Shown: piece by piece, positions 1-64,000 of the stretch | How positions within the stretch are numbered: position 1 is the first letter of the stretch | Layout of the letters: each line of letters begins with the position of its first letter | Assembly: GCA_021292105.1 (NCBI GenBank) | Contig: CM037866.1 | Span: 474,756-538,755, forward strand | Reading direction: 5' to 3' | DNA length: 64,000 nt | Source: Anadara kagoshimensis | Taxonomy: Eukaryota > Mollusca > Bivalvia > Arcoida > Arcidae | The notes under the pieces: model-generated | Told to the model about the DNA's origin: nothing | Seen by the model: the letters and a program-made list of their open reading frames with translations, nothing else | Database searches by the model: none | Translations under genes and position numbers: made by a program

Positions 1-1757
1 ACCCAGAAATATAAACCATCCATACTGCTCCAGGATCACCAAACCTAAAACAATAAAATACCCAGATCTATAAACCATCCATACTGCTCCAAGATCACCA
101 AACCTAAAACAGTAAAATACCCAGAACTATAAACCATCCATACTGCTCCAAGATCACCAAACCTAAAACAATAAAATACCAGAACTATAAACCATCCATA
201 CTGCTCCAAGATCACCAAACCTAAAACAGTAAAATACCCAGAACTATAAACCATCCATACTGCTCCAAGATCACCAAACCTAAAACAGTAAAATACACAG
301 AACTATAAACCATCCATACTGCTCAAAGATCACAAAACCTAAAACAATAAAATACCCAGATCTATAAACCGTCCATACTGCTCCAAGATCACCAAACCTA
401 CAAACAGTAAAATACCCAGAACTATAAACCACCGATACTGCTCCAAGATCACCAAACCTAAAACAGTAAAATACCCAGGACTATAAACCATCTATACTGC
501 TCCAAGATCACCAAACCTAAAACAGTAAAATACCCAGAACTATAAACCATCCATACTGCTCCAAGATCACCAAACCTAAAACAGTAAAATACACAGAACT
601 ATAAACCATCCATACTGCTCCAAGATCACCAAACCTAAAACAATAAAATACCCAGAACTATAAACCATCCATACTGCTCTACGGTCACCAAACCTAAAAC
701 AGTAAAATACCCAGAACTATAAACCATCCATACTGCTCCAAGATCACCAAACCTAAAACAGTAAAATACCCAGAACTATAAACCACCGATACTGCTCCAA
801 GATCACCAAACCTAAAACAGTAAAATACACAGAACTATAAACCATCCATACTGCTCCAAGATCACCAAACCTAAAACAGTAAAATACCCAGAACTATAAA
901 CCACCGATACTGCTCCAAGATCACCAAACCTAAAACAGTAAAATACACAGAACTATAAACCATCCATACTGCTACACGGTCACCAAACCTAAAACAGTAA
1001 AATACCCAGAACTATAAACCATCCATACTGCTCCAAGATCATCAAACCTAAAAACAGTAAAATACCCAGAACTATAAACCATCTATTCTGCTACAAGATC
1101 ACCAAACCTAAAACAGTAAAATACCCAGATCTATAAACCATCCATACTGCTCCAAGATCACCAAACCTACAAACAGTAAAATACCCAGAACTATAAACCA
1201 CCGATACTGCTCCAAGATCACCAAACCTAAAACAGTAAAATACCCAGAACTATAAACCATCTATACTGCTCCAAGATCACCAAACCTAAAAACAGTAAAA
1301 TACACAGAACTATAAACCATCCATACTGCTCCAAGATCACCAAACCTAAAAACAGTAAAATACCCAGAACTATAAACCATCCATACTGCTCCAAGATCAC
1401 CAAACCTAAAACAATAAAATACCCAGAACTATAAACCATCCATACTGCTCCACGGTCACCAACCTAAAACAATAAAATACCCAGAACTATAAACCATCCA
1501 TACTGCTCCAAGGTCACCAAACCTAAAACAATAAAATACCCAGAACTATAAACCATCCATACTGCTCCACGGTCAACAAACCTAAAACAATAAAATACCC
1601 AGAACTATAAACCATCTATACTGCTCCAAGATCACCAAACCTAAAACAATAAAATACCCAGAACTATAAACCATCCATACTGCTCCACGGTCACCAAACC
1701 TAAAACAATAAAATACTCAGAACTATAAACCATCCATACTGCTCCAAGATCACCAAA
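1..1757. repeat. 59-bp satellite array, left part
   Basis: About 30 head-to-tail copies of a 59-bp unit (core 'ccatccatactgctccaaga'). Variants include caataaaata/cagtaaaata and ccaagatcacc/ccacggtcacc. Some copies are 60 bp. The array runs off the left edge of the window and is interrupted at 1757 by a transposon; it resumes at 13506 with the same variants. Short open frames on the minus strand arise only from the repeat period and are not genes. Confidence 0.97.
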
Positions 1758-2000
1758 CCCTTACGGAAAAAACTTATAGAGACTTATAAGTGAATTGTCA
1801 TTGACTGATAAGTCACTTATAAGCTACCTATAATTCACTTATACACGCATATTTAATGAAGTAAGTGAAATATAAGTTTATATAAGTATAAGTGAAAAAT
1901 GTTTAGACTGATAATCCACTTATAAGTGACTTATAAGTCTGTATTTAATTACTTATAAGTCTTTATAAGTGGCTGATAAACTGTATAAGTGAGACACTGT
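1758..2000. repeat. left terminal inverted repeat and subterminal palindrome cluster
   Basis: The terminal inverted repeat covers roughly the first 20 bp. Further inward are at least four exact copies of the 10-bp palindrome ACTTATAAGT and many partial copies (TCACTTATA, TATAAGTGA). In CACTA elements such subterminal motif clusters are the binding sites of the element's accessory protein. Here binding is inferred, not shown. Confidence 0.85.
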
Positions 2001-2030
2001 TATAACAAACAGAAAACTTAGAAAATTTAA

Positions 2031-2120
2031 CATCTTGTGGACTTAAAAAAATTTTGATCTTGTGGACTTAGAAAAATTTTGATCTTGTGGACTTAGACAA
2101 ATTTTGATCTTGTGGACTTT
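2031..2120. repeat. 25-bp minisatellite inside the transposon
   Basis: About 3.5 copies of a 25-bp unit (gatcttgtggacttagaaaa plus atttt) lie between the subterminal region and the transposase 3' end. The rest of 2121-2803 is AT-rich and without a gene; it holds a poly(A) signal for the minus-strand transposase near 2730. Confidence 0.8.
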
Positions 2121-2803
2121 TTGTCGAAATATTCATGGTAAAAAAAAGAGGTTCGTTTGGCCTGTGACGCTCACCTTGGTCATTTACTCTTTTCAATACT
2201 AGTTAGTGATAACTGACAAGAAATTGTGCAAAAAAAAATTTAAGCCAATAAATACAACTATAGCTTATTAACCTGTATCATACCTTCTGTTTAACATTGC
2301 AAGTTTAAACTAAAAAGCCAAATGTGCACTTGCATATCACAAAGGAGAAACGCAAATGTTAAATGGTAAGTCTTGACATTTTACCTTATTTAAGAAAAAT
2401 AAATTGTGAATCATTTTTGCAATTCATACTTTTAACTAATTTTTATTACTTTTAAAGAAAATTGCTTACAAATGCGAAAAAAATCCTTTAAAAAAATTCA
2501 AGGGCAGTAACTACCACACACATAATGATCAGTTATTATGAAATTTAACTTATTGCTGTATAATTTCTTGTTCTGATCAATTTTTGGAAATAGTTTCATA
2601 TTCCCTAATATTCTTCAATAACAATAACTCACTCAATCACTGTATGAAATTGAAATCCCAGGGTCAAGATCTATAAAATTTGAAGAACACATCTCACACA
2701 AACAAAAGCAGATACAGAATGCAATGACATTTATTATCTGTTTATAAAAATAGAATATGACTATCCTATTATTCCAATAAAAGTTTTAATTGTCAAGCAT
2801 GGA

Positions 2804-5505
2804 TTAGTCATTCTCTAATCTATTTGGCATCCTGCATACATAAACTGTATTGGGTTTATCAAGTACCTCTACAAAAACACACTTGTATAATATATTTCTT
2901 AAAGGAATAATTTCAGTATCATGTATGTTTCTTGGCTTCAAAGGGACAATGTGACTTATGCAACCACTGTTTGTAGTTTCATGCTGCCCGATAAGTTCAC
3001 CATTTCTTTTTAACTTTGATACCATTGCAACATTGTCAGATATACAGCCACACTGAATAGTTCTATGCTGACTACAAAATGGATACAACTGCAGATAAAA
3101 CTCTACTTGTCCATACTCTAATCCACCACTCTTTGATAAGTAAGCAATTGTGTAACTGTTCCGTGCCCGACATCTTTTGTACCTACGGGAATGGAAAACT
3201 TCATCATCAATCTTAATTCTATTAAATGTCAAATAAGTTGATGGACAATGGCCCAAATATACAGATACAACATTCAGTTCTTTAGGAAGCAATTTGGTGT
3301 TATTACTTGAACCAATTACATAAGTATTATACTCTAGATGTTTATCATTCCTTGTGCAAAGTCCTTTCAATGAGTTGAAGAAATCCATTTCTGGGGTGTC
3401 TGAATGAAGATACTTTGTCTTCATATTGGGTAAACATTGCATAACACATACAGTTTGTGCAATTTGTACATCTACATGCTGTGTACCATGGTACAGTTTT
3501 AACAGAACACCATTGGCATTTTCAAATGGAAAACAAGAATAACACCACATTGGACCCATATCCCATACCAATTTTGGCAAGTGTAACAACTGATGAACAT
3601 TACATGTCATGTATCTGTCTCCATACAGTGCTGCAAAAAGACAACAGAAATTTTTGATCTGTTTGTCACAATTTTGCAAGTCTGATATTGATACAGAGTC
3701 TTGGAGAAGTAGATAAACTGCACTCACAAATAAAAGATAGTGATCATAATAAATTTTAGTGAGAATATCCTTTAAAACAGGCAGTGAATAATATAGCAAC
3801 CATGATCGCAGTTCTGATGCTTTCCAGTATTTCATATGATCTTTAATAGATCGCGGAACTCTGGTTATGCTGTTAGGTGGTTTGATGTTCTTTATTCTTT
3901 TATCTACCAAATCAACTAAACTTGATACAGAAAAGAATTCTGAACTTTTTTCTGAGGAAAACCACAGATTCATTAATAATTTTGTTACTCCCAACAAAAC
4001 GCCATGCATATAATCAATGCAAACACCATCGACAAGGTCATAATACTGTAGACACTGAAGAAATGTTGGTCCTTTAATTCCATTTATGACAGTGTCTGTT
4101 TCCAGTGCTTTAATTCCGTCACTCTTTACTCCATCATGACTTCTAAGCTGGCCCTCTGGACTATCTACTTGGAATGGGAAAATATGCACATGTCCCCTTG
4201 CACTGGTCTTGCAAGTTTCTCCTGGTTGTAGACACTTGCAGCATCCATATTTCCCATTAAATTGTACCGAATTGCATACAAGACTTCTTGCAGGCAAGTC
4301 TGCAGTGCCTCCTATGACAATAACATGACTAGTAAATGTGGTATCTAATGTCTGAATTTCAACACCTACTGTTTCCATCTGTTTGAGACTTTTTAAAAAG
4401 GGTTCTGTGTATGAAATAATTGATGGTTTTTTTGAGCCATACCACAGACCTCCTAATATCATGAAATCAGGATTTACCCTTTTACTGTATGGGAGTTCAT
4501 TTATTTGGAAGAACAACGGCCAGAGTGACATGTTTGATGATTTAAAACATGGAATTCCATCAGTGTTCCAAAGTAATGATAAATTGTTACTGTTGCTTAG
4601 AATCTGACCTGGTGCTGACAAAGCTTTATAAATTTTTCCATCATATATATCTTCTATGCTACTTTCGCACTTTTTTTTCCTTTGAAACCTGTGTTGAATA
4701 TCCTTTCTGAATGAAGGTCTTGCAAATAAGTTTTTAATTTGTGAAGCAATAGGAACTTCTATAAAATGGGAAACTGTATTGTCCATTGTTAAGTCTTTTC
4801 CGCAAGAATTATTAGGGCAAACTCCTATTTCAATGTCACTTTCACTTAACACCAAGTGACAATTGTTGCAATATTTGTGAAATTTCAGAGGTTGCTTTAC
4901 ATCTTCAAACCACTTCCAAAACTGCTTTTTTGTTCGAGGTAAAATGCATTCCGACGGACAGTGCAAATTAATAAGTTCAAGTAAATGACACAGTCCTTCA
5001 CCAGTCAGTGAATACTTCAGTGCAAAGTTAATAATGAGTAACATACTTGCACCCAATGTTAGATTTGACCCACTGTAAAGAGGCCTTTCACCATTATTAT
5101 TGTCATCTGAAATCTCATTTTCATTTTCACTACAACTATCATCTGTGTTAGATATATCATCTCTACAATCAATATTAACATCATAACTGATATCACTTGC
5201 TTCATAATATGATTGATATTCAGTTTCAGCACAATGATTTTCCATAAAATTATCATGACAGACATCCACATCTCCACCTTCTTCAAAACGTATATTGAAA
5301 TCTTGCTGCTGGGTTTGGGATATGGTACTTTCAGCAGTTAATTTACCAAGATTTTCATGAGCATCTGTCTGGATTTTTTCTTGTTCATATAATGCACTTT
5401 GTTGTGGCAATGTTGAAGACAGAGAATCACCAGTGTTTACCAGTCTATTTGAAACTTGTCTTTCTTGAAGTTCATTACCAGTATCATCCTGACAAACTGG
5501 TGAAT
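2804..5505 (-). CDS. CACTA/EnSpm (Tnp2-type) transposase, main exon
   Basis: This exon encodes about 900 residues of a DDE-type transposase that would cut and join the ends of the surrounding element. Residues are numbered from the Leu codon at 5410. There is an acidic N-terminal segment (about 45-105), then a Cys4 zinc ribbon (C181, C184, C198, C203). The RNase-H-like core has 'NTDG' (D284), 'TADLPAR' (D371), a Cys motif around 390-400, the family hallmark 'DYMHGVLLGVTKLL' (466-479), 'NVHQLLHL' (604-611) and 'FPFENANG' (E630). D284, D371 and E630 are the likely catalytic triad. The frame is open upstream of 5410 to a good acceptor (TTTTGTATTACAG, exon starts at 5505) with no ATG before residue 56, so translation must begin in an upstream exon. 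The reading frame here has no internal stop. Stop is TAA at 2806-2804. Family assignment is from motif recognition. Confidence 0.87.
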
Positions 5506-6460
5506 CTGTAATACAAAATTAATTCTCATATAATATTATCTATTAAGCATGTTACATTATAATTCTGTATTAATATTTCAGTCATTCTCATCAAGAGAGA
5601 ACAATTAATTACATTAGCTAATTTATATGCTGGAATTTTGAATAGATCAAAATTTATAAATAAAATCTTTAATTTGCCTTCTTTTAAATTGAGTTTCTGG
5701 TAATGACTACTCAATTCAATCTTTCAATATAATTTTTTATGCTATGGCTTCATAGAGATATATTTGTGTAAAAGGAAGAATCATACCCTACCTTAAGTTT
5801 ACCCATGTAACATTTCAGCCCAAAAACAAGTTTGTTCCTTTTGTCCAGGGACGATATGACACAGGGCAAAATAATGCAGGGTGAAATGTTAAAGTAAAGC
5901 TATTTGGTTTCGAATGAAGTTTGTTTCAAAGTCCAGATGACTTACTTTGACTGTATAATATTAATCATTATTTAACCAAAAAATAATTAGCACTACATAA
6001 TTTTACATGAATAATTATTATTTGATTCAGGTGTGTATAGATTTAGTTTCTTACTGGCTTTACATAACCACATGTCAAAAATGGCTGCCATGATTTCTTT
6101 CAAAGTTTTTTTTTTAAATTGACAACAACGGCTTATTTATCTGGTAATATGTTTTCCCATGCCAGATTAGATTTATCTGAACAGGAAGACGTAAGATTTT
6201 AATTCTTAGAATAAACTCAAGATTCAGAATTAACATTGTATGAATGGGGGGGGGGGGGGTACGGTCGTAAATATGGGTTAAATCAAGAAAATATCTGCTT
6301 ATTGAAAATATAGATTAATCACATATAATTTTAATCACAGTTAACTGGTTCATCTTTGCTAATTTTTGGGTTGTGTCCAGCCTCATATCGCGTGTCGTGT
6401 AGATTTATTTATCTCAAAATAATTACGGTTGCTTTTATGTTGTAAATAACGGATACATAC
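5506..6460 (-). other. transposase intron 1 (AT-rich, no gene)
   Basis: The donor GTATGT (6460 downward) and the acceptor TTTTGTATTACAG (5506) both match consensus. The intron contains a 14-G run near 6247-6260 and no convincing coding sequence. A 62-codon open frame at 5526-5714 is AT-rich noise. Confidence 0.6.
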
Positions 6461-6595
6461 CTACAGTACTGCAAGACTCGGCTGCAATTCGTTGTAAATA
6501 TCTTCTTGATGAATCAGGAGCATGAAGAATAGGATCTCGTTGTTTTAAATACAAGTTATAGGGTCCCGTTTTTGATTTCTACAACGCCTCGCCAT
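6461..6595 (-). CDS. transposase exon 1, probably frameshifted
   Basis: An ATG in strong context (CAAGATGG, 6595-6593) starts MARRCRNQKRDP, which hits a stop after 16 codons. The next reading frame of the same exon continues with 'YLKQRDPILHAPDSSRRYLQ' to a consensus donor (GTAG|GTATGT, last exon base 6461). That second frame joins in phase to the main exon at 5505, creating a GAT codon across a 955-bp intron. The exon is 135 nt; joining the ATG frame to the main exon would need a length of one more than a multiple of three. The simplest reading is a one-base loss between the start codon and about codon 16. An alternative start in another exon is possible. Confidence 0.6.
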
Positions 6596-6945
6596 CTTGT
6601 TTATTGTTTGTTAACAATAGGTCGCTTGCATCCCACTTCCGGTTCAGACATCAATGTTTAATTGTAAGAGAAATGTATATGCTTTCAAAAAGTTTGTTTT
6701 TCAAAATTAATTGACTGCAGAACTATATATATATATATATATATGTATATATTGAATCCATATTTATTAAGAATTTTTTTTAATTGCTGTAAGGTGTGGC
6801 CTCGTTTTTGATATCCTAATTTGATTGGTTGAAAATATTTATCCCGCCAGTTTTAAGCGTGGTATTAAATGGACAGCAACATTTAAATAGAGAAAGAGTT
6901 GGATCGTTCTAGATTATTATATTTAATCACAATATTATTGAAAAA
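6596..6945. promoter_or_regulatory. shared divergent promoter region of the transposon genes
   Basis: These 350 bp separate the start codon of the transposase (minus strand) from that of the BEN gene (plus strand), so both promoters must lie here or overlap the first exons. It holds an AT-dinucleotide tract at 6725-6744 and TATA-like stretches; no single core promoter stands out. The head-to-head arrangement suggests joint expression. Confidence 0.45.
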
Positions 6946-9900
6946 ATGTTTGGTGAGGAAATAGAGCATATATTTTGCCTCTTGTTTTGGTATAACAATG
7001 AAAGAAAATGGACAATTCAAGACACAGTCTCGATTGTAAAACCAAGGAAAGATGCAGAGCAGTACAAGGAAGGTGAACTGGTTTATGCCAAATTTTCCCA
7101 AAAAACATACAAAGCTGCCATTGTGCGACTAAGAGGTAAATATAAAACTGCATACATAATAATAACAACAACAATGTGACAGGAATGAATTGTAAAGCAA
7201 TCTTTAATTCTTCAAAATTATCTCCCTTTAGTCATTTATAAGTGTTTTCTAATTCAATAATTGCTTTTATTTCTCTAAAAGCTGTTTCATTTCTAACATT
7301 TGTTTTATTTTTTTAAACTATTGTGTTTCCAGTTCTATTCCTGATACTGATGACTGAAAATCTTGTCTACAATCTCATTGGTCCTGGAAAACATATTTTA
7401 GTAATAATAATAATAATAACTTTTATTGGAAAACTGAAATATACAGTGTCATCCATTACATGATATAAAACATAGAAATCAAATATATTAACATAACAGT
7501 ACATATAATTGTGACAATCACTCTCCGCAATCTAATGAATTACAAACATAAGTACCTGATGTCGGTCCATCAGTGCAATACTGGATTAGCTAGTGAAAAA
7601 TTACCCTCCATTTGTATATGTGTTAAATACATGTAAAATGTTTTCATATACATACACTCGTATATATGTGTATATACATACATACCAGTACCTATCCATA
7701 TTTCTATATAAAGTAAAATTAAAATTATATTATTATATTATGTATATTCATTACATCTTAGAACCTGTGTCATGTGCTATCTTTGAATTTAGCACATTTT
7801 TGAATGCATTATTTCATAAAAATTCAAAAACAGCACATGACACCTATATTATATTGCATCTGATGAACCGAGTCCATTTAATTAAGTTACTGTTATATGA
7901 CAATTTTTAACTTACTAAGTATATATATTTCAGCCCTGTGTCTTTCCCTCTCTAATATCTAATGCTAGCTTTAAGTATTTTTGTAAAGCTAAACATTCTT
8001 TCAAATTATTTGGATTTAAAACCCTTTTAATAAGCTCTAAAGGAATATTTTTTACCAAAGAATTTTCTAAAATATCATATGAGGTAAATAAGTTTACTCG
8101 AAGTGAGCTATATATAGGGCATTTTTAAAATCTTCAACTTCTTGACAGTTTTTGCAGATTCTTTTATCACATGGTGTTTTTGGTTTTGTATATCTTCCTC
8201 TCTCTATGGCAAGTGAATGTGAACTTATTCTAAAAGCTGCAATGCTTGATCTGATGTTTTTTGAGATTGGAAGTGACACATAATATGGAATATTTTCATT
8301 ATGTAAGTTGCTAAATAATTCAAGTTTACTTTCAATTTTCCCAGTTTTAATTTTATTCAAAAATGTTTTTGTATTGGATGTTATAGTAAGACAAACTGTT
8401 AGACTCTTTTTTAAAAAAAAGATAATAGAATTTTTATATTTTGGACCATAAAATTAAGTTTTCATATCAAAGATTAATATACTATTTTGTATTACTATTC
8501 ATGCAAATTTGTTTCACGATATTTAGTGACATAATATTTTGACAGAATTTTACAAAGAAAACTGTTATTATATAATATCCCTTAGGGAAATAATATATAC
8601 AGTATTATAAATCCAATTATGAAAATCTTAATTCAGCAATTAAGAAAGTTCCCATGTAAAGTTTGTCTAGTGAATATTAATTTCTCTAACGTCATAGCTT
8701 GAGGCATAATGAAATTATTGCTCAAATTTTTTTAGAATTTACTTCCTGTCGCTCTATTGAAATCTATAATTATTGTGCTTAGGGGTATAAAGACATCAAA
8801 AGTAATAAGTTGTTTTTGAAGTATTGAATTATATTTAACCTCAACTTACTTGTTTATTGTATAAGAATTGTAAAATTTTTGGACAGTTTGAATTGATCTA
8901 CAAAATGACACCTCATATTGATGAAATTCAAAATTAATAATAATAATAATAAAAAAAAATTATTAAATTTGAAAGATCCCAGTTATGAGAGAAAATATAT
9001 GGAATGAATTTAAATGATAATGGAACATACTGAAGCCATATATTTATTTATTAATATGAGATATGTGACATCCATGCATTATTGCTTATTTCTTTGTCAT
9101 AGAGACCAAAGAAGATTTAACAGAAGATGCCAAGAAATTGGAAAACCTGTTTAATGCCAACTTAGGTCTAACACCTAATGAGATTATGGAACAAATGGGA
9201 GTTCCAGTAACCACAGCAATGCAGGAAGATGAAGGTACACATTACAGGATGAATCCAGTTTTTCAAACAGCTGGATTTCAATCCAATTTTTTTTTTACTG
9301 GGTATTTTGGAAAAAGGATCCTGGGGTTATTAGTGAGTGAGTTATGGTGTTTAACATCCCAGTCAAGATTATTTCACTTATATTGAGACGTTGCCAGCGA
9401 AAGTGCAGAAATTTTGCCTGTGCATTGCGCTGATGGCAATATACAGCAGGGTTCTTTAGCAGGCCATGCCATGCCATGCCACATGACCTCATTCCCATCC
9501 GAAAGAACCGTGACTTTCATTTTGTAATGCCGAGTGCTTGACAAAAGAACAGTCACTACCCAATTTCAAGTTTTAGGTCAGACCCGGCCGGGATTGAACC
9601 CACAACCTTTCACTTACAGAGCAAGCACTCTACCAACTGAGCTACCATAGTGGTGACCTGGGTTATTATAAAATCTGGCAAAATGTATCAAAAAATGAAA
9701 ATTGAGAAAAATATCAAAATTAATAATATTTATTAAAACTTTTTAATTTCATCATAAAGTTAATATATACACTATTTACAAATGATACTGGTTTTGCTTT
9801 GAAAGTTTCTAGGTCCTCATTCGAGACTTTTGAGGTCCTTTGACACTTTTAGAACAAATTTTATTAATCAAATAGGGAGAAAAAAATAATGACTTTTCCT

Positions 9901-12883
9901 CTGGGAATGGGGCCCATATTCAGCCCTGAGGAAGTGTTTAAAAATTCCCTGCATCAAATAAATTTTGAGAATAATTTAATTTAATTTAATCCTGTAGGCA
10001 ATGTGGTGCAGAAAACACCTGCTACACAGAATACCAAGCCATCTACCAATAAAGACAGCAAAAAACAAAAAAAGCCAGTGAAATCAAAAGAAAGTACAGA
10101 AAATACACCGAACGCAAAAAGAAGTAAAAGTGATAAAGATGAACAATCAGAAAATAAAAAAGCAAGCAATATACTTAAGGATGAAAAAAAAAATCAACGA
10201 GTGGCAAATCTTGAGGCTGCCAAGATTATGGCCAAAAAAATTACCACCAATGAACTGTTTTGCCAGGATGTTGAAACAACTGCTCATGATCAACCAATAG
10301 CACCATTCCAAAATTCAGCAAATATAAATTTAGAGACAACCAGTAGTGTGTCTGTGGTCAGATATGAAGAACCACAACCCACTAATAATCAATTTAACGA
10401 GCAATATAGTGGATTGACCCCATATAATGTTCCACAGCCTTTAAATACACAGTATCAACCAGGATTTACATATACAAATATGCTGACCTGCATGAATGAG
10501 GCAAACTCTGCTTTATATGGTAGCTACCCTGGACAGGATGACAACATTTGCAGGGATCCCAATTGCCACGTAAACTGCAAAAGTACAATCGATGCATTGC
10601 AGCAAAAAATTGATGAAATGCAAAGCAAAATACAGTTTCTAGAAAGTCAGCATATGCGTGGCTTTCTAGACAAGCTTGCAAAAAAAAGTAAGTGCCACCA
10701 TGCCAATTTTTCTCAACTTTTTTTTCCAACATAAAATAAATTATCAGTATGTATCAACATGTTAGGTAGGGACAGGAGGAATTCAAAAGTTTTCAAATTG
10801 TAATTTGCTGAAGTTATTTGAAAACATAGTATCTATTTAATACATGTAGTACTATAACAGCATCTCTGGGTATATACTCCCATGTCCATCTAAAGTCAAC
10901 ATTTTTATTTTATAAAATCGGTCCTAAAAAGTGTTTGTTCTATCTTTTCATGTTTTTCTCTGGTATATTTTCATAATTATGTTGTGTCATATTCCTGGTT
11001 GTGTTGGCTATTGCCAAATACATGTTGTTAGCTGCAAATCACTTTTATAATATTTGTTAAAATTAGTCTCATTTTCGTAAATTATGATGAAAAAAAATTA
11101 TTATTGCCAAATTCTTGACCAAGTCAACAGTTACGACTGATCTTTAACATAATTTACAATGTTTATTTATATTAATTTCAAAAAAGTGTTCGAGAAAAAA
11201 AGAAGAAAATGAAGGATAGTTTCAACTCGAAAGTCAACTTTAATGCATTTTTACTGTTTTTACTATGTATAGTTATATGTGTTGCTTTCCTTTTTGTTTA
11301 TTTATCTTTTTTATTTATTTCATAAATTGCAGTTTCATCAAGTGATTCCTTTGATGTTAACTCGAATACACCGAGACGGCCTGCAAAAAATATAGATGTT
11401 TCGAAAATGGAAAATTATACAGCTCCGTCTTCAAATTCCAGCATCTCAGGGCTAGCTTCTCCATCTCATTGTGGAGCGGACACCATTAGAGACACTTCAA
11501 ACAGTCCCCTACTTCATGTAAGTATAACAGTTTAAAAGGAGCTATTTTAACATTTGTAGTATAACTGAATATGTCGGTTTCTGTGGTGTCAAATAAAAAC
11601 TGAGCACTTTCAACTCTTTCTGCTTTCACCTGCAATAAGTGAAAATGTATGATCATCTACATGTATTATACTTAGTAACCATACAGTTACGTATGTAGTG
11701 TTGAAGAAATAAAGAAAATTATGTTCTTCTTGTTGATTTTTTGTCCCAAACCTTACACATTGTCATTTCAGTGTTCATGAAATATTTTCTTTTTAGTTAT
11801 ATTGAGTATATGTATCATTGCCAAGTACCATTTTAACAAATCAGTCTTGACATGTAACTTATTAGAAAATCAAAATTGGATATTTGGTCCTAAAATGTAA
11901 CATATCTGGTTGAACCAATAAAAAATTTACCAATGTCAGGGACACGGTTGTCTCTTTTAGTAAATCTAAAACTTTATTTTATTTTTAGAACTCACAAATG
12001 GTGGAATTAGTTGCTGGTTCAGGAGTGACAATTTCCACCAGTCAGCTGAATATGTGTGAAAGAAAAGCAAAGGAAAGTGGAACTGCCTTGGCACGGCTTT
12101 TGTTAGTGGTGTTCTTTGATGCAAAAACACTAAGTGAAAGTTGTGCCAGAGGCAGTGGCTCATCCAAAAGAAAGATGTTGGAACCAAGCATCACAGAGGC
12201 CATAATACGTAAGAGAATGAATTTAAATGTTAAGCTTGTATCTACATATATATATATATATATATATAGTTAAAATTTAAAATATTAAGCAAGCTGTCTT
12301 TTATTATTTTAAATATATATTTATATATACATACAGTTGAATCTCATTATCTGGAATTCCACAGGGAATTTAACTTGCATGTATCCAAAATTCCAGATAA
12401 ATGGCTTAACATCATAAGATTAGTCAGTTGTGATTTCCAGCTTGATAGAAATTTTTTTGAAAAAACTAAATGTCTGCCATTAAGAGGAATAATACTACTA
12501 AATAGATTAAGGAAGTCATGAGCTGTTTATCTGACATGTATCAAAACATTAGTATTTGTTGTAGCTACCTACTGTCATGTCTTGGGTCAGTCCAAGATGG
12601 GAATCAAACTTAAAACCTCCCAATTATGAAGCTAGCAGTATACTAACTAAAGGTTGCTATTTGCAGAGATAGTTAGGTGTGTGTTGATCTCTGACTGAAT
12701 TTCATCTTTTATTGGTTTGCAGATTAGTTTAATGATGTTTTTTTTCTATTTGCAGAATACTGTCTCAACTTCAAACAGAAGAAAGTGAATGAAAAAGAAA
12801 TTGTTCAGGCAATAAACAATAAATGTTCTGATGTGAGACAAGAGTTTACAAAAACCCCAAAATCAAAAAAAATAAGTTTGTGA
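6946..12883 (+). CDS. BEN-domain protein encoded by the transposon (six exons)
   Basis: Exons are 6946-7135, 9103-9234, 9998-10687, 11333-11517, 11989-12208 and 12756-12883. All junctions are GT..AG and the phases match throughout, giving 514 residues. Residues 10-65 ('LLFWYNNERKWTIQDTVSIV', then 'YKEGELVYAKF...YKAAIV') resemble the N-terminal module often found before BEN domains. Residues 108-180 are Lys-rich and probably nuclear. A Cys cluster (CRDPNCHVNC) and a short coiled coil (ALQQKIDEMQSKIQFLES) lie near 290-320. A Ser/Pro linker follows. The last two exons (400-514) form a BEN domain: 'ESGTALARLLLVVFFDAKTL', 'LEPSITEAII', 'EIVQAINNKCSDVRQEF'. BEN domains bind DNA and act in chromatin and transcription. 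Its place in the element, opposite the transposase, suggests the accessory role that TNPA plays in En/Spm. Start is the first ATG of exon 1. A co-opted host gene is less likely because the gene lies wholly within the TIRs. Confidence 0.82.
7403..8362 (-). mobile_element. 3' fragment of a non-LTR retrotransposon (LINE)
   Basis: It lies in intron 1 of the BEN gene, on the opposite strand. At 8360-8100 the minus strand encodes 'FRISSHSLAIERGRYTKP...RICKNC', the Cys-rich C-terminal motif that follows reverse transcriptase in many mollusc LINEs. After a frame change near 8100 the frame continues ('LELIKRVLNPNNLKECLALQ...LALDIRE') to a TGA near 7931, the usual end of such ORF2 proteins. The 3' tail ends with an AATAAA and (TTA)n near 7403-7430, typical of a LINE 3' end. 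The reverse transcriptase core is absent, so this is a 5'-truncated dead copy. Confidence 0.7.
7767..7843. repeat. two-tier foldback hairpin
   Basis: GTGTCATGTGCT (7767-7778) pairs perfectly with AGCACATGACAC (7832-7843). Within the loop TTTTTGAAT pairs with ATTCAAAAA. It may be a structured LINE 3' UTR or a tiny foldback insertion. Confidence 0.65.
9333..9657 (-). mobile_element. tRNA-derived SINE in intron 2 of the BEN gene
   Basis: On the minus strand the 5' head has a tRNA-like A box (TAGCTCAGTTGG) and B box (GGTTCAATCC). The tail contains a conserved 'ATATAAGTGAAATAATCTTGA...GATGTTAAACACCATAACTC' type sequence shared with the other SINEs here. It is flanked by near-identical direct repeats CTGGGGTTATTA (9321-9332) and CTGGGTTATTA (9658-9668), a target duplication with one base difference. 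It is not a functional tRNA gene. Confidence 0.85.
12246..12268. repeat. TA dinucleotide microsatellite
   Basis: A simple (TA)n run just after BEN exon 5, within intron 5. Confidence 0.9.
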
Positions 12884-13134
12884 GAAATTGTTAATTAGTG
12901 ACTGGATTTTATTTTAATGGAAGAAAACAGTTATAATACTTACAGTTAAAAAAAGAGAAAAGGAATTGGATTTGAGAAAGATTCATTAAGATGGAATTAT
13001 GCAACACAAATTATTACAATAATAAATAGCAAAATATGATTTATATATGTACATATACATGTATATTGTTATTTTTTAGATATATGAACAATTAGTTCAA
13101 CATGTTTTTCATGGTAACTAACCTGTTTGTGTTG

Positions 13135-13505
13135 TAAGTGAGTCACTTATAATTCACTTATAAGTCACTGACACTTCACTTATAAGTCACTGATACTTCA
13201 CTTATAAGTCACTGATACTTCACTTATAAGTAAAAATGTGTATCAATTAAAAGTGAATTATCTCAGACTTATAGTTCACTTATAAGTCTTTCACTCATAC
13301 ATGTTGTAACTCACTTATAAGTTGATTATCAGTGTAAACTCATTTGCATATTAAAATCCAGATAAGTCACTTATAAGTCACTGATATAAGTCGCTTATCA
13401 GTCAATTATAAGTTTTGTATCACTCACTTGTAAGTGAATTGTAATTCACTTATAAGTTTTGATATAATTCACTTATAATCCACTTGTAAGTTTTTTCCAT
13501 AAGGG
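13135..13505. repeat. right subterminal palindrome cluster and terminal inverted repeat
   Basis: At least eight exact ACTTATAAGT palindromes occur, several in a local tandem of about 21 bp (gatacttcacttataagtca), plus many half sites. The final 19 bp are the inverted repeat of the left end (TAAGTTTTTTCCATAAGGG). Confidence 0.87.
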
Positions 13506-14655
13506 AAACCTAAAACAATAAAATACCCAGAACTATAAACCATCCATACTGCTCCACGGTCACCAAACCTAAAACAATAAAATACTCAGAACTATAAACC
13601 ATCCATACTGCTCCACGGTCACCAAACCTAAAACAATAAAATACCCAGAACTATAAACCATCTATACTGCTCCAAGATCACCAAACCTAAAACAATAAAA
13701 TACCCAGAACTATAAACCATCCATACTGCTCCACGGTCACCAAACCTAAAACAATAAATACCCAGAACTATAAACCATCTATACTGCTCCAAGATCACCA
13801 AACCTAAAACAATAAAATACCCAGAACTATAAACCATCCATACTGCTCCACGGTCACCAAACCTAAAACAATAAAATACCCAGAACTATAAACCATCCAT
13901 ACTGCTCCAAGGTCACCAAACCTAAAACAATAAAATACCCAGAACTATAAACCATCCATACTGCTCCACGGTCAACAAACCTAAAACAATAAAATACCCA
14001 GAACTATAAACCATCTATACTGCTCCAAGATCACCAAACCTAAAACAATAAAATACCCAGAACTATAAACCATCCATACTGCTCCAAGATCACCAAACCT
14101 AAAACAGTAAAATACCCAGAACTATAAACCATCCATACTGCTCCAAGATCACCAAACCTAAAACAGTAAAATACCCAGAACTATAAACCATCCAAACTGC
14201 CCCAAGATCACCAAACCTAAAACAGTAAAATACACAGAACTATAAACCATCCATACCGCTCCAAGATCACCATACCTAAAACAGTAAAATACCCAGAACT
14301 ATAAACCATCCATACTGCTCCAGGATCACCAAACCTAAAACAATAAAATACCCAGATCTATAAACCATCCATACTGCTCCAAGATCACCAAACCTAAAAC
14401 AGTAAAATACCCAGAACTATAAACCATCCATACTGCTCCAAGATCACCAAACCTAAAACAATAAAATACCCAGAACTATAAACCATCCATACTGCTCCAA
14501 GATCACCAAACCTAAAACAACAAAATAACCAGAACTATAAACCATCCATACTGCTCCAAGATCACCAAACCTAAAACAACAAAATAACCAGACCTATAAA
14601 CCATCCATACTGCTCCAAGATCACCAAACCTAAAACAGTAAAATACCCAGAACTC
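13506..14655. repeat. 59-bp satellite array, right part
   Basis: About 19-20 further copies of the same 59-bp unit found at 1-1757, ending at 14655 where unique sequence begins. The unit broken by the transposon is complete when the two sides are compared, apart from the duplicated AAA. Confidence 0.97.
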
Positions 14656-15878
14656 TCCAATACCAGAGATAATTTGTTGATATGATCCAGGTTTTCAAAA
14701 TTCTCAAAAATATTGATAAATTTGACAAAAGCTTATAACTATCATTATCAAGTACAACACAGACCTGTGGCCACAAAATGAAAGTTGTTAAAAAGTACAG
14801 TAGATTAAATATAAGGAATTAAACAGCCATATTTTGTTCACACGAATTTCACATGAAATTAACATGAATTTTATATGAAAAAATAAATATTACAAAAAGG
14901 TGGACATTTACAAAAAAATGTCTGAAACATGTATTATGAGGTATCAATTTATAACAAAAGTTTAGGATTGGCGTTAATATTTTCAATTTGTAAACCATTT
15001 ATATTTTTTACTTGAAAATCACAGGAAAAATTTCATGTAAAATTCGGGTGAAATAAATACATGTAAACATAGCACTGCCGTGCTGCTGTACAGTGTAGTT
15101 GGGAAAATGGTGCTGGAGTAGGACTATGAATATAACCGAAACGGAGGGGGGGGGGGGGGGGGGGGGGGGGTCGATCAATGCATAGTTAGACGGATGGTGT
15201 TTTTGAAAAAGAAAACAATATACCATACCATGTATTGCTCAGTAAAAATGGCAGAACATAATAATTCCATCAATATATGAAAGTTTTGTCATTTTGGGTA
15301 AAGAGAAAGCAGACCGACTGCTGCTATGAGGGGGTTCATTCTAGCGTTAGTATGTAACTGGATCATTTGCTTTTAAGTCTGTTTTTTAATAATCTGCTGA
15401 TTACTGATTATCATTCACAATATTCCCGTTTCATGTTAATTTTACTTCCAATTCGGTAAAGTTTTTAAAATCCACATGCTCAGTTTGCACATGGTACTAC
15501 GATTTATCTTCCTTTCACGGAAGTGAAATGTAATCGATAAATGACAGCATAATGCAAAATACCAAAATACTTTATTATACCCTTCCAAATAAATTAAAAT
15601 TACCATAGATTTCATAAAGAATTAGTTAAATCCACCTGTCATTGTTGTTTATTTCATAAAACGTTATGATTTTACATCGTAAGATGCAAACTTCCCAGGC
15701 TACTTTTCATAGTATTTACGAGATCAGTTGGCCAGATTGCACAAATTATTGGATGCATCCCACCGTAATATTTTACTAAATTCCGAAATATATTCCGAAA
15801 ATTTTTTATTCTATATGTACATATGTATTCAAATCCATTACCCGTCTCAGAATACATATCTCACGATAAATACATACT

Positions 15879-16031
15879 ATATACAGTGTGTATGTATAAC
15901 CCTCAGTATCAGGTTGAGTCCTTTTTTCGTAGTCGTATCACTACGAGTCGCGCTTGCGCGACGAGAAGTGATACAGCTACGAAAAAAGGACGAGACCTGA
16001 TACAAAGGGTTGTACATACACACTGTGTATA
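15879..16031. repeat. near-perfect 150-nt inverted repeat (hairpin)
   Basis: The two arms (about 15879-15953 and 15956-16031) pair along most of their length around a 2-nt TT loop; the core is GTCGCGC-TT-GCGCGAC. The arms include TATACAGTGTGTATGTA, GTATCAGGT and TCCTTTTTTCGTA and their inverses, with scattered mismatches. No protein is encoded. Overlapping open frames here are by-products. Confidence 0.88.
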
Positions 16032-16154
16032 TGATATTTTTATCTAACATTTCCTATTAGGTCATTCAAATAATAAAAACCCAATACTTTATGTGAAAAA
16101 ATACATTTTATTACAGAAAACCACTGAACTATTTTATGACATGTTTTGTAGTAA

Positions 16155-16203
16155 TGACGTCATTGTTTACATTTGACAAATCGGAGATTCCCCAATGACG
16201 TCA
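16155..16203. promoter_or_regulatory. pair of TGACGTCA (CRE-type) palindromes
   Basis: Exact TGACGTCA at 16155-16162 and 16196-16203, 41 bp apart, in a transposon-like region with no adjacent gene. The sequence matches the consensus CREB/ATF site. Function is unknown and may relate to the mobile element only. Confidence 0.4.
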
Positions 16204-16583
16204 TAATGAGAAGTGCATGTGCACTTTACCGCTAATGTTGTATTACCACAGTGTGATACAAGATTCTGTATCACGAGTGTTCGATAAAACTTGTATTTCA
16301 TCAAATACAGACAGAAAAACTAGTCTAATGTTAGATAAAACACATATATTTCTTTCACGTTCATTTACCAGGCGCACTATTTCCATGTGTACTTATTTCA
16401 TAGAAAAGAAGCCCGATCTTCTTAGCAAAAATCAATAGCAAAGTACTGCTTTCACTGTGAACGCTGTACAAAAAATTTCAATGAAATTCATGTTAAGTGA
16501 AATTCACATTGAATTACATGTGAACATCACATGAATTTCACGTGAACAAAATTTGGCCGTTTTACCTGGAGAGATGTATGGAG

Positions 16584-16875
16584 AGATATACTTGGTGATT
16601 CCTATATACCCATCCCAAACTAGTTTGCGGAGAGGTGGTGTACTTATAAGTTTGAGGGGTTATAAAAATTACATAAAATACATTATGTTTGTTGAACTGC
16701 TGAATGAAATTTATGTAATGGTCTCGATAAGTCAGTTGGTTGATATATCCAGTGGCGGATCCAGCGGGGGAGGGGGGCACAGGGGGCCTGTGCCCCCCCC
16801 TCCCCCAGTTGCCCCGACTTTTCCCCGTCTCTCTCAGCTAATTGTCAATCAACCAAGGTAATGACCAGTTAATTA
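16584..16875. repeat. dispersed repeat with G/C tract, copy 1
   Basis: A block of about 290 bp that recurs in the same orientation at 17233-17520. It contains 'CCAGTGGCGGATCCAGCGGG' followed by G-rich and C-rich runs. That arrangement resembles the ends of some hAT-like elements, but this link is weak. Confidence 0.8.
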
Positions 16876-17232
16876 GTGGTACAGATTAATCAATTCTTCT
16901 TGTGGTTCTTGCCATCTAGTTTTGGGTACAAGAAGAATCAGAGAGGTGATCAGTCTAGAATAAGAATTTATCATGATGATCACAAAATTTAGGTAACAGG
17001 TAATTACCTCCCCAAAATTTTGAAAATATAAAATAAAGTTTGAGAGCCAAATACCATGAATACCACCACCCCCAATATCTACAAAGGTTTAAGGTTTTCT
17101 AGTGACCTTGACCTTTCCAATATGACCTTGGTTTAAAGTCTTGACACATTTTTGAACCATGAAGATTAATCATGTGAAGTTTTACAAGCTATGAGATATA
17201 GCCCGGACACAATTTTTCACAGATGGATGGAC
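16876..17232. repeat. spacer with a dispersed repeat
   Basis: This spacer between the two 290-bp copies has no gene. The stretch near 17090-17225 ('gaccttgacctttccaatatgaccttgg...cccggacacaatttttcacagatggatgg') has the character of a dispersed repeat. It shares 'tgacctt' blocks with sequence at 36330-36520. Confidence 0.5.
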
Positions 17233-17416
17233 AGATATACTTGGTGATTCCTATATACCCATCCCAAACTAGTTTGCGGAGAGGTGGTGTACTAGTTTGA
17301 GGGGTTATAAAAAATTACATAAAATGCATTATATTTGTTGAACTGCTGAATGAAATTTATGTAATGGTCTCGATAAGTCAGTTGGTTGATATATCCAGTG
17401 GCGGATTCAGGGCCCC

Positions 17417-17454
<38 letters not shown>

Positions 17455-17520
17455 TGCCCCGACTTTTCCCCCTCTCTCTCAGCTAATTGTCAACCAACCA
17501 AGGTAATGACCAGTTAATTA
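17233..17520. repeat. dispersed repeat with G/C tract, copy 2
   Basis: Direct repeat of 16584-16875 with few substitutions, a different length of C run (about 30 C at 17422-17451) and a missing G-rich part. It may reflect a local duplication or two insertions of one family. Confidence 0.8.
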
Positions 17521-17752
17521 TCAGGTGATCATGAAATTTACCAGTTCGCTGAAGCATGAAAGAATCCAGGTAGTACTGACCAGTCTTAGGTGATAATGTT
17601 ATTTACCTGATCGCTGAGGCGTGAAAGAAAAAGGTATTATCAGTAAATAACGTTAATTAGTCATATTAATTAAGAGACTTCCATGAAGAGAAATTTCATG
17701 AAGCATACATGAATTTGTCTAATTTACCTTTCTAAACCAAGGGACATGGCCA

Positions 17753-17788
17753 AGAGAGAGAGAGAGAGAGGGAGAGAGAGAGAGAGAA
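17753..17788. repeat. GA microsatellite
   Basis: (AG)n run of about 36 bp with one interruption. The surrounding 17521-18190 is AT-rich, and I see no gene in it. Confidence 0.9.
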
Positions 17789-18191
17789 CTAATTTTTAGC
17801 ACACAAGATTATCTTTTTCATATATTTTTATAGCATGATGTTCTATTTCTATATAAACGTCCAAATTTTTGTACAATTTTTGTACATTTTTATTTTTAAT
17901 TGGTTTTAATGGGGAAAAAATCTGTCTCATTAGACTTTTTATTCTATTTGTCTGTTTATCGGCTTTACGGAACAAATCCGTCTAAAATAATCAGTGTTTT
18001 TTTTTTCTAGTGACTTGAAGATTCTTGTGTTCGATTGCACCTTTAATGTGCATTATACAATAATGAAACTGACTAACTAGTCATTTTAAAACTAATAATA
18101 AATAAAATTAACTTGAAAGTTCAGACGGATGTCATATAAGTATGGAAAAGGGGGTAGTGGTAGTAAGAGACCTACCCCTTCCGTATATATA

Positions 18192-18521
18192 TAGCAGGCA
18201 GGTCAGTTGATAGAGTGCTTGCTCCGTAAGTTAAGGGGGTTGAGGGTTTGGTCTCTGGTCAGGTCTTACCCAAGAATTGAAAAAGTGTAGTGACTGTTCG
18301 CTCGGCATTGAAAAATGAATGTGGGTCATTCGGACAAACCTAAAAAACCGAGGCCCTTGTCACGGTAGGGGTGGCACAATAAAGAACTCTCACTGCATAA
18401 TGCCATCACCCCAAAGCACAGGTAAGTATTTCTGCATCTACACCTATAGCTGGTGATGTCTCGATATAAGTGAAATATTATTGACTTAGAAGTTAAACCC
18501 CATTAATCAATGATCAATCAA
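18192..18521 (+). mobile_element. tRNA-derived SINE, plus strand
   Basis: A tRNA-like head ('ggtcagttgatagagtgctt') is followed by the body shared with the other SINEs (agtgactgttcgctcggcat; gtctcgatataagtgaaata) and the tail 'gttaaaccccattaatcaatgatcaatc'. The head is diverged in the A and B boxes, so this copy is old. No clear target duplication was found. Confidence 0.75.
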
Positions 18522-19160
18522 ACTTAGTACCGGGATTCAAACAGAAAGATTTCCACTGATGAGCTTGATTTATCAACCCAACTGGATCACCCAGACCACG
18601 TTCATCCTTTTATGGACCAAATTAAATCAAAACACTGGTATCCCTCCGATGGATCGATGTATAGATCTGCAATATAACGCAACTACACCTCGACAGATAA
18701 AAAGACCGACAATACAAGTTACCGACAGCGATAAATTTCGACAGTACAGTCTAGAGATATTCTGAACTCATTGATACTCATAGCCACCTGTGTCAATATT
18801 ACAATTTTTGAAAAAAAACCTAGACTGATTAGTTCTTTGACTGGTTTAGATCCACTTTGAATGCTAGGTAAAAAGGACTCCCGACAGTGATCAAGATGCA
18901 GGAAATTGCACTATTTGTACTGAAAAAAGCGAAATTTTTCTGGGAAGCATGCCCCCAAACCCCCTAGCTGGTCGCGCCTTTCGCACATAATTGTGCCCCC
19001 ATTCACCAAGACTCTGGATCAGCCCCTAGATATATCATTACTCGTCTAGAGTGCTTGAAATGCCGCGTTTGATCCCTCGATCCTACCATGCATTTGTTCT
19101 CCTTCCTGTTACATCTCCAAGCCAAATTATTTATGATTTTATTTGGAAACCAATGCTTAC

Positions 19161-19263
19161 CATTACTGAAAATAGATGATATTAATTCTGGTGTTTGATT
19201 TTCGAGTGTTTCTGGGTGAGGGTTGTCAGGCTCAGCTTCAATATCTTCCACGTGATCACCCAT
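19161..19263 (-). CDS. possible first coding exon of an unknown gene
   Basis: An ATG in good context (aacagATGG, 19263) opens 34 codons (starts MGDHVEDIEAEPDNPHPETL) that end at a consensus donor (AATG|GTAAGC). The composition is acidic and unlike the AT-rich noise around it. No matching downstream exon was found below 19160 and the protein is not recognised. It could be a true first exon, a remnant, or chance. Confidence 0.25.
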
Positions 19264-19461
19264 TCTGTTATAAAATCACTCCACAACAAGTATTAGAGTT
19301 TTACATCGATAATTTACATTACGTGTTAGTTTCACATTTGACGGAAGTAACACTATTAAAGTAAAACACAAAACATAACGGGTTCGTCCGGGAATTCCGG
19401 ACTATTATTTATACACTGTATTAAAGCGTGCACGGGCATAAAGTGAGCCAAACAATCTATG

Positions 19462-19486
19462 TAAATAAATAAATAAATAAATAAAA

Positions 19487-19565
<79 letters not shown>

Positions 19566-19566
19566 A
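19462..19566. repeat. AAAT microsatellite
   Basis: About 26 copies of the tetranucleotide AAAT. The neighbouring stretches 18522-19160 and 19567-20430 show no recognisable gene. Confidence 0.95.
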
Positions 19567-20429
19567 AATAGCGTTAGTAATATTATTAATCATCCTTGTG
19601 ACGAGATGACACTGCTCGATGCACCATTTATTATTATTTTTTTTATTGCTTCCTCATCTTGTGCTTAGCTTTAATGGATTTGAAGAACGACTAACTTATC
19701 CGTTGTCAGCCTCGGAATAATAAAGTCTCAACTTTTGCTTCAATTATTCAGGCTTATTTTGGTGTGTTTTTTTCTAGGGAAATGTTGGGACTGAATCGAG
19801 CGTAATAGTCTGGTAGAGGATTTTGAAAAAACCGCTTATTTTTCGATGTAGGGAGGACAACGTGTTCAAAGGTGGCAAGTTATGTCATAACCTTCTTTGA
19901 ACTTTACTTTGGTAGAATCGGCTTGTTGCCAAGCAAGATTTCACCCAGGGGCCATTGTGGGGGCAGCTAAAGGTCAATGGGTGCAAAGTTCAAGTGAAAA
20001 TGCCCATATTGACCTATACACAAATTCAAGGTGGCTTACAGAAGTTTTTCTTTATACATTTTGTCTTCTAAATATGTAAGTGGTATCTTCAAATTAAAAG
20101 AAAGTCATATCCAACTAATTCAGTCACTTATTTTCAAAGTTTTCCATGAAAAATAAGATTAGACGCTTGCACAAATTTGACCTTTACAAATATGATTAAT
20201 TGTGGCAAATAAATACTAGTATAAACACATTTTTGCATTTGAAATTGTTTAACAAAACTTTAGACTTCTGTTAAAATAATTTTACTGAATCATATTGCCC
20301 GTATTTATATAAGTATCCACTTTTTTAAAAAAAGAAATCAAAGTACTGGTGGTACTGAAAGATTTGATCAGCTATAATGACTGTATCTGTATAATACTAT
20401 CAAGTGTGTTCTCTTTTTCTGGTGGAAAT

Positions 20430-22190
20430 ATTAGTGAACTGTTGAAATACAAACTATTCCCAGTGTCGCTTTCTAAACCTGATACATCAGGACCCTTGTT
20501 ATCTGCAGCCGACGAGTCGGATCTTTAAAATATCCCTAAAAAGAAGTTTGCATGGAGACATTACTACCAAAATAATTAATGGTCAAACTTTAGTTGTAGT
20601 ACTGGGAAAACGGAAAGACATCAATACATTCGGCGAATTAGGAAACGCACAGACTGTTTTTATCCACGCGAAAGATAAATGTATGAAAATCGATGTCATT
20701 ATGATAGATATGACAACTAATCCATAAAAGGTGAAACCATCTAGAGATAAAAGAGGATCAGGTCCCCGTTCTGTTAGAAAAATTACTGATAACTAAAATG
20801 TCCCTCTGCCATCAAATTGGTAAGATAAGTCACCAAGAAAACAAATAGGATCTCGTAGTAATCCAAGACACTTCTTAGCTTAGCTGAGGGTATCAGGAGG
20901 TCCAACAGACAGCATGTTTAATTCATGAAGAGGAAGGAGTGTAATCAATCAAAAACAAACATACAATTCATGTCCGAATCACAATCCAGAAGCAAAGTAA
21001 AAACTTTGGTACTGACAAGTTAGGTTAGACACGTGAACTTCCATCAGGGTAAGTGAGGCCGGGTGCTCCGGAAGGGTAAGCTCCTCCTGTTTAGCTAGCT
21101 ACACCCGCCACGTGTTAAATCAAAATTGTGTGAAAGGAACACGGAACTATGAGACGTCAAACATATCCAGGGCAATCCTGGACACAGAAACATCAAACTT
21201 ACCAACAATAGTGTGATGACGGCCATAAAACGTTTTGAGGGCCTTGATAAGCCTAGGCTTGCAATATCCCTGAGTCAACAATTTATTTGCAAGCAGCCTA
21301 CTTCGTTGTACAAAGTCCCCGTAGTTTTAAAGCTTTACACAAGGAAGTCGATACTAGAATTGTTCCCCATGGTGTTGATGCTTACATGTAAGGCTATAAA
21401 AGAACAGTTGTTGTCTGTCGTGATACTGATGACCTTATTCTTCTGTTGCTTTTAAATGAGGAATTATGATTCCAGACGGGGACATCTAAAGTTCGACCCT
21501 GTTCATAGCATAAAATTATCACCTCTGGAGAGGAATAAGCTCCCAGTATTCCATGCAATTACAGACTGTAAGACTGTCAATTAACTTTCTGGACATTCTA
21601 AATACAGCATTCCGTGTTTCCAGGGAAAACACAGGTCTTCTTCCCACTCTTGCAAGAGGGATTTTTTCTGAACTTGTGAGTGCAGATGCCTTCATTGAAT
21701 GTACCTAGCGAAGATTTCTCATCTACGATGTAAACTGTTCCTCTCAGGGGAAAAGTACAAATGAAAATTTGCTTCCAACATCATATGCAACCGACCTACA
21801 TATTCAACGTGCACACTATTAAACTGCTGTTTGGCTGCATTTAGTTATACCTGGTATTTGTTCCAGATCTCCCATCACACGGATGGTGCTAGTCTCACTA
21901 ACTTGCGTACTGTATGCCTTTCACTTCCAGTGGAGGTTAGTCCATCGACAAAATCCCTCAAACTGGCTCTATTCTGCGCAATTTTACCCCCTCTGTTTCA
22001 ATTCCAGAAACTTGTCTCAAGGTGTCTTTTATTCTTGTTTGTTCCATTTGAAAGTTTTGTGATGTTATTGGCAGGTGTCTTGAGTGTGACCTATCCATTC
22101 CCAATGTCGCTTTTGTGTTTATGTTTCCAAACGTCCTTGTTTTGTGATCCACCATAAACTTTTCGTTACTAATTTTGTCTTGTCATCTGG
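20430..22190 (+). pseudogene. degenerate copy of a large dispersed 'DTD' gene family
   Basis: Read across frameshifts and stops, the plus strand gives in order: 'LKYKLFPVSLSKPDTSGPLL' near 20440; 'FGELGNAQTVFIHAKDK' near 20640; a 'DRY..SIKG..R' region and 'GSGPRSVRKITDN' near 20700-20800; 'VDTRIVPHGVDAY' then 'GYKRTVVVCRDTDDLILLLL' near 21350-21450; 'FHAITDCKTVNYFSGHSK' near 21555; 'LLPTSYATDLHIQRAHYQ' near 21775. This order matches a family of large uncharacterised proteins found in many copies in molluscs and cnidarians, in which the EADTR..H and DTDVL..L motifs suggest a PIN-like nuclease fold. Function is not established. Several frameshifts and stops show that this copy is dead. Assignment is from recall of the motif order. 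Confidence 0.7.
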
Positions 22191-22443
22191 CAACAGGACC
22201 ACGAACAATACTAGTTTTTATACTTAAATCTGAGTTTTTTTCACAAATTAAACTTGTTATTTTTTTTCTTAAATCTTACTTTGAACTTTAACTTTCTTAA
22301 GACAATTACGGGTCAAAGGATCATGAACAAAACTTAACTTTTTGGACTTAAGTTAAGTATTTTCCTGATGTTCACGATTATTCTCGACCAGTTAAGTTAG
22401 TGCGAGTCTGAATGTGACTTAAAAACAGTTTTAATGAGAAAAT

Positions 22444-22778
22444 TATAAATTGATTGATTGCATGGAGTTTTACGGGTTTTTACGTATTTCAGTCATATCA
22501 AGACGTCACTAGTGGCAGAAATGTTGACCTTTGCAGTGAACTTAGGGAAATGTGCAGGAACAGTTTCTTAACATGTTACACCCGCCTTGGCACTGGGCAT
22601 AGGATTTTAAGATCTCTCTCAAAGGATCTCGTGACTTTCGTTACGAAATACCGAGTATTTGGCAAAAGAACAGTCACTACCTTATATCAAGTCTTGGTCA
22701 GACCCAACTAGGGTTCGAACCCAGGACTCACCACATACGGGGAGTGAGCGCTATACCAATCGAGCTACAGTAGGGGTA
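22444..22778 (-). mobile_element. tRNA-derived SINE with 14-bp target duplication
   Basis: The minus-strand head contains a tRNA-like B box (GGGTTCGAACCC on either strand) and A box region (TAGCTCGATTGGTATAGCGC). The body matches the SINE at 9333-9657 (aaagaacagtcactacc). The tail ends in CAATCAATCAATTTA. Exact direct repeats TTTAATGAGAAAAT flank it (22430-22443 and 22779-22792), so this is a clean retroposition. Confidence 0.88.
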
Positions 22779-22792
22779 TTTAATGAGAAAAT

Positions 22793-24280
22793 AACATTTA
22801 CCAAAATCATGTCATGCATTGCTGAAATGTAAATATAAATCATGTTGCACTACAAGATGTACATGTAGGGCATACAATTTAAAGGGTGGCTGTATGCACT
22901 TGCAATGGGACCGTTGAACCGTTGATTGGTTGAACCCTTTGAATGATAATGCCACAGATAGTGATATTGATGAATGAAAAGAAATCGTTAGATGTGACTG
23001 ATATATTCCAGAGATTCTCGTGACTATGCCTTGCCGATTACAGTACTTGTGGTACTTTGATTTTAAACTTTTAATAAATTTCAAATTATAAGTTGGGTTT
23101 AAACAATATATTAGTTTTAATCACAGTCATGTATTAACAAAAGAATTATATTTTAGCATTTTGATTCATGCTTTGATGTTTAATGTATACTTTTATTTTA
23201 TTCTATCTTGAAGCTTGTGTCAGAATTTTGAAAAATAACATTGAAATATTTAAGGTTTAGCCAAAACAGTCTCAATTAGCTTCCAAGTCAATGTTAAAAT
23301 ACACGAAATGCTATGATTGCATGAGAACAGATTTATTTGATTTATTTAAATCTCAGAAAGTATATATTTGGACAACTATAAACTAATAAAGAAATTTTTG
23401 GGGGAAAAACCACTATCTGACCTTTGACCTTTTATCTACTAAACCAAGGGTCGATCAGCTTGGCAACAGGTTGATTCTTGACCCCTAACCTATGATGATA
23501 TAAGACAGCTATGTTGCCAGCTTTGAACACTCATGTCCCCCTATTGTAAAATTTCATGTTTTTTCCACCAGACTATAAGCTTTCAAAATAAAATGTTTGA
23601 ACTTTTTGTAATATAGTTTAAATTTGGTACTTAGAAATCGGTTTAACTCACCACTGTCTGAGCTACACTTGATCATTAGACAGACTAGATGTACATTTCC
23701 AATCAAAGTAGAGATAAGCTTAAACTGTCCAGGGATGATATATAAGCTTAAGATTCATATGGACACATGGTTCTGGTCATTTTTTATTTTTTTCGAAAAC
23801 GTCCTTTATTATATCTTTTTGCGTCAAAATGTGCCTGCTTCTAAAACCGGTCATAGGGTGTTGAGATGTTTTTTGTTTGTTTTTTTTTTTTGGTTTTTTT
23901 TTTGTCTCAAATTCCACCATTTAAGATCCAAGTCGACCTTCCATTCGACGGTCGTGCGTGCAGACAATTTTTAACTAGTTTCGACCCGGGCTAGTGATAG
24001 TCAGAGCAAACTTTGTTGGTTGGAACTTGGAATTTGAAAGTGACAACTTTAGAAATCTTACATTTAACTTGAATTAAATCTTATAATTTGATATAATTGC
24101 CTATATACATATTTAATGTCAATATGAGGATGTTGGGAGACTGAGGGGGTAAAACATTACCTAGACTTGCACAAGTCCCTATATTAAATTATTAATTTCA
24201 GTATCTTGCCCCTTTAAAACTATTACAGAGATCAACTGACAAAAGTCAATTTACTATCAAAACCCAGGAATATATAGCCT
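22793..24280. other. no gene seen
   Basis: AT-rich sequence with a T-rich tract at 23869-23901. The open frames here (for example 23624-23974) have no recognisable domain and atypical composition. I see nothing functional. Confidence 0.6.
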
Positions 24281-25105
24281 ATACACCATGCCACCATCCC
24301 AGACCGAACTGACCAGTACGATATGAATGAAAAATCTTGAATATTGTTAAACACCAAATGTTACTCCACTATACTCCATGCCACCATCCCAGACCGAACT
24401 GACCAGTACGATATGAATGGAAAATCTTGAATATTGTTAAACACCAAATGTTACTCCACTATACTCCATGCCACCATCCCAGACCGAACTGACCAGTACG
24501 ATATGAATGAGAAATCTTGAATATTGTTAAACACCAAATGTTACTCCACTATACTCCATGCCACCATCCCAGACCGAACTGACCAGTACGATATGAATGA
24601 AAAATCTTTAATATTGTTAAACACCAAATGTTACTCCACTTTACACCATGCCACCATCCCAGACCGAACTGACCAGTACGATATTAATGGAAAATCTTGA
24701 ATATTGTTAAACACCAAATGTTACTCCACTATACACCATGCCACCATCCCAGACCAGACCGAACTGACCAGTACGATATGAAAGAAAAATCTTGAATATT
24801 GTTAAACACCAAATGTTACTCCACTATAGTCCATGCCACCATCCCAGACCGAACTGACCAGTACGATATGAATGGAAAATCTTGAATATTGTTTAATACC
24901 AAATGTTACTCCACTATACTCCATGCCACCATCCCAGACCGAACTGACCAGTACGATATGAATGAAAAATCTTGAATATTGTTAAACACCAAATGTTACT
25001 CCACTATACTCCATGCCACCATCCCAGACCGAACTGACCAGTACGATATGAATGGAAAATCTTGAATATTGTTAAACACCAAATGTTACTCCACTATACT
25101 CCATG
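24281..25105. repeat. 90-bp satellite array
   Basis: About nine copies of a 90-bp unit starting 'atactccatgccaccatccc', with few substitutions and one 5-bp internal duplication (agaccagacc near 24751). Each unit carries 'gaccgaactgaccagtacga'. Confidence 0.96.
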
Positions 25106-25179
25106 CTAGAGCTGGCCGCATATTGATCTTTGCATTAAATGTAGAATATGTCAGCAGTTTTTAGCAATTCATTTTAAAT

Positions 25180-25180
<1 letters not shown>

Positions 25181-25243
<63 letters not shown>

Positions 25244-25256
25244 TTTTTTTATTTAG
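25181..25256. repeat. ATTT microsatellite
   Basis: About 17 copies of TTTA. The stretch 25257-26019 that follows is AT-rich and holds no gene that I can support. Confidence 0.95.
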
Positions 25257-26019
25257 TCATTTAAAAAGAAAACAAATCGAAGATTTTATAATATACTTTA
25301 ACTGAATACATATATTATATTGTAAGTTCTGGGTTGTGTATAGTTTCAGGGTTTATATTTGCCCTAACCCGACTTAAATCTTATTTGTAATTATAAGCTG
25401 AATCCGTTTTGAACATCGAGGTTACTGTAATACGAATGTCAGACTTTTTTCTTCAATAATATTTACTCATGATTTTCATTAAATTTCAGATATCGTTACT
25501 TATATGGAGTTGAAAAACTAATCGGAAATAATTTTGATTTCTACTGAAAAATCCTATTCATGATGCAAAAAAGCCGTTTTGAACAATTCTGTAAAACAGA
25601 TAATTTTTTAAAAACTACAATTAAATTGAGGGGGGTAGAATAGAAAATCTTAAAGTATAATCATTTTTATTAAATAATCTATATTCAAATAAAACGCACA
25701 TAATACCCTCTCCACTAACTGTATAGTATAGCTTCTTTAAGAGGTCAAAATATAGAACGTCTTATAAATTAATGCTTTTCAAATAGCGTGTATTAACCTG
25801 TATACTACAACAAGTGATATCGCCATAGTGACGGATAAACTTCCTGTTAATCCTATCTGATATATTAATGTGACACACACCACGGGTAAGTTTATATATA
25901 TAGTCATACATACAAATCCAAGTATTAAATTAGGGCAGCAAGTTGCCATATTTATTCTTTGACGCTACAAAAATGTACGATTTATGCAATTATAATAAAA
26001 CAAATAATGACATAGTAAA

Positions 26020-29000
26020 TACAGGGAATTGCATATCGGAGATAACTGTGTATATTATACACCGATACTGTGGGTAGAGGGCGCGGTGGCCTAATGGATA
26101 AGACGTCAGTCTTCAAATCCAGGGTCTCTCACCGCTGTGAGTTCAAGTCCCAATCGAACCACATGTGGGAAAGTGAATTTTCCTAACCGTTGACCTTTAC
26201 TGATTCACCTGGTATCAGTATAATGGACTGGGGAAGTGGTACGCTTGTCTGCGGTGTACTGACTCTGTGAGCTAGCACGGTAAAGTCGCCCTGAGTGCGC
26301 GCTAGTACAAGGCAGACCATACAACACACTCGCACTTCACATGCATACACAAAAAATTGTTCATAGATAAATCCATAGAGATTAATTAAATATATCAGCG
26401 AATAGCTGAAAAATTGCTGATGCGACGTTAAGCAACATTCAACCAACCAACAACCAACGATACTGTGGGAACAGATAATTGCCACGTGTATATTATACAC
26501 CAGTACACTGGGAACAGATAACTGTATAATATACACCGGTACAACTGTGTATACTATACACCGGTACACTGGGAACAGATAACTGTATATACTATACACC
26601 AGTATACTAGGAACAGATAACTGTGTATGTTATACATACACCGGTACACTGGGAACAGATAACTGTATATACTATACACCGGTATACTGGGAACAGATAA
26701 ATGTGTATATTATACACCGATACTGTGGGAAAAGATAATTGTCACGCGTATAATATACACCGGTAAACTGGGAACAGATAACTGTGTATACTATACACCG
26801 GTACACTGGGAACAGATAACTGTATACTATACACCGATACTGTGGGAACAGATAACTGTGTATATTATACACCGATACTGTGGGAACAGATAACTGTGTA
26901 TATTATACACCGATACTGTGGGAACAGATAACTGTGTATATTATACACCGATACTGTGGGAACAGATAACTGTGTATATTATACACCGATACTGTGGGAA
27001 CAGATAATTGTGTATATTATACACCGATACTGTGGGAAGAGATAACTGTGTATATTATACACCGATACTGTGGGAACAGATAACTGTGTATATTATACAC
27101 CGATACTGTGGGAACAGATAACTGTGTATATTATACACCGGTACACTGGAAACAGATATATGTGTATACTATATATCAGTACACTGGGAACAAATAACTG
27201 TATACTATACACCAGTACACTGGGAACAGATAACTGTATACTAGACACCGGTACACTGGGAACAGATAACTGTGTATACTATACACCAGTACACTGGGAA
27301 CAGATAACTGTATACTATACACCGGTACACTGGGAACAGGTAACTGTGTATTCTATACACAAGTACACTGGGAACAAATAACTGTATACTATACACCGGT
27401 ACACTGGGAACAGATAACTGTGTATATGATACACCGGTACACTGGGAACAGATAACTGTATACTATACACCGGTACACTGGGAACAGATAACTGTATACT
27501 AGACACCGGTACACTGGGAACAGATAACTGTGTATACTATACACCGGTACACTGGGAACAGATATATGTGTATATGATACACCGGTACAATGGGAACAGA
27601 TAACTGTATACTATACACCAGTACACCGAGAACAGATAACTGTGTATACTATACACCGGTACACTGGGAACAGATAACTGTGTATATGATACACCGGTAC
27701 ACTGGGAACAGATAACTGTATACTATACACCGGTACACTGGGAACAGATAACTGTATACTAGACACCGGTACACTGGGAACAGATAACTGTGTATACTAT
27801 ACACCGGTACTCTGGGAACAGATAACTGTATACTATACACCGGTACTCTGGGAACAGATAACTGTATACTATACACCGGTACACTGGGAACAGATAACTG
27901 TGTATATGATACACCGGTACACTGGGAACAGATAACTGTATACTATACACCGGTACACTGGGAACAGATAACTGTATACTAGACACCGGTACACTGGGAA
28001 CAGATAACTGTGTATACTATACACCGGTACACTGGGAACAGATATATGTGTATACTATACATCAGTACACTGGGAACAAATAACTGTATACTATACACCA
28101 GTACACTGGGAACAAATAACTGTATACTATACACCAGTACACTGGGAACAGATAACTGTGTATATGATACACCGGTACACTGGGAACAGATAACTGTATA
28201 CTATACACCAGTACACCGAGAACAGATAACTGTGTATACTATACACCGGTACACTAGGAACAGATAACTGTGTATACTATACACAAGTAAACTGGGAACA
28301 AATAACTGTATACTATACACCAGTACACTGGGAACAGATAACTGTGTATACTATACACTGGTAATCTGGGAACAGATAACTGTGTATATTATACACCGGT
28401 ACACTGGGAACAGAAAACTGTATAATATACACCGGTACACTGGGAACAGATAACTGTGTATACTATACACCGGTAAACTGGGAACAGATAACTGTGTATA
28501 CTATACACTGGTAAACTGCGAACAGATAACTGTATACTATACACCGGTACACTGGGAACAGATAACTGTGTATACTATACACTGGTTAAATGGGAACAGA
28601 TAACTGTGTATACTATACACCGGTAAACTGCGAACAGATAACTGTATAGTATACACCAATACACTGGGAACAGATAACTGTATACTATACACCGTTACAC
28701 TGGGAACATATAACTGTATTACTATACACCAGTACACTGGGAACAGATAACTGTGTATACTATACACCGGTACACTGGGAACAGATAACTGTATACTATA
28801 CACCGGTACACTGGGAACAGTTAACTGTGTATACTATACACCAGAACACTGGGAACAGAGAACTGTATACTAGACACCGTTACACTGGGAACAGATAACT
28901 GTATACTATACACCGGTACACTGCGAACAGATAACTGTGTATATGATACACCGGTACACTGAGAACAGATAACTGTATACTATACACCGGTACACTGGGA

Positions 29001-32000
29001 ACAAATAACTGTATACTATACACCAGTACACTGGGAACAGATAACTGTATACTATACACCGATACACTGGGAACAAATAACTGTATACTATACACCAGTA
29101 CACTGGGAACAGATAACTGTATACTATACACCGGTACACTGCGAACAGATAACTGTATACTAGACACCGGTACACTGCGAACAGATAACTGTATACTAGA
29201 CACCGGTACACTGCGAACAGATAACTGTATACTATACACCAGTACACTGGGAACAGATAACCGTATACTATACACAAGTACACTGGGAACAGATAACTGT
29301 GTATACTATACACCGGTAAACTGGGAACAGATAACTGTGTATACTATACACCGGTAAACTGCGAACAGATAACTGTATACTATACACCAATACACTGGGA
29401 ACAGATAACTGTATACTATACACCGTTACACTGGGAACATATAACTGTATATACTATACACCAGTACACTGGGAACAGATAACTGTGTATACTATACACC
29501 GGTACACTGCGAACAGATAACTGTATACTATATCGTTACACTGGGAACAGATAACTGTGTATACTATACACCAGTACACTGGGAACATATAACTGTATAT
29601 ACTATACACCAATACACTGGGAACAGATAACTGTATACTATACACCGTTACACTGGGAACATATAACTGTATATACTATACACCAGTACACTGGGAACAG
29701 ATAACTGTGTATACTATACACCGGTACACTGGGAAAAGATAACTGTATAATATACACCGTTACACTGGGAACATATAACTGTATATACTATACACCAGTA
29801 CACTGGGAACAGATAACTGTGTATACTATACACCGGTACACTGGGAACAGATAACTGTGTATACTATACACCGGTAAACTGCGAACAGATAACTGTATAC
29901 TATACACCAATACACTGGGAACAGATAACTGTATACTATACACCGTTACACTGGGAACATATAACTGTATATACTATACACCAGTACACTGGGAACAGAT
30001 AACTGTGTATACTATACACCGGTACACTGGGAACAGATAACTGTATAATATACACCGTTACACCGGGAACATATAACTGTATATACTATACACCAGTACA
30101 CTGGGAACAGATAACTGTGTATACTATACACCGGTACACTGGGAACAGATAACTGTATACCATACACCGTTACACTGGGAACATATAACAGTATATACTA
30201 TACACCAGTACACTGGGAACAGATAACTGTGTATACTATACACCGATACACTGGGAACAGATAACTGTATAATATACACCGGTATACTAGGAACAGATAA
30301 CTGTGTATACTATACACCGGTAAACTAGGAACAGATAACTGTGTATACTATACACCGGTAAACTGCGAACAGATAACTGTATACTATACACCAATACACT
30401 GGGAACAGATAACTGTATACTATACACCGTTACACTGGGAACAGATAACTGTGTATGATACACCGGTACAATGGGAACAGATAACTGTATACTATACACC
30501 AGTACACTGGGAACAGATAACTGTATACTATACACCAGTACACTGGGAACATATAACTGTATATACTATACTCCAGTACACTGGGAACAGATAACTGTGT
30601 ATACTATACACCGGTACACTGGGAACAGATAACTGTATACTATATCGTTACACTGGGAACAGATAACTGTGTATACTATACACCAGTACACTGGGAACAG
30701 ATAACTGTATACTATACACCGGTACACTGGGAACAGGTAACTGTGTATACTATACACCAGAACACTGGGAACAGATAACTGTATACTAGACACCGGTACA
30801 CTGGGAACAGATAACTGTGTATACTATACACCAGTACACTGGGAACAGATAACTGTATACTATACACCGGTACACTGGGAACAGATAACTGTGTATACTA
30901 TACACCAGTACACTGGGAACAGATAACTGTATACTATACACCGGTACACTGGGAACAGATAACTGTGTATACTATACACCGGTACACTGGGAACAGATAA
31001 CTGTATACTATACACCGGTAAACTGCGAACAGATAACTGTATACTATACACCAATACACTGGGAACAGATAACTGTATACTATACACCGTTACACTGGGA
31101 ACATATAACTGTATATACTATACACCAGTACACTGGGAACAGATAACTGTGTATATTATACACCGGTACACTGGGAACAGAAAACTGTATAATATACACC
31201 GGTACACTGGGAACAGATAACTGTGTATACTATACACCGGTAAACTGGGAACAGATAACTGTGTATACTATACACTGGTAAACTGCGAACAGATAACTGT
31301 ATACTATACACCGGTACACTGGGAACAGATAACTGTGTATACTATACACTGGTAAAATGGGAACAGATAACTGTGTATACTATACACCGGTAAACTGCGA
31401 ACAGATAACTGTATACTATACACCAATACACTGGGAACAGATAACTGTATACTATACACCGTTACACTGGGAACATATAACTGTATATACTATACACCAG
31501 TACACTGGGAACAGATAACTGTGTATACTATACACCGGTACACTGGGAACAGATAACTGTATACTATACACCGGTACACTGGGAACAGGTAACTGTGTAT
31601 ACTATACACCAGAACACTGGGAACAGATAACTGTATACTAGACACCGGTACACTGGGAACAGATAACTGTATACTATACACCGGTACACTGCGAACAGAT
31701 AACTGTGTATATGATACACCGGTACACTGAGAACAGATAACTGTATACTATACACCGGTACACTGGGAACAAATAACTGTGTATACTATACACCGGTACA
31801 CTGGGAACAGATAACTGTATACCATACACCGTTACACTGGGAACATATAACAGTATATACTATACACCAGTACACTGGGAACAGATAACTGTGTATACTA
31901 TACACCGATACACTGGGAACAGATAACTGTATAATATACACCGGTATACTAGGAACAGATAACTGTGTATACTATACACCGGTAAACTAGGAACAGATAA

Positions 32001-34460
32001 CTGTGTATACTATACACCGGTAAACTGCGAACAGATAACTGTATACTATACACCAATACACTGGGAACAGATAACTGTATACTATACACCGTTACACTGG
32101 GAACAGATAACTGTGTATATGATACACCGGTACAATGGGAACAGATAACTGTATACTATACACCAGTACACTGGGAACAGATAACTGTATACTATACACC
32201 AGTACACTGGGAACATATAACTGTATATACTATACTCCAGTACACTGGGAACAGATAACTGTGTATACTATACACCGGTACACTGGGAACAGATAACTGT
32301 ATACTATATCGTTACACTGGGAACAGATAACTGTGTATACTATACACCAGTACACTGGGAACAGATAACTGTATACTATACACCGGTACACTGGGAACAG
32401 GTAACTGTGTATACTATACACCAGAACACTGGGAACAGATAACTGTATACTAGACACCGGTACACTGGGAACAGATAACTGTGTATACTATACACCAGTA
32501 CACTGGGAACAGATAACTGTATACTATACACCGGTACACTGGGAACAGATAACTGTGTATACTATACACCAGTACACTGGGAACAGATAACTGTATACTA
32601 TACACCGGTACACTGGGAACAGATAACTGTGTATACTATACACCGGTACACTGGGAACAGATAACTGTGTATACTATACACCGGTAAACTGCGAACAGAT
32701 AACTGTATACTATACACCAATACACTGGGAACAGATAACTGTATACTATACACCGTTACACTGGGAACATATAACTGTATATACTATACACCAGTACACT
32801 GGGAACAGATAACTGTGTATATTATACAGGTACACTGGGAACAGAAAAACTGTATAATATACACCGGTACACTGGGAACAGATAACTGTGTATACTATAC
32901 ACCGGTAAACTGGGAACAGATAACTGTGTATACTATACACTGGTAAACTGCGAACAGATAACTGTATACTATACACCGGTACACTGGGAACAGATAACTG
33001 TGTATACTATACACTGGTAAAATGGGAACAGATAACTGTGTATACTATACACCGGTAAACTGCGAACAGATAACTGTATACTATACACCAATACACTGGG
33101 AACAGATAACTGTATACTATACACCGTTACACTGGGAACATATAACTGTATATACTATACACCAGTACACTGGGAACAGATAACTGTGTATACTATACAC
33201 CGGTACACTGGGAACAGATAACTGTATACTATACACCGGTACACTGGGAACAGGTAACTGTGTATACTATACACCAGAACACTGGGAACAGATAACTGTA
33301 TACTAGACACCGGTACACTGGGAACAGATAACTGTATACTATACACCGGTACACTGCGAACAGATAACTGTGTATATGATACACCGGTACACTGAGAACA
33401 GATAACTGTATACTATACACCGGTACACTGGGAACAAATAACTGTATACTATACACCAGTACACTGGGAACAGATAACTGTATACTATACACCGATACAC
33501 TGGGAACAAATAACTGTATACTATACACCAGTACACTGGGAACAGATAACTGTATACTATACACCGGTACACTGCGAACAGATAACTGTATACTAGACAC
33601 CGGTACACTGCGAACAGATAACTGTATATTATACACCAGTACACTGGGAACAGATAACTGTGTATACTATACACCGGTACACTGCGAACAGATAACTGTA
33701 TAATATACACCGTTACACTGGGAACATATAACTGTATATACACACCAGTACACTGGGAACAGATAACTGTATACTATACACCGGTACACTGCGAACAGAT
33801 AACTGTATACTAGACACCGGTACACTGCGAACAGATAACTGTATATTATACACCAGTACACTGGGAACAGATAACTGTGTATATGATACACCAGTACACT
33901 GGGAATAGATAACTGTGTATACTATACACCAGTACACTGGGAACAGATAACTGTGTATTATACACCAGTACACTGGGAGCAGATAACTGTGTATATGATA
34001 CACCAGTACACTGGGAATAGATAACTGTGTATACTATACACCGGTACACTGCGAACAGATAACTGTATATTATACACCAGTACACTGGGAGCAGATAACT
34101 GTGTATATGATACACCAGTACACTGGGAATAGATAACTGTGTATACTATACACCAGTACACTGGGAACAGATAACTGTGTATACTATACAGTATAGTATA
34201 GTTCACTGGGAACGTATAACTGTTTTTTATACCAATACACTGGGAACAGATAACTGTATACTATACACCGGTACACTGGGAACAGATAACTGTATACTAT
34301 ACACTGGTAAACTGGGAACAGATAACTGTGTATACTATACACCGGTATTCTGGGAACAGATAACTATATACTATACACCGGTACACTGGGAACAGATAAC
34401 TGTATACTATACACCGGTACTCTAGGAACAAGTAACTATATTTTATACACCGGTTCACTT
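26020..34460. repeat. 36/38-bp satellite array, 8.4 kb
   Basis: More than 200 copies of a unit built on 'ggtacactgggaacagataa' plus 'ctgt(gt)atactatacacc'; units with or without the extra GT are 38 or 36 bp. The left end (26020-27110) has mostly 'gatactgtggg' variants and the rest 'ggtacactggg' variants. Larger blocks repeat: for example, sequence near 30281 recurs at 31943 and that near 31490 at 33155, a higher-order period of about 1.66 kb. A SINE interrupts the array near its left end. Open frames of 60-135 codons on either strand come from the near-36-bp period and are not genes. Confidence 0.96.
26075..26458 (+). mobile_element. tRNA-derived SINE inserted in the satellite
   Basis: It begins with a tRNA-like head: A box TGGCCTAATGG (26087-26097) and B box GTTCAAGTCCC (26141-26151), closest in look to tRNA-Arg. 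It ends with 'gcgacgttaagcaacattca' and an (AACC)n-like tail. Exact 11-bp direct repeats GATACTGTGGG (26064-26074 and 26459-26469) flank it and are themselves part of the satellite unit, so the insertion postdates the array. It belongs to a different subfamily from the other SINEs in the window. Confidence 0.92.
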
Positions 34461-34483
34461 ATACGATCTAATGTTTCTATGTA

Positions 34484-34498
34484 TTCTTTTCTTTTCAG
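34484..34498 (+). promoter_or_regulatory. splice acceptor before the B-box exon
   Basis: A pyrimidine tract and CAG (ttcttttcttttcag) lie 19 bp upstream of the start codon. If used, the intron before it contains the whole 8.4-kb satellite. Confidence 0.65.
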
Positions 34499-34517
34499 GT
34501 TATTGCAGAGTAACAAT

Positions 34518-35636
34518 ATGGCAACTAAAGCTGATTATTGTAATATCTGTTCATTTTTTTCGAAGAAGACTCCCGCTGTCGTGGTTTGTAAGAAATGTTT
34601 AGAAGTTTATTGTGAGCAGTGTGCAGCCTACCACAAAGCATTCAGAATATCTAAAGACCATGTGGTCATGAAGCCTAAAAAAGAAGCAGGCAATTTGTTA
34701 GAGAAATTGGCCGGCAGAGTTACTTCTGATTTAGAGGAATTCGCCATATCTCCAAACAAGACAACAGACACAAAAGCTGGAATTGTTGAATCAATAACTG
34801 AGACTACATCCAGAGTCAACAAGGAATCTAACCGTGAATTTACACCGTCATTTGAAGGAGAGTTCGTCACCCGAGAACCATCAGATGTGAAACCAGGGTT
34901 TGTTCATTGTATAACGTGCCTAGCAGACGACCGCGTTGTATTTGTGGATTGGAACAATCAAAAGTTGAAAGTATGCGACAGACTTGGACAACTTATAAGC
35001 AGTTTGAAGGTTGATTACAATTCCTGGGGGGTTACCTGTATCGGGGTAGACGAGGTAGCTGTAACAAACGCTAAACAGATAGACTTTTATTCCATTGGAA
35101 CTAAGAACATTACACGATTACCGAAATGTCTGAAGATCGCTTGTTTTGGTAGAGGAATTAATTATCACAAAAATAAGTTTGTTGTAGCAGACGAGTCAGG
35201 CATTGTGCTGGTCATTACCGACCAGGGTAAAGAACTGGCTACGTTTAAGTCATTTCAAGCATTTGGAAAGAAATTAGAACGATGTTATGATGCCATTTTT
35301 GACCAAAGCGGTCAGAACATTGTTGTAGGTGACAGAACCATGGGTCACTTCCGTATCGTCTGCTTATCTTTTACCCTCAATAAGGCATTGTGGGAGATTC
35401 CTTTAGAGGCCAAGCCTTATGGTATGGTGTTTATTGGAGCCAGTGATAATATGTTTGTGTCAAGCAATACAGAAAATGCCATCTACAAGGTTGATACCAA
35501 GACGAAGAAGGTCAATGTCATACTTAACGAAGACCTGGGGCTATATCAGCCGGATGGTATAGTTATTCAATATGGCTTGGGAAGATTACTTGTTGTGGAA
35601 ACCGACTGTGTTAAAATATTCTCTCTTACACAATGA
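34518..35636 (+). CDS. B-box / beta-propeller protein (TRIM-like, without RING)
   Basis: A single coding exon of 372 residues. Residues 8-48 form a B-box zinc finger: C8, C11, C24, C27, C32, C35, H39 and H48. Residues 60-130 are a short hydrophilic linker; no RING and no long coiled coil are present. Residues 135-372 give a series of beta-strand repeats ('DVKPGFVHCITCLADDRVVF', 'GIVLVITDQGKELATF', 'AIYKVDTKTKKVNVIL', 'PDGIVIQYGLGRLLVV') like the NHL-type propellers of TRIM2/3/56-like proteins. Such proteins are expanded in bivalves, where roles in immunity or protein turnover are suspected; without RING, E3 activity is unlikely. The start at 34518 (acaatATGG) is preferred over the ATG at 34479 because a strong acceptor (ttcttttcttttcag) ends at 34498 and puts the earlier ATG in the intron. 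The upstream 5' exon must lie beyond the satellite. Confidence 0.85.
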   Translation: MATKADYCNICSFFSKKTPAVVVCKKCLEVYCEQCAAYHKAFRISKDHVVMKPKKEAGNLLEKLAGRVTSDLEEFAISPNKTTDTKAGIVESITETTSRVNKESNREFTPSFEGEFVTREPSDVKPGFVHCITCLADDRVVFVDWNNQKLKVCDRLGQLISSLKVDYNSWGVTCIGVDEVAVTNAKQIDFYSIGTKNITRLPKCLKIACFGRGINYHKNKFVVADESGIVLVITDQGKELATFKSFQAFGKKLERCYDAIFDQSGQNIVVGDRTMGHFRIVCLSFTLNKALWEIPLEAKPYGMVFIGASDNMFVSSNTENAIYKVDTKTKKVNVILNEDLGLYQPDGIVIQYGLGRLLVVETDCVKIFSLTQ

Positions 35637-36300
35637 TCAGACAATTATATTTTGAAATGCTACATATCGCAGCTGTCCGAATAACATTGTAGATATGCAT
35701 GTTAAAAGAACGGTGGTATAAGAACTGTCACTTCATTATAAAACCATTCTTTTTTAAGATGCCGCTTTTCAAAATGACGACCAAATGTTAATTTGGAGTT
35801 CATAAGGTAGACATTTTTAAGTACAGGCCATGGTCAGTACAAGCAGGGCTAGCTTTTATTAAAACATTTTTTCAATTATTATTATAATATTATTGCACCA
35901 TGCGATTTGTTATCTTATAATTTATCACTTGATTTATTTTGACCAATAGAGAAACGAGAGAAATAAGGACAAAAATAAATGACGACTGTTTTATGTTAGT
36001 TTTTTATTAACAAACTATTTATCTACTAATTATGTCTCTAAGTAATTTCACGCCAAATCTATTTTACCGGATCTATACTCAATAAAACATAGAATTGACA
36101 TATTTTGTTGGAAATCATCGATTAGATTAAAATTTCATGACATGATTGAGTTATCGCGATAGAGAGAGCCTTTTAAGCTAAAACAAGATGATCAATTAAT
36201 TGAGTTGAATACTTTTATTGTTCATAATTGATAATATATTAAGAGAAGTAGAAAGAAATATCCAATATATAAAGATTACACCAGGTATAACTGTCTCTCG
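35637..36300 (+). other. 3' flank of the B-box gene
   Basis: AT-rich; several AATAAA-like signals (near 35973 and 36081) could end the transcript. No other gene seen. Confidence 0.5.
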
Positions 36301-36309
36301 AGAAGAACC

Positions 36310-36535
36310 AAATACCTCCACCTCCAACATTAAATGTTTCCCCACGACCTTGATCTTTTCGATATAACCTTTGTTAAAGATCATGACACACCTTTGGGCC
36401 ATGGAGATCATTCATGTGAAGTGGTATGGCAGTCGACGGAAGCACCCATGCGATTTTCCAACGACCTTGATCTTTGCTATATGACCTTGGTTCAATGCCG
36501 TGACACACCTTTAGACGTCACCAGCTGACAGATTT
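36310..36535. repeat. dispersed repeat with two 'cgaccttgatctt' modules
   Basis: Two related modules about 125 bp apart ('ccacgaccttgatcttttcg' and 'caacgaccttgatctttgct', each followed by 'atatracctt' and 'gacacacctttrg'). They share blocks with 17090-17225. It looks like an old dispersed repeat common in bivalve genomes. Confidence 0.5.
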
Positions 36536-36539
36536 TGTT

Positions 36540-36775
36540 TTACCTTTGCAGTGCTCTCAGGGACGGTTCTTAAACGTGCCACGCCTGCCGTGATACGAGA
36601 CATGTCTTCTGAAGGACCTCGTGACTTTCATTTCTAAATGCCCAGCCTCGGCGTCCTTCGGAAGGAACAGTCACTATACCTTTTAAGTCTTGGTCAGACA
36701 CGACCGGAGTTCGAACCCACGAGCCACCCACATACGTAGAAAGCAATCTACCAACTAAGCTGCCGCAGTGGTTGC
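36540..36775 (-). mobile_element. tRNA-derived SINE, 3'-truncated
   Basis: The minus-strand head has an A-box-like GGCAGCTTAGTTGG and a B box (GGGTTCGAACTCC). The body shares 'ggaacagtcactata' and 'cctcgtgactttcattt' with the SINEs at 9.4 and 22.6 kb. The usual tail is missing. Confidence 0.75.
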
Positions 36776-37190
36776 ATTAGTAACGGGAGATGATCCCTAG
36801 AATTTTCTTCGTTTGATTCAGATTGTTAATGGATTTATTTAATAAAGCTATTATTAAATCGCTTTTCTTATCTGATAACAAATGAACACATTGTTGTTTT
36901 TGTAACGTGAACGCGTTCCCTCTGTAATAGCCAATGGAACCAAAACGTATAAAGCGTTTGTTTTGATAACGCTGTATAGTTATATTACTTGACACGACGT
37001 AAAAGTTGTCAAGTACAACTCCAGAAATACGAAAACTTAAAAAATAAAACAATAATGAAACAAACGGGCATTTTTATGTTATTTATAAAATAGTATTTAT
37101 AAAATAATGATGAAAATGATGTCTTTATTATATATATATATATATATGTCGAACTGTTCATTTGTTTTTCAAATTCGTTGGTATTTGTAC
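36776..37190. other. no gene seen
   Basis: AT-rich spacer with an AT microsatellite (37128-37147) and a short inverted repeat ACTTGACA..TTGTCAAGT near 36987-37014. Open frames are not convincing. Confidence 0.5.
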
Positions 37191-37191
37191 A

Positions 37192-40100
37192 ATTAACCAC
37201 ACCATTTCTATGAATATCATTTTAACTACACCAGTCCTGTGAATACCATTTTAACCACACCAGTCATGTGAATACCATTTTAACCACCCCAGTCCTGTAA
37301 ATACCATTTTAACCACACCAGTCATGTGAATACCATTTTAACCACACAAGTCATGCGAATACCATTTTAACCACACCAGTCCTGTAAATACCATTTTAAC
37401 CACACCAGTCCTGTAAATACCATGTTAACCACACCAGTCCTGTAAATACCTTGTTAACCACACCAGTCCTGTAAATACCATGTTAACCACACCAGTCCTG
37501 TAAATACCATGTTAACCACACCAGTCCTGTAAATACCATGTTACCCACACCAGTCATGTGAATACCATTTTAACCACACCAGTTATGTGAATACCATTTT
37601 AACCACACCAGTCATGTGAATACCATTTTAACCACACCAGTCCTGTAAATACAATTTTAACCACACCAGTCCTGTAAATACAATGTTAACCACACCAGTC
37701 CTGTAAATACCATGTTAACCACACCAGTCCTGTAAATACCATGTTACTCACACCAGTCATGTGAATACCATTTTAACCACACCAGTCCTTTAAATACCAT
37801 TTTAACCACACCAGTCCTGTAAATACCATTTTAACCACACCAGTTCTGTAAATACCATGTTAACCACACCAGTTCTATAAATACCATTTTAATCACACCA
37901 GTCCTGTAAATACCATGTTTACCACACCGGTCCTGTAAATACCATTTTAACCACACCAGTCCTGTAAATACAATGTTAACCACACTAGTCCTGTGATAAC
38001 CATTTTAACCACACCAGTCCTATAAATACCATTTTAACCACACCAGTCCTGTAAATACCATGTTAACCACACCAGTCCTATCAATATCATTTTAACAACA
38101 CCAATCCTGTAAATACCATTTTAACCACACCAGCCCTGTAAATACAATGTTAACCACACTAGTCCTGTAAATACCATTTTAACCACACCAGTCCTGTAAA
38201 TACCATTTTAACCACACCAGTCCTGTAAATACCATGTTAACCACACCAGTCCTGTAAATACCATTTTAACCACACCAGTCCTGTAAATACAATGTTAACC
38301 ACACTAGTCCTGTAAATACCATTTTAACCACACCAGTCCTGTAAATACCATTTTAACCACACCAGTCCTGTAAATACCATGTTAACCACACCGGTCCTGT
38401 AAATACCATGTTAACCACACCAGTCCTGTGAATATCATTTTAACCACATCAGTCCTGTAAATACCATGTTAACCACACCAGTGTTGTGAATATCATTTTA
38501 ACAACACCAGTCCTGTAAATACCATTTTAACTACACCAGTCCTGTAAATACCATTTTAACCACACCAGTCCTGTAAATACCATTTTAACCACACTAGCCC
38601 TGTAAATACCTTGTTAACCACACCAGTAATGTGAATATCATTTTAACCACACCAGTCCTGTAAATACCATTTTAACCACACCAGTCCTGTAAATACCATT
38701 TTAACCACACCTGTCCTGTAAATACCATGTTAACCACACCAGTCCTGTAAATACCATGTTAACCACATCAGTCCTGTAAATACCATGTTAACCACACCTG
38801 TGTTGTGAATATCATTTTAACAACACCAGTCCTGTAAATACCATTTTAACTACACCAGTCCTGTAAATACCATTTTAACCACACCAGTCCTGTAAATACC
38901 ATGTTAACCACACTAGCCCTGTAAATACCTTGTTAACCACACCAGTAATGTGAATATCATTTTAACCACACCAGTCCTGTAAATACCATTTTAACCACAC
39001 CAGTGTTGTGAATATCATTTTAACCACACTAGTCCAATAAATACCATTTTAACCACTCCAGTCCTGTAAATACCATGTTAATCACATTAGTCCTTTAAAT
39101 ACCATTTTAACCACACCAGTCATGTGAATACCATTTTAACCACACCAGTCCTGTAAATACCATTTTAACCACCCCAGTCCTGTGGCAACCGTTTTAACCA
39201 CCCTAGTCCTGTTAATACCATTTTAACAACACCAGTCATGTGAATATCATTTTAACCACACCAGTCCTATCAATATCATTTTAACTACACCAATCCTGTA
39301 AATACCATTTTAACCACACCAGCCCTGTAAATACAATGTTAACCACACTAGTCCTGTAAATACCATTTTAACCACACCAGTCCTGTAAATACCATTTTAA
39401 CCACACCTGTCCTGTAAATACCATGTTAACCACACCAGTCCTGTAAATACCATGTTAACCACATCAGTCCTGTAAATACCATGTTAACCACACCTGTGTT
39501 GTGAATATCATTTTAACAACACCAGTCCTGTAAATACCATTTTAACTACACCAGTCCTGTAAATACCATTTTAACCACACCAGTCCTGTAAATACCATGT
39601 TAACCACACTAGCCCTGTAAATACCTTGTTAACCACACCAGTAATGTGAATATCATTTTAACCACACCAGTCCTGTAAATACCATTTTAACCACACCAGT
39701 GTTGTGAATATCATTTTAACCACACTAGTCCAATAAATACCATTTTAACCACTCCAGTCCTGTAAATACCATGTTAATCACATTAGTCCTTTAAATACCA
39801 TTTTAACCACACCAGTCATGTGAATACCATTTTAACCACACCAGTCCTGTAAATACCATTTTAACCACCCCAGTCCTGTGGTAACAGTTTTAACCACCCT
39901 AGTCCTGTTAATACCATTTTAACAACACCAGTCCTGTAAATACCATTTTAACCAAACCAGTCCTGTAAATACCATGTTAACCACACCAGTCCTGTGAATA
40001 TCATTTTAACCACACCACTCCTGTAAATACCATGTTTACCACACCAGTAATGTGAATATCATTTTAACCACACCAGTCCTGTAAATACCATTTTAACCAC

Positions 40101-41370
40101 ACCAGTGTTGTGAATATCATTTTAACCACACTAGTCCAATAAATACCATTTTAACCACTCCAGTCCTGTAAATACCATGTTAATCACATTAGTCCTTTAA
40201 ATACCATTTTAACCACACCAGTCATGTGAATACCATTTTAACCACACCAGTCCTGTAAATACCATTTTAACCACCCAGTCCTTTGGCAACCGTTTTAACC
40301 ACCCTAGTCCTGTTAATACCATTTTAACAACACCAGTCCTGTAAATACCATTTTAACCACACCAGTCCTGTAAATACCATTTTAACCACACCAGTGTTGT
40401 GAATATCATTTTAACCACACCAGTCTAATAAATACCATTTTAACCACTCCAGTTTTGTAAATACCATGTTAATCACATTAGTCCTTTAAATACCATTTTA
40501 ACCACACCAGTCATGTGAATACCATTTTAACCACACCAGTCCTGTAAATACCATTTTAACCACCCCAGTCCTGTGGTAACAGTTTTAACCACCCTAGTCC
40601 TGTTAATACCATTTTAACAACACCAGTCCTGTAAATACCATTTTAACCACACCAGTCCTGTAAATACCATGTTAACCACACCAGTCCTGTGAATATCATT
40701 TTAACCACACCACTCCTGTAAATACCATGTTTACCACACCAGTCATGTGAATATCATTTTAACCACACCAGTCCTGTAAATACCATGTTAACTACACCAG
40801 TCCTGTAAATACCTTTTTAACTACACCAGTCATGTGAATTCCATTTTAACCACATCAGTCCTGTAAATACCATTTTAACCACCCCAGTCCTGTGATAACC
40901 ATTTTAACCACCCTAGTCCTGTTAATACCATTTTAACCACACCATTTCGGTGAATACCATTTTCACCACACCCAGTCCTGTGAATACCATTTTAACCACA
41001 CCAGTCCTGTAAGTACCATTTTAACCCCCCCTCCTCCTGTGATAAACATTTTAACCACCCTAGTCCTGTTAATACCATTTTAACTACACCATTTCGGTGA
41101 ATACCATTTTTACCACACCCAGTCCTGTGAATACCATTTTAACCACCCCAGTCCTGTGAATACCATTTTAACCACCCTAGTCCTGTAAGTACCATTTTAA
41201 CCACATCAGTCCTGTAAATACCATGTTAACCACCCCAGTCTTATAAATACCATGTTAACCACACCAGTCCTGTAAATACCATGTTAACCACACAAGTCCT
41301 ATAAATACCATTTTAACCACACCAGTCCAATAAATACCATATTAACCACACCAGTGTTGTGAATACTACC
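37192..41370. repeat. 29-bp satellite array, 4.2 kb
   Basis: About 144 copies of a 29-bp unit (ccacaccagtcctgtaaata plus ccattttaa). Variants (tcatgtgaa, gttgtgaatat, ccaataaat) recur in fixed order: a block starting near 38945 recurs near 39642 and near 40048, offsets of about 24 and 14 units, so it has higher-order structure. Confidence 0.97.
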
Positions 41371-41744
41371 ACTAAGGAGTTCAAAATGAACAGTTTTATA
41401 ATTAATAGTTCGTAAATTCAGATGTAACCTAAGTTTGGTTGTCCATTAATTTTCATGATTGTAGGAGTGTGTCACGTCGGATTATACAGTTTACAGAGTA
41501 ATTTATAAACTAGACAATTGTTTGTCACAAAACCTTCACTGTTTCGACAATACCACGATAGGTTATAAAAGTAGAAATATCAGACATCTTTCTTCACTTG
41601 GAGTTTTTGTTGAAGACGTGTCGTGGTCTCACTCTAGACACATAATAATGTTTTCAGAGAGAAGAGAAAATGCTTAAAATCAATCTAAAAATTACTTTTT
41701 GTCAAATGTCACTAAAAGTAAGATATGAAGGTTATATTCCTTAA
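41371..41744. other. unique spacer between satellites (copy 1)
   Basis: No gene. It recurs at about 49988-50370 with only a few single-base differences, which fixes the phase of the duplication. Confidence 0.85.
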
Positions 41745-44700
41745 TATACTTTACGATAATTAGCTTAGCGTCATGTTCACTTATTGTAGAAAATTAGCTC
41801 GACGCCATGTTAGCTTTTTGTAGAAACTTAGCTTATAGTCATGTTCACTTATTGTAAAAAATTAGCTTAGCGTCATGTTCACTTATTGTAAAAAATTATC
41901 TCGACGCCATGTTTACTTAATGTAGAAAATTAGTTTAGCGTCATGTTCACTTATTGTAGAAACTTAGCTTATAGTCATGTTCACTTATTGTAGAAAACTA
42001 GCTCGGTGCCATGTTCACTTATTGTAGAAACTTAGCTTAGCGTCATGTTCACTTATTGTAGAAAATTATCTCAACGCCATGTTCACTTATTGTAGAAAAT
42101 TAGCTTAGAGTCATGTTCACTTATTGTAGAAACTTAGCTTGGCGTCATGTTCATTTATTGTAGAAAATTAGCTTAGCGTCATGTTCATTTATTGTAGAAA
42201 CTTAGCTTAGCGTCATGTTCACTTATTGTAGAAAATTAGCTCGACGCCATGTTAGCTTTTTGTAGAAACTTAGCTTATAGTCATGTTCACTTATTGTAGA
42301 AAATTAGCTTAGCGTCATGTTCACTTATTGTAGAAAATTAGCTTAGCGTCATGTTCATTTATTGTAGAAAATTAGCGTAGCTTCATGTTCACTTATTGTA
42401 GAAACTTAGCTTATAGTCATGTTCACTTATTGTAGAAAATTAGCTTGTCGTCATGTTCATTTATTGTAGAAACTTAGCTTAGCGTCATGTTCATTTATTG
42501 TAGAAAATTAGCTTAGCGTCATGTTCAATTATTGTAGAAAATTAGCTTGGCGTCATGTTCACTTATTGTAAAAAATTAGCTTGGCGTCATGTTCACTTAT
42601 TGTAGAAACTTAGCTTATAGTCATGTTCACTTATTGTAGAAAATTAGCTTAGCGTCAGGTTAATTTAATGTAGAAAATTAGCTTGGCGTTTTGTTCACTT
42701 ATTGTAGAAAATTAGCTTAGCGTCATGTTCACTTATTGTAGAAAATCAGCTCGGCGTCATGCTCACTTATTGTAGAAAATTAGCTTAGCGTCATATTCAC
42801 TTATTGTAGAAACTAAGCTTATAGTCATGTTCACTTATTGTAGAAAATTAGCTTATCGTCATGTTCACTTATTGCAGAAACTTAGCTTATACTCATGTTC
42901 ACTTATTGTAGAAAATTAGCTTATAGTCATGTTCAATTATTGTAGAAAATTAGCTTGGCGTCATGTTCACTTATTGTAAAAAATTAGCTTGGCGTCATGT
43001 TCACTTATTGTAGAAAATTAGCTTAGCGTCAGGTTCATTTATTGTAGAAAATTAGCTTGGCGTTTTGTTCACTTATTGTAGAAAATTAGCTTAGCGTCAT
43101 GTTCACTTATTGTAGAAAATTAGCTTAGCGTCATATTCACTTATTGTAGAAACTAAGCTTATAGTCATGTTCACTTATTGTAGAAAATTAGCTTATCGTC
43201 ATGTTCACTTATTGTAGAAAATTAGCTTGGCGACATGTTCACTTATTGTAGAAAATTTGCTTAGCGTCATGTTCACTTATTGTAGAAAATTCGCTTGGCG
43301 TTTTGTTCACTTATAGTAAAAATTAGCTTGGCGTCATGTTCACTTATTGTAGAAACTTAGCTTATAGTCATGTACACTTATTGTAGAAAATTAGCTTAAT
43401 GTCATGTTCACTTATTGTAGAAAATTAGCTTAGCGTCAGGTTCATTTATTGTAGAAAATTAGCTTGGCGTTTTGTTCACTTATTGTAGAAAATTAGCTTA
43501 GCGTCATGTTCACTTATTGTAGAAAATTAGCTTAGCGTCATATTCACTTATTGTAGAAACTAAGCTTATAGTCATGTTCACTTATTGTAGAAAATTAGCT
43601 TATCGTCATGTTCACTTATTGTAAAAAATTAGCTTGGCGACATGTTCACTTATTGTAGAAAATTGCTTAGCGTCATGTTCACTTATTGTAGAAAATTCGC
43701 TTGGCGTTTTGTTCACTTATAGTAAAAATTAGCTTGGCGTCATGTTCACTTATTGTAGAAACTTAGCTTATAGTCATGTACACTTATTGTAGAAAATTAG
43801 CTTAATGTCATGTTCACTTATTGTAGAAACTTAGCTTAGCGTCATGATCACTTATTGTAGAAACTTAGCTTGGCGTTATGTTCACTTATTGTAGAAAATT
43901 AGCTTGGCGTCATATTCACATATTGTAGAAACTGAGCTTATAGTCATGTTCACTTATTGTAGAAAATTAGCTTAGCGTCATATTCACTTATTGTAGAAAC
44001 TAAGCTTATAGTCATGTTCACTTATTGTAGAAAATTAGCTTATCGTCATGTTCACTTATTGTAGAAAATTAGCTTAGCGTCATGTTCACTTATTGTAGAA
44101 AATTAGCTTGGCGTCATGATCACTTATTGTAGAAAATTAGCTTAGCGTCATATTCACTTATTGTAGAAACTAAGTTATAGTCATGTTCACTTATTGTAGA
44201 AAATTAGCTTATTGTCATGTTCACTTATTGTAGAAAATTAGCTTGGCGACATGTTCACTTATTGTAGAAAATTAGCTTGGCGTCATGTTCACATATTGAA
44301 GGAACTAAGCTTATCGTCATGTTCACTTATTGTAGAAAATTAGCTTAGCGTCATGTTAATTTATTGTAGAAAATTTGCTTAGCGTCATGTTCATTTATTG
44401 TAGAAAATTCGCTTGGCGTTTTGTTCACTTATTGTAAAAATTAGCTTGGCGTCATGTTCACTTATTATAGAAACTTAGCTTATAGTCATGTACACTTATT
44501 GTAGAAAATTAGCTTAATGTCATGTTCACTTATTGTAGAAACTTAGCTTAGCGTCATGATCACTTATTGTAGAAACTTAGCTTGGCGTTATGTTCACTTT
44601 TTGTAGAAAATTAGCTTGGCGTCATATTCACATATTGTAGAAACTTAGCTTATAGTCATGTTCACTTATTGTAGAAAATTAGCTTAGCGTCATATTCACT

Positions 44701-47700
44701 TATTGTAGAAACTAAGCTTATAGTCATGTTCACTTATTGTAGAAAATTAGCTTATCGTCATGTTCACTTATTGTAGAAAATTAGCTTGGCGTCATGTTCA
44801 CTTATTGTAGAAAATTAGCTTAGCGTCATGTTCACTTATTGTAGAAACTTAGCTTAGCGTGATGTTCACTTATTGTAGAAACTTAGCTTATAGTCATGTT
44901 CACTTATTGTAGAAAATTAGCTTAGCGTCATGTTAATTTATTGTAGAAAATTAGCTTAGCGTCATGTTCATTTATTGTAGAAAATTAGCTTATAGTCATG
45001 TACACTTATTGTAGAAAATTAGCTTAAAGTCATGTTCACTTATTGTAGAAACTTAGCTTAGCGTCATGTTCACTTATTGTAGAAACTTAGCTTATAGTCA
45101 TGTACACTTATTGTAGAAAATTAGCTTAAAGTCATGTTCACTTATTGTAGAAACTTAGCTTAGCGTCATGATCACTTATTGTAGAAACTTAGCTTGGCGT
45201 TATGTTCACTTATTGTAGAAAATAAGCTTGACGTCATGTTCACTTATTGTAGAAAATTTGCTTAGCGTTATGTTCATTTATTGTAGAAAATTAGCTTATA
45301 GTCATGTTCACTTATTGTAGAAACTTAGCTTAGCGTGATGTTCACTTATTGTAGAAACTTAGCTTGGCGTTTTGTTCACTTATTGTAAAAATTAGCTTGG
45401 CGTCATGTTCACTTATTATAGAAACTTAGCTTATAGTCATGTACACTTAATGTAGAAAATTAGCTTAATGTCATGTTCACTTATTGTAGAAACTTAGCTT
45501 AGCGTCATGATCACTTATTGTAGAAACTTAGCTTGGCGTTATGTTCACTTTTTGTAGAAAATTAGCTTGGCGTCATATTCACATATTGTAGAAACTTAGC
45601 TTATAGTCATGTTCACTTATTGTAGAAAATTAGCTTAGCGTCATATTCACTTATTGTAGAAACTAAGCTTATAGTCATGTTCACTTATTGTAGAAAATTA
45701 GCTTATCGTCATGTTCACTTATTGTAGAAAATTAGCTTGGCGTCATGTTCACTTATTGTAGAAAATTAGCTTAGCGTCATGTTCACTTATTGTAGAAACT
45801 TAGCTTAGCGTGATGTTCACTTATTGTAGAAACTTAGCTTATAGTCATGTTCACTTATTGTAGAAAATTAGCTTAGCGTCATGTTAATTTATTGTAGAAA
45901 ATTAGCTTAGCGTCATGTTCATTTATTGTAGAAAATTAGCTTATAGTCATGTACACTTATTGTAGAAAATTAGCTTAAAGTCATGTTCACTTATTGTAGA
46001 AACTTAGCTTAGCGTCATGTTCACTTATTGTAGAAACTTAGCTTATAGTCATGTACACTTATTGTAGAAAATTAGCTTAAAGTCATGTTCACTTATTGTA
46101 GAAACTTAGCTTAGCGTCATGATCACTTATTGTAGAAACTTAGCTTGGCGTTATGTTCACTTATTGTAGAAAATAAGCTTGACGTCATGTTCACTTATTG
46201 TAGAAAATTTGCTTAGCGTTATGTTCATTTATTGTAGAAAATTAGCTTATAGTCATGTTCACTTATTGTAGAAACTTAGCTTAGCGTGATGATCACTTAT
46301 TGTAGAAACTTAGCTTATAGTCATGTTCACTTATTGTAGAAAATTTGCTTAGCGTTATGTTCATTTATTGTAGAAAATTAGCTTATAGTCATGTTCACTT
46401 ATTGTAGAAACTTAGCTTATCGTGATGTTCACTTATTGTAGAAACTTAGCTTATAGTCATGTTCACTTATTGTAGAAAATTTGCTTAGCGTTATGTTCAT
46501 TTATTGTAGAAAATAAGCTTAGCGTCATGTTCACTTATTGTAGAAACTTAGCTTGGCGTTATGTTCACTTATTGTAGAAACTTAGCTTAGCGTGATGTTC
46601 ACTTATTGTAGAAAATTAGCTTAAAGTCATGTTCACTTATTGTAGAAACTTAGCTTAGCGTCATGATCACTTATTGTAGAAACTTAGCTTAGCGTTATGT
46701 TCACTTATTGTAGAAAATAAGCTTGGCTTCATGTTCACTTATTGTAGAAAATTTGCTTGGCTTCATGTTCACGTATTGTAGAAAATAAGCTTAGCTTCAT
46801 GTTCACTTATTGTAGAAAATTTGCTTAGCGTGATGTTCACTTAATATAGAAACTTAGCCTATAGTCATGTTCACTTATTGTAGAAACTTAGCCTATAGTC
46901 ATGTTCACTTATTGTAGAAAATTAGCCTGGCGTTTTGTTCACATATTGTGGAAACTAAGCTTAGCGTCATGTTAATTTATTGTAGAAAATTAGCAAAGCG
47001 TCATGTTCACTTATTGTAGAAAATTAGCTTGGCGTCATGTTCACTTATTGTAGAAACTTAGCTTATAGTCATGTTCACTTATTGTAGAAAATTAGCTTAG
47101 CGTCATGTTAATTTATTGTAGAAAATTAGCTTAGCGTCATGTTCATTTATTGTAGAAAATTAGCTTATAGTCATGTACACTTATTGTAGAAAATTAGCTT
47201 AAAGTCATGTTCACTTATTGTAGAAACTTAGCTTAGCGTCATGTTCACTTATTGTAGAAACTTAGCTTATAGTCATGTACACTTATTGTAGAAAATTAGC
47301 TTAAAGTCATGTTCACTTATTGTAGAAACTTAGCTTAGCGTCATGATCACTTATTGTAGAAACTTAGCTTGGCGTTATGTTCACTTATTGTAGAAAATAA
47401 GCTTGACGTCATGTTCACTTATTGTAGAAAATTTGCTTAGCGTTATGTTCATTTATTGTAGAAAATTAGCTTATAGTCATGTTCACTTATTGTAGAAACT
47501 TAGCTTAGCGTGATGTTCACTTATTGTAGAAACTTAGCTTATAGTCATGTTCACTTATTGTAGAAAATTTGCTTAGCGTTATGTTCATTTATTGTAGAAA
47601 ATTAGCTTATAGTCATGTTCACTTATTGTAGAAACTTAGCTTATCGTGATGTTCACTTATTGTAGAAACTTAGCTTATAGTCATGTTCACTTATTGTAGA

Positions 47701-48317
47701 AAATTTGCTTAGCGTTATGTTCATTTATTGTAGAAAATAAGCTTAGCGTCATGTTCACTTATTGTAGAAACTTAGCTTGGCGTTATGTTCACTTATTGTA
47801 GAAACTTAGCTTAGCGTGATGTTCACTTATTGTAGAAAATTAGCTTAAAGTCATGTTCACTTATTGTAGAAACTTAGCTTAGCGTCATGATCAATTGTAG
47901 AGAAACTTAGCTTAGCGTTATGTTCACTTATTGTAGAAAATAAGCTTGGCTTCATGTTCACTTATTGTAGAAAATTTGCTTGGCTTCATGTTCACGTATT
48001 GTAGAAAATAAGCTTAGCTTCATGTTCACTTATTGTAGAAAATTTGCTTAGCGTGATGTTCACTTAATATAGAAACTTAGCCTATAGTCATGTTCACTTA
48101 TTGTAGAAACTTAGCCTATAGTCATGTTCACTTATTGTAGAAAATTAGCCTGGCGTTTTGTTCACATATTGTGGAAACTAAGCTTAGCGTCATGTTAATT
48201 TATTGTAGAAAATTAGCAAGCGTCATGTTCACTTATTGTAGAAAATTAGCTTGGCGTCATGTTCACTTATTGTAGAAAATTAGCTTAGCGTCATGTTCAC
48301 TTATTGTAGAAAATCAA
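41745..48317. repeat. 34-bp satellite array, copy 1 (6.6 kb)
   Basis: About 190 copies of a 34-bp unit (gttcacttattgtagaaaat plus tagcttagcgtcat). Higher-order blocks are visible, for example offsets of about 953 bp (44411 to 45364) and about 1224 bp (46341 to 47565). The 5' part has older, more varied units (ctcgacgccatgttagc). The array ends exactly against the TTAA of the next element. Confidence 0.97.
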
Positions 48318-48321
48318 TTAA

Positions 48322-49591
48322 AGGTCACCGGTCACGAAATTTATCAATTTTGTATTTTGTATTCCAATGGATAGAATAGTCAATATTGATGTGTTTGACG
48401 GTTTCCCAGGCCTAACATTTACCTGTAATACACTAAAACCTTACCTGAACGAACTGCTAATACTCGGTAGTTTGCGACACCGCTCGTAACTTTCCGGGGA
48501 CCTAATTAATGACGTACATGGTGTTAAGCTGCTGAGGAAAGACACATTACCTATAATATCCATATATTACATGTGGTTTTGTGTGGCGTTTTGAAGGGTT
48601 TTAAAGTTTGATTTCAATTCAAAATGATATATTTTGTGAAGTTTGGAGATAATAAAATCACAATGACCGATAAACATGTTTTTTCCCACAAATTTCAGAA
48701 CAAATTAAAGCCAGATTTACCAGAGTCCTTCATGCAGCTTTCTTTTTGTTTTGGATGTATTCAGATTAAATATAACGAGATAAGTCAGGGAAATATGAGT
48801 GGTATAGTCATTTAAGACAATTCAAACTATTATGAATGAATTCAGTCAATAAATAGATTTTAAACAATTTTATTTTTCCAAATTAGTTTAATTCCATGAT
48901 TCAATCAGTTCACACGTTCAAACAAAGACTTGTATGTCTTGTTCAAATTAATCAATCTAATTTAACTTTAATTTATTAAATTTTCAGAATCCATCAATAA
49001 TGACAAATAACATTTACCGGGTATATCATAAAGATAATCACACATGTCAATTAATGTTGCATATTGTAAGGTAAACTGTTGATTACAGGTGGTAGATGTC
49101 TACTTCTAAACAGGATGTTTCCCAATGTACTGTAGCACATTGATAATCTCTTAATTACTGGTATGTGAGGGTGTAAATCACGCTTTGAACGATATTAATT
49201 TTTTGTGAATAAATGAAAGTTACACTCGAGTTTTGAGTCCTTAGTTAGTCGCGCATAATCCCACTGGTATCACATTTTGACAAAGTTCTTTCATCCCATT
49301 AAAATTAAAGCGTTATAAAGTTATTGTATGAAATTTGTTATTATCATTATTATTTTATTTCATCATGAAAACAGTGAAAATAACTGCAAATAAGGTATAA
49401 GAAGCTATTGAATTGAAATTGCTTTCATATTTAAGTAATCCTGGGATGAAATATTTTATTTGAGAGACAATAAGAAGTTATTTTTAGACTTGTATATTTG
49501 ATATTTTCGTTGTACAAAAAACTACAGGTCTTGGATCCAGATTCTACCCGAAAACGTGTTCTTTTGATTAATTACATAGGTAAATAATAAA

Positions 49592-49623
<32 letters not shown>

Positions 49624-49779
49624 ATCATTGATTCTAATCTAAAAGGAAATTTAAAATGAGACAATTTCTAAAACAAATACAAATAAAATCAATTTGAGGT
49701 CATAATATGGCTGTACTAGAAAAGATTTTTTTAGAATAAAAAACTAAAATTTGGGTTCTTTTTATTATTCCTTATGATA
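48322..49779. mobile_element. TTAA-flanked transposon, left part only (copy 1)
   Basis: It begins with TTAA (48318-48321) then AGGTCACCGGTCAC and matches the first 1457 bp of the full element at 57057-61288. It differs only by small indels in homopolymer or AAT runs and perhaps a base next to them. It is cut off at the duplication junction rather than at a transposon end. Confidence 0.85.
48624..48815 (+). CDS. unrecognised 63-codon open frame (copy 1)
   Basis: Starts MIYFVKFGDNKITMTDKHVF. It is identical at the protein level to 57359-57550 because of the segmental duplication, so its preservation says nothing about selection. No domain recognised. It lies inside a non-autonomous transposon. 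It may be a remnant of an element gene or chance. Confidence 0.2.
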   Translation: MIYFVKFGDNKITMTDKHVFSHKFQNKLKPDLPESFMQLSFCFGCIQIKYNEISQGNMSGIVI

Positions 49780-49987
49780 CCATTTTAACCACCCTAGTCC
49801 TGTAAGTACCATTTTAACCACATCAGTCCTGTAAATACCATGTTAACCACCCCAGTCTTATAAATACCATGTTAACCACACCAGTCCTGTAAATACCATG
49901 TTAACCACACAATTCCTATAAATACCATTTTAACCACACCAGTCCAATAAATACCATATTAACCACACCAGTGTTGTGAATACTACC
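49780..49987. repeat. 29-bp satellite remnant at the start of copy 2
   Basis: About seven units of the 29-bp satellite, matching 41163-41370 with few changes. Confidence 0.9.
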
Positions 49988-50370
49988 ACTAAGGAGTTCA
50001 AAATGAACAGTTTTATAATTAATAGTTCGTAAATTCAGATGTAACCTAAGTTTGGTTGTCCATTAATTTTCATGATTGTAGGAGTGTGTCATGTCGGATT
50101 ATACAGTTTACAGAGTAATTTATAAACTAGACAATTGTTGTCACAAAACCTTCACTGTTCGACAATACCACGATAGGTTATAAAAGTAGAAATATCAGAA
50201 ATCTTTCTTCACTTGGAGTTTTTGTTGAAAACGTGTCGTGGTCTCACTCTAGACACATAATAATGTTTTCAGAGAGAAGAGAAAATGCTTAAAATCAATC
50301 TAAAAATTACTTTTTGTCAAATGTCACTAAAAGTAAGATATGAAGGTTATATTCCTTAATATACTTTACG

Positions 50371-53300
50371 ATAATTAGCTTAGCGTCATGTTCACTTATT
50401 GTAGAAAATTAGCTCGACGCCATGTTAGCTTTTTGTAGAAACTTAGCTTATAGTCATGTTCACTTATTGTAAAAAATTAGCTTAGCGTCATGTTCACTTA
50501 TTGTAAAAAATTATCTCGACGCCATGTTTACTTAATGTAGAAATTAGCTTAGCGTCATGTTCACTTATTGTAGAAACTTAGCTTATAGTCATGTTCACTT
50601 ATTGTAGAAAACTAGCTCGGCGCCATGTTCACTTATTGTAGAAACTTAGCTTAGCGTCATGTTCACTTATTGTAGAAAATTATCTCAACGCCATGTTCAC
50701 TTATTGTAGAAAATTAGCTTAGAGTCATGTTCACTTATTGTAGAAACTTAGCTTGCGTCATGTTCATTTATTGTAGAAAATTAGCTTAGCGTCATGTTCA
50801 TTTTTGTAGAAACTTAGCTTAGCGTCATGTTCACTTATTGTAGAAAATTAGCTCGACGCCATGTTAGTTTTGTAGAAACTTAGCTTATAGTCATGTTCAC
50901 TTATTGTAGAAAATAGCTTAGCGTCATGTTCACTTATTGTAGAAAATTAGCTTAGCGTCATGTTCATTTATTGTAGAAAATTAGCGTTTCATGTTCACTT
51001 ATTGTAGAAACTTAGCTTATAGTCATGTTCACTTATTGTAGAAAAATTAGCTTGTCGTCATGTTCATTTATTGTAGAAACTTAGCTTAGCGTCATGTTCA
51101 TTTATTGTAGAAAATTAGCTTAGCGTCATGTTCAATTATTGTAGAAAATTAGCTTGGCGTCATGTTCACTTATTGTAAAAAATTAGCTTGGCGTCATGTT
51201 CACTTATTGTAGAAACTTAGCTTATAGTCATGTTCACTTATGTAGAAAATTAGCTTAGCGTCAGGTTAATTTAATGTAGAAAATTAGCTTGGCGTTTTGT
51301 TCACTTATTGTAGAAAATTAGCTTAGGTCATGTTCACTTATTGTAGAAAATCAGCTGGCGTCATGCTCACTTATTGTAGAAAATTAGCTTAGCGTCATGT
51401 TCACTTATTGTAGAAACTAAGCTTATAGTCATGTTCACTTATTGTAGAAAATTAGCTTGAGTCATGTTCATTATTGTAGAAACTAGCTATGGCGTCATGT
51501 TCACTTATTGTAAAAATTAGCTTGGTAGTCATGTTCATTATTGTAGAAATTAGCTTAGTCATGTTCACTTATTGTAAAAAATTAGCTTAGCGTCAGGTTC
51601 ATTTATTGTAGAAAATTAGCTTGGCGTTGTTCACTTATTGTAGAAAATTAGCTTAGCGTCATGCACTTATTGTAGAAAATTAGCTTAGCGTTTTATTCAC
51701 TTATTGTAGAAAATTAGCTTAGCGTCCATGTTCACTTATTGTAGAAAATTAGCTTAGCGTCATATTCACTTATTGTAGAAACTAAGCTTATAGTCATGTT
51801 CACTTATTGTAGAAAATTAGCTTATCGTCATGTTCACTTATTGTAGAAAATTAGCTTGGCGACATGTTCACTTATTGTAGAAAATTTGCTTAGCGTCATG
51901 TTCACTTATTGTAGAAAATTCGCTTGGCGTTTTGTTCACTTATAGTAAAAATTAGCTTGGCGTCATGTTCACTTATTGTAGAAACTTAGCTTATAGTCAT
52001 GTACACTTATTGTAGAAAATTAGCTTAATGTCATGTTCACTTATTGTAGAAACTTAGCTTAGCGTCATGATCACTTATTGTAGAAACTTAGCTTGGCGTT
52101 ATGTTCACTTATTGTAGAAAATTAGCTTGGCGTCATATTCACATATTGTAGAAACTGAGCTTATAGTCATGTTCACTTATTGTAGAAAATTAGCTTAGCG
52201 TCATATTCACTTATTGTAGAAACTAAGCTTATAGTCATGTTCACTTATTGTAGAAAATTAGCTTATCGTCATGTTCACTTATTGTAGAAAATTAGCTTAG
52301 CGTCATGTTCACTTATTGTAGAAAATTAGCTTGGCGTCATGATCACTTATTGTAGAAAATTAGCTTAGCGTCATATTCACTTATTGTAGAAACTAAGCTT
52401 ATAGTCATGTTCACTTATTGTAGAAAATTAGCTTATTGTCATGTTCACTTATTGTAGAAAATTAGCTTGGCGACATGTTCACTTATTGTAGAAAATTAGC
52501 TTAGCGTCATGTTCACTTATTGTAGAAAATTAGCTTGGCGTCATGTTCACATATTGAAGGAACTAAGCTTATCGTCATGTTCACTTATTGTAGAAAATTA
52601 GCTTAGCGTCATGTTAATTTATTGTAGAAAATTTGCTTAGCGTCATGTTCATTTATTGTAGAAAATTCGCTTGGCGTTTTGTTCACTTATTGTAAAAATT
52701 AGCTTGGCGTCATGTTCACTTATTATAGAAACTTAGCTTATAGTCATGTACACTTATTGTAGAAAATTAGCTTAATGTCATGTTCACTTATTGTAGAAAC
52801 TTAGCTTAGCGTCATGATCACATATTGTAGAAACTTAGCTTGGCGTTATTTTCACTTTTTGTAGAAAATTAGCTTGGCGTCATATTCACATATTGTAGAA
52901 ACTTAGCTTATAGTCATGTTCACTTATTGTAGAAAATTAGCTTAGCGTCATATTCACTTATTGTAGAAACTAAGCTTATAGTCATGTTCACTTATTGTAG
53001 AAAATTAGCTTATCGTCATGTTCACTTATTGTAGAAAATTAGCTTGGCGTCATGTTCACTTATTGTAGAAAATTAGCTTAGCGTCATGTTCACTTATTGT
53101 AGAAACTTAGCTTAGCGTGATGTTCACTTATTGTAGAAACTTAGCTTATAGTCATGTTCACTTATTGTAGAAAATTAGCTTAGCGTCATGTTAATTTATT
53201 GTAGAAAATTAGCTTAGCGTCATGTTCATTTATTGTAGAAAATTAGCTTATAGTCATGTACACTTATTGTAGAAAATTAGCTTAAAGTCATGTTCACTTA

Positions 53301-56300
53301 TTGTAGAAACTTAGCTTAGCGTCATGTTCACTTATTGTAGAAACTTAGCTTATAGTCATGTACACTTATTGTAGAAAATTAGCTTAAAGTCATGTTCACT
53401 TATTGTAGAAACTTAGCTTAGCGTCATGATCACTTATTGTAGAAACTTAGCTTGGCGTTATGTTCACTTATTGTAGAAAATAAGCTTGACGTCATGTTCA
53501 CTTATTGTAGAAACTTAGCTTAGCGTCATGTTCACTTATTGTAGAAACTTAGCTTATAGTCATGTACACTTATTGTAGAAAATTAGCTTAAAGTCATGTT
53601 CACTTATTGTAGAAACTTAGCTTAGCGTCATGTTCACTTATTGTAGAAACTTAGCTTATAGTCATGTTCACTTATTGTAGAAAATTAGCTTAGCGTCATG
53701 TTCACTTATTGTAGAAAATTAGCTTAGCGTCATGTTCATTTATTGTAGAAAATTAGCGTAGCTTCTTGTTCACTTATTGTAGAAACTTAGCTTATAGTCA
53801 TGTTCACTTATTGTAGAAAATTAGCTTGTCGTCATGTTCATTTATTGTAGAAACTTAGCTTAGCGTCATGTTCATTTATTGTAGAAAATTAGCTTAGCGT
53901 CATGTTCAATTATTGTAGAAAATTAGCTTGGCGTCATGTTCACTTATTGTAAAAAATTAGCTTGGCGTCATGTTCACTTATTGTAGAAACTTAGCTTATA
54001 GTCATGTTCACTTATTGTAGAAAATTAGCTTAGCGTCAGGTTAATTTAATGTAGAAAATTAGCTTGGCGTTTTGTTCACTTATTGTAGAAAATTAGCTTA
54101 GCGTCATGTTCACTTATTGTAGAAAATCAGCTCGGCGTCATGCTCACTTATTGTAGAAAATTAGCTTAGCGTCATATTCACTTATTGTAGAAACTAAGCT
54201 TATCGTCATGTTCACTTATTGTAGAAACTAAGCTTATAGTCATGTTCACTTATTGTAGAAAATTAGCTTATCGTCATGTTCACTTATTGTAGAAAATTAG
54301 CTTGGCGACATGTTCACTTATTGTAGAAAATTTGCTTAGCGTCATGTTCACTTATTGTAGAAAATTCGCTTGGCGTTTTGTTCACTTATAGTAAAAATTA
54401 GCTTGGCGTCATGTTCACTTATTGTAGAAACTTAGCTTATAGTCATGTACACTTATTGTAGAAAATTAGCTTAATGTCATGTTCACTTATTGTAGAAACT
54501 TAGCTTAGCGTCATGATCACTTATTGTAGAAACTTAGCTTGGCGTTATGTTCACTTATTGTAGAAAATTAGCTTGGCGTCATATTCACATATTGTAGAAA
54601 CTGAGCTTATAGTCATGTTCACTTATTGTAGAAAATTAGCTTAGCGTCATATTCACTTATTGTAGAAACTAAGCCTATAGTCATGTTCACTTATTGTAGA
54701 AAATTAGCTTATCGTCATGTTCACTTATTGTAGAAAATTAGCTTAGCGTCATGTTCACTTATTGTAGAAAATTAGCTTGGCGTCATGATCACTTATTGTA
54801 GAAAATTAGCTTAGCGTCATATTCACTTATTGTAGAAACTAAGCTTATAGTCATGTTCACTTATTGTAGAAAATTAGCTTATTGTCATGTTCACTTATTG
54901 TAGAAAATTAGCTTGGCGACATGTTCACTTATTGTAGAAAATTAGCTTAGCGTCATGTTCACTTATTGTAGAAAATTAGCTTGGCGTCATGTTCACATAT
55001 TGAAGGAACTAAGCTTATCGTCATGTTCACTTATTGTAGAAAATTAGCTTAGCGTCATGTTAATTTATTGTAGAAAATTTGCTTAGCGTCATGTTCATTT
55101 ATTGTAGAAAATTCGCTTGGCGTTTTGTTCACTTATTGTAAAAATTAGCTTGGCGTCATGTTCACTTATTATAGAAACTTAGCTTATAGTCATGTACACT
55201 TATTGTAGAAAATTAGCTTAATGTCATGTTCACTTATTGTAGAAACTTAGCTTAGCGTCATGATCACTTATTGTAGAAACTTAGCTTGGCGTTATGTTCA
55301 CTTTTTGTAGAAAATTAGCTTGGCGTCATATTCACATATTGTAGAAACTTAGCTTATAGTCATGTTCACTTATTGTAGAAAATTAGCTTAGCGTCATATT
55401 CACTTATTGTAGAAACTAAGCTTATAGTCATGTTCACTTATTGTAGAAAATTAGCTTATCGTCATGTTCACTTATTGTAGAAAATTAGCTTGGCGTCATG
55501 TTCACTTATTGTAGAAACTTAGCTTAGCGTGATGTTCACTTATTGTAGAAACTTAGCTTATAGTCATGTTCACTTATTGTAGAAAATTAGCTTAGCGTCA
55601 TGTTAATTTATTGTAGAAACTTAGCTTAGCGTCATGATCACTTATTGTAGAAACTTAGCTTGGCGTTATGTTCACTTATTGTAGAAAATAAGCTTGACGT
55701 CATGTTCACTTATTGTAGAAAATTTGCTTAGCGTTATGTTCATTTATTGTAGAAAATTAGCTTATAGTCATGTTCACTTATTGTAGAAACTTAGCTTAGC
55801 GTGATGTTCACTTATTGTAGAAACTTAGCTTATAGTCATGTTCACTTATTGTAGAAAATTTGCTTAGCGTTATGTTCATTTATTGTAGAAAATTAGCTTA
55901 TAGTCATGTTCACTTATTGTAGAAACTTAGCTTATCGTGATGTTCACTTATTGTAGAAACTTAGCTTATAGTCATGTTCACTTATTGTAGAAAATTTGCT
56001 TAGCGTTATGTTCATTTATTGTAGAAAATAAGCTTAGCGTCATGTTCACTTATTGTAGAAACTTAGCTTGGCGTTATGTTCACTTATTGTAGAAACTTAG
56101 CTTAGCGTGATGTTCACTTATTGTAGAAAATTAGCTTAAAGTCATGTTCACTTATTGTAGAAACTTAGCTTAGCGTCATGATCACTTATTGTAGAAACTT
56201 AGCTTAGCGTTATGTTCACTTATTGTAGAAAATAAGCTTGGCTTCATGTTCACTTATTGTAGAAAATTTGCTTGGCTTCATGTTCACGTATTGTAGAAAA

Positions 56301-57052
56301 TAAGCTTAGCTTCATGTTCACTTATTGTAGAAAATTTGCTTAGCGTGATGTTCACTTAATATAGAAACTTAGCCTATAGTCATGTTCACTTATTGTAGAA
56401 ACTTAGCTTATAGTCATGTTCACTTATTGTAGAAAATTTGCTTAGCGTTATGTTCATTTATTGTAGAAAATAAGCTTAGCGTCATGTTCACTTATTGTAG
56501 AAACTTAGCTTGGCGTTATGTTCACTTATTGTAGAAACTTAGCTTAGCGTGATGTTCACTTATTGTAGAAAATTAGCTTAAAGTCATGTTCACTTATTGT
56601 AGAAACTTAGCTTAGCGTCATGATCACTTATTGTAGAAACTTAGCTTAGCGTTATGTTCACTTATTGTAGAAAATAAGCTTGGCTTCATGTTCACTTATT
56701 GTAGAAAATTTGCTTGGCTTCATGTTCACGTATTGTAGAAAATAAGCTTAGCTTCATGTTCACTTATTGTAGAAAATTTGCTTAGCGTGATGTTCACTTA
56801 ATATAGAAACTTAGCCTATAGTCATGTTCACTTATTGTAGAAACTTAGCCTATAGTCATGTTCACTTATTGTAGAAAATTAGCCTGGCGTTTTGTTCACA
56901 TATTGTGGAAACTAAGCTTAGCGTCATGTTAATTTATTGTAGAAAATTAGCAAAGCGTCATGTTCACTTATTGTAGAAAATTAGCTTGGCGTCATGTTCA
57001 CTTATTGTAGAAAATTAGCTTAGCGTCATGTTCACTTATTGTAGAAAATCAA
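50371..57052. repeat. 34-bp satellite array, copy 2 (6.7 kb)
   Basis: Same unit as 41745-48317. It contains an internal higher-order duplication not seen in copy 1: the rare variant 'cacatattgaaggaactaag' occurs near 52550 and again near 54996 (about 2.45 kb apart), but once in copy 1 (near 44292). A stretch at about 50750-51750 is unusually rich in one- to three-base deletions within units. Confidence 0.96.
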
Positions 57053-57358
57053 TTAAAGGTCACCGGTCACGAAATTTATCAATTTTGTATTTTGTATTCC
57101 AATGGATAGAATAGTCAATATTGATGTGTTTGACGGTTTCCCAGGCCTAACATTTACCTGTAATACACTAAAACCTTACCTGAACGAACTGCTAATACTC
57201 GGTAGTTTGCGACACCGCTCGTAACTTTCCGGGGACCTAATTAATGACGTACATGGTGTTAAGCTGCTGAGGAAAGACACATTACCTATAATATCCATAT
57301 ATTACATGTGGTTTTGTGTGGCGTTTTGAAGGGTTTTAAAGTTTGATTTCAATTCAAA

Positions 57359-57550
57359 ATGATATATTTTGTGAAGTTTGGAGATAATAAAATCACAATG
57401 ACCGATAAACATGTTTTTTCCCACAAATTTCAGAACAAATTAAAGCCAGATTTACCAGAGTCCTTCATGCAGCTTTCTTTTTGTTTTGGATGTATTCAGA
57501 TTAAATATAACGAGATAAGTCAGGGAAATATGAGTGGTATAGTCATTTAA
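57359..57550 (+). CDS. unrecognised 63-codon open frame (copy 2)
   Basis: Identical product to 48624-48815. No domain, signal peptide or membrane segment stands out. It is the only open frame of note in the TTAA element; doubtful. Confidence 0.2.
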   Translation: MIYFVKFGDNKITMTDKHVFSHKFQNKLKPDLPESFMQLSFCFGCIQIKYNEISQGNMSGIVI

Positions 57551-58528
57551 GACAATTCAAACTATTATGAATGAATTCAGTCAAATAAATAGATTTTAAA
57601 CAATTTTATTTTTCCAAATTAGTTTAATTCCATGATTCAATCAGTTCACACGTTCAAACAAAGACTTGTATGTCTTGTTCAAATTAATCAATCTAATTTA
57701 ACTTTAATTTATTAAATTTTCAGAATCCATCAATAATGACAAATAACATTTACCGGGTATATCATAAAGATAATCACACATGTCAATTAATGTTGCATAT
57801 TGTAAGGTAAACTGTTGATTACAGGTGGTAGATGTCTACTTCTAAACAGGATGTTTCCCAATGTACTGTAGCACATTGATAATCTCTTAATTACTGGTAT
57901 GTGAGGGTGTAAATCACGCTTTGAACGATATTAATTTTTTGTGAATAAATGAAAGTTACACTCGAGTTTTGAGTCCTTAGTTAGTCGCGCATAATCCCAC
58001 TGGTATCACATTTTGACAAAGTTCTTTTCATCCCATTAAAATTAAAGCGTTATAAAGTTATTGTATGAAATTTGTTATTATCATTATTATTTTATTTCAT
58101 CATGAAAACAGTGAAAATAACTGCAAATAAGGTATAAGAAGCTATTGAATTGAAATTGCTTTCATATTTAAGTAATCCTGGGATGAAATATTTTATTTGA
58201 GAGACAATAAGAAGTTATTTTTAGACTTGTATATTTGATATTTTCGTTGTACAAAAAACTACAGGTCTTGGATCCAGATTCTACCCGAAAACGTGTTCTT
58301 TTGATTAATTACATAGGTAAATAATAAAAATATTAATAATAATAATAATAATAATGAATCATTGATTCTAATCTAAAAGGAAATTTAAAATGAGACAATT
58401 TCTAAAACAAATACAAATAAAATCAATTTGAGGTCATAATATGGCTGTACTAGAAAAGATTTTTTTAGAATAAAAAACTAAAATTTGGGTTCTTTTTATT
58501 ATTCCTTATGATAAATAGATAAAGATAA

Positions 58529-58559
<31 letters not shown>

Positions 58560-58563
58560 TATA

Positions 58564-58595
<32 letters not shown>

Positions 58596-58596
58596 A
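58529..58596. repeat. AT-rich self-complementary microsatellite
   Basis: (AT)n runs split by short ttata interruptions; able to fold back on itself. AAAT microsatellites follow at 58672-58719 and 58845-58888. Confidence 0.9.
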
Positions 58597-58675
58597 ACAA
58601 AAGACATATGTAAAGATAATTAAAATGATATTAAATAACGGAAATTTGGGTTCTTTTATTATTTGATGTGATTAA

Positions 58676-58718
<43 letters not shown>

Positions 58719-58840
58719 AGTAATTAACTCAAAGAGATATGAAAAGATAATCAAAATAATATTAAATATTACTGAAAACTAGTATGAACAATATTTTAAA
58801 TAAAAAACAGAAATTTGGGTTCTTCTATTATTTGTTGTGA

Positions 58841-58887
<47 letters not shown>

Positions 58888-59608
58888 ATTTCAAAAGAAA
58901 TGTAAAATTATGTTTTGTAAAAGTATTAGTAATAGTATACCATACTTAAAGCATACACAAATACAGTTTTTTCTTTCTTTATCTATTTCTTATTATTATA
59001 TTTATTTATTTTTTATTTATTTATTTTTCTGCTAAAGGAAATTGAAATACCCAATGCTGAAAATAAATAAATATATAAACACACTAGAAGTTACTTGTGC
59101 TAAAGCTGGGTAATAAATACAGTTTACTATACACCCTTCCGATAAATCGCGACACCTGGCGGGAGTGCCATGATTGATAGTAGAATGTGACGTCATACAG
59201 GGAGTTATGAAAAGGAAATACTAGCATTTCGTATTTTCCCTCAATATAATATTGTTTTAAAATTAAATATTAAATTTCAATTTTAATTACATATCGCTGG
59301 TATTTTATTCCATGACTTTAAAAAATAATTTGAAATTAATATATTTTTCATAAAAAATTTTAAAAATTCATTTTAATTGTTACATAATAATAACTGTTCC
59401 ATGACATATTTGTTATTGTAATACCAAGTCATGGGCAGTCATTCGGAACTAATTAGGGCACTGATTTTGATTACCTGATTTACAGGAGAGAAAATGCTTC
59501 GGTCCAACCTAAGGACAATTTGCTTATGCATGAATGAATCCAGGTGTGTCAGAAGTAGTCTAAGCTTTTCGTTAATCTCAGAAGATTCTCAGTCGGCAGA
59601 ATTATTTA

Positions 59609-59611
<3 letters not shown>

Positions 59612-59652
<41 letters not shown>
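59612..59652. repeat. GA microsatellite
   Basis: About 20 copies of GA; it causes an Arg-Glu repeat in an otherwise meaningless open frame. Confidence 0.95.
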
Positions 59653-59654
<2 letters not shown>

Positions 59655-60154
59655 ACAAACATTGCATTTTAAGTATTCTGTAACTCAGTGAATAATTATA
59701 TAAACGAACAAATTATCTATCCGAAAAAATTATAACGAGTCATGGGATAATTATTTATCCGACATTTTGAAACTTAACATATTTGTGTTACAGTTTAAAG
59801 ATGATAAATAATAATAAACACCGCGTAATTAGTATTAAAAGTTATTTATTTATTTATTTTCATTTTTATACTTTTTGATTTTTTGACAAATAAGTATAAT
59901 ATAGCAGTGATACGACACTACATGAGAATAAATCAGATATTTATCACTGTGTATTATAATCAGGTGTTGCCTTGTTCATCTCGTAATCAGGTAATCTAGA
60001 GACTTGTTAATTGCAAATTGGATTAATGAAACCAATTAAAAGTCCTATTTTTTAAGTCAACTTAGGTAAGGATGCCATTATTTCTACTTAGAATCAGTTG
60101 TTATTTATATAAATTTGACCGAAATTTTAACCATACAACCGAAATTTCAATGTT

Positions 60155-60186
<32 letters not shown>

Positions 60187-60784
60187 TTTTTTTTTGTTTT
60201 TTTTTTTTAATATTTTTATTAATAATTTTGAAATAAATTTTCAGAACCTTTAACATTTTTAGCAATAACAGATGTTTCTTTAATGAAAGTTTAATCCGTT
60301 GAACAATGATTTTTAAATACAACTTTAAGATGTCGCTAATTTGTAATCACAGGAAAATTTAAGTTTTCAAATTATTTTAACTATCAATTTTGTATCTGAA
60401 TTGTTTAATTTATATCAATATTTTGTAAATAAGTTTTATGAAAAATCCGATTTTATCAAATAAATAAAGATAAATAAGAAAAAAGTGGAAGGTGAACGTT
60501 TGCAGTAATTTGATTAAAAATTAAAATATTTCCAGTCGGATAAAAATATGAATTTCAAATGTCCTTGAGGGTAATTAAATGGTCCAAGATATTAATAAAT
60601 ATACGTACATGTATTTTATATTTTTACAAATTGCAATTTTCTAGTAAAAATAAAACCTGTTATTTTGTTGAAGAAATTACAACAAATTCTACACAATCCT
60701 TTACAATGTTAAGTGTCTTTTCGGATGATCATCTATGTGTTTAAAATTTGTTTATTTAGCCCATTCATAATTTGTAATTTATTT

Positions 60785-60960
60785 AAAGTAATATTCGCTT
60801 TGTCGGTTTATCATCTCACCTGTAGCTTACATATGACACCTAACATATACTCGAACTGAATGAATATACACCCTTTAAAGTAATATTCGCTTTGTCGGTT
60901 CATCATCTCACCTGTAGCTTACATATGACACCTAACATATACTCGAACTGAGTGAATATA
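60785..60960. repeat. 88-bp tandem duplication
   Basis: Two near-identical copies of 'taaagtaatattcgctttgt...gaactgartgaatata'. The first copy ends with 'tatacaccctt', a partial echo of the terminal repeat of the nested element. Confidence 0.85.
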
Positions 60961-61317
60961 CTGTACATGATGATGGGATCGATAGATAGCCTTCCCGGTG
61001 TGACGTCATATCAAGAGCGATAACCAGTTTCCGGCTATTTCTGGAAGGGTGTATACAAGCTTCATTTACTATATAGCTGGAATAACACCTTCTGCGTCAC
61101 TTCCGGTTTTGTGCCCTTTTACCACCACAGGGAGATTACACCGTGTTTCAACAGTTTAAGGACTTTATTTTATGCTGTAAAAATGACAATAGATGATTAA
61201 AAAATGTTATTTGTGGCTAAATCAAATTTTTATTATGTAATCTTTCGGAAAATAGTACAAAAAATCGGTTTTTGGTGATCGGTGACCTTTAACAATGCAT
61301 GTGGTAACATAATATAA

Positions 61318-62266
61318 TTCTTAGCATCAGTACACGAGAAAGTTCAGTGGTGCTACTTTTAATTGTACATCGGTACCTCACATATATAATTCCAAGCATC
61401 AGTACATGAAAAAGTTCAGTGGTGCTGCGTTTAATTGTACATCGGTACCTCACATATATAATTCCAAGCATCAGTACACGAGAAAGTTCAGTGGTGCTGC
61501 TTTTAAATCTACATCGGTACCTCACATATATAATTCCAAGCATCAGTACATGAGAAAGTTCAGTGGTGCTGCGTTTAATTGTACATCGGTACCTCACATA
61601 TATAATTCCAAGCATCAGTACATGAGAAAGTTCAGTGGTGCTGCGTTTAATTGTACATCGGTACCTCACATATATAATTCCAAGCATCAGTACACGAGAA
61701 AGTTCAGTGGTGCTGCTTTTAATTGTACATCGGTACCTCACATATATAATTCCTAGCATCAGTACACGAGAAAGTTCAGTGGTGCTGCTTTTAAATCTAC
61801 ATCGGTACCTCACACATATAATTCCATGCATCAGTACATGAAAAAGTTCAGTGGTGCTACTTTTAATTGTACATCGGTACCTCACATATATAATTCCAAG
61901 CATCAGTACATGAGAAAGTTCAGTGGTGCTGCTTTTAATTTTAAATCAGTACCTCACATATATAATTCCAAGCATCAGTACACGAGAAAGTTCAGTGGTG
62001 CTACTTTTAATTGTACATCGGTACCTCACATATATAATTCCTAGAATCAGTACACGAGAAAGTTCAGTGGTGCTGCTTTTAATTTTAAAACAGTATCTCA
62101 GATATGTAATTCCTAGCACCAGTACACGAGAAAGTTCAGTGGTGCCACTTTTAATTGTACATCGGTACCTCACATATATAATTCCTAGCATCAGTACAAG
62201 AGAAAGTTCAGTGGTGCTGCTTTTAAATGTACATCGGTACCTCACATATGTAATTCCTATTTTCAG
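61318..62266. repeat. 72-bp satellite array
   Basis: About 13 copies of a 72-bp unit (gcatcagtacacgagaaagt ... cctcacatatataattccaa). Because 72 is a multiple of three, long open frames run through on both strands (minus 61903-61289, and plus frames), each a 24-residue repeat. Stops in some units and the presence on both strands argue against coding. Each unit carries an 'AATTCC..CATCAG|TACATGA' stretch like the splice acceptor that follows the array. Confidence 0.95.
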
Positions 62267-62407
62267 TACATGAACGAGAATACCAGAGATGTACCTGTTG
62301 AGCTAGACAGCTGTGCCATGACTTTAAGGAGACCGATGGATTCCTATGAAGTTCAGTGTTACACGTTTGACCATTGCCCCAAGCCCATGTTGTTGCGGAA
62401 GTTCTAA
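62267..62407 (+). CDS. terminal coding exon of an unidentified gene
   Basis: A likely acceptor (taattcctattttcag, ending 62266) is followed by an open frame of 46 codons to TAA at 62405-62407, reading YMNENTRDVPVELDSCAM and ending 'KPMLLRKF'. Its base composition is more balanced than its surroundings and an AATAAA poly(A) signal follows at 62467-62472. The protein is not recognised. The rest of the gene must lie upstream, beyond or between the satellites, on the plus strand. A single ATG-started frame of 45 codons (62270) is an alternative reading. Confidence 0.45.
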   Translation, partial: YMNENTRDVPVELDSCAMTLRRPMDSYEVQCYTFDHCPKPMLLRKF

Positions 62408-62466
62408 CTGCTGATATGAAACATACTGAAAAATATGATCAAGTGAAATTAACTTTTTTTTTACAA

Positions 62467-62472
62467 AATAAA
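62467..62472 (+). terminator. poly(A) signal AATAAA
   Basis: Sixty bases after the stop codon of the terminal exon and before the next satellite starts; consistent with a real 3' end. Confidence 0.5.
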
Positions 62473-62535
62473 ATATTTCTTTGAAATTTGCCTAAGTCAC
62501 ATACATGATATAAAAAGAACAATTATTATAGCAGT

Positions 62536-64000
62536 ACGTCATAAGGCAGGATTGGGAGGAGGTGATCATCTAGTCAGTCACTATTAAATTTATAATACTC
62601 ATTAAAGTACTTAATAAAGCAGGATTAGGTGGAGGTGCTCATCTAGTCAGTCACTATTAAATTTATAATACTCATTGAAGTACTTAATAAAGCAGAATTA
62701 GGTGGAGGTGATCATCTAGTCAGTCACTATTAAATCTATTATACTCATTAAAGTATTAATAAAGCAGGATTGGGTGGAGGTGCTCATCTAGTCAGTCACT
62801 ATTAAATTTATAATACCATTGAAGTACTTAATAAAGCAGGATTGGGTGGAGGTGCTTATCTAGTCAGTCACTTTTAAATTTATAATACTCATTGAAGTAC
62901 TTAATAAAGCAGGATTGGCTGGAGGTGCTCATCTAGTCAGTCACTATTAAATTTATAATACTCATTGAAGTACTTAATAAAGCAGGATTAGGTGCAGGTG
63001 ATCATCTAGTCAGTCACTATTAAATCTATTATACTCATTAAAGTACTTAATAAAGCAGGATTGGGTGGAGGTGCTCATCTAGTCAGTCACTATTAAATTT
63101 ATAATACTCATTGAAGTACTTAATAAAGCAGGATTGGGTGGAGGTGCTCATCTAGTCTGTCACTATTTAAATTTATAATGCTCATTGAAGTACTTAATAA
63201 AGCAGGATTGGGTGGAGGTGCTTATCTAGTCAGTCTCTATTAAATTTATTATTCACATTGAAGTACTTAATAAAGCAGGATTGGGTGGAGGTGCTCATTT
63301 AGTCAGTCACTATCAAATTTATAATACTCATTGAAGTACTTGATAAAGCAGGATTGGGTGGAGGTGCTCATCTAGCCAGTCACTATAAATTTATAAAACT
63401 CATTGAAGTGCTTAATAAAGCAGAATTGGGTGGAGTGATCATCTAGTCATCACTATTAAATTTATAATACTCATTGAGTACTTAATAAAGCAGATTGGGT
63501 GGAGGTGCTCATCTAGTCAGTCACTATTAAATTTATAATCTCATTGAAGTACTTAATAAACAGGATTAGGTGGAGGTGCTCATCTAGTCAGTCACTATTA
63601 AATTTATAATACTCATTCAAGTACTTAATAAAGCAGGATTAGGTGGAGGTGCTCATCTAGTCAGTCACTATTAAAGTTATAATACTCATTGAAGTACTTA
63701 ATAAAGCAGGATTGGGTTGAGGTGCTCATCATATTAAACTTATAATACTCATATAAGTACTTAATAAAGCAGAATTGGGTGGAGCTGCTCATCTAGTCAG
63801 TCACTATTAAATTTATAATACCATTGAAGTACTTAATAAAGCAGGATTGGGTGGAGGTGCTCATCTAGCCAGTCACTATTAAATTTATAATACTCATTGA
63901 AGTACTTAATAAAGCAGGATTAGGGGAGGTGATCATCTAGTCAGTCACTATTAAATCTATTATACTCATTAAAGTACTTAATAAAGCAGGATTGGGTGGA
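62536..64000. repeat. 73-bp satellite array, continues past the window
   Basis: About 20 copies of a 73-bp unit (attaaatttataatactcat ... ctcatctagtcagtcact). Every unit contains AATAAA (taataaagcagg). Copies near 63360-63560 have several small deletions. The right boundary is outside the window. Confidence 0.97.

Follow-up and report, generated by a model that had tools for sequence, protein, structure and literature searches.

A BEN-domain gene as the probable TNPA-like partner in a two-gene CACTA transposon of Anadara kagoshimensis

Positions 1758-13505 of the window (the whole 64,000-nucleotide stretch of Anadara kagoshimensis DNA analysed here) hold a transposon that is best read as an animal CACTA element of the TRC type with a BEN gene. 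It appears to belong to a diverse two-gene group in which the BEN protein most likely acts as an end-binding partner in transposition, similar to TNPA; we put the chance that this reading is right at about two in three. The anatomy of the element, the recurrent pairing of its two genes, the conservation of both as proteins between families A (that of the window copy) and A2, and the concentration of repeats at the ends are seen directly. How would such a system work? The genes for a DDE transposase of Tnp2/RAG1 fold and for a BEN-type protein would travel as a pair, flanked by matching ends. The BEN protein would bind repeats just within both ends (in families A and B these are palindromes), draw the ends together and recruit or stabilise the transposase, and it may also control the divergent promoter, like TNPA in maize Spm. 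Transposition would require the BEN protein.

The boundaries of the element are well fixed, because AAA stands on either side and the element interrupts a 59-bp satellite array (Table 1). The inverted ends are 19 bp long with a single mismatch (CCCTTACGGAAAAAACTTA against inverted CCCTTATGGAAAAAACTTA, 18/19 bases identical), as clean as an earlier note on this DNA had claimed; its 3-bp target duplication also holds for the window copy, as AAA inside the satellite. Related copies have 2-bp duplications where these are readable: TA, TA and GA at three of the five two-ended sites of family B (no match at the other two) and, judged by eye, TA at one of two A2 sites. Terminal repeats starting with CCC occur at both ends in A, A2 and B and at the single end read in D. 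The plant-type terminal motif CACTA is absent from the ends of the window element, which have CCC instead, so that the description as CACTA-like stands by the transposase and not by the ends, which are those of the animal TRC type.

Table 1. Features of the element and its target, in window coordinates
Feature	Position	Strand	Basis or remark
Host 59-bp satellite array, left target part	1..1757	.	
Left target-site duplication AAA	1755..1757	.	satellite unit CACCAAACCTAAAAC split between two AAA copies
Left terminal inverted repeat CCCTTACGGAAAAAACTTA	1758..1776	+	
Left subterminal ACTTATAAGT palindrome array, 4 exact	1772..1990	.	
Tnp2-type transposase main exon	2804..5505	-	acceptor AG at 5506-5507 read from sequence
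First transposase exon KSKTGPYNLYLKQRDPILHAP...	about 6462..6595	-	resembles first part of Tegillarca granosa KUTeg_009075
Short intergenic region, putative divergent promoter	6596..6945	.	position only
BEN gene exon 1, conserved N-terminal 63 aa	6946..7135	+	
BEN gene exon 2	9103..9234	+	
BEN gene exon 3, lysine-rich linker, coiled coil by eye	9998..10687	+	
BEN gene exon 4	11333..11517	+	
BEN gene exon 5, bulk of BEN domain	11989..12208	+	
BEN gene exon 6, BEN domain end and stop	12756..12883	+	
Right subterminal ACTTATAAGT palindrome array, 8 exact	13138..13495	.	
Right terminal inverted repeat, CCCTTATGGAAAAAACTTA on minus strand	13487..13505	-	
Right target-site duplication AAA	13506..13508	.	
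Host 59-bp satellite array, right target part	13506..14654	.	

The open frame of the transposase spans 2804-5518 on the minus strand, and Pfam profile search bears out its earlier description as Tnp2-like, with matches to Transposase_21 and DUF1258 (E 1.6e-8 each) that exceed the Pfam cut-off. The ATG of the first exon is, in the window copy, out of frame with the exon's conserved part. Among 22 aligned sequences (the window's and 21 of 57 database relatives), all 22 match Transposase_21 at E<=1 and three residues are invariant, D320, D407 and E569. In the predicted model D320 and D407 each lie just past a strand and E569 lies within a helix, and we infer that these residues form the DDE catalytic triad of an RNase H fold. 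Fold prediction gives the transposase a RAG1-like core and a BAH-like C-terminus; for this C-terminus there is no Pfam BAH match at E<=1 in the 22 sequences and no sequence match in the PDB. Named database relatives come from Tegillarca, Littorina, Saccostrea, Pinctada, Mytilus, a sea cucumber, a fish and a wasp, and a scan of viral contigs with the alignment returned 31 pattern matches, none of them a relative.

Divergent from the transposase runs the second gene, whose six exons, as previously proposed, are joined across GT/AG introns into an unbroken 514-aa frame. Its C-terminus is what identifies it: residues 401-506 match the solved BEN domain of NAC1 (E 6.9e-10), and the Pfam BEN profile scores 19.1 bits (E 0.0015), under its cut-off of 23.2. 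At E<=1 Pfam lists BEN and two weak unrelated names, with no kelch, PHD or BTB. A search of 5.8 billion proteins found no relatives at E<=1, either for the whole protein (best 7996 candidates scored) or for residues 396-514 (1412 candidates); this search requires shared exact words, and gene models may be unspliced, so that a null result does not amount to absence. Searches of the open-licence PMC literature yielded no BEN gene inside a transposon. Three papers came up: in PMC5704228 the relevant words stand in the reference list, and the topic of PMC4574769 and PMC5322367 is wasp bracoviruses or wasp parasitism.

Which known systems does this arrangement resemble? Animal TRC elements are described with CCC ends and 2-bp duplications (PMC1636069), and SmTRC1 and Spongebob of Hydra share with the elements here Transposase_21, CCC ends and, in the relatives where readable, the 2-bp duplication (PMC1636069, PMC4298943); the 3-bp duplication of the window copy differs. 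For SmTRC1 its authors predicted a TNPA-like protein in 2006, and the second protein of SmTRC1, PrA, which that element makes from spliced transcripts, is reported to be without relatives (PMC1636069), whereas the second gene here is separate, divergent and endowed with a BEN domain. Plant Spm/En likewise has two proteins, a tnp2 transposase and a binder of subterminal repeats, a binding that is predicted here. TNPA is not known to have a BEN domain. The plant proteins TNPA and TNPD arise by alternative splicing from a single unit, in an element with CACTA ends (PMC2613891, PMC1636069); in Spm, TNPA binds the subterminal repeats and both proteins are required (PMC2613891). The RAG1-like catalytic core of ProtoRAG/RAG is, by predicted fold, also found in the window transposase. 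A RAG2-type partner, the point of comparison with ProtoRAG, RAG1-RAG2 and Transib, is absent here, the partner showing BEN and no kelch or PHD (Pfam, E<=1). ProtoRAG/RAG transposons make a 5-bp target-site duplication, against 3 bp in the window copy and 2 bp in its relatives where readable. Motifs common to RAG1, Transib and CACTA have already been published (PMC12730594).

What might a BEN protein be doing in a transposon? The repeats inside the ends suggest that it may bind DNA there. Exact copies of ACTTATAAGT number 12 in the two ends of the window element (850 bp) and 0 in the intervening 10,898 bp. With one mismatch allowed there are six in 253 bp on the left and 12 in 376 bp on the right, against means of 0.08 and 0.09 (maximum 1) in 500 dinucleotide shuffles, and the middle has a single one-mismatch copy, at 7234. 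Family B has a different repeat, ACCATGGT, with 19 copies in the ends and 0 in the middle; it contains a CATG core (CATG by itself is frequent in the B middle, 74 times). Ten copies of ACCATGGT adjoin the transposase of a family-C copy. The exact palindrome is rare in A2 (two left, one right, none in the middle), and the repeats of family D, TTACGCCTGG, seen at the single end read, are non-palindromic. The NAC1 BEN domain selects ACATGT, with CATG at its core; the palindrome CCAATTGG is the target of Insv and Elba1 (PMC7764960). These BEN proteins (NAC1, also NACC1, and the BEN-solo Insv and Elba1) share the domain with the transposon protein and have palindromic targets in those studied (PMC7764960), but they are host regulators, and the transposon protein is without BTB (Pfam, E<=1).

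Could the BEN protein instead belong to the element but serve mainly in regulation or anti-silencing, at the divergent promoter and on host chromatin, and not in assembly of the transposition complex? Drosophila BEN proteins work in repression and insulation (PMC6911014, PMC6317261), the two genes point apart across a short region, the TET/JBP genes borne by DNA transposons of fungi are thought to aid escape from methylation (PMC12730594), and TNPA itself regulates its own promoter (PMC1636069). The repeats, however, lie at both ends and not at the inner promoter, with no exact copy in the middles of A and B, and we regard a mainly regulatory role as possible but doubtful.

Relatives of the element in the same genome differ in how much of the partner can be recognised. 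Family B moves as a unit: each of its eight equal-score transposase matches has a partner exon upstream (8/8), exon 1 lies 4025-4030 bp from the transposase at 10 of 11 loci, and the ends are CCCCTGCGAAATGG on both sides at five of seven sites. Its C-terminal exon matches Pfam BEN at E 0.0032, under the cut-off, and its exons have no significant PDB match. The gene on C11 matches NAC1 at E 0.0012 and Pfam BEN at E 0.0082, under the cut-off; a D-gene relative on C13 reaches Pfam BEN E 0.0022, again under the cut-off. The D exons themselves have no BEN match in Pfam or the PDB, and the BEN case for D depends on the relatives L041 and L044. Profiles built with D and B segments included found those same segments again, which is not counted as evidence (the BEN profile used on upstream stretches also contained D); a profile without D and B matched the D segment weakly (E 0.0011, in a two-sequence database) and gave no match in B. 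In family C the N-terminal exon alone is seen, with single matches of E 0.26-0.30 whose only added weight comes from where they lie, and the one 10-kb upstream stretch read has no BEN domain. Both A2 copies have a transposase split over two frames. On C9, a member of the window's own family shows BEN exons, and the 40 kb read there hold no same-family transposase. Elements also nest and cluster: C12 has two family-D copies, and on C18 an A2 element lies beside a B element in one satellite.

Might the partner be an adaptor with a constant N-terminal exon, its C-terminal BEN domain a variable add-on? It is exon 1 that recurs in A, A2, B and C and, by profile, turns up upstream of one E-family copy (E 1.9e-6). 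Upstream of a D-group transposase, L047 combines a Tudor-like exon (Pfam Tudor_2 E 0.01, under the cut-off) with a C-terminal exon whose likeness to BEN is by eye only. Against it, BEN similarity extends over A, A2, B, C11 and the D relative, and the D copy read showed no exon 1; we judge the adaptor unlikely.

The TNPA-like reading draws further on how often the two genes recur together. The sample comprises 47 transposase loci of one genome (from 50 matches scored of 242 candidates), among which copies that resemble each other are not independent events and transposase identity falls as low as 31-33%. A partner exon lies divergently upstream at 35 of the 47, 26 found with the window protein and nine with a family-D query; random placement expects 0.03 loci (12 kb) to 0.06 (25 kb). 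The window BEN query (matches to E<=1, within 12 kb) finds its 26 loci unevenly across families (A 1/1, A2 3/3, B and C together 22/24, D 0/12, E 0/7), and the D-type query finds its exon at nine of 12 D loci including C11, seven of them within 12 kb and all nine within 25 kb. Only divergent matches are counted as pairs; another 18 exon-transposase pairs within 12 kb are non-divergent and seem to be parts of neighbouring elements, and 39 of 77 window-type BEN exon matches are not divergently upstream of any listed transposase. That other copies might lack the BEN gene, a possibility raised in the earlier note, is countered at the 35 loci; the remaining 12 gave no match with the window or family-D query, and a possible partner exon appears in both of the two whose upstream stretches were read. 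The two-gene system suggested there gains support, since the pair recurs in several diverged families of one genome, and a back-to-back pair recurring in related elements suggests a working role for the second protein in the transposon.

Both genes are, moreover, conserved as proteins in families A and A2. Between the window and the copy on C3, pN/pS is 0.24/0.74 for the transposase, 0.26/0.98 for BEN exon 1 and 0.30/0.86 for BEN exon 5. With synonymous sites saturated, the claim is limited to a dN/dS well below 1 (roughly 0.1), and the linker exon is looser (about 0.3). This conservation argues against a captured host chromatin gene (transduplication) that rides as a passenger with no part in transposition, as does the recurrence of the divergent layout in A, A2, B, D and C11. 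The second gene also diverges in step with the transposase (A2, 60-67% identity for the transposase and 58% for the C-terminal BEN exon against the window; C11, 43% and 26% for transposase and second gene; D, 39% and 17%). Fragments of host genes can occur within plant CACTA elements (PMC2613891), and the C9 copy keeps BEN exons with no same-family transposase in the stretch read; even so, the passenger reading is very improbable and in this genome largely refuted, and a single-copy host capture unique to this element is ruled out by the pair's recurrence in diverged elements. Chance neighbourhood of host BEN genes and separate transposons in repeat-rich DNA, for which the nesting on C12 and C18 and the 18 non-divergent pairs might speak, is refuted by the single pair of ends shared by the window's two genes, the near-constant spacing in family B and the 35 loci observed.

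Tentatively, and with considerable doubt, this animal CACTA branch might be seen as a chromatin-aware system, in which a transposase predicted to be RAG1-fold and BAH-like works with a BEN-ending partner that reads the end repeats, partner and repeats changing together by family. If so, it would be a second, independent design that joins RAG1 to a chromatin partner, and some invertebrate BEN genes could descend from such elements. As for the TNPA-like role itself, the protein predicted for SmTRC1 was reported without relatives (PMC1636069), and the candidate here recurs in several families. Its DNA-binding fold is a known one and family-specific repeats accompany it at the ends, so that two purified domains and two short DNAs would serve to test the idea. 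Should that role hold, these transposons would be a possible source of animal BEN genes and a natural system to set beside RAG1 when asking how it came to act with RAG2.

The element starts with CCCTTACGGAAAAAACTTA at its left end, closes with CCCTTATGGAAAAAACTTA, inverted, at its right end, and is flanked by AAA on each side. A 59-bp satellite array forms its flanks, left and right, and because an uninterrupted satellite unit elsewhere in the array represents the empty site, the boundaries are fixed; the inverted repeats and 3-bp duplication described in the earlier note are borne out. Two divergent genes lie within, the exons of both being sequence-based predictions. The Pfam domains of the minus-strand main frame, whose exon has its splice acceptor at 5506-5507, agree with the Tnp2-like transposase first proposed. 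In the first transposase exon the ATG and the conserved part are in different frames, so the window transposase may lack a normal start. Pfam Plavaka is also matched by 4 of 22 aligned transposases (best E 8.7e-5), in agreement with the similarity of Plavaka and EnSpm transposases described in PMC12730594.

Features of the window element
Feature	Position	Strand	Remarks
Transposon	1758-13505		two divergent genes within; terminal inverted repeats and duplication
Transposase, main open frame	2804-5518	minus	904 aa; Transposase_21 and DUF1258 (Pfam)
Transposase, first exon	about 6462-6595	minus	resembles first part of Tegillarca granosa KUTeg_009075
BEN gene, six predicted exons	6946 to 12883	plus	514 aa, no stop

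Is the second gene a BEN gene? Residues 401-506 of its product align with the BEN domain of NAC1 (E 6.9e-10), whereas its Pfam BEN score falls below the Pfam cut-off; the divergent six-exon BEN gene of the earlier note is therefore upheld by the 514-aa frame and the NAC1 alignment but not by Pfam. At 9338-9654, in its intron 2, lies an interspersed repeat that is SINE-like by eye and includes a tRNA-like sequence on the minus strand; comparable stretches occur at 18197-18509, 22630-22777 and 36620-36772. Intron 1 has a 119-aa open frame (8094-8453, minus strand) which by eye resembles the tail end of a LINE-type reverse transcriptase and for which a Pfam search gave no match. A large part of the remaining window consists of long tandem arrays (26543-34459, 37193-41366, 41758-57049, 61307-62257 and 62533-64000), with units of 38, 29, 34, 72 and 73 bp.

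The genome searched comprises 1.1 Gb in 36 contigs, and 50 of 242 transposase candidates were scored, giving 47 loci after merging. Among these hits the window transposase has no match at its own identity level, and the other copies of its family (A) are partial. One on contig C9 (27.40-27.42 Mb) retains BEN exons at 94-97% DNA identity, with no transposase of the window's family within the 40 kb examined; a further one (C9:28.415-28.422 Mb) is known from search matches to BEN exons, with 67-89% identity at the protein level; two copies on C14 and one on C15 preserve the final BEN exon together with the right end. Another family, A2, has copies on C18 and C3 that are about 99.4% alike. Their transposase, 60-67% identical to the window's, is split over two frames in both and also contains a stop in the C18 copy. 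CCC ends enclose it together with BEN exons 1, 2, 3, 5 and 6, in the order and orientation of the window; the A2 BEN exon shares 58% identity with that of the window. C13 carries a further A2-like locus, the third, where identity is 56-65% in the transposase and 52% in BEN exon 1. Between the window and C3, pN and pS are 0.235 and 0.74 for the transposase, 0.263 and 0.975 for BEN exon 1 and 0.295 and 0.863 for exon 5, and dN/dS reaches about 0.3 in exon 3, which is looser; as synonymous sites are saturated, we say only that dN/dS is well below 1.

Do other transposase loci carry the second gene? At 26 of the 47, a window-type BEN exon is found no more than 12 kb upstream in divergent orientation: 1/1 in A, 3/3 in A2, 22/24 in families B and C (11 pairs each), 0/12 in D and 0/7 in E. 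Exon 1 of family B is 46% identical to the window's (E 2.5e-10); in family C the evidence for a partner is exon 1 alone, at 31-32% identity and E 0.26-0.30 per match. When the D-type second gene serves as the query, 9 of the 12 D loci turn out to be paired, including C11 (7 within 12 kb, all 9 within 25 kb). Of the two longer gaps, the one on C12 is accounted for by a nested second copy. At C12:14887700-14897699 (L026) one family-D element seemingly sits inside another in opposite orientation. Altogether 35 of 47 loci are paired, against 0.03-0.06 expected from random placement, and the paired lineages are A, A2, B, C (exon 1 only), D and C11. Other copies thus have a partner exon at these 35 loci, and the remaining 12 gave no partner match. 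Upstream stretches were examined at two of the 12: at C3:39800861 one exon is Tudor-like (E 0.01) and another is BEN-like by eye, without support from Pfam or PDB, and C13:3643132 has a relative of exon 1 (profile E 1.9e-6). Of 77 window-type exon matches, 39 are unlinked to a listed transposase, many lying in the partial window-family copies (C9, C14, C15). Another 18 exon-transposase pairs within 12 kb are non-divergent and apparently involve adjacent elements. In this count near-identical copies are not independent events, and since the C24 matches mirror those at C9:28.41-28.43 Mb, shifted throughout by 28,409,305, C24 being likely a duplicate or unmerged haplotype of that region, one locus was probably counted twice.

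Is the partner of BEN type in these families too? The C-terminal exon of family B matches Pfam BEN (E 0.0032), and its top solved structure is BEND6, at an insignificant E of 0.24. Family D exons match BEN in neither Pfam nor PDB; a D relative on C13 (44% identity) matches Pfam BEN (E 0.0022). For the C11 gene (35% identity) there are matches to NAC1 (E 0.0012) and to Pfam BEN (0.0082).

Family B also has the features of a mobile unit. Its C18 copy measures 15,768 bp between CCCCTGCGAAATGG ends, and among seven sites where these were sought, five have both (C18, C5, C8 twice and C3), while C19 and C11 have the transposase-side end only, with the last base differing in each. Two-bp duplications (TA, TA, GA) flank three of the five two-ended sites; the flanks at C18 and C3 show no matching duplication. 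Eight equal transposase scores suggest that the family-B copies are alike. At C18:42744400-42764399 (L025, L023) a family-B and an A2 element adjoin within one array of a ~51-bp satellite; as the window element also lies in a satellite, a preference for satellites is possible, but the flanks of several other B copies do not resemble the ~51-bp unit.

Inside the ends lie short repeats. Exact copies of ACTTATAAGT number four in the left 400 bp and eight in the right 450 bp of the window element, and none occurs in the 10,898 bp between. The C18 copy of family B has 7 and 12 copies of ACCATGGT in its ends and none in its middle (in 500 shuffles of the B ends the averages were 0.06 and 0.03, maximum 2). 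ACCATGGT contains CATG and ACTTATAAGT is a different palindrome; the family D repeat lacks palindromic symmetry, so the repeats of a family need not be palindromes.

Both animal TRC elements and CACTA elements that encode a second DNA-binding protein are already known; searches of open-licence papers found no element whose second gene is a BEN gene, and to that extent the claimed novelty stands. What could the BEN protein do? In plant Spm, according to PMC2613891 and PMC1636069, TNPA binds subterminal repeats and is required alongside the transposase TNPD; here a transposase is accompanied by a predicted DNA-binding BEN protein. The site selected by the NAC1 BEN domain is ACATGT, whose core is CATG (PMC7764960). 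By comparison with Spm, and given the CATG in the family B repeat, the BEN protein is a natural candidate for a TNPA-like role: as the predicted counterpart of TNPA it would bind the subterminal repeats, and we infer that it may bridge the ends and take part in regulation.
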